From: a virus
Reading direction: 5' to 3' (one strand)
DNA: 33,117 bases
IMG/VR virus record: IMGVR_UViG_3300031702_000029
Span: 1 to 33,117 of that record
A program made the translations under genes and the position numbers. Within the stretch, counting starts at the first letter, position 1. Every line of letters starts with the position of its first letter. Below are positions 1-33,117 of this stretch, one piece after another. The notes beneath the pieces are model-generated. The model was not told where the DNA came from, made no database searches, and worked only from the letters and a program-made list of their open reading frames with translations.

Positions 1-56
1 AAGTAGTCTTGTTTGTTTTCTTGGTATTCGCGGTCCCACCCATCATATGCTGGCAT
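1..56 (-). CDS. 5' end of an unidentified gene running off the left edge
   Basis: Only the first 18 codons are in the window. They read MPAYDGWDREYQENKQDY, rich in charged and aromatic residues as expected of a real coding start. The ATG is at 56-54 and is preceded by a strong ribosome binding site, GGAGGAA, five bases upstream. The start lies inside the end of the GT-B-like gene, a 14-base overlap, which continues the coupled arrangement of this cassette. A second frame with ATG at 46-44 gives a Thr/Lys-rich peptide and has a worse ribosome site position, so I prefer the start at 56. Function cannot be assigned from so few residues. Confidence 0.6.
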   Translation of the reverse strand, partial: MPAYDGWDREYQENKQDY

Positions 57-903
57 TAATTTCCTCCATAGCAGTTACAATCGGCTGTATATTAGGTTCT
101 TTAATATCGCGCCTCCAGTATACACTGCCTCCATCTTGTAGTGTTTTGTCTCTGCGATAAATTACAGTTTTACCATAGTACCTGCACTCTTGAAATATAC
201 GAGGTGCAGGGTCAAATGTTTCTTTTGTGTAAACATAAGTTTCGAACAAACTCATAAGATTTTCTACAGGTACAAATATATTGTTATTCTTTATATTAGC
301 ATACTTTTCGTCATATGTCAAGATCCCGTGATCAGGATAATCATCAATTACTCTTTCAACACTAGCATAGTATTCTGGATTTGTGCCTAAGAACAAATGT
401 TTAAATTGTATATTATCTGTGTGTGGCTTGTATATACTAAAGTTTATAGTTTTTTCAAAGTGTGCGCCTACGCCATTAGGGTATACGTCAGTGTCACACA
501 GGTCTACTATTTGTTTTGGTTTATAAAAGTCAACTGCTTTAGGATATCCGTTAACATGATTCTCTGAATATACGCTTATAACGTTACTGCTAAATAATCT
601 CTGTAAGGATAGCTGTTGCACTAGGGTATAATCATTAAAACTTTGCCAGCTTAGTGTCATCATACTTCTGCCCATAATAAGCGTAACATCATCGTCAGCT
701 GGCACATACGTATCTATAAACACACGCTTACAATGAATGTATTTGCTTGTGATAGAATTCCAATAATCGAGCTGATTATATTTTCTGTGACATATAATAA
801 CAACTTGTGCAGGGTAACCGGCATTGTTTAGCATATCACAGTATTCGTAACTGTAATATAGTAACCCGTCCACTGGCTTACTTGTAACTACAATATTAAT
901 CAT
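43..903 (-). CDS. GT-B-like glycosyltransferase, putative (286 aa)
   Basis: The protein opens with a Rossmann-type strand, MINIVVTSK, followed by a short loop (VDGLLYYSYEY). Near the C-terminus it has TFDPAPRIFQECRYYGKTVIY, with Pro-Arg and Glu in the place where GT-B glycosyltransferases bind the nucleotide-sugar donor. On that basis it probably transfers a sugar in the cytoplasm of the infected cell, but substrate and acceptor are unknown and the assignment rests on remembered family shape. The open frame extends upstream to a TTG at 927. I chose the ATG at 903 because AGGAAC lies seven bases before it and because the β-strand then starts the protein. It overlaps the end of the preceding gene by eight bases (ATGATTAA), consistent with translational coupling. 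It could instead be a non-catalytic GT-B-fold protein. Confidence 0.6.
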   Translation of the reverse strand: MINIVVTSKPVDGLLYYSYEYCDMLNNAGYPAQVVIICHRKYNQLDYWNSITSKYIHCKRVFIDTYVPADDDVTLIMGRSMMTLSWQSFNDYTLVQQLSLQRLFSSNVISVYSENHVNGYPKAVDFYKPKQIVDLCDTDVYPNGVGAHFEKTINFSIYKPHTDNIQFKHLFLGTNPEYYASVERVIDDYPDHGILTYDEKYANIKNNNIFVPVENLMSLFETYVYTKETFDPAPRIFQECRYYGKTVIYRRDKTLQDGGSVYWRRDIKEPNIQPIVTAMEEINASI

Positions 904-1585
904 TAAATTGTTCCTGTAGCCAATCAAAGTTGTTTATGAGGTTAAGATCAGCGCCATTAGATAAACCAAACTCCATGCCGGCAATAGCACCTTTAATACA
1001 GTATTCGCCGAATGGTTTGTCTTTTCCCACTGTTGTCCAAATTCTAAGTCTTTCATTTGTTTCATCATCTACTTGTCCTTTAATAGTTTTACTTGCAAGT
1101 TTAACACATTCTCTAAAAGCACTACGCCATGTACTAAAAGGATCTGTATTAAATGCAGTAATATTGCTAACTGTGTTTATTACGTTAAACTTACTACTAA
1201 TACTTGTAGTCATATCATTAGTAGTAGTGGTCATGTTGCGTGTTAGTGTAGTTGGTAATAGTTTTACACCGCCGTATCCATAGCTTAAATCGTTAATAGG
1301 ATTACAACCGTGCCAAACGTGTACTATATCTTCTTCCTCTGTTGTATGAGCAAATTTGAAGCCCTGTGCGACCTTTGCGTCACCGTCTACTACATAAAAA
1401 TAGTTAGTAGTTGCTAGTGTAGCGGCCGCAATGTGCGCATTGTGAATACCTTTGACATTAGTGATACGCTTTACTCTGTCACCAAATACTCCAACAGTAT
1501 TAAATCTATTGTACAAATCGTCAAAATTTTGTTCCGCATTTGGCTCAAAGTAACTTATAAAGACTATATCATACACTTTTTGCAT
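896..1585 (-). CDS. GT-A-like protein with DGD motif, second copy (229 aa)
   Basis: This is a shorter paralogue of the protein at 2910-3833. Both begin with a strand followed by a SYxEPNAExN segment (here residues 11-20), then VKG(I/S)..AH, then a hydrophobic strand ending in DGD (here residues 67-69, YFYVVDGDA). They also share a YGxGG(V/L)K segment and a WR(S/A)(A/G)FRE(C/G)VKLA helix near residue 154. A DxD-like triplet at the end of a β-strand is typical of metal-dependent GT-A glycosyltransferases, so sugar transfer is the likely role (inference). The radical SAM gene lies between the two copies. The ATG at 1585 has AGGA immediately against it, which is too close. A GTG at 1576 would have AGGA about nine bases upstream and may be the true start; it would remove only MQK. 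Confidence 0.65.
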   Translation of the reverse strand: MQKVYDIVFISYFEPNAEQNFDDLYNRFNTVGVFGDRVKRITNVKGIHNAHIAAATLATTNYFYVVDGDAKVAQGFKFAHTTEEEDIVHVWHGCNPINDLSYGYGGVKLLPTTLTRNMTTTTNDMTTSISSKFNVINTVSNITAFNTDPFSTWRSAFRECVKLASKTIKGQVDDETNERLRIWTTVGKDKPFGEYCIKGAIAGMEFGLSNGADLNLINNFDWLQEQFND

Positions 1586-2913
1586 TCCTCGTAAAAATCT
1601 TCCATTTGAGGGAATACTTCTAAAAAATTAAGATCTCGTCGTTTATCGTATTGTTGTATCCATTCATAAAACATTCTTCGACCTTCGATAGCCTCTTGTT
1701 TCCAATTATCTGAATTAGCATGTCTTAGATCTAAGTCTTTTACAATACGCTTCATTTGAGCTTTTTCTCTATTATTAAAGTTTTTTTCTTCCATGTAAGG
1801 AATACACGGATGTAGGTATTCTTTAATTAATTCATCTGAAGCAATTTTAGCATCTAAGAATCCCGGATTTCTTACATAAGGTATATCTACTACAATCTCA
1901 TTTTCATATCCGCCTTTAAGTCTAGCAACATATTTAAGAAAAGGTAAAAATGTAGGAATACTTAACACGTTAAATGCACTCATAAACACACATCTGCCTG
2001 TTGTTTGTTTTAAATAATACTTAACATTATCTGTAAACATTGTCCAATCCATACCATATCTATTATATTCTTGTTGAGCTCCTTTGCCTTCGGCACTTAC
2101 AAACAATACAAATCTTTTAATACAGTTATTATCTTCTAAAATTTTAATTTTATCTACAAAATCTTTCCATTGTGTTTCTTTTGGAGGACATGCATTTGTG
2201 TTTATTGCAAATTCTAAATTAGGCTGAGGGTTTTGAATTAAGTATTCTATCACTCTATTAGTATGTTTGCTCATCAAAGGTTCGCCACCTGTAATACGAA
2301 ACGTATGCATATGTGTTACTGCTTCTGGAAACCATTTCCAAAATGCGTCAATATATGGATTAGCTTCTCGTTGTGGTATTTGTTTTTGATATTCGTCTAG
2401 TTGATTATATCTCCAATTAACATCTTTGAACGTGTAAGGACCATGTTCTTTAATTTCGTCAGTCCATTTACTACTAAATGCAGGACCACAATAACCACAC
2501 TTAAAATTACAGACATTACTAAAACTAACTTCAACATAACGTGGATAAAAATTTTCATCACCAGTCATTTTAGATATAGTATCAAAATCAGGCCAACTGT
2601 ACGGATCGTTACTTTTAAAAACCCTATCACTATATTCGTCTGTATTATCTTCAATACGCCAGCAATAATCACATTCGTTTGGACGCTCATTGTTAAGCAT
2701 CTGTTTTCTTACATTCTTTTTAAATCCGGTATTATGCAATGCACCTGGATTTTCTGCAAGCTCGTTTAGATCAATTGGGTGTGCTTTAACATGATGACAA
2801 CTGTGTGTAAGTCCAGCGCCTAAGTGAATTGTTACTTGTGTCCACTTAGCTAGGCAAAACCCACAGCCGACATTATCGAGCTTTTCTTTTACTTCATGTA
2901 GCTCTATTTTCAT
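1564..2913 (-). CDS. Radical SAM protein with N-terminal twitch-like cysteine region (449 aa)
   Basis: The CX3CX2C signature that binds the [4Fe-4S] cluster and S-adenosylmethionine is at C135, C139 and C142 (VCNFKCGYC). A glycine-rich FRITGGEPLMS segment follows, typical of the SAM-binding strand. Before the core are cysteines C17, C20, C39, C81 and C84, in a pattern I recall from marine-phage 'twitch domain' radical SAM proteins (C..KW..V.....G....C, then R..ML....P.EC.YCW). These may hold an auxiliary cluster. A further CxxC (444/447) ends the protein. The enzyme should generate a 5'-deoxyadenosyl radical; the substrate is unknown. It starts four bases inside the preceding gene (ATGA) with AAGGAAA as ribosome site, and its end overlaps the next GT-like gene by about 20 bases. 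A role in modifying a sugar or a peptide is inferred from neighbours only. Confidence 0.87.
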   Translation of the reverse strand: MKIELHEVKEKLDNVGCGFCLAKWTQVTIHLGAGLTHSCHHVKAHPIDLNELAENPGALHNTGFKKNVRKQMLNNERPNECDYCWRIEDNTDEYSDRVFKSNDPYSWPDFDTISKMTGDENFYPRYVEVSFSNVCNFKCGYCGPAFSSKWTDEIKEHGPYTFKDVNWRYNQLDEYQKQIPQREANPYIDAFWKWFPEAVTHMHTFRITGGEPLMSKHTNRVIEYLIQNPQPNLEFAINTNACPPKETQWKDFVDKIKILEDNNCIKRFVLFVSAEGKGAQQEYNRYGMDWTMFTDNVKYYLKQTTGRCVFMSAFNVLSIPTFLPFLKYVARLKGGYENEIVVDIPYVRNPGFLDAKIASDELIKEYLHPCIPYMEEKNFNNREKAQMKRIVKDLDLRHANSDNWKQEAIEGRRMFYEWIQQYDKRRDLNFLEVFPQMEDFYEECKKCMI

Positions 2914-3833
2914 TTACTTTCCTTATCAAGTATGTTGTTTGATATAGCCCTACCAAAATTTTGATTTACTGTTCTAAAAAATTCACTTTGTTCTGAATTA
3001 AAAGGTTGTACTGCTATTGGAATATCTAGTGAACTGATTAGTTCTGATCCAAGATTAAATATTTCACTGTGTAATATATCGCCAGGCAAGTCATCTCTGC
3101 CGCCCCATAGTTGATCTAAGTATTCAAAGTCACGCACTTGTACATAATCCCAATCAGTACACATTGTCATCTGCAAACCTTCTCGGGCACCGTAAATTGC
3201 CCAGTCACCATTTTCTGCGTCTGCACCAACCATTAACCAAATGTAAAGCATGTTAAGGTTCTTTTCGTGGCCGTTTAAAAAGTCTTCTTTAGTTGGCTTG
3301 GCTCCTCTATCAAGTGCAAGTTTAACACCTTCTCTAAAACCTGCCCGCCATGCTTGTTGTGGTGTTGCATTATTATATACATCACTAAAGCAACTGTTCT
3401 GTTGAATATATTGCATGTCCCAACAAAAGTCAACTTGTGCATGTACATTATCTGGTTCAGCGTTCTCGTGTGTGCGCATGTTTAGAACATACTCTTTGGG
3501 CCAACATTTTAATCCGCCGTTGCCGTACATTAATCCATTAACTTTGTTTTGACCGCACCAACTAATTACAGTGTTTTCTAAGTCGGCGTGTTCGTCAAAG
3601 TCTAGAACTTGATTAATAAAGTCAGAACGAATTTTATTATCACCGTCTACTGTAATAAATCTATCTGTCTCACTTAGTTCTGCACATGCTTTGTGTGCGG
3701 CATCACTACCTTTAACACCGTGTATACGTTTTGCCCAAGGAGCCTTAGTTAGCAAATCTGCATAATTTTCTTCTGCATTAGGCTCGTCATAACTTAGATA
3801 GATAATGTCTTGTTCTGCAATTCTTAATTTCAT
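2910..3833 (-). CDS. GT-A-like protein with DGD motif, first copy (307 aa)
   Basis: The N-terminal half carries SYDEPNAEENY (residues 14-24), GVKGSDAAHKA (39-49) and a strand ending in DGD (63-65, FITVDGDNKI). The triplet resembles the metal-binding DxD of GT-A glycosyltransferases. A MYGNGGLK segment and a WRAGFREGVKLAL helix follow. The same order of motifs occurs in the 229-aa protein two genes downstream, so the pair are paralogues; this copy has about 60 more C-terminal residues. It overlaps the upstream gene by one base (TAATG) and the downstream radical SAM gene by four (ATGA), so it is probably co-translated with them. Sugar transfer is inferred from the motif, and the substrate is unknown. 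The family is one I recall from T4-like cyanophages, without an experimentally proven activity known to me. Confidence 0.65.
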   Translation of the reverse strand: MKLRIAEQDIIYLSYDEPNAEENYADLLTKAPWAKRIHGVKGSDAAHKACAELSETDRFITVDGDNKIRSDFINQVLDFDEHADLENTVISWCGQNKVNGLMYGNGGLKCWPKEYVLNMRTHENAEPDNVHAQVDFCWDMQYIQQNSCFSDVYNNATPQQAWRAGFREGVKLALDRGAKPTKEDFLNGHEKNLNMLYIWLMVGADAENGDWAIYGAREGLQMTMCTDWDYVQVRDFEYLDQLWGGRDDLPGDILHSEIFNLGSELISSLDIPIAVQPFNSEQSEFFRTVNQNFGRAISNNILDKESK

Positions 3834-4369
3834 TATACTTCCTTATACACACATGTTGTCATTTCATTTGTAGTGTACACACTATACTCATCGTTAATAC
3901 AAAACGGTTGCGGTGTGTCGTCACCTACAGTAAAAGTCATAATGCTGTATAGAAAATGCGGGTCGTCTTTGTTAGTAATACTAAACATTACTTCCTTTTC
4001 TAAATCTACATTATGTGCTTTCATTGCGTCTGTTAGTTTGATGTTTGTACTAGTATAACAGATTTTATTAGCCTTGTCAATCATTAATATAACATCATAT
4101 GATTGATTTTTATATTTGTCCACTTGCTTAAAGGATAAACTATTTTCACCAATGACTATTTTTTTAAGCAAAAACTGCTTCTCTGTCATATTGTACATTA
4201 CTGCATAATCAGTCATTTTTTCTTTTAATGATTTTATTGGGGCAATTTGTTCTTCAGTAACTTCCATATACTGATACCCTTCTTCAATGCTAGGGCCAAT
4301 ACTAAATATCTCACCAGTGTCTTGTGTAAAGCACACATATTGCGGAGTGTGTATAGTTACATAATCCAT
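3833..4369 (-). CDS. Unknown protein of the glycosyltransferase cassette (178 aa)
   Basis: I do not recognise this protein. It has no obvious catalytic motif, signal peptide or membrane segment. The first 40 residues are β-like (YVCFTQDTGEIFSIGPS), the middle is Lys-rich with alternating hydrophobic residues, and the C-terminal third again looks like β-strands, so a small globular β-rich fold is likely. It starts from an ATG overlapping the preceding glycosyltransferase stop by one base (TAATG), with GGAG about eight bases upstream, and ends in the same one-base overlap with the next gene. That strict coupling on both sides suggests it is needed in a fixed ratio with the enzymes, for example as an accessory or scaffold protein, but this is a guess from context. 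It could equally be a structural protein. Confidence 0.7.
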   Translation of the reverse strand: MDYVTIHTPQYVCFTQDTGEIFSIGPSIEEGYQYMEVTEEQIAPIKSLKEKMTDYAVMYNMTEKQFLLKKIVIGENSLSFKQVDKYKNQSYDVILMIDKANKICYTSTNIKLTDAMKAHNVDLEKEVMFSITNKDDPHFLYSIMTFTVGDDTPQPFCINDEYSVYTTNEMTTCVYKEV

Positions 4370-5163
4370 TAATATTTCTCCATTACTTTTTTACAAAACT
4401 CGTGTTCTGTGTAATGGAAAACTCCATGTTGTAAAAAATTGCCAATCTTTAGTTCGTGTTTGGCTGTAAAATAAAACGGAATAGTGTCCATCCAATTAAG
4501 GCTTCCATTCTGCCAGCCCTGTACTGCACTTTTCATATGAACAAAGTTGCATAGAGTATGTTCGTAGTTTTCTATGTTACTAAGGCATACTGCTATTGCA
4601 TGGTTCACATCCATACTACTTACAGGTGGTGATTTTTTAGTAACATATTTTTTATAATAATCTTCATAATTAATACACACGTTTTCTAATATTCTATAAT
4701 AAGCTAAAGCAATATCGTTCTTTTTAAAATAATGAAATGCACAATATACATTGGGTAACTGATTTGCTGTAAATGTTTTTCTGTAATAATCACTAGTTAC
4801 TATAGTATTTCTATATGTGCGTGAGTTAGTAGGGAACGCTATATCATGCAGAGCTAATTCTTTCCACCAATGACTTACGTCTGTAAGGAATATCATATCA
4901 GTATCAAGTACTACTGTTTCATCGTATGGAGATAGATGGAACATTTTCCATCTATGTTCTGTTAAGTAAAACGAAGAAGCGTCATCATGCCACGGAACTT
5001 GAATAATGTTATCAAACACACTCTTATATTCATTAGGAACAGTATCACTAGTTACCAACGACACGTTATTAATTGTTTGAGTAGCTTTAATACTCTTGGC
5101 ACACAAATATGCTTGCTGAACATAGTTGTCGCCTATTGCTGTCATTATATATCCTTTAGACAT
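4369..5163 (-). CDS. GT-A glycosyltransferase, DTD motif, GT8-like (264 aa)
   Basis: The protein begins with a strand and conserved YVQQA..CA.SI pattern typical of GT8-like nucleotide-sugar transferases. The metal- and donor-binding DxD is DTD at residues 87-89 in LSPYDETVVLDTDMIF. The following H-rich segment near the C-terminus (LQHGVFHYTEH) might contribute a further metal ligand (inference). It is a paralogue of the next gene upstream, which has the same PYDxTxVLDTD core. The ATG at 5163 overlaps the upstream stop by eight bases (ATGTCTAA) but has a weak ribosome site. An internal ATG at 5145 is preceded by AAAGGA at good distance and would give a protein six residues shorter. I keep the longer form because YIMTAIGDNY reads as one intact first β-strand. 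Donor and acceptor are unknown. Confidence 0.75.
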   Translation of the reverse strand: MSKGYIMTAIGDNYVQQAYLCAKSIKATQTINNVSLVTSDTVPNEYKSVFDNIIQVPWHDDASSFYLTEHRWKMFHLSPYDETVVLDTDMIFLTDVSHWWKELALHDIAFPTNSRTYRNTIVTSDYYRKTFTANQLPNVYCAFHYFKKNDIALAYYRILENVCINYEDYYKKYVTKKSPPVSSMDVNHAIAVCLSNIENYEHTLCNFVHMKSAVQGWQNGSLNWMDTIPFYFTAKHELKIGNFLQHGVFHYTEHEFCKKVMEKY

Positions 5164-5977
5164 TTATAATTCGTCCCAAGCTAAATTTATTCATTACATG
5201 TACATTTATATCTTTAGTTGATGCTAGTGTATATTCACCAACATAATGCTGTTTCTCTAATAAAAATGATAGTTTATTATCATTAATTGACCGTAGTATG
5301 TCTTTGTCTAATGTATAGAACATCTTACCTGGTAATATTTTAGCCCAATTACTATCTTCAAAACCGTTCATCATGTGAATAGCAATACTAAATGCATGAT
5401 CGTTCCTAAAGTTGCGAGCACCTAAATCATATACGTTCTTATAATGATTCCAATACTCTACAATATGCTGGAGCAATTTAAAAAACATTTGTGTTTCGTC
5501 ATTTTTTTTAAAACAAAAGCACGTTGCCCAATAGAACGGTATGCCAGTGTCGTTGATATAATCAAATTCACTATGGTAACGCCAACTAGATAAATCAACT
5601 CCATCTTTGTATATTTGAAAATGTTCTGTATCAAATGCATGTTTAAAATCATCATTACATATTACATAGTCGGTGTCAAGAACAAGTGTTTGGTCATACG
5701 GGGTTAGGTCGTAGCTATTAGCTCTACCAGAATTCTTAAAATATAATTTTTTATGGGTCAGTGAACCGTCACTGTATCGTTTAGAATTACTTGAATCATC
5801 TGCTACTATAATTACATTATCAAACGGATGGTTATCTGGAATACTTTTATGGCTAGAAGTAACTAGAGTAGTAGGCAAGTCTAAATGTAGTCTGACTCTG
5901 TTAGCAAGGAATGTTGCTTGCTTTATATAATCAATTATGCCATTATTATTTGCAAAACACAATACGCCATTAGTCAT
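5156..5977 (-). CDS. GT-A glycosyltransferase, DTD motif, GT8-like (273 aa)
   Basis: The core LTPYDQTLVLDTDYVI holds the DxD triplet (DTD, residues 101-103) expected to coordinate the metal and nucleotide-sugar in GT-A enzymes. Upstream of it are the helix YIKQATFLANRVR and the strand LVTSS, matching the layout of the 264-aa neighbour; the two genes look like an old tandem duplication. The open frame begins at a TTG at 5992. I place the start at the ATG at 5977 because GAAGG lies eight bases before it and because the resulting eight-base overlap with the preceding stop (ATGACTAA) is the overlap type also used by two other genes here. It probably acts in the cytoplasm on a nucleotide-activated sugar. 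The acceptor is not identifiable. Confidence 0.72.
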   Translation of the reverse strand: MTNGVLCFANNNGIIDYIKQATFLANRVRLHLDLPTTLVTSSHKSIPDNHPFDNVIIVADDSSNSKRYSDGSLTHKKLYFKNSGRANSYDLTPYDQTLVLDTDYVICNDDFKHAFDTEHFQIYKDGVDLSSWRYHSEFDYINDTGIPFYWATCFCFKKNDETQMFFKLLQHIVEYWNHYKNVYDLGARNFRNDHAFSIAIHMMNGFEDSNWAKILPGKMFYTLDKDILRSINDNKLSFLLEKQHYVGEYTLASTKDINVHVMNKFSLGRIINV

Positions 5978-6320
5978 TAACAAAGCCTTCAACGCTACTT
6001 CTATTTTTAATTAACGACTTGTATGCTGTTAGATATGTGTTAGATGCTTTTGCATAACACTGTAATGCTAAATCTAAAAACTCTTGGACATTTAAAATTT
6101 CAAACGGAGTATGATTGTCGTCAATTAATACAGTTTGTTGGATGTCTTTGGAGTTTAGTAAATGACAGAAGTTTATTAATTCTTTTGTTACAGTAAATCT
6201 TCCGCCATTGCTATACACAATTAATTGCGAAGTGTACTTTTCATGAAGTATACGTCTTTGTGTGTTAAGTGTTACTGCAAAATTAGAGAACTCTAACGCT
6301 TTTCCTAGTGCCTCGTCCAT
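5970..6320 (-). CDS. Unknown small protein heading the enzyme cassette (116 aa)
   Basis: This helix-rich protein resembles a small hypothetical protein I recall from T4-like cyanophage genomes, with MDEALGKALEFSNF at the start, a central NGGRFTVTKELINFC segment and a KNRSSVEGFVND tail. No catalytic motif or membrane segment is visible, and I cannot name a function. The start is clear: ATG at 6320 preceded by AGGAGT about eight bases upstream. It is separated from the 304-aa gene before it by 38 bases that contain a possible late promoter box, so it may be the first gene of the transcription unit carrying the glycosyltransferases. Its end overlaps the following gene by eight bases. Whether it belongs functionally with the structural genes or with the enzymes cannot be decided from the sequence. 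Confidence 0.75.
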   Translation of the reverse strand: MDEALGKALEFSNFAVTLNTQRRILHEKYTSQLIVYSNGGRFTVTKELINFCHLLNSKDIQQTVLIDDNHTPFEILNVQEFLDLALQCYAKASNTYLTAYKSLIKNRSSVEGFVND

Positions 6321-6349
6321 AGTTATACTCCTAGTTTATAGTGTATAAC

Positions 6350-6357
6350 TATTTAAC
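6350..6357 (-). promoter_or_regulatory. Weak late promoter candidate before the enzyme cassette (GTTAAATA)
   Basis: Six of eight bases match TATAAATA, with the last six intact. The distance to the 116-aa gene start is 30 bases, in line with the 27-29 bases of three other boxes here. On sequence alone it would be weak; the conserved spacing is the main support. Confidence 0.35.
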
Positions 6358-6358
6358 C

Positions 6359-7273
6359 TTAAAGGTTATCGGATGTAGCGAAAGTTGGCGCTGTGATGTT
6401 AACGCTGTTTGAGTTATTAGGTCTATTCATTTGTGCTGTGCTAGTAGTAGTAGCTGTAACAGCTTCGTCGAAGTTTGGATTTGCACCTTTATCTTCGTTA
6501 AACGTAACTTTAAATGTCAAACTACTTGTACCTTTAAGTGCTTCAATTAAATAATCGTTTGCACTGTATGCACTTGCTGTTTTGTTAAAAACAGTTGTGT
6601 AACTAGCGGGCAAGTTTGAATAACCGTAGTTGGTTCCCACCGAACCGTTACTTGTAGTTGCTCTTCCAAACTGTACTGTACCAACTGATGTCATTAAGTT
6701 ACGCCAGTCATTGTTAATTGTAGTGTTTCCAGAACCAATTGTACCACTAAGGTTGATTGTTCCGCCGGCGTTAAAGAACACACGCATATGTTCTGCGGCA
6801 CTCACGGTAGTTGTTGTGCCGTCACCGTTAGTAACTGAATAGCCACCAAAGGAAACTGTAAAAATATGATTAATATCGGTTGACCAACTAGCAGTTCTTG
6901 TGCTACTTGTACCAGACTGTAAGCCTAGCTGACTTGCGGCCGCAGATAATCTTGCACTTTGACATGTAATACTTAATCCTTCATATTGGTAATAACCTTT
7001 TTTCGAAACGCTATTACTATCTTCAATAGCATCTCCTGCTGTAGGAGCAACAATTTCACTCGGTACTGCACCTGTTTGATGCAATCGAAGTTTTGTCATA
7101 TCAGTAAACAAGTTTGTTATGTGCTGTGCTGTTACAGTTGCACCAACTGCTACTGTGCTACTTGCCCTTGCTTGGCCGTAGCCTTCGTCCCCGGCACCTA
7201 CGCCGATTATTGCTGATAGTCTTGCTTGAATTGCGTTATACCGCGCCGCGGTGATTGTGTCGCCTACTGCCAT
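6359..7273 (-). CDS. Probable virion structural protein, marine T4-like type (304 aa)
   Basis: The N-terminus, MAVGDTITAARYNAIQ, followed by a GAGDEGYGQ segment and a short helical stretch with LFTDMTKLRLHQTG, matches a hypothetical/structural protein I remember from T4-like marine phages. From about residue 90 the composition changes to Thr, Ser, Asn and Gly with alternating hydrophobics, as in β-sheet fibre or decoration domains. It lies directly after three tail fibre genes, so a fibre-associated or fibre-tip role is plausible, but nothing proves it. The ATG at 7273 has AAAAAGGA six bases upstream. A one-mismatch late promoter box (TATAAGTA) lies 27 bases before the start, so it can be expressed on its own. 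No enzyme motif is seen. Confidence 0.78.
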   Translation of the reverse strand: MAVGDTITAARYNAIQARLSAIIGVGAGDEGYGQARASSTVAVGATVTAQHITNLFTDMTKLRLHQTGAVPSEIVAPTAGDAIEDSNSVSKKGYYQYEGLSITCQSARLSAAASQLGLQSGTSSTRTASWSTDINHIFTVSFGGYSVTNGDGTTTTVSAAEHMRVFFNAGGTINLSGTIGSGNTTINNDWRNLMTSVGTVQFGRATTSNGSVGTNYGYSNLPASYTTVFNKTASAYSANDYLIEALKGTSSLTFKVTFNEDKGANPNFDEAVTATTTSTAQMNRPNNSNSVNITAPTFATSDNL

Positions 7274-7299
7274 AATTGTTCCTTTTTAGTACTCTCTAA

Positions 7300-7307
7300 T
7301 ACTTATA
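7300..7307 (-). promoter_or_regulatory. T4-type late promoter box before the 304-aa gene (TATAAGTA)
   Basis: One mismatch from TATAAATA, 27 bases before the start of the 304-aa gene and close to the spacing of the other boxes. It again contains the stop codon of the preceding gene (7305-7303) at positions 3-5. Confidence 0.5.
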
Positions 7308-8784
7308 CTTTAAGTACGCACTCTACTAACTTTTCTGAGTCATCTGTATTTGACTCTAGTGCCATACCAATTAGTGCGGTTGTTGCTATAGTTGAGCAAA
7401 CACCGTCTTCCCATGCATAAATTGCCTGGCCTTTATTTACAGGTCCTTTAACTCTTACCGGAAGACGTCCTTTAATTCCAATGTACTGTCCATCTGCTTC
7501 GCTGTTCATCATATAAGCAGGATCAGTTGAAACAACACCAATCGCCATGCTTGACGCACTTGCTGGTCCTACTTCTGCAACATCGTCAAAACGTACTGCT
7601 ACTGCCGTTCCTGCTGGTAGTTCTTCTGCTGTTGTATATTTTTCTGCAAGGTCAGCATAACGTGCGCTTGTTGACGCACCGTTAAATACGTTTGCGGCAA
7701 GATTTCCACTTGCATCACGCACTGCTACTGTATTGTTTGTTGAATTCACATCACCAGTTCTATAGTTTGCGCCAACTTGTAGTGCAATCGCTTGAGTTGC
7801 TAATCCGTTAAATGCAGTAGCATATATGTTGCGCCATTTGTATGCGCTTGTACCTATATCATATGTTGCTGTTGCAGTCGGTTTTAATCCATCTGCATTT
7901 ATATGCATTGGTTCGGTTGTAACACCACCTGATGATTTAACTTTAAATCTAATTTTTTGACCAGTTGTGTTTTCAATAATTGCTTCAGTACCAGATCCAG
8001 CAGGGTCAATAAAAATATGCAAGTCATTTGCCGCGCCAGCTGTTAATCCAGTATCTGCAAATCTAACTACACTACTAAAGTTTGCCGCTCCGGCTAATGC
8101 ATAGTCTGATGCCGCAACTCCGCCTAGTTTTTCAGCATTTGTTGCTGTACCGTGGAATCTATGAGTACTTGTAGTTACGCCTCCTGCGGCTGATGTTGTA
8201 TTTCTTAGTGTTACACCCTGGCGTATTTTGTCGAATCCCGTAATGGTATTTGTAGGGTCAGTAGTATCAATTGTAAATTCTGAAGCACTAACAATAAATT
8301 GTACTCCGTCATCTACTGTGCTTTTAATAATGGTTCTATTAACCTGTGTATTGTCACGTACTTGAGCAGTAACCATTGCACTAACTGTATCGCCAATACT
8401 CTGTGGACCAATTAGGACAAATCCACCATCAGCATTTTGTGCATACAATTGGTTATTATCAGTATCCCACCAAAAATCACCTGTAGTTAATCCTACCGGT
8501 TGCGCTGATGCAATTTCTGCTCCGCCTGTTGTTCTAAACTTAGTTCCATCATAAAACTTTAGTTTTCTTAATGAACTATCAAACCAAATTTGACCAGATA
8601 ACGGACCTGCTGGTTGATTTGCACTGGAAAAATTCTCTAGCAAATGAACAAAGTTTTCGTTTTGGATTTCACCGTAACCAGCGTAGTTTTTACCTACTAG
8701 CTTTAATGAAGTACTCTGGTCAATGGTTCCGTCTTCAACAGTAGCTAACTGTGTACCATTTGTTAAATTTATTACGTATGCCAT
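7303..8784 (-). CDS. Tail fibre protein with peptidase-G2-like C-terminus (493 aa)
   Basis: Residues 1-130 form the N-terminal domain shared with the next two fibres upstream (MAYVIN..., GKNYAGYGE..NENFV..LENF, PLSGQIWFD, LKFYDGT, GDFWWDTDNNQLY). This domain probably attaches the fibre to the baseplate or another fibre. A repetitive β-region follows, including YDIGTSAYKWRNIYA, a common marine-phage fibre motif. From about residue 375, SARYADLAEKYTTAEE, then GVVSTDPAYMMN, then a hydrophobic C-terminus resemble the C-terminal domain of many phage fibres, related to the peptidase G2/intramolecular chaperone type, which in some families cleaves itself after trimerisation. Whether cleavage happens here is not visible. 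A perfect TATAAATA box precedes the gene, so it may be the most strongly and separately expressed fibre. Confidence 0.85.
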   Translation of the reverse strand: MAYVINLTNGTQLATVEDGTIDQSTSLKLVGKNYAGYGEIQNENFVHLLENFSSANQPAGPLSGQIWFDSSLRKLKFYDGTKFRTTGGAEIASAQPVGLTTGDFWWDTDNNQLYAQNADGGFVLIGPQSIGDTVSAMVTAQVRDNTQVNRTIIKSTVDDGVQFIVSASEFTIDTTDPTNTITGFDKIRQGVTLRNTTSAAGGVTTSTHRFHGTATNAEKLGGVAASDYALAGAANFSSVVRFADTGLTAGAANDLHIFIDPAGSGTEAIIENTTGQKIRFKVKSSGGVTTEPMHINADGLKPTATATYDIGTSAYKWRNIYATAFNGLATQAIALQVGANYRTGDVNSTNNTVAVRDASGNLAANVFNGASTSARYADLAEKYTTAEELPAGTAVAVRFDDVAEVGPASASSMAIGVVSTDPAYMMNSEADGQYIGIKGRLPVRVKGPVNKGQAIYAWEDGVCSTIATTALIGMALESNTDDSEKLVECVLKV

Positions 8785-8812
8785 TCTTTTAAACCCCTAA
8801 TTGTGTTATATG

Positions 8813-8820
8813 TATTTATA
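8813..8820 (-). promoter_or_regulatory. T4-type late promoter box before the 493-aa fibre (TATAAATA)
   Basis: A perfect match to the T4 late promoter octamer, 29 bases before the fibre start and followed by the ribosome site AGGGG. The TAA stop of the 612-aa fibre gene (8818-8816) occupies positions 3-5 of the octamer. Confidence 0.7.
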
Positions 8821-10654
8821 TCAGAGTGCCCTGAGATATGTCTTGTACATATGCCCATGATCCTGTTACTACTCTAAATAGTTTTAACGACCTTGTTACA
8901 GTCGATGTAATGTTACCAGTTGCATTGTTAAATGTAGCACTTTGTATAACACTTACTGATCCGTCATCGTTGCCGCCACTGTCTTTTTGTTGAACAAGTA
9001 CATTACTTTCGTTAAACGCTGTGTCCAATGCAGATCCCGTTAGTGTAGCTGTAGCGCCTGTAGTTGTTGTACAATGCACTCTAGCTTCTGATCCATTCTG
9101 TTTTGTTCCTGCTGGAGCAACATCTTCAAGAATAGTTCCAATATTTGTATGTTGTTGTGTAGTCCCAGGAGATCCTATTCCAGTAACATCTAATGCAATA
9201 GAAAGTGCTTCTATATTAATACTAGCATCAACATATGCTTTAGTTGCAACGTCTTGATTTGCTGTTGGATCTGTTACGTTTTTAATCTGTCTTGCAGTTA
9301 CAAGGTTAATATTGCCGGCCGCAGTAATGTTTAATCCATTGCCATCACCGTCTACTGCTCCTGTTGACATTCCAATTCCACCAGTAAACGAAATATTACC
9401 AATAGAAGCTGATGTTAGCGCACCCAACTGTGTAATACCACTAGCATTTGAGCCAGTAATAATATCTACTCCGCCAAACTTTAATGAACCGGTTTCAATA
9501 TTAATACTTTGATTTGAAGTCCATGCACTTGTGCTGTTTCTCCATAACCAAGATTTATTGCCACCCGACGAAGCTACTATAATACCTGCTTCGTCAACTC
9601 CTGCATCATCTAGTAATGTACTATCGTCACCTTTAGCAAGCTCAATACTTTTATCTCTTACTAACAATTTGCCTACGTCAACTACTAATTGTTCACCACC
9701 AATAATTAAATCGCCACTAACTCGTAGACTTCCGTTAACGTCGAAGGTATATGCAGGTGCTGTATTAAAAACACCAATTCGGCTATTTGCTGAATCAATA
9801 GTCATTGCATCTACTTTACCAGTACTAGTAGTCATTCTAAAAGTGTAGTTTTCGCCTGATACTTGGTTTTCACTTATTACACCCGACGCTTCAACTTTAA
9901 GTACATTGTTGTCTGTAAGACCTACTGTAACGCCATTATTATTTCTAACTGTTAATGCACCAGATGTTGCATCGTCTGAATCACTAGCAAGGAACTGTGC
10001 CGCAGTTCTTGATACATTGTTACTATCAACTAGCGCAGTTGTTCTTGTTGCTGTACCAGAAAAGACAAAGTCTGCATCTACAACGTTAAATCCTTTTACA
10101 ACCGTTCCTGTGTATCCTGGAATAGTGTCAATACTTTGGGGAGTAAATTCAATTTTGCTCCATAAGCCAACAAATGTTCCGCCGACCCAATACTTGACAA
10201 TAGTTCTACTTGTTCCTGTATTATCGAGAACAGTAATAACTTCTGGTCCAGATTGGCCTTGGAATACATTGTAGATAGGACCTGCTAATCCCAAGTCTGT
10301 ACCGTCAAAGAAGTATAGTTGGTTCTGTTCATTGTTAATCCAAAGGTCGCCTGCAACCATAGGTGGTTGAGTTGATCCTACTAAGGGGCCACCGCCTGTT
10401 GTCCAGTTTGCTCCTGTATAAACTTTAAGTCTTGATGAGGAAGTATCCCACCAAATTTGTCCTGCCAATGGAGTAGTTGGTGCTGATGTATTTGCAAAGT
10501 TTTCAAGCATTGAAACAAAGTTTTCATTTATTGCTTCGCCAAATCCTGTATAGTTTTTACCAATCAATGTAATGTCAGTACTTGCTACATCAACCTGTCC
10601 GTCTGCGAGATTAACTAGTAATGCACCGCTTGTTTTATTAATCTGATATGCCAT
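8816..10654 (-). CDS. Tail fibre protein, paralogous N-terminus, no collar domain (612 aa)
   Basis: The first 130 residues align by eye with the 493-aa and 693-aa fibres (MAYQINKTSG, GKNYTGFGEAINENFV..LENFANT, PLAGQIWWD, LKVYTG, GDLWINNEQNQLY). The middle is a long β-rich, Gly/Ser/Thr/Asn-rich shaft with GSLRVSGDLIIGGEQL and KSIELAKGDDSTLLDDAGVD segments. A DPTANQDVATKAYVD motif near residue 470 is common in trimeric phage fibres just before the distal domain. The C-terminal 140 residues have no collar or G2-like signature and probably form the receptor-facing domain. The gene follows the 693-aa fibre after three bases; its ribosome site GGGGG lies inside the end of that gene, so the two are probably translated together. 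Its stop codon sits inside the next late promoter box. Confidence 0.85.
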   Translation of the reverse strand: MAYQINKTSGALLVNLADGQVDVASTDITLIGKNYTGFGEAINENFVSMLENFANTSAPTTPLAGQIWWDTSSSRLKVYTGANWTTGGGPLVGSTQPPMVAGDLWINNEQNQLYFFDGTDLGLAGPIYNVFQGQSGPEVITVLDNTGTSRTIVKYWVGGTFVGLWSKIEFTPQSIDTIPGYTGTVVKGFNVVDADFVFSGTATRTTALVDSNNVSRTAAQFLASDSDDATSGALTVRNNNGVTVGLTDNNVLKVEASGVISENQVSGENYTFRMTTSTGKVDAMTIDSANSRIGVFNTAPAYTFDVNGSLRVSGDLIIGGEQLVVDVGKLLVRDKSIELAKGDDSTLLDDAGVDEAGIIVASSGGNKSWLWRNSTSAWTSNQSINIETGSLKFGGVDIITGSNASGITQLGALTSASIGNISFTGGIGMSTGAVDGDGNGLNITAAGNINLVTARQIKNVTDPTANQDVATKAYVDASINIEALSIALDVTGIGSPGTTQQHTNIGTILEDVAPAGTKQNGSEARVHCTTTTGATATLTGSALDTAFNESNVLVQQKDSGGNDDGSVSVIQSATFNNATGNITSTVTRSLKLFRVVTGSWAYVQDISQGTLI

Positions 10655-10657
10655 GTT

Positions 10658-12739
10658 TTAGCCCCCAACTCCTGTATAGATAATGTAACTTACTGTTAAG
10701 AATGGGTTCATCACGTTATATGGTGTTCCAAGTTCCGTAACATCAAATGTTTCGTATTCTTCAAGTCCCGTAACTGCATTATAAGTAATGTTTCGCCTGT
10801 TTAACACACCACCTGATGATGTACGAGCTTGTCCAGCTTGCGAACCAGTGGGTGCATCATACGGTAATGTGTCAGCATCTTGCTGTGTACCACTATCGTC
10901 AAGCATTACATAAAACTGGGCACCTTTTGGTGATCTTAAATCATGCTCGTGTTCTGGTAAGTTTTTAACATCAATTACTCTACTTTCAACACCAGATCCA
11001 AGACCTACTGTATCAGCGTTAGCATCTGAAACTCTGTTTGCACTAGCGCCGCCTAAGTTATCAGCACCAAGTGCAAATCTACCTCTAAAGTCCGGAAGTC
11101 CAAAGAATCCCGATGATACTTGACTTTGGTCTTTAAATTGGTATTGTATACTGTTATACAACGTTAAATAGTCAGAAATTCTAACTTCTGATCCATCGCA
11201 CACTAACCATCCATCCGGAGTGTTAATGCCGCCAAATGGCATTAACGAACCAACTGGTATTGTAGGTACACTACTTACCAGTGCGGCTTGTGATATCTTA
11301 AATACTCCAGTATCATCACCTGAAATTCTGTTAATAATAATTTCATCGTCTGTGTTTGGTACTGTAGCTAATGTTTTGTTAGCAATAAATGTATTACTAA
11401 TTGATGTTGTAAATGTTTTTGTTGTGCCGCCTATTTGGCCGTCAAAAGTAATTTGATTAGAACTCACATCACCTGAAAGCTCAAATGTACTTGCGCTTGT
11501 AAGTTTGTTAGCATTTGCCGCACCACCTGTAACTGTACCAGTAATGTTACCAATTAAGTTACCTCTAAATTCAACTGCATGTACAGTTGACCAACGTTTT
11601 GTTGTGCTACCTAGTGCATAACTCTGTGTTGATATAGGAGTAATTGCTCCACTGGTGGTTGACCCTGCAACACTAAAATCTGTTCCGACAAATAGCTTTT
11701 TCGCAATGCCTACACCGCCGTTAATTTTAACAGCACCTGTACCAATACTAGAACTATCTGTTGTACCCTGTACAATTAAGTTTGCACTTGTTTGAATTGA
11801 TCCTGCTACGTCTAATGCTTCAGCTGGGCTTAGTGTGTTAATTCCAACTTTTTCAGTCGAGTCAATTCTAATAACATTTTTTTGTACACCTAAGTTGTTA
11901 ACTTTAAAGTCAATTGGAGCACCCGATGTTAAGTTAGTAACAACTCCCGAAGTTCCTTGAACGTCTAAAGTAACAATAGCATCTTGCCCAACTTGTATTC
12001 CCGAGTTGTTACTAATTGTTAATTTCTGTGTTGATGTACTTGCAACGTCTCCACGTAAGAAATTACTTGCCGCAACACTTGCTCCGGATACAATTAAGTT
12101 TTCTGCTTTTTCACTAGTGCCCAGATACTTACTAACTCCGTCGCCGCTGATGTTAGCTGTTGAAAGATTCAGTCCTGGTTGAATTATTGTAAATCCTGCG
12201 ATTGTACTTTTTGGCTGGAAGGTTCTTGTAGAATAAATTGCTAACGGAGAACCTGAAACTTCAAGTTGTAATATAGTATAAAGTACTTCATCTTTACCTG
12301 TTATAACAACTGGCTTTGCCCCAGTTAAAAGACCATCACTATATTCTGGTCCAACTAATGTCCAGCCACTACCTGTAAAAATATATAACTGATTGTTGTC
12401 TGTATCTGACCAAAGATCGCCTGTTAGTGCATTTGCTACGTCAGGTGCAGTACTTCCCTTTTTAAGCCCACTAGCATTACTCCAAACTGTGCCATCGTAC
12501 AGTTTAAGTGTATCAACACCAGTTGAACTATCATACCATAGTTGGCCTTGAATTGGATTTCTAGGCGCTGTAGTATTAGCAAAGTTTTCTAATTGTTTTA
12601 AGAAGTTCTCGGCAATAACTGACCCATAACTAGTAGTGTTACGTCCAGGAATATCTAGACTGGTTTGCTGATTAATTGTACTATCTTCAATTGAAATAAT
12701 ACCTTTGTTACTGTCTGAGTAGTTAATTGTATATGCCAT
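10658..12739 (-). CDS. Tail fibre protein with gp12-type collar domain (693 aa)
   Basis: The N-terminal 130 residues are the shared fibre domain (MAYTINYSD, GRNTTSYGSVIAENFLKQLENFANT, PIQGQLWYD, GDLWSDTDNNQLY). A β-rich shaft follows, including GGVGIAKKLFVGTDFSVAG and a WSTVHAVEFRGNLIGNITG repeat-like stretch. Residues about 494-560 are a phage tail collar domain (IPVGSLMPFGG, DGWLVCDGSEVR, FFGLPDFRGRFALGAD), as in T4 short tail fibre gp12. After it, LPEHEHDLR places two histidines at 597 and 599. In T4 gp12 an HxH pair from each of three chains holds a zinc ion inside the trimer, so a similar site is plausible. The protein ends with a hydrophobic strand (NPFLTVSYIIYTG) typical of this family. 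It overlaps the preceding gene by one base (TAATG). Confidence 0.92.
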   Translation of the reverse strand: MAYTINYSDSNKGIISIEDSTINQQTSLDIPGRNTTSYGSVIAENFLKQLENFANTTAPRNPIQGQLWYDSSTGVDTLKLYDGTVWSNASGLKKGSTAPDVANALTGDLWSDTDNNQLYIFTGSGWTLVGPEYSDGLLTGAKPVVITGKDEVLYTILQLEVSGSPLAIYSTRTFQPKSTIAGFTIIQPGLNLSTANISGDGVSKYLGTSEKAENLIVSGASVAASNFLRGDVASTSTQKLTISNNSGIQVGQDAIVTLDVQGTSGVVTNLTSGAPIDFKVNNLGVQKNVIRIDSTEKVGINTLSPAEALDVAGSIQTSANLIVQGTTDSSSIGTGAVKINGGVGIAKKLFVGTDFSVAGSTTSGAITPISTQSYALGSTTKRWSTVHAVEFRGNLIGNITGTVTGGAANANKLTSASTFELSGDVSSNQITFDGQIGGTTKTFTTSISNTFIANKTLATVPNTDDEIIINRISGDDTGVFKISQAALVSSVPTIPVGSLMPFGGINTPDGWLVCDGSEVRISDYLTLYNSIQYQFKDQSQVSSGFFGLPDFRGRFALGADNLGGASANRVSDANADTVGLGSGVESRVIDVKNLPEHEHDLRSPKGAQFYVMLDDSGTQQDADTLPYDAPTGSQAGQARTSSGGVLNRRNITYNAVTGLEEYETFDVTELGTPYNVMNPFLTVSYIIYTGVGG

Positions 12740-13350
12740 TATTCGTTAAACCCCGATAAACTTTGTACACGTACAGTATAGTCAATTTGAATAAGTCTAT
12801 TCAAACTCTTTTGTACTGGGTGGAAAATTACATGTGTTAACAATCTGCCTTGTCCTGATGGAAGGTAACTAACTAGTCCCAACTCATCAAACACATACAA
12901 GCTATCAGCATTGGTTGCGTTATCAATAGCATCTTGTCCACTAGGCTCACCGTAATCAAGTAAACAACTTACTACAATATCTGTGTAATTTGTTCCGCTT
13001 ACATGCCTTGTTTCAATCTTATTTCTTGCAGGGTCTGTATTATTAACGCTTCTATCATCAACTACTTTAATAAATGTTTGATTATAAAGACTAGCATTTG
13101 TCCCTGTGCTGTTTGGAGTAAGGTACGTTATGATCCCTGTTGGGTCAATGCTCGTACCACCATTACCAAATGCCATTTGGTAGATAGTACCCTGTCCAGC
13201 ATTAGCTAAACTTTCAGCAAGTGATATACTCATATTCTCGTAATGGATTGCATTACGTTTATCCACAATAACTTCGCCCGTTTCTGGGTTAGAAATCTTA
13301 ATGTGTCCTTGGAGCATAACTCCGTTTTCTTCTTTTATGTTATCCATCAT
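12739..13350 (-). CDS. Unknown structural-type protein before the fibres (203 aa)
   Basis: I recognise no named family. The N-terminal part (GHIKISNPETGEVIVDKRNAI) looks like a β-hairpin repeat used by several phage tail proteins to describe a 'field' to be decorated. It is followed by a short helix and a Gly/Asn-rich region with MAFGNGGTSIDPTG. The C-terminus (GRLLTHVIFHP, LIQIDYTVRVQ) is β-rich. No signal, membrane or catalytic motif is seen. Between the giant baseplate protein and the fibres it could be a connector or fibre-attachment protein, but that is positional inference. The start has two ATGs in a row (13350 and 13347); the second is better spaced from AAAAAGG. A near-consensus late box (AATAAATA) overlaps the end of the giant gene just upstream, and the gene is coupled to the 693-aa fibre by TAATG. 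Confidence 0.75.
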   Translation of the reverse strand: MMDNIKEENGVMLQGHIKISNPETGEVIVDKRNAIHYENMSISLAESLANAGQGTIYQMAFGNGGTSIDPTGIITYLTPNSTGTNASLYNQTFIKVVDDRSVNNTDPARNKIETRHVSGTNYTDIVVSCLLDYGEPSGQDAIDNATNADSLYVFDELGLVSYLPSGQGRLLTHVIFHPVQKSLNRLIQIDYTVRVQSLSGFNE

Positions 13351-13368
13351 TACCTTTTTCCTATACTG

Positions 13369-13376
13369 TATTTATT
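13369..13376 (-). promoter_or_regulatory. T4-type late promoter box before the 203-aa gene (AATAAATA)
   Basis: One mismatch from TATAAATA. It lies only 19 bases before the ATG of the 203-aa gene and contains the TAA stop of the giant gene (13374-13372) at positions 3-5. It would start a unit carrying the 203-aa gene and the 693- and 612-aa fibres. The leader would be very short but still leaves room for AGGA and AAAAAGG. Confidence 0.55.
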
Positions 13377-16300
13377 TGGGAAGCTCTACCTTTTCTGCCT
13401 TAAAGAACCGTGCTACTAAACTTTCTGCATCATTTAGTGAAATACCAGGCTCTGTCCAGCGTTTTCCTTGTCTTCTAACAATTTGAATCTTTGCATTATT
13501 TGCAGGAGTGTTTAAAAGTGTTAAAAATGGTGTGGTTCCGTCTACGCTAAACTCTGCTGGTACAGTTTCATCAGCTTCTGGACTATCTTGATCCAATAGC
13601 GGATTAAACACACTAATAGCAGTTTTACGCAAACGTTTACCTGCAACAAATACTTCAAATTCATTAACTGAGTTTGGAGTAAACGCTAATTCAAATACTG
13701 TTGTAGAATTATCTCCAATTTGTTCATTAATGATAGTTTCGTCCATATAAGGTGCTGTTTGCATCTGTCCTTGATTGTATACATCGCTACCTGCTTCGTG
13801 TACTGTTGGTGCTCCAGTTCCCAATGTTCCACGCTGTATTTGTCTAAGAACATTGCCTTGCTTAACTAGATACTCAATACGCTCGCCGTTAATAAACAAA
13901 ATTCCTGGTATTTTACTATTTTTATCCGGAGTACCAATATTACTTGCATCATCTAAGTAAATTTCTTTATCAAACGTACTAAGAGGTTGTGCTAGTTTAA
14001 TTGGTGCAATATCTCCTAAGCGTTTATAAATATTTCTATTTAAAATATCCTTAAACTGGCTAAAACCAAACTTAGGTTGTAGCTCGCCTTGGGCACTGAA
14101 TTGTAAAACCTCAACAACGTCAGCATCTGCAAATGATCCGTTGTACTTTAAGAAAAGTTTATCATCTGTAAGTCTATAATCAACACTTGGAGTTTTTAAT
14201 ACGCCATTAATAGTTAGCCAAACGTACTGTGCATCAATAGCCGGATAGCGTAATTTAACTAGGCCAGCTTTAATATGGTTAAACTGTATATGATCTTCTG
14301 ATCCAACACTTAATGTTGATCTTGAAACAACATCAAAATTCTGTCTTTCAAAGTTCATACTAGCATGATCATTAAATGTATAAACTGTTAGCTTCTCACC
14401 TATGCTGGGTGCAGTTATTAACTGTAGCTGTGCTCCGCTATCAACCCAAGTGTCTTGATTATCAATAACTTGTATACTACCAAATGCATATTCACCATCA
14501 CTACGTACATATACTTCTAATATATCACCGTCTTTGCCGATTCCTGGCTCAAGTATTATACTACTATTCGCCGGGCGTAAGTTGTACTCAACTGCAATAA
14601 CAAGCTCTTTGCCGTTAAGTAATACAAGTATATCGCTGTTATCAAAACTACCAATTGGTATTTGCCACATCTCTAAGAAATACTCTCTTGCAGATGTTGT
14701 AACATCAAACTGCTGATTATATCCTGGGTTTAAAATTTTGTTTCCTTGTTTAACAATTACATTGTGACTGTTAGGCTTATCACTATACGGAATCTTAGCT
14801 AGTGTAAATGCCGCTGTACTACCGTCACCTGTAAATTCAGTTGTTTCAATTTTACTGAAAGAATCAACTGAACTGTATACTGCAAAGTTAATAACACTAT
14901 TGTCTGCTGGTGCTTTACCAAATATAAACATTGCCTTTGGATCTTTTTCAGTACTATCACCCGATGATGTCATTATTGTTTCAACGGTTTCTCCGTCAAC
15001 TGTTACATAATAATCTAATGTCTTAGTGTAATGAACTTTAGTTACATAAGCTAGTGTACATCCATCACCTGTAAATTCGCCTTGATCAAGTACATTTTTT
15101 CCGTTTCCACTAATTGACATAATGTTAACATCTTGGTTAGCACTTACAACACTATTAAAAGAAATAGTTTTATTCTTATAGTTTACAGTATAGCTAGATT
15201 GAGCTTGTATTGCATCCCCAATGCGTACAAACAATCCATGTTTGTTTTGTGGAATTATGCCGAACCTAAATACAGTTTCAATACCATCAGTTCTATAAGA
15301 ATTACTTGATAGTATACTGCCGCCTTCTTTTGGTCTGTGGAATACTTTGATATCAACTGAATCTTGTACTTGTCCCGGAACTTGCTCTTCAGGTCCGCCA
15401 CTTGTAGTAGGAGTAACAAATCCGTCACCGTCGATAATTATTTCTTCTGGGTTAAATCCTTTAGCTGTACTAAACTGCATATCGCCGCCGCTTAACACAG
15501 TATCGTATGATCTTGGGTCTGGAAGGAATGCGCCATCTGACGTAGCTTTTCTAAATACAAGAATATCTCCGGAGCCAGTATTAATAATGTCTTCATCAAA
15601 TACAATTATATCAGATGCTAACTCAGCACCATCATCAAATAATGCAACACCAGTTTGGCTTGCGCCAGTAATACTAGTAATAACTGCATTGGTGTTTGTT
15701 TGGCTAGCTAATCCAAAGTTTGGATCGTCAAGTCTTACGCCATTTTTATAAACATTATAAACTATACCTGTTTCTAGCGGAGCACCAAAGTTTAGTACTC
15801 TTGTACTGTCATCGCCTAGTTGGAATATTTCATCTTCAAACGTTGTATCAAATGTGTCATATGTTGTAGTAAACCATTCATCTGAATCCCAACCCGACCC
15901 TGTTCCAAAATCAAAGCTAGATACTTCAACGCCGCCATAGTCAACGCCGTCTATTAGTTGCGAAAGGTCATTTCCGTACATCCCCGTAATTGGGTTATAA
16001 TACAAATTAATTCTATCTTGTGCTTGTAGTAACTCTGGAGCTTTGTTATATGTAATAACTACCACTTGCCCTAATTTTAACGGTGTAGTAAATGCAATAC
16101 GCCCGGCACTTCTTGTATATCCTTTAGTAACGTCTTTAATATTACTAAATGTATACTCACTTCTTAGAGATTCTAGTCCATCAACTGTAACTGTAATTTG
16201 TGTAGACTTTAACTGCATTGGCCATTTTAAATTAAAGTTCTGTTGATCAAGTACTGATGTAAATGTTTGTGTTTCTAGTAATGTCTGGAATAGATATGTT

Positions 16301-19300
16301 CCAGATACTCTGTCAAACTTACATCTAATATGTGCGGACCTTGCTTTACCTTCGCCAAGTATTGGACTTAACCTAGCTACAGTGCCACCGTCAGTTAATG
16401 ATCCTATTACTTCAATAGTCGGCGCTGTCAAGTACCCGCTTCCTAAATTTGTAACTGTTACACTAGTAACTTTTTGATTACCAATATATGCTTGTGCTGT
16501 TGCTCCAGTGCCGCCGCCGCCGCTAATAACAAGTTTTGGTGGATCAGTATAGCCACTACCTGAATCTGCAATACTTATTGACGTTAACTGGAAGCCAGCA
16601 TTGTCTAACCAATGTTTGCTAGGATAATTAGCAATGTCAGACAATCCTGACACTACTTTCCCGTCAATAATTTGAACGCTTTGTGGAATAATCTTTCCTG
16701 CTTGTTCGTCATAATATGGCGTAAGATCAAAATCAGTAATAGTATTATTTGCTGGATCTGTTTTTTCATAAGAACTTAAATATTCTCTTATCTTAGTCTT
16801 ATAAGGTTTCATTTCTTCTACATAGTTTTGGTAACTTGGCAAGCTATCGTTTTGGAATGTAATTTTCTGTGCTAATTCTCCAACGTTGTGTTTAGCTGTT
16901 ACAAAACTAGTTTTAAACGCCCAGTCAACATTTGGCTGTTCACTAAACACGTATCTTAAACTTGCAAAAAATAATTCGTTCCAGTGAATTGCTAAGTTAT
17001 CAACAAGTATATTATTTTTTAGAATACTTAATATTTTTCTAAACTCAGTATTTGGCTCCGTATCATAAAATAACTTATCAAAACTTGCGCCGTCGTATGC
17101 AATACTAGCACTAGTAACATCATACAATGAATTTTTAAATTCTATAGTTCCGTTTTCTCTACCAACAGTATTGTAGTTAACTGAATAGTCAGCAGTGTCT
17201 CGGTCGTCTACTTTCTTTAGTAGTAACCAACCGCCTGTACCGACACTGTTAATTTTTACAACATCGCCAATAGCATCATCTAGCCCATATATTTGATAAC
17301 TTGAGTCAACTGTATGATTTATAAATGTAAATTGATTATAAGTTGTAGCATACCAATCTTTGTAGTTCCAATATAAGTTAACATCATAACTCTGAGTTAA
17401 TGTCCTAATGTACTCATTACCGTTCCACTGATAAACACTCCATTTACCCCCAACACTTTCGTCATTTTTAACTAGTACTGAGAAACGCCTAACTGTTATT
17501 GATAAAGTAGAAGTATAATTTTCACCAGCGGTAATAATATTAACTGCTGAAATTGTTCCGTTAACATCTAACGTAAATTCTAATTCTGCTCCTGTGCCTT
17601 CTTTACTAATAATTTTATATGTAGGAGAAGTAATATATCCTTGTCCGCCATCAACTATTTGTACATTAACAACAGAACCGTTTTCAACTTCAAGTGTTAA
17701 TACTGCTGGTTTTACTTTAGCAATACTAACAAATCCAATTTCTGCATAACTGTCAGCCGTTGTATCAAATTTACCTGTAACTATTGTAGGCTGTGGATCA
17801 AACTGTGTTAGTTTAGATAAATCAAAGTCATCAACTACTAAGTTCTTACTTAATACATTGTTAGCACGTTCTATAAATTGTTTTCTTGCTTCAGTTTTAT
17901 TAATAAACCAACTCTGCCTAGGTTCGTTTAGTGCTCCGTATTTTTCTTTAACTGAAAGATTAATATCCGGAACTGGTCTATCATTTTTATCAAGACCTAC
18001 TAAACTATCAAACCATTTTTCTTCAATTCCAATATTAGGCACACTTGTTACATGGCCATCACTAACTAGCTGATATTGAATATGTGTAGGTTGCTGTTGG
18101 TTTTCAATAGTCCACCAGTTAAAGCTAATTGCAGTATTTGTATTTTCAATAAACGATTCGCAATTATGAATTGCAAACTTATTATTACCTAATATAGCAA
18201 CAAATTTGTAATTCATTGATGCAGGGTCAGTAATATATCTAATTACATCAGCACAAGTAACTACTCTATTTTCAATTTCAGGTAGCGTAGCTTTAGCTCT
18301 AACCCAATAATAATAGTAAGTAGTAAAGATCTGTGTTGCACTGTCGTATCTTCTACGAGTACTATATGCATTGTCACTATACTTGGTAGTTCCGCTTATG
18401 TTCTTTGCAATACCTGCTTCGGTATCAGCTTGTCCATCCCATTCACTCGGTAATAATGTGCTTTCAATCCATTCATAAACGTCAATTTGTGTATTTGGAA
18501 ATAACTTATTAAAATTAGCAGAGGATTCTGTAATATCTCCTTGATGATGATTAATAAATTTAGCACTATCAATATCCCACCAAAGTTTTCCAACCCATTT
18601 GTCTGATGTGTAATCTAATTCTCTTGCAGTTAATCCAGATGCTGTTAACGCTGTGTTATACGATGCCGGATCATAACTAGTTTTGAAGCTAATTTCTTGT
18701 TCTGCAGGGCCAGCAATTTTTCCTTGGATTGGATCAATATAATCAAGGTATGTTACTAGCTGATTAGTTGTTTTATCGTATAAGTGTACGCCTTTAAACT
18801 TAGAAGTATCAGCTGGAATTACAGGAGATCTTAAAGTTTTCCAAGATGTTGAAGCTATTGGCTTGCGATATTCTGCAACTAATCCTTTATCTAAAATACT
18901 ACTGTTAGGTACTTGTTGCTTTGGCAATCCAACGTAAATGTGATTATTATTTACTGTTAGCCTGTTGCCAAAATCTTGTGTGTCAAGGTTGTATGCAAAG
19001 TCCTGACTGTACAATAATGTATTGTTTATAATTTCATATATACTTATTACACCACTACCTGCGTCTACCACAGTAAATTCAGTTGATCCATTATCTAACG
19101 AAGTAGTATCAGTATCGAATGTAGTTGCTGTAATGTTGTCGCCGCCACGTGATGTAACTGCTAATGTACTACCGTCAAAATCAAGTTTAGATCCAAACTG
19201 TGTATTATTACTAGTATCTACCGGACGAAGTGTTTGTGAGTAAACATAAGTGTTGCCTGATTGTACATACAAATATACACAGCCGCCTCCGTCTACTAAG

Positions 19301-22300
19301 TCACTGTTTAATGGAGCACCAACTGCGATCTTAGTGCCGTCATTTGACACTGCAATCGTTGATCCAAAGTCTTCAGTTATGTTAAACGGTTCTAGTATTT
19401 GTGAATACTCAAAGCTCGCATTGTTTAGTCTGTAAACTACAACTTTTCTATTTGTAATACTACTATCTAGTCCTAGTACTGTATCTCCTGATTCAATTTC
19501 ATATACACTTGTATACATTGAATTTGAAATCATTACACTTCCGTCTAAACTAACATCAAAATCAGTACCAAATGCTTCTAAGTTTGCTTGCTCTAGTGTA
19601 CTTTCAACTAATGAAAAGTTTGTGTCGTTTGGTACATACCCTAATAAATCAACACCGGAAGTTTGTGCAGTCCACTGACTTACATTAAACACTCCTGGAA
19701 TTAAGTTAGTAGTTGCTTTATATACAGTGTCGCCAACTCTTACATATTCATTTTCATAATAAGTCGATACCTGTGAAAAATCACCTCGATAATTTGCTTG
19801 TACTGACAATGCCCAATTTTCTGTAGCATTTTTATTTACAAAGTAAATCCTACCTTGATTACCTTCGGTTCCATTGCCTTCAGCATGAATAAACAATTTA
19901 TAACTACTATTAGTAGGCTGTACAAATTTTAACTTTGTTCCTAGCTTTCTAAAGTCAGCACTATTTGGTACTGTGTAATAATTTATAAGTTTATAATCAC
20001 TACCTTTAAGTTCATAAACAGCAAATGTACCTTGCTCAGTTAAGTTAGTTTCATATCCGTTTGTTGCAAGAGGTAAGTTGTAAACTCTTTCCCAATCTAA
20101 GTTAATACTAGATGGCGGAGTAGCAGTTGCATTAATACCCTGAATTACAGTATCTGAATATAGCCAATATTCCAAATCTCTAAGATAGTTAGTGCCAGAC
20201 GCTACAATAGGAATATTAACACCTGTATCAAATATTATTAACGGACCTGAGATGGTATTTTCTAAATGCGTATTACTCACTGGGCCAATAATTCTTACTG
20301 TTGAATCATTTTCAATAAACGATACATTTGAATTTGCACTAAAGTCTGATCCTAGTGCCCAAGGGCCGCTTTTATCTTTTAAGAAAAGCCTAACTGTACT
20401 AAATGATCTTTCAACATATGCAACAGTTGCCGTATTACCTGATGCAGAGTCTGTTACTATTGCTCCGACTGTTGGGATAAACGGATCACCATTTAGATCA
20501 AAGTTAGTTAATCTAACTTCAGTCCAACCGTTCCAAATATCTACAATAGTTTGCTCTTTATTAATTCCTGTAAAAGTTAATCCAAGTGCTGACGGATCTT
20601 GTACTAATCCATTAACTCTAATTTCATTTAACCACATGCTAACTTTATCATTAACATTGAGACTGTTGCCATGTGCTAACGGAGTTCTAACAAACCATTT
20701 TGAATCAACAACTTGTACATCACTCTGTCCTTGGGTATGTGATAGTATGCCAACATAAGAAGCGGCTGTTGGAGTTGCAGAACTTTGTAATTGTTTAGTA
20801 TCAAGTATGTTACTAAAGTACGGATTATTAACTACGTTATTTTGTAGTGTAATATTTGATACTACAAGATTAGGATTTGTATCTGTTAAATTACTAGTTG
20901 TGAATGAACTTCCTACATCTACTTTCCACCATCCTGTATAATAATCGTCTGTGATCGGTAATACAGTTTCATATGCTCCAACTAGAATACCATTAGAGTA
21001 AATTGATCCAGTAGCTTCAAATACTCCATTTACGTTATTAACATAAACAGTCATTTGATTTTCGTCATTAAACTTTCTGTACGCTATTGTTGCTCTACAA
21101 GTAGCAGTTGTTATTTCAGATCCAACATCTGGTATTGATAACGCACTTTGAATATATGCAATATTTTGTACTTTACTAACAATAGTGTGTTGGCCTTCAA
21201 TAAATGCTTGTGTGAGTGTAGTATCGCCATTAAACGGAGCCGTTCCCGCTTGTGCAGATGTTATATAATTATTCCATTTCAGCGTTAAAATGTCGCCGGC
21301 TTTGGTGCCTTCAAATTGTTCTTTTTCAGCCCTGATTAAAATGTGGTCAGTTGCTTCAGTAGTACCAAGAGCATAATCACCCCGGGCCATAAACTCAACA
21401 GTAGGATAACTTTGACTGTTAGTATCATAATCATTTACTATACTTTGCTGTCCTGATGCAGTATTACTAAACACCTGTAGTGCATCAGCATCAACATTTC
21501 TATCAGCTTTCCAAAGTTGCGAGGAGTAAAGTACAATGTCGCCTGCAACATAAGATAGTGTATTAGCATAGTCGCCTTTTAGTTTACTCTTGGTGTTTGA
21601 AGCATGCGGTGAACCAATAGCTAAGTATTTGCCATCTGGGCTTAGTGCAACACTTTGTCCAAAGCCGCCGTTTGAATCAAACAATAATGTCTGTTCGTCA
21701 ATTTGTTGTAAAAAGCCAAAGTCAGTATTGTCACTAGGCCTTTGGAAGATATAAACACTACCGTTTAAATCCTTAGGAGATGTAATAGCAATGCGATTAT
21801 TATTTTTAGTTACACTAACTGCGCTACCGAAGTCTTTCTCACTAGAATCAAAGTTTAAACCTAAAGAAGTATTAATAATATCCGACTTTAATTCATATAC
21901 TTGTTTGTTTTGTAAAACAGTCCATCTGCCAGTATCATCATCGTCTACCCAAAGAGTACTTGTTGCACTAGTGTTGCCTGTTAAAGAAAACTGTGTATTT
22001 CTGTCTGCCTTAATACTTTCGTTTGCTGTTGCAAGTGTAGGTAATCTAGCTGGAACAAATTTTATTACGTATCCGCTAGTACTGCTTGACGCTACTACAT
22101 CTGTTGTAGAAGCAAGCCTAACTACATTAAGAGAAGCACTTATAACTTTATAAAACCCGTCTGTGTCGGCATCAACATTACTAATGCTAATAATTTCTCC
22201 AGCTTCAAAGTTAGCTACTCCGGTTACTGTGATTGTAAATACATCTTCCTGACTCTCTGTTACTTCAGTAATTTTGTAATCAGTTTTTTCTGACTTATAT

Positions 22301-25300
22301 ACTGACCAACTTAGACCGCTTTTGTCTTTAGCTGTCCAAATATATGTGCCTACAGACACCGGATCTTGTGTTAGTATATCGTCGTAGTTAAGTAGAGATA
22401 ACGCAACATCAGAAGGATTAACGTATCCTGCTGTTTGTGTGTAACTATTATCATCATTAAAGAACTTAGTCGGAAACGGTGTATGCGTATAATCTTTAGA
22501 TTTAACGTAAATGTTATTACGGTCTAATCTATAAATTAAACTTGTGTCTTGTGGATCAACTACATCAACTAATTCAACTAATTGAGGTTCTTGTCTATAC
22601 GTTGCTTCGTTAAGTAATATATCAAATTGATCGTTACCGTCAGTTGCACCGTAACGTCCTGCACGGATTGCCCATTCTTCATAAAACTCTAAGCTGTCTT
22701 TACTTGCGCTTCCAAGTTTATCAAACAATTTAGTAAGAACATTTTTAGTACCCTTATCTTGAATTGCTCCTTGATAAAATTTAAACTGACTTACATCATC
22801 TGTAATAATATTTTCAAGGTACTTACGTTTTTGATATCCGATTGTGTGTTGTGCTAAACGCTGTTGTTCAATGTCAAAATTATCACTATCTAGATCAAAG
22901 AAGTCTGCAAATTGCTTAGCCTTGTAGTCGAGGTTTGGCAATAATCCTTGTTCTGGCTTTTTAGGTAATATTAAAAACTCACTGTCATTAAACGTCCTTG
23001 AACCTACAATATTAACTGATGCAACATAGTAGTACTGTTTATATTTTACTAGTGAGCCAATTGAATAATCTTTCCAAGCAAGCCATTCAGTAACTACTGC
23101 ATCATCAAATATAAATCCTGGAATGTTATAAGAACCGTTCCATTCATCAGATCGGTATCCTTTAACTTTAATTCTTTCTTGTCTATAACCTTGTGCTCTG
23201 TTATATATTACGTCACCAAACACTGTGCTGTTATCAATAATAACTACGTGTTCATTTTGTATTACTGGAATTTTAAGATGGTAAACTCCGTCTTGCGTAT
23301 TCTTTACACGAAGCCCAAATTCATTAGTATTATCTCTTTCAGTAGTTGCAAAGTCAGAAAGCAAACGCTTGCCGTCTGCTTTTAACAAACTATAATCATA
23401 AAAATTATCATAAATGTCGTCTACTACTGTATAAGGTTTTCCAAACGCTATTGTATTTGCACTCGGACTAACTGTTAAAATTGTACCGGTTTCCCAATTC
23501 TGTGTTGTCCAGAATAAGAATTCTTTAGCACTTAGTCTCCAGTTTTCAATTTCTTGAATAGTTTGGTTGTAGTTGTCAAATTTAAAGCCTACGCTAGTAA
23601 GGTATTTTTGATACCCCATCATAAGATCTACAACATCTTGCTTGTCACGATACAAAGTTCCGTATTGTACTTCGCTAAGTGTATCTGTATATGTATCTGA
23701 AATTCTAGCAGATGCTCCACCTTCAATTGGTAGTTCGGCAAGCTGTTGGAAATTGCCCGCATCAAATGCATCGCCGGCGGTGTGTGATACTTTTACACGG
23801 AAATAGCTATCACCAGATTCAACAATTTGTCCAGTTTCATATCGTTTGCCAGCAGTATATATTAAGAAGTTTTCACTTATGCCACCGATCGTAATTACTG
23901 GATCATTGCTTTTTGCTCTAGGTGGATAGTACTTAAAAATTGGACTATCTTTATCATAGCCTTTGACAATGTATCCTGATGGTGTGATTTCAACAATCAT
24001 TCCACTGTACGAGTAAACATCTAATGGAATACTTTTTGTTAAATGTATACGATAGTTTTCTTCTGGAACAAAAACGTTCCCTTCATTAGTAGGAGTTCTT
24101 GCATCAAGTATTAATCTAAATTTAGACTTTTGTGTAAATCCACCAATTTTAGATGCTAACTTATTTTCAATATTAGTAAGGTTTGTTTTGTACTCTGTAA
24201 ATCTAAGTGTTTGATTAGAAGCAAGATATCCTTGTACATAGTTTACAATACCTGCTGTAAGTACTCTGTTACTATCTGTTACGCCATTTGGGAATTGCAA
24301 GTTAATTAATTCAATACGCTTGCTAGTGTCTTCATATACTAGTTGCTCTGCACTGTTACGAACAATTCTACTTCTGTCAAATGCTAGACCAAAAAATTGT
24401 GCAGGTTGATTCAATGCCCAGGCTGTCATTAACGAGAACGGATAATGTGAACTTTTACGCCAAGCTGATTCAACCGGTGCTTCGTCACCAAACGTAAACT
24501 CAGAATCATATGTGCTATCTATGCCGCCTTGTGCATAACCTGTCTGACTAGGCGGTAATAAATTTCCGCTTTCATCTACAGGAATATAGTTATACATTTG
24601 TGCATTTTTAAATTTATTTCGATATGTTACTTTTTTATTAGGTTCACGAACAATACCATTTGCTAAGTCTTCCCAAAGGATAAGGTTATTACTAGAATAC
24701 GGTGCTGATCCGTATACTGATTCAAACCAAGTTGGCTTTTCTTTTAGGCCTAATACTTCCCAAGGATGACTGTGTGGTCTATCTGTATTATAAAGATCTT
24801 TATATATAGACCTCCAAAATCCGCTTAGTGGTTCGTTAGCAAAGTTACCTGCTTTACCATAATAGTATGTAAATCCGTTGCCAGCTTTATAATATGTGTT
24901 AGTAACATAATCAGGAGTGCCAACTGTTTCTAACCATCTGTTAAAATCAGAAATCATTGTTTTTGAAATCTTCTTTCTAGTAAAGCCAGTTTTTCTATTT
25001 TGACTTTCAACAAAATCTGCAATGTCAACAATACTTTCATTGTATGGAAGTTTTAAGTTATTGTAGATTCTTTTTTCTAAGTCTAATAATAATCTGTCTC
25101 TAAAGTCGCCAAAGCATTTCCATATTGATCCGTCGTGTCCTTGTAACACTGCCTGAGCATTTGGATATTCAATATAAGATTGCGAATCGTTAGTAGCATG
25201 ATTCATATTACTACTAGGCATATAAAATACTGTGTTAGTCCCAGCAAATACATGGGTGTGCGCTAATCCTGTTCCGTTATTCCTAAGGTCTTCTTGTTGA

Positions 25301-28300
25301 GCCGATACTTCATCAGTAAATAATGGATAGAACCAACCAACCTTACCTTTGTATGACAATGTTGTTGTTTCGTCTCTAGCATAGATTTTGTAAGGGCCAG
25401 TTACATCAGTTGATTCACTAATGTACGTGTCGTCTAAATATATTTCTGGAGTAAACTTAGGATAAAGACCTAGTTTAGTTGGAGTAGGCGGAACCCAACA
25501 ACCATCAGTTGAGAGGAATTCGTATACATCTAAAATGTCGCCTGCTGTTGGTGCATTAACTAATGTTAAAAATCCACTACTACTAACTGTGTAATCTTTG
25601 TTTAACACAAGTTGTGTTTCGTTTAGATATGCAAGTACTGCTAATTGTGATAATTTTGTAAAGTCAACACCACGGGCTAATGAAAATATTGTTTGTGACT
25701 GATCTTCAATAATATGCGAAACCTTAGAATCACCACCGTGTGGTATCATATCACTAAAGTAAAAAGGATCATCATTTGTTTTAGTTTCATTAAGTGTGAT
25801 TAACACGCTATCTACATGCAATTTATCAGTACTATCAACACCAAGATCATTAGCTACTCTTAAAAATTCTCTTTTAAATTTGATGTATTCAATACCGGAA
25901 TACTTCATAGCTTCAATTGCATCGTAGTCCTTGTCTGTCAAGTTATATAATGCAAGGTTAATTGGTCCACTATGCTGAACAAACTTTAAGCCAAACGGTG
26001 CTACTTTGCCCAAGTCCCGTAAGTTGCTCACTCCCGGATACGTTCCTACAAATCCGTCAACATTATCAACAATACTATCTACGTGATCTAATACTTCGCC
26101 TAATGTAAAAGTAGTTACATTTTCGTTTTGCGGATTTTTTTCAAAGTTTATTGGAAACTCGTAATATCCATTACTAGTTTTTGCCGCACTTGAACTTGTT
26201 TTAATAACTAAACTATTATTTAAAACTAAATTAGTATTAAAAGTAACATATGCATAACCATTAACTCTATTAATAGTATAATCAACACCGTCTCTTTTTC
26301 TAACATTATCTACGTAAACTTTAACTACTAAATCATTTAAGTCGCCGCTTCTATTATAAACATCAACAATAAAGTTATTAGTTCTTTCATTAGTTACAAC
26401 TTGTTGGGTAACAACTAATTGCTGAGATTTAGCAGGAGCCGTTGTCCATGCTGATTGATTTACAAATGTAGTTCTATTAGAATATTTCTTTAATAGTGCA
26501 GTATCAGTACTAACTGTATAAACTTCTGCTAATTCATCATATCGATATGTATCTGATAATAGATTAAAATCAAAAACAATATCTCCGCTGTTTTGGATAG
26601 TTCTGTACGATAGTGGAAATCCTAGCTCGGTATCATCTGCTCCTAAGCCAACTTTATAACTAAAGATTTTATTACCTACAAAACTACTAGATTCTAATGC
26701 AGATAATTGTGTTCCTTCATCGTTATATAAATCAAACAACGGTTGTTGGTTAACTTTTGTCTTGTTTTGTGCTTGTTTCCAAGTTGTTCCGGTGTAATAA
26801 AAAATCTTACCTTTGTATTTTACTCCAGACTTAGATAATACTGTTTCGTCTTGTAATGGAGTAGTGTCAGTAGTTTCTTTAAGAGAAATTTGCGTGTTGC
26901 CATTTTGACTAATAAACGATACTTGATAGATCTTGCCTGATACAAACGAATCTGGATCAGCAGTAAACAATACACGCATTCCAGTAACTAATTCAATTCC
27001 GTCTACAAAGTAACCTGCTTGTCCTTCAATATCTGAAAATACATCTTTAGTAACAGTATCAATTAAGTCTACTGCGGTTTTTGCTTCAGTACCGAAGTTG
27101 AATAGCTTTAGTCCTGCGTCAAATTCAACAATAGGCCGTGTAGCTCTATAATTCTGATCTAATACAACCGGCACACTATTAATAGTTGCAATATTTTCAA
27201 TTACGCTTCTATGTGTCCACTTGTTATATCTTGACCATTGGTTCCTATCCTTAGATGCTCTGTTAATAACAATATAATCTTTTAGTATAGCATATGATGT
27301 TGCATCGTCAAACGGTAATGCCGCAAATCCTTGATTATCAAACTCAGTTGATACATCAGTTAAGTAGTCTGCGGTAATAACAAGATCTTCTTCTGAAATA
27401 AGTTGTATTGAATCGCCAACACCTTCAACATACCAAGAACCTTTACCGTACTGTTCAGGAGTAATTTTTCCGTAAAACTTTATTTTCATGCCATTAGTTA
27501 ATGCATAACCATTTTGCATAGTATAAGTTTTTTTGCCAATTATTGCTGAGGCAACGTCTAATTCGGTATTGTCTCTAATATCTTTAATAACAATGAGTCC
27601 CGAAGCTTCGATGTCATTGCCATTAACATAGTATAGGTATTCAGGAGACTCTAAATTAACTGTCCAAGTAATAACACCTTTTTCAATATTATTTTTGTTA
27701 ATTCCAGTAGTATACAAATTAGTAGTATCTTCGTTATCTCTAGTAGTTCTAATGCTAAATGGCATATCTACTGTGTTAACGTCAAACTTATAAGTCTGTC
27801 CTCTATACAACGTTAGTGTAGGATTGTTTACAATATTTTCATCACTAAAAATATAACTGTTATTATCAACATTGTCTTGACGCTTAACATTATATGTACT
27901 AGTAATATTCCTGGCGGCGCCGTAAACAGGAACTTCATTAGGTCCTGCTGGTAACCAATAGTATTCTCTAAAGTTTACAAACTTATCAAAGTTAACATGT
28001 GGATCCCAAGAATAATATTCTTGAGAGTTAAACAAACTGTGATTGCTATTATCTGTGTTTCTAATTTTAGCACTGTTTGTAAAATCTCTATAATCTCTAT
28101 AAAACGTAGTATTGCCCAAATTATTAGTAATTGTAGCAACAGGTTCTAATTGATAATTTTGTCTGTTATCACTAACTTCTTGTAAGTAATTGTCACCGGC
28201 TTTAAATGCTTTAGCATCTTTTCGACCAATAAACCCATCAACCTTTTCAACAACACCTGGTTGCATCATTTGATCAAGGGTGCTACTTAGAAACTTTTTA

Positions 28301-28395
28301 TTAGCTACTGTTCTAAAGTACCTAGGTAATAAGTCAGCAGTGTTTCTGTTTGTGCTTTCTCCGTTTACCGGAATTGGTGATTCATCTTGTGCCAT
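13372..28395 (-). CDS. Giant baseplate/tail structural protein in the gp7 position (5007 aa)
   Basis: One uninterrupted frame of 15,024 bases starts one base inside the gp6 stop (TAATG) and has no internal stop. The N-terminus (DLLPRYFRTVANKKFLSST, residues 21-39, then GFIGRK and Y(L)QEVSDNRQNYQLEP) is a segment I associate with large structural proteins of marine T4-like phages. T4 has gp7 (1032 aa) at this place after gp6; I see no clear sequence match to gp7. Recognisable parts: short Y..G..V......Y segments near residues 1515, 1769, 2280 and 2878; FG-GAP-like propeller blades near 2190-2262 and again 2935-3175 (FGQSVALSPDGKYLAIGSP, FGSTIAVSNDGTKIAVGAP); Gly-rich GxGY..(P/S)P segments near 3582 and 3945; and repeated β-modules with GDGSTxxF and a V.(V)nG core from about 4045 to the end. 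No transmembrane segment, signal peptide or lytic motif is visible. It is most likely a long wedge or baseplate-periphery protein with glycan-binding parts (inference). Confidence 0.85.
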   Translation of the reverse strand: MAQDESPIPVNGESTNRNTADLLPRYFRTVANKKFLSSTLDQMMQPGVVEKVDGFIGRKDAKAFKAGDNYLQEVSDNRQNYQLEPVATITNNLGNTTFYRDYRDFTNSAKIRNTDNSNHSLFNSQEYYSWDPHVNFDKFVNFREYYWLPAGPNEVPVYGAARNITSTYNVKRQDNVDNNSYIFSDENIVNNPTLTLYRGQTYKFDVNTVDMPFSIRTTRDNEDTTNLYTTGINKNNIEKGVITWTVNLESPEYLYYVNGNDIEASGLIVIKDIRDNTELDVASAIIGKKTYTMQNGYALTNGMKIKFYGKITPEQYGKGSWYVEGVGDSIQLISEEDLVITADYLTDVSTEFDNQGFAALPFDDATSYAILKDYIVINRASKDRNQWSRYNKWTHRSVIENIATINSVPVVLDQNYRATRPIVEFDAGLKLFNFGTEAKTAVDLIDTVTKDVFSDIEGQAGYFVDGIELVTGMRVLFTADPDSFVSGKIYQVSFISQNGNTQISLKETTDTTPLQDETVLSKSGVKYKGKIFYYTGTTWKQAQNKTKVNQQPLFDLYNDEGTQLSALESSSFVGNKIFSYKVGLGADDTELGFPLSYRTIQNSGDIVFDFNLLSDTYRYDELAEVYTVSTDTALLKKYSNRTTFVNQSAWTTAPAKSQQLVVTQQVVTNERTNNFIVDVYNRSGDLNDLVVKVYVDNVRKRDGVDYTINRVNGYAYVTFNTNLVLNNSLVIKTSSSAAKTSNGYYEFPINFEKNPQNENVTTFTLGEVLDHVDSIVDNVDGFVGTYPGVSNLRDLGKVAPFGLKFVQHSGPINLALYNLTDKDYDAIEAMKYSGIEYIKFKREFLRVANDLGVDSTDKLHVDSVLITLNETKTNDDPFYFSDMIPHGGDSKVSHIIEDQSQTIFSLARGVDFTKLSQLAVLAYLNETQLVLNKDYTVSSSGFLTLVNAPTAGDILDVYEFLSTDGCWVPPTPTKLGLYPKFTPEIYLDDTYISESTDVTGPYKIYARDETTTLSYKGKVGWFYPLFTDEVSAQQEDLRNNGTGLAHTHVFAGTNTVFYMPSSNMNHATNDSQSYIEYPNAQAVLQGHDGSIWKCFGDFRDRLLLDLEKRIYNNLKLPYNESIVDIADFVESQNRKTGFTRKKISKTMISDFNRWLETVGTPDYVTNTYYKAGNGFTYYYGKAGNFANEPLSGFWRSIYKDLYNTDRPHSHPWEVLGLKEKPTWFESVYGSAPYSSNNLILWEDLANGIVREPNKKVTYRNKFKNAQMYNYIPVDESGNLLPPSQTGYAQGGIDSTYDSEFTFGDEAPVESAWRKSSHYPFSLMTAWALNQPAQFFGLAFDRSRIVRNSAEQLVYEDTSKRIELINLQFPNGVTDSNRVLTAGIVNYVQGYLASNQTLRFTEYKTNLTNIENKLASKIGGFTQKSKFRLILDARTPTNEGNVFVPEENYRIHLTKSIPLDVYSYSGMIVEITPSGYIVKGYDKDSPIFKYYPPRAKSNDPVITIGGISENFLIYTAGKRYETGQIVESGDSYFRVKVSHTAGDAFDAGNFQQLAELPIEGGASARISDTYTDTLSEVQYGTLYRDKQDVVDLMMGYQKYLTSVGFKFDNYNQTIQEIENWRLSAKEFLFWTTQNWETGTILTVSPSANTIAFGKPYTVVDDIYDNFYDYSLLKADGKRLLSDFATTERDNTNEFGLRVKNTQDGVYHLKIPVIQNEHVVIIDNSTVFGDVIYNRAQGYRQERIKVKGYRSDEWNGSYNIPGFIFDDAVVTEWLAWKDYSIGSLVKYKQYYYVASVNIVGSRTFNDSEFLILPKKPEQGLLPNLDYKAKQFADFFDLDSDNFDIEQQRLAQHTIGYQKRKYLENIITDDVSQFKFYQGAIQDKGTKNVLTKLFDKLGSASKDSLEFYEEWAIRAGRYGATDGNDQFDILLNEATYRQEPQLVELVDVVDPQDTSLIYRLDRNNIYVKSKDYTHTPFPTKFFNDDNSYTQTAGYVNPSDVALSLLNYDDILTQDPVSVGTYIWTAKDKSGLSWSVYKSEKTDYKITEVTESQEDVFTITVTGVANFEAGEIISISNVDADTDGFYKVISASLNVVRLASTTDVVASSSTSGYVIKFVPARLPTLATANESIKADRNTQFSLTGNTSATSTLWVDDDDTGRWTVLQNKQVYELKSDIINTSLGLNFDSSEKDFGSAVSVTKNNNRIAITSPKDLNGSVYIFQRPSDNTDFGFLQQIDEQTLLFDSNGGFGQSVALSPDGKYLAIGSPHASNTKSKLKGDYANTLSYVAGDIVLYSSQLWKADRNVDADALQVFSNTASGQQSIVNDYDTNSQSYPTVEFMARGDYALGTTEATDHILIRAEKEQFEGTKAGDILTLKWNNYITSAQAGTAPFNGDTTLTQAFIEGQHTIVSKVQNIAYIQSALSIPDVGSEITTATCRATIAYRKFNDENQMTVYVNNVNGVFEATGSIYSNGILVGAYETVLPITDDYYTGWWKVDVGSSFTTSNLTDTNPNLVVSNITLQNNVVNNPYFSNILDTKQLQSSATPTAASYVGILSHTQGQSDVQVVDSKWFVRTPLAHGNSLNVNDKVSMWLNEIRVNGLVQDPSALGLTFTGINKEQTIVDIWNGWTEVRLTNFDLNGDPFIPTVGAIVTDSASGNTATVAYVERSFSTVRLFLKDKSGPWALGSDFSANSNVSFIENDSTVRIIGPVSNTHLENTISGPLIIFDTGVNIPIVASGTNYLRDLEYWLYSDTVIQGINATATPPSSINLDWERVYNLPLATNGYETNLTEQGTFAVYELKGSDYKLINYYTVPNSADFRKLGTKLKFVQPTNSSYKLFIHAEGNGTEGNQGRIYFVNKNATENWALSVQANYRGDFSQVSTYYENEYVRVGDTVYKATTNLIPGVFNVSQWTAQTSGVDLLGYVPNDTNFSLVESTLEQANLEAFGTDFDVSLDGSVMISNSMYTSVYEIESGDTVLGLDSSITNRKVVVYRLNNASFEYSQILEPFNITEDFGSTIAVSNDGTKIAVGAPLNSDLVDGGGCVYLYVQSGNTYVYSQTLRPVDTSNNTQFGSKLDFDGSTLAVTSRGGDNITATTFDTDTTSLDNGSTEFTVVDAGSGVISIYEIINNTLLYSQDFAYNLDTQDFGNRLTVNNNHIYVGLPKQQVPNSSILDKGLVAEYRKPIASTSWKTLRSPVIPADTSKFKGVHLYDKTTNQLVTYLDYIDPIQGKIAGPAEQEISFKTSYDPASYNTALTASGLTARELDYTSDKWVGKLWWDIDSAKFINHHQGDITESSANFNKLFPNTQIDVYEWIESTLLPSEWDGQADTEAGIAKNISGTTKYSDNAYSTRRRYDSATQIFTTYYYYWVRAKATLPEIENRVVTCADVIRYITDPASMNYKFVAILGNNKFAIHNCESFIENTNTAISFNWWTIENQQQPTHIQYQLVSDGHVTSVPNIGIEEKWFDSLVGLDKNDRPVPDINLSVKEKYGALNEPRQSWFINKTEARKQFIERANNVLSKNLVVDDFDLSKLTQFDPQPTIVTGKFDTTADSYAEIGFVSIAKVKPAVLTLEVENGSVVNVQIVDGGQGYITSPTYKIISKEGTGAELEFTLDVNGTISAVNIITAGENYTSTLSITVRRFSVLVKNDESVGGKWSVYQWNGNEYIRTLTQSYDVNLYWNYKDWYATTYNQFTFINHTVDSSYQIYGLDDAIGDVVKINSVGTGGWLLLKKVDDRDTADYSVNYNTVGRENGTIEFKNSLYDVTSASIAYDGASFDKLFYDTEPNTEFRKILSILKNNILVDNLAIHWNELFFASLRYVFSEQPNVDWAFKTSFVTAKHNVGELAQKITFQNDSLPSYQNYVEEMKPYKTKIREYLSSYEKTDPANNTITDFDLTPYYDEQAGKIIPQSVQIIDGKVVSGLSDIANYPSKHWLDNAGFQLTSISIADSGSGYTDPPKLVISGGGGTGATAQAYIGNQKVTSVTVTNLGSGYLTAPTIEVIGSLTDGGTVARLSPILGEGKARSAHIRCKFDRVSGTYLFQTLLETQTFTSVLDQQNFNLKWPMQLKSTQITVTVDGLESLRSEYTFSNIKDVTKGYTRSAGRIAFTTPLKLGQVVVITYNKAPELLQAQDRINLYYNPITGMYGNDLSQLIDGVDYGGVEVSSFDFGTGSGWDSDEWFTTTYDTFDTTFEDEIFQLGDDSTRVLNFGAPLETGIVYNVYKNGVRLDDPNFGLASQTNTNAVITSITGASQTGVALFDDGAELASDIIVFDEDIINTGSGDILVFRKATSDGAFLPDPRSYDTVLSGGDMQFSTAKGFNPEEIIIDGDGFVTPTTSGGPEEQVPGQVQDSVDIKVFHRPKEGGSILSSNSYRTDGIETVFRFGIIPQNKHGLFVRIGDAIQAQSSYTVNYKNKTISFNSVVSANQDVNIMSISGNGKNVLDQGEFTGDGCTLAYVTKVHYTKTLDYYVTVDGETVETIMTSSGDSTEKDPKAMFIFGKAPADNSVINFAVYSSVDSFSKIETTEFTGDGSTAAFTLAKIPYSDKPNSHNVIVKQGNKILNPGYNQQFDVTTSAREYFLEMWQIPIGSFDNSDILVLLNGKELVIAVEYNLRPANSSIILEPGIGKDGDILEVYVRSDGEYAFGSIQVIDNQDTWVDSGAQLQLITAPSIGEKLTVYTFNDHASMNFERQNFDVVSRSTLSVGSEDHIQFNHIKAGLVKLRYPAIDAQYVWLTINGVLKTPSVDYRLTDDKLFLKYNGSFADADVVEVLQFSAQGELQPKFGFSQFKDILNRNIYKRLGDIAPIKLAQPLSTFDKEIYLDDASNIGTPDKNSKIPGILFINGERIEYLVKQGNVLRQIQRGTLGTGAPTVHEAGSDVYNQGQMQTAPYMDETIINEQIGDNSTTVFELAFTPNSVNEFEVFVAGKRLRKTAISVFNPLLDQDSPEADETVPAEFSVDGTTPFLTLLNTPANNAKIQIVRRQGKRWTEPGISLNDAESLVARFFKAEKVELPK

Positions 28396-31300
28396 TAGTA
28401 GCTACTTCCTCCACTGCTTGAGTTTGATGCACTTGAACTTATTGAAGTGCTAGTGCTTGTGCTAGACGTTACAGTTAACGCTTGGCTTTTAATACCTGTG
28501 TTTGTTGTGTTAGTAGCTGTAATTATATTACCTGATGCTTGTATTCTAGAAGCTGTTACAGAGTCAATAATTTCAACATCAGCAACAGTTGCATCATTAA
28601 TAAAGATTTCGTTATTTTCTGCTTTAACTTCATACAAGCTACCAAACCCCTGTGTTGCTTGTTTTGGTACAAGAAGAATATTAACTACATCCGGTGCTAC
28701 TTGGTTCATTACATACGTTGCAAGTTCTGTAAAATGGAATGTATCTCCGAAGTCCCAATTTTCTAATGCAAAAAATTGATTAATTGCAGTAATAACAAGT
28801 GTTCTTATTTCATTATCATTGATTACTTGACCATTATTTTTTACAATTTTAAATGTTGCTTGCAAATTATCTTGTGCGTGTGTTCCAAATAACGGTTTAT
28901 ATTCAACCGAGTGATAAATTACTTCATCACTTATTGACTTATATTGATTAATTGTTCTGCCATAGTTTTGATATAATTCATCTGTACTAGGAGGCAACGG
29001 GGAATTAGTAATAGACCCTGTAATATATTTTCTAAAATTAGTATCATATGTTTTAGTTAACATATATACATCTATAATATTGCTTGCACTAGGATCAATT
29101 CTATTTCCTTCATCGGCACTGTGTACGTACTGGAACTTTAAATTACTTCTTCCAATGTGTGCTTTATAGTCTGCTGTAACTATTAGCACACTATTATTTA
29201 ACACTTTGAAATTATTGCTATCTATAATATAAAATACTTGTCCTGATGTATATTGACTATATGCACCAATCTCAGTTTCAGTAGATACAACATTAATTAA
29301 GTTACTGTCGCTATAGAAATTATACTTACTAAATCCTTGATCTGACTCTACCTTCTTTAAGAAAATATATTTTGTTGATGTATTAGTTAATGGAGCAACT
29401 ACTACGTCAAATACATCTGGGTCGTCAATACTACCGTCATCATTTAAATCGTAAAAACTAACTTCTACTTTTTTACTATTAACATATCCGTCTGTGTTTC
29501 TAAATTCTTTTACAATTTCCCAATTAACATCATTATTAAATGCTGTCAATACATCGGGCTTAGTATTAAAATTCATAATACCAATTTTATCTTTAACTAG
29601 TTGGCCTGTTGAAGAGTCATAGATTTTGTTTTGCCCATCAAAGTAAAATGATAGCTCTTTATCACTTTCAAATACATATCGCAATCCCCTGTTAGTAACA
29701 GTGTAAGTCTCTCCGTTAGTTTGGAATAATACCAACCAACTTGAGTCTAATTGGTTATTAGTTACGTCACCAGTTTTACCATTACTAAACACATCATTTA
29801 CATTTAAGTTTTCGTTAATGATAACACGCCAAATTCTATTAACTTGGTCGTAGCGTAACCCAAAAGTTTTATAAGCAAATACTTGGTCAATAATTTGTGA
29901 TCTTACATCAGCGGTAATATCTTTTACTAGTTTTGGTTTAATTTCTTCAAGTACACTGTTAGCTGGAAGTATTTCATTAAGGACAATAGGCCCTTCACCG
30001 GTTGTGCTATTAACAGATGCACCCGATCCGGCAGTACTAATAACTCTAACCCACTTGTATGCACTTGCGCCTTTGGCACTGGCATTACTAGTTAACTTGC
30101 CATTATCAACAAAGTAAAATCCTACAGGAGGAACAAACTTTAATAATGCGCCAGCTTCTACATATTTTAACGAGCCACCAGTAAATGTTCCAATTTGATA
30201 CGGAACACTACTGATATTATTTAATAGGCCTGATGAACTATTGGTTGTCTTAGTTGATTGTTGCCAAGTGGCACTAAGATCACTAACAATAATCTTTGCA
30301 TAGTTTGCAAAGTAATAATTGCTAATTGCTCTATTTTGTATAGTAGGAAGAATTTTATTTTCAATAGTTCCTTCAATATCTGTTTGAGTTGAAAAAGTAA
30401 ATGACGCTTTACTTTCATATTTTTCTCTATAAAGTACGCCGTCAGAGCCAAACAAGTTTGTACTTGAATATTTTCCTGTAGCATCTTTGAGATCAAAATA
30501 TCTACTAATTCCGCTACTAACCCTATTTGTCGATTTAACTTTTATAATTTCTTGGTTTGCTGTTAACGGAACAATATTATAATCTTCACCGGTTACCATT
30601 CTATTTTGTGTATAGTATGTTTGTGGTGCATTTTGCTTAATGCTAGAAGATGATTCACTATTAGTAGCGTTAGTAACTGCTTGTTTTAGTTCTACGCCAA
30701 CTGTTAAAGTTTCTGTTTTTCCACTAGTAGCCAAATATGGAAAGCTAAATGTAATACTAGTTAATTCACTAGGAACAACCTTCATAGATCTGTTAGCACT
30801 TTGTCTGTAGTATACTCTAAAATTACCATTTGGAATATTTCCAAAAGTACCATCAGCAAATACTAAACTAATCTGATCGTTGGCTCTAGTTTGCACAACA
30901 TAAAAGTTTCTAATTTTTTTATTTACACTGTTGTATATTGCATTATTACCTTCAATTGCATCTACTTGAGTCCATAAAGTTTCCGGATTACCGTTTTCGT
31001 CAAGTTGATATAACCATACATCAGAATTATTAATGTCTTGTGCGTCGATTGCAATTACTTGATTTGATGTTGGGTTGCTAACATTAAAATTAGCAGACTG
31101 CATTGTACCCTGTCTAAAGTGTAAAAAGTATCCTGTGTTTGCACTGCTAGTTCCTCTACCATCTTCTCTATAAAGAAATGCTAAATTATTTCCAGGTACT
31201 GGATTCTCTTCCTTAATTTGGGAGGTATTAGAATTAACGTCAGTTGATACTATTTCAAATTGTGTTTGAAGTCCGTTTACGCCCTTTGCGAAACCAAAGA

Positions 31301-31892
31301 CCGGAACATCTGAATTAGTAGATCTAAATCTATATTGTTGTGTTAGTACTCCGTCAACTTGTAGAGACTTTGCTGGTTTTCCAACTGTGTTGTTTCTAGG
31401 CAGGGCCGCATTAAGAACCCGTCTAAACTGTTCTGTCCAATTTATGTTGCTAGGGTCGTTCCAAATAATAGTTTGGTCAGATAAGTTAATGCCGTTACTA
31501 TCAATTATTTCTTCTGTAGTTGCTACTGTCTCAAACTTAATAAGACCGTTAGCGGCTTGATTACGCTTTGCATTATAAGACAACATGCGTGCCATGCGGA
31601 GAACTGATTCTCTACGCTCTGCAAGTTCTAAGAAGTTTTCTCTTGCATTCAAGTCAACTCTATAACTAATATTTTGCCCAAGGAAGGCAATCATATCAAT
31701 TAGTGCAAGATATTCTGATGTGTCAATATAATCGTTAAAATCTTCAGGATAGTTATTCCTTAGATATGTGATCATTGATCTTCTTAATGTGTCAAAGTCA
31801 TAGCTACGAAACTCTGCATTTCGGAAACTTTGGTAGACTTTTGTCCAGTCTTCTGCAAGTAGCAGTCTATTCTGTCTGTCGGTTGATGACAT
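28395..31892 (-). CDS. 6: Baseplate wedge protein, gp6 type (1165 aa)
   Basis: The N-terminal segment from residue 31 (YDFDTLRRSMITYLRNNYP, then DTSEYLALIDMIAFLGQNIS, DLNARENFLELAERRESV) is the conserved start of the gp6 wedge protein in marine T4-like phages; T4 gp6 begins with the same arrangement of a short helix, Tyr-Asp-Phe and a hydrophobic helix. gp6 forms the ring that joins neighbouring wedges of the baseplate. At 1165 residues it is far longer than T4 gp6 (660), so the middle and C-terminal parts must hold extra domains. The last 30 residues are a flexible Ser/Thr tail (SSTSTSTSISSSASNSSSGG). It follows gp25 as in T4 and is separated from it by 64 bases that carry a late promoter box. 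Its stop overlaps the start of the giant gene by one base. Confidence 0.9.
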   Translation of the reverse strand: MSSTDRQNRLLLAEDWTKVYQSFRNAEFRSYDFDTLRRSMITYLRNNYPEDFNDYIDTSEYLALIDMIAFLGQNISYRVDLNARENFLELAERRESVLRMARMLSYNAKRNQAANGLIKFETVATTEEIIDSNGINLSDQTIIWNDPSNINWTEQFRRVLNAALPRNNTVGKPAKSLQVDGVLTQQYRFRSTNSDVPVFGFAKGVNGLQTQFEIVSTDVNSNTSQIKEENPVPGNNLAFLYREDGRGTSSANTGYFLHFRQGTMQSANFNVSNPTSNQVIAIDAQDINNSDVWLYQLDENGNPETLWTQVDAIEGNNAIYNSVNKKIRNFYVVQTRANDQISLVFADGTFGNIPNGNFRVYYRQSANRSMKVVPSELTSITFSFPYLATSGKTETLTVGVELKQAVTNATNSESSSSIKQNAPQTYYTQNRMVTGEDYNIVPLTANQEIIKVKSTNRVSSGISRYFDLKDATGKYSSTNLFGSDGVLYREKYESKASFTFSTQTDIEGTIENKILPTIQNRAISNYYFANYAKIIVSDLSATWQQSTKTTNSSSGLLNNISSVPYQIGTFTGGSLKYVEAGALLKFVPPVGFYFVDNGKLTSNASAKGASAYKWVRVISTAGSGASVNSTTGEGPIVLNEILPANSVLEEIKPKLVKDITADVRSQIIDQVFAYKTFGLRYDQVNRIWRVIINENLNVNDVFSNGKTGDVTNNQLDSSWLVLFQTNGETYTVTNRGLRYVFESDKELSFYFDGQNKIYDSSTGQLVKDKIGIMNFNTKPDVLTAFNNDVNWEIVKEFRNTDGYVNSKKVEVSFYDLNDDGSIDDPDVFDVVVAPLTNTSTKYIFLKKVESDQGFSKYNFYSDSNLINVVSTETEIGAYSQYTSGQVFYIIDSNNFKVLNNSVLIVTADYKAHIGRSNLKFQYVHSADEGNRIDPSASNIIDVYMLTKTYDTNFRKYITGSITNSPLPPSTDELYQNYGRTINQYKSISDEVIYHSVEYKPLFGTHAQDNLQATFKIVKNNGQVINDNEIRTLVITAINQFFALENWDFGDTFHFTELATYVMNQVAPDVVNILLVPKQATQGFGSLYEVKAENNEIFINDATVADVEIIDSVTASRIQASGNIITATNTTNTGIKSQALTVTSSTSTSTSISSSASNSSSGGSSY

Positions 31893-31919
31893 CGGTTATC
31901 CTTATCTAATCTCTACAAG

Positions 31920-31927
31920 TATTTATT
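31920..31927 (-). promoter_or_regulatory. T4-type late promoter box before gp6 (AATAAATA)
   Basis: AATAAATA differs from the T4 late consensus TATAAATA at the first base only. It lies in the 64-base gap between gp25 and gp6, 28 bases before the gp6 start. The ribosome site AAGGA follows it at the expected distance. T4 late promoters need only this box and are read by host polymerase with the phage sigma factor gp55 and clamp gp45; use of that system here is inference. Confidence 0.6.
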
Positions 31928-31939
31928 GAAAACAATAAA
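31922..31939 (-). other. AT-rich hairpin overlapping the gp6 late promoter
   Basis: TTTATTG and CAATAAA form a perfect seven-base-pair stem around a TTTT loop. The stem contains no G-C pair other than its loop-closing one, and no run of T follows, so it is not a normal intrinsic terminator. The right arm is part of the promoter box, so it may simply reflect the promoter sequence. Confidence 0.35.
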
Positions 31940-31956
31940 GCTAGTAGTTAATTCGG

Positions 31957-32391
31957 CTATATTAATCCAGCATCTTTATCAAACTGCATTTGCAAGGATT
32001 CGCTAATATTATATGTTAAATATGTAACTGTACACTCGATCTGAAGACCCGATTCATACTCTGATACTAGTACATTGTCAGCAATCGTTCTTGGATCATA
32101 GTTTATAATGTTTGTAACGTTTGCAGTAATTGCTTCTTTAAGCTGGGTTGTCAACGGCTCGTATAAAGCCTCCCAAATAATACAACCAAAGTTAGGATCA
32201 GATAATTTTTCACCTTGCCTAATGTTAAAATGATTAAGCAAATTTTGTTTAATTACTGCTATGTCATATTGTTGGAAGGAATTGTTTCCCGGATTGACTG
32301 TGCTAAATCCCCTATAGGCTTTTTGGCCAATAGCAGGCTGTGCTTGTTTAGCTGTTGTTACTTTAATTTGTTTATATAAATCTGTGGCCAT
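31957..32391 (-). CDS. 25: Baseplate wedge protein, gp25/GPW type (144 aa)
   Basis: The protein matches the GPW/gp25 family: a conserved IRQGEKLSDPNFGCIIWEA core (about residues 56-74, the usual G.R...P.FG..LW pattern), then a helix, then NYDPRT and a C-terminal β-strand region. The 144-residue length is close to T4 gp25 (132). gp25 is part of the wedge core where the tail sheath starts to assemble, and it is the ancestor-like component shared with other contractile systems. The open frame extends to a GTG at 32427, but the ATG at 32391 begins MATDLYKQIK, the usual style of start for marine T4-like gp25, and has AAAGG about ten bases upstream. It starts 13 bases after the peptidase gene ends, and gp6 follows, as in T4. 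Confidence 0.9.
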   Translation of the reverse strand: MATDLYKQIKVTTAKQAQPAIGQKAYRGFSTVNPGNNSFQQYDIAVIKQNLLNHFNIRQGEKLSDPNFGCIIWEALYEPLTTQLKEAITANVTNIINYDPRTIADNVLVSEYESGLQIECTVTYLTYNISESLQMQFDKDAGLI

Positions 32392-32404
32392 ACTGTATTT
32401 ACCT

Positions 32405-33117
32405 TTAATAAGGATACCCGTTTGCACGAAGTATTTCTAACGCCCAAGGATAATTTGGAAGGCTGGTCCTACTACCATTGCTTCCCCATGCAACTTTTGC
32501 TCCGCGAATATCTATATGAGTAAAAGTATTATAAACGCCAATAGCAGTAAACCCATTGTCAATCGCCGCTTGTATAAAATCTTTTCTCTGTTGTGTTGTC
32601 AACCCAGTTTGCACAATATCTGTTGCGTTTCCTAGCATGTGTTGACTTTTTTTTGCTCCGCCTACATTTGCATTATATTCAGGTGAACGATATCCGCTAG
32701 TTACTTGTAGCTGATAACCTACCTGTTGCGATACGCCTTCTAGATTAGTAACAACTTCTGGTTTTACTCTTGAATCAACGTGTGATAACCATCGTATATA
32801 CTCTCCGTTAGCATTACTAGGCTGATCACTAGGTGTTTCAGTTACAGCACTGTTTGCATCAATTGGTCCTGAAACATTATTAACAGGACTTACATTGGCA
32901 TATCTGTTAGCAGAACCTCCAACAACTGTTGCAATGCCACCGTCACCATATTCTGTTCCTTCATTTTGGTCAGGGTCAACACCGTTAGCTTCTTCAACAA
33001 CTCTGCCTGCTAATATGTCAAGTGCTTCTACTTCTGGCCTACTAAAATTAGTTACTCCGAGTACTATAGCAACTGCGTCTGCGGCATCACCTACAATAAC
33101 ATCACTGCTACCTGTAG
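32405..33117 (-). CDS. Tail-associated M15-family D,D-peptidase-like protein, 5' end missing
   Basis: The visible 236 C-terminal residues stay open to the right edge of the window, so the gene starts outside it. The last 130 residues fit peptidase M15 (the short D-Ala-D-Ala carboxypeptidase/endolysin type): VTSGYRSPEYNANVGGAKK, SQHMLGNATDI and FTHIDIRG. The expected zinc ligands are the His at 32641-32639, the Asp at 32620-32618 and the His at 32518-32516. This enzyme would cut the peptide part of peptidoglycan. The upstream 100 residues are acidic and Gly/Asn/Ser-rich and look like a linker joined to a further domain. Because the next gene is gp25, the enzyme is more likely part of the tail tip that opens the cell wall at infection than a lysis protein; that is inference from position. 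Confidence 0.85.
   Translation of the reverse strand, partial: TGSSDVIVGDAADAVAIVLGVTNFSRPEVEALDILAGRVVEEANGVDPDQNEGTEYGDGGIATVVGGSANRYANVSPVNNVSGPIDANSAVTETPSDQPSNANGEYIRWLSHVDSRVKPEVVTNLEGVSQQVGYQLQVTSGYRSPEYNANVGGAKKSQHMLGNATDIVQTGLTTQQRKDFIQAAIDNGFTAIGVYNTFTHIDIRGAKVAWGSNGSRTSLPNYPWALEILRANGYPY
32432..32439 (-). promoter_or_regulatory. Late promoter candidate inside the peptidase gene, before gp25 (TAGAAATA)
   Basis: Seven of eight bases match TATAAATA, but it lies inside coding sequence and 41 bases before the chosen gp25 start, further than the other boxes. It may be chance in AT-rich DNA. Confidence 0.25.

Follow-up and report, generated by a model that had tools for sequence, protein, structure and literature searches.

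A fixed glycosyltransferase block behind the tail-fibre genes of uncultured aquatic phages, often joined by a swappable radical SAM gene, with a probable role in decorating fibres or host surface

Aquatic phages commonly carry genes for radical SAM enzymes and glycosyltransferases, and these are usually dismissed as metabolic genes or as modifiers of the host surface. Among the closest described systems are the host recognition clusters of pelagimyophages, reported in 2020, in which tail fibres, GT8 enzymes and radical SAM cassettes lie in a variable island behind the VrlC baseplate gene; the authors favour a modification of the host O-chain (PMC7029224). The window analysed here, that is, a 33-kb virus fragment from IMG/VR, likewise has fibre, glycosyltransferase and radical SAM genes behind a large baseplate gene. 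It differs in that its baseplate protein is closest, among the matches listed, to those of jumbo phages, and in that a fixed gene order and an optional radical SAM gene could be established for its lineage. Phage-encoded glycosyltransferases for virion proteins are also described in mycobacteriophages, where capsid and tail-tube proteins were shown to carry glycans (Freeman et al. 2023, as cited in PMC12619734). The likeness lies in such enzymes, for which the acceptor in our case would be the fibres, and the difference is that the part of that article drawn on here mentions no radical SAM enzyme.

For the radical SAM protein, two further comparisons are available. BtrN is a twitch radical SAM dehydrogenase of an aminocyclitol (PMC9012708). 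The window protein resembles it in having a radical SAM core, one auxiliary cluster with four candidate Cys residues and an amino-sugar-like context, but the twitch domain is C-terminal in BtrN and N-terminal in the window protein, and the two are likened at the superfamily level only. The family N_Twi_rSAM (NF033640) is matched above its cut-off, with both sets of cluster Cys residues present, and the window member differs from the family in being tied to a fibre and glycosyltransferase block. One phage genome is reported to hold a dozen radical SAM genes (PMC5332604).

Thus, the view of the original prediction that the combination might be undescribed is only partly right, because the fibre, GT8 and radical SAM clusters of pelagimyophages were already published (PMC7029224). 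As far as the surveyed literature shows, what is new is the fixed order of the core, the optional radical SAM gene, the gene fusions and the baseplate link to jumbo phages. In these uncultured aquatic phages, a fixed glycosyltransferase block follows the tail-fibre genes, in many cases together with a radical SAM gene that can be swapped, and we think that the probable role of this block is to put sugar on the fibres or on the host surface.

All main genes of the window are on the minus strand (Table 1). In the direction of transcription, gp25-like and gp6-like baseplate wedge genes come first, then the genes of a giant protein (5007 aa), of a small conserved protein and of four fibre proteins, and last the cassette. 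The cassette has eight genes with overlaps of 1 to 22 bases, and a ninth gene begins behind them and runs out of the window. The starts of g7 (5977..5156) and g1 (903..43) were set from homologous starts.

Table 1. Features of the window; coordinates are positions in the 33-kb fragment.
Feature	Coordinates	Strand	Basis
DegT/DnrJ/EryC1/StrS sugar aminotransferase start, leaving the window	1..56	-	18 visible residues
g1, predicted GT-B-fold glycosyltransferase	43..903	-	AlphaFold2 model and fold search
g2, shorter g4 paralogue (DGD, GT-A-like)	896..1585	-	aligns with g4; single-ORF fusions with g4 in relatives
radical SAM protein, N-terminal twitch domain (NF033640)	1564..2913	-	299.2 bits, cut-off 170
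g4, predicted GT-A-fold glycosyltransferase (DGD), helical C-terminal part	2910..3833	-	AlphaFold2 model and fold search
g5, 178 aa, longer forms in relatives	3833..4369	-	immediately before g4 in 60/65 loci
g6, GT8-like GT-A glycosyltransferase (DTD), paralogue of g7	4369..5163	-	profile and DxD; tandem pair in 64/65 loci
g7, glycogenin/GT8-type GT-A glycosyltransferase, DTD motif	5156..5977	-	profile match to glycogenin-1; DxD nearly invariant
g8, 116 aa, always first gene behind the fibres	5970..6320	-	present in 63/65 g4-fetched loci with enough upstream sequence
four fibre proteins (6359-7273, 7303-8784, 8816-10654, 10658-12739)	6359..12739	-	per protein, see text
baseplate context: 5007-aa giant protein, gp6-like and gp25-like baseplate wedge proteins	13372..32427	-	PHROG baseplate wedge matches for the two smaller ones

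Two of the fibre proteins (7303-8784 and 10658-12739) have PHROG matches to tail fibre, short tail fibre and tail protein families, and the protein between them (8816-10654) has the N-terminal part common to both. The fourth (6359-7273), which adjoins g8, is without a family match and is assigned as a fibre by position; its Ser plus Thr content (25.7%) is the highest found. The giant protein is a single reading frame (13372-28395) between the baseplate and fibre genes, and equivalent 13-kb genes occur in the jumbo phages Phosso and Atu_ph07.

Compared with their closest relatives, the ten genes tested gave dN/dS values of 0.10-0.27 where synonymous change was not saturated, which indicates that these genes are real and maintained. 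Together with an order that recurs in dozens of contigs, this purifying selection means that the cassette is not a chance assembly. None of the cassette proteins has a clear membrane segment; the top 19-residue hydropathy is 1.72, in the radical SAM protein, and at most 1.04 in the others.

The original prediction had described nine coupled genes that encode one radical SAM enzyme, two DTD-type GT-A enzymes, two DGD-type proteins, a GT-B-like protein, two unknown proteins and a gene leaving the window. Its count, strand, coupling and composition agree with our results, as detailed below. The profile of g6 and g7, the DTD pair, matches glycogenin-1 (E 4.3e-7 over 112 residues). Because they match no Pfam glycosyltransferase family, we call them GT8-like and do not file them as GT8. 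The AlphaFold2 model of g4 (pLDDT 90.4) has a Z of 11.2 over 142 residues to B4GALNT1 and also matches SpsA and STIV A197; g4 is thus predicted with high confidence to have a GT-A fold, and it may act as a glycosyltransferase. The second DGD protein, g2, is judged GT-A-like by its alignment with g4, to which the structure model belongs, and in this alignment D63 and D65 are invariant in 31 sequences. In about a dozen relatives g4 and g2 form one reading frame. Repeats at the N-terminus of some g2 relatives resemble degenerate versions of the GT-A part (L048, the same protein as 19560-21254 of L049; L060:9729-11057).

The other two proteins, g8 and g5, stay without a family assignment: g8 had no match in Pfam, PHROG, NCBIfam or PDB, and g5 had none in a PDB profile search. 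Such PDB searches gave nothing useful for g1, g4 and the radical SAM protein either, and searches of named phages with g4, g7 and g8 returned no matches. No cassette protein matched a characterised protein O-glycosyltransferase family at curated cut-offs in Pfam, PHROG or NCBIfam.

In the case of g1, no Pfam glycosyltransferase family and no GT4 homologue (hhalign) was matched, that is, no sequence model recognises this protein. Its fold emerged from the fold search after the sequence comparison with GT4 had given nothing. The AlphaFold2 model (pLDDT 93.1) has a Z of 16.1 over 247 residues to BshA and of about 16 to PimA, and it consists of two Rossmann-like domains, predicting a GT-B fold as in GT4 enzymes. 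The visible residues of the ninth gene, MPAYDGWDREYQENKQDY, show 100% identity with the first residues of proteins of 357 aa in three loci (L239, L240, L254), which identifies this gene as the start of a DegT-type aminotransferase. Relatives match PF01041 with 277-283 bits and look PseC/LegC-like, at scores below the curated cut-offs. The pair of g1 and DegT is also found away from fibres, together with carbamoyltransferase, nitroreductase-like and further radical SAM genes. At L241:8981-11159, three consecutive nitroreductase-like genes lie between a DegT aminotransferase and a radical SAM gene.

The radical SAM protein matches NF033640 over positions 4-398. The CxxxCxxC residues C135, C139 and C142, and the auxiliary-cluster candidates C20, C39, C81 and C84, are invariant in 30 relatives; the protein thus carries conserved ligands for clusters and would be expected to catalyse a radical SAM reaction. 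Among named phages it matched only two Vibrio phages (23%). A role in a defence system was considered and rejected, since only weak superfamily matches to viperin were obtained.

To describe the neighbourhood of the cassette, we fetched loci with g4, independently of the radical SAM gene, because loci fetched with the latter carry an ascertainment. The best 80 of at least 587 g4 relatives were used, and the counts therefore describe the neighbourhood in this lineage and not that of all g4 relatives. In the 65 loci with more than 4.5 kb upstream, g5 directly precedes g4 in 60, two GT8-like genes are present in 64, and g8 and a fibre gene are each found in 63. The order fibre-g8-g7-g6-g5-g4 is thus seen in 60 to 64 of the 65 loci, which clearly contradicts the lack of conservation that the original prediction had named among its refuting conditions. 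When the radical SAM protein served as the query instead, about 50 of the 80 viral loci obtained showed this same order, and 61 of those 80 had a g4-family gene directly before a radical SAM gene.

The radical SAM gene itself lies within two genes of g4 in 37 of 66 g4-fetched loci and is absent downstream in 14 (again among the best 80 of at least 587). Because of this absence we rejected it as a member of the core and regard it as accessory. Of two large relatives that carry the core, the one of 145 kb gave no NF033640 match and the one of 109 kb a single match far below the cut-off. When the window is compared with L002, the synonymous difference is 0.22 for the radical SAM gene and 0.60 for the adjoining g4, and the radical SAM gene therefore appears to move separately from its neighbours. 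The window thus consists of a fibre-linked core (g8-g7-g6-g5-g4, usually with g2), an accessory radical SAM gene and a second module of g1 and DegT. The original prediction is therefore supported in its view of a conserved glycan gene set linked to the fibres, with the correction that the radical SAM gene is lacking in many relatives and that the g1-DegT pair also occurs away from fibres. Two contigs binned as Neomarinimicrobiota (L122, L124) contain the full phage fibre-cassette block; this may reflect a host link or a binning error.

The radical SAM enzyme is linked to glycan pathways, because g1 is fused to an NF033640 domain in single reading frames (L290:5992-8907 and L301:895-3111; 240 and 273 bits) and because glycan genes surround its bacterial homologues. 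The bacterial relatives (L082-L159) come mostly from records of Bdellovibrionota, which are predatory bacteria, and a GT4, carbamoyltransferase or DegT gene is at most six genes away in 27 of 76 loci. The enrichment is modest: GT4 genes made up 33/749 of the near genes versus 6/330 of the far genes, and carbamoyltransferase genes 14/749 versus 0/330.

Taken together, the likeliest explanation, to which we give about an even chance, is that the cassette serves as a glycosylation module coupled to the fibres, in which the tailoring genes can be exchanged. Here, g7, g6 and g4, often with g2, would assemble a short glycan and transfer it to a protein of the virion, with a fibre as the likeliest acceptor, while g8 and g5 would be helpers that, for example, present the acceptor. 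The radical SAM enzyme and the g1-DegT pair would be exchangeable and alter the sugar: DegT may make an amino-sugar nucleotide, g1 may transfer that sugar, and the radical SAM enzyme may oxidise or rearrange the sugar or amino sugar as BtrN does. We propose such an oxidation because of the twitch domain and the neighbouring genes. A virion acceptor is favoured because the glycosyltransferases are predicted to be soluble and lack membrane partners, the order of fibre, g8 and g5 is invariant, and the adjoining fibre protein is rich in Ser and Thr. The narrower proposal that the radical SAM enzyme and the fibre-linked glycosyltransferase set build an unusual, changeable modification of the tail fibre is tentative, and we consider it rather doubtful. 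If it is true, such a modification would be a fast way to alter adsorption or to shield the virion.

The same genes could instead remodel a surface polysaccharide of the host during infection, block superinfection by competitors and travel with the fibres in a host-recognition island. This is possible, if somewhat unlikely. A host acceptor is suggested by the sugar genes typical of surface glycans (DegT, carbamoyltransferase and rmlC-type) downstream in relatives, and by the published view of similar islands, since the authors of the pelagimyophage study proposed it for their GT8 genes (PMC7029224); the bacterial radical SAM homologues, too, are often in surface-glycan loci. However, host-directed genes should turn over with the host, whereas the core keeps an invariant order with the fibres, g8 and g5. 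Moreover, no flippase, GtrA/GtrB-like or polymerase membrane protein, and no membrane glycosyltransferase of the kind used in Gtr-type serotype conversion, was found among the window genes by 19-residue hydropathy. That the proteins are instead inactive scaffolds or glycan-binding virion parts sharing only the fold is very improbable. The degenerate-looking repeats of some g2 relatives would fit such a role, but the DxD motif is invariant or nearly so in g4/g2 and g6/g7, and all tested genes are under purifying selection.

We also considered a peptide of a fibre protein as the substrate of the radical SAM enzyme, with the glycosyltransferases adding sugar to the residue so modified; SPASM/twitch enzymes often act on peptides (PMC11002830). 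The cultured phages Phosso (Sinorhizobium) and Atu_ph07 (Agrobacterium) bear on this point. They are, among the matches listed, the best named matches of the gp6-like baseplate protein (about 35% identity), and like the window they have a giant structural gene, a small protein and a fibre gene in succession. In them, a run of three or four radical SAM genes comes next. Between the fibre gene and this run, directly adjoining its SPASM-like members, are genes for proteins of about 300 aa (L315:24415-25335 in Phosso, L317:23119-24009 in Atu_ph07) that end in CHTSCHASCHSSRSRR and CHSSCHASCHNSRSRR, with a CH-x-SCH-x-SCH tail; they look like candidate radical SAM targets on a virion-like protein. 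Nevertheless, we regard a peptide target in our lineage as improbable. The fibre protein next to g8 has few Cys residues and no such tail in any locus examined, so that a Cys-rich target tail on it was rejected; Phosso and Atu_ph07 encode radical SAM proteins that, unlike the window's, show no close relation to NF033640; and many phages that share these fibres do without the radical SAM gene. The stretch behind the fibre gene of the two cultured phages holds no homologue of g1, g2 or g4-g8. Finally, the likeness of the g1 fold to T4 AGT and the PP-loop ATPase-like and carbamoyltransferase genes of related modules raise the idea of hypermodification of phage DNA with sugars, as performed by T4 glucosyltransferases. 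We consider this very improbable, since the core is located in the fibre module and not among replication genes, and no thymidylate-synthase-family gene (hydroxymethylase-type, PF00303) was found in 12 related contigs of 85-262 kb, which are possibly incomplete.

A core of fibre and glycosyltransferase genes in fixed order, to which interchangeable tailoring genes are added, points to a specific function in modifying virion adhesins. It offers a concrete gene set for testing, and through the fusions it links the widespread NF033640 family, which has no known substrate, to glycan chemistry. Because Atu_ph07 and Phosso are in culture and carry runs of radical SAM genes behind a fibre gene, the relation between fibres and radical SAM enzymes can be tested.

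Several relatives show further arrangements of radical SAM genes. In L254:4901-7171 and L298:6260-8491, an N-terminal part with an SGGLDS PP-loop motif is joined to a twitch-type radical SAM part. The 117-kb contig of L192 (IMGVR_UViG_3300017914_002709) has about a dozen NF033640 matches above the curated cut-off, and as many as nine radical SAM genes lie together in a single locus of 21 kb, L081.
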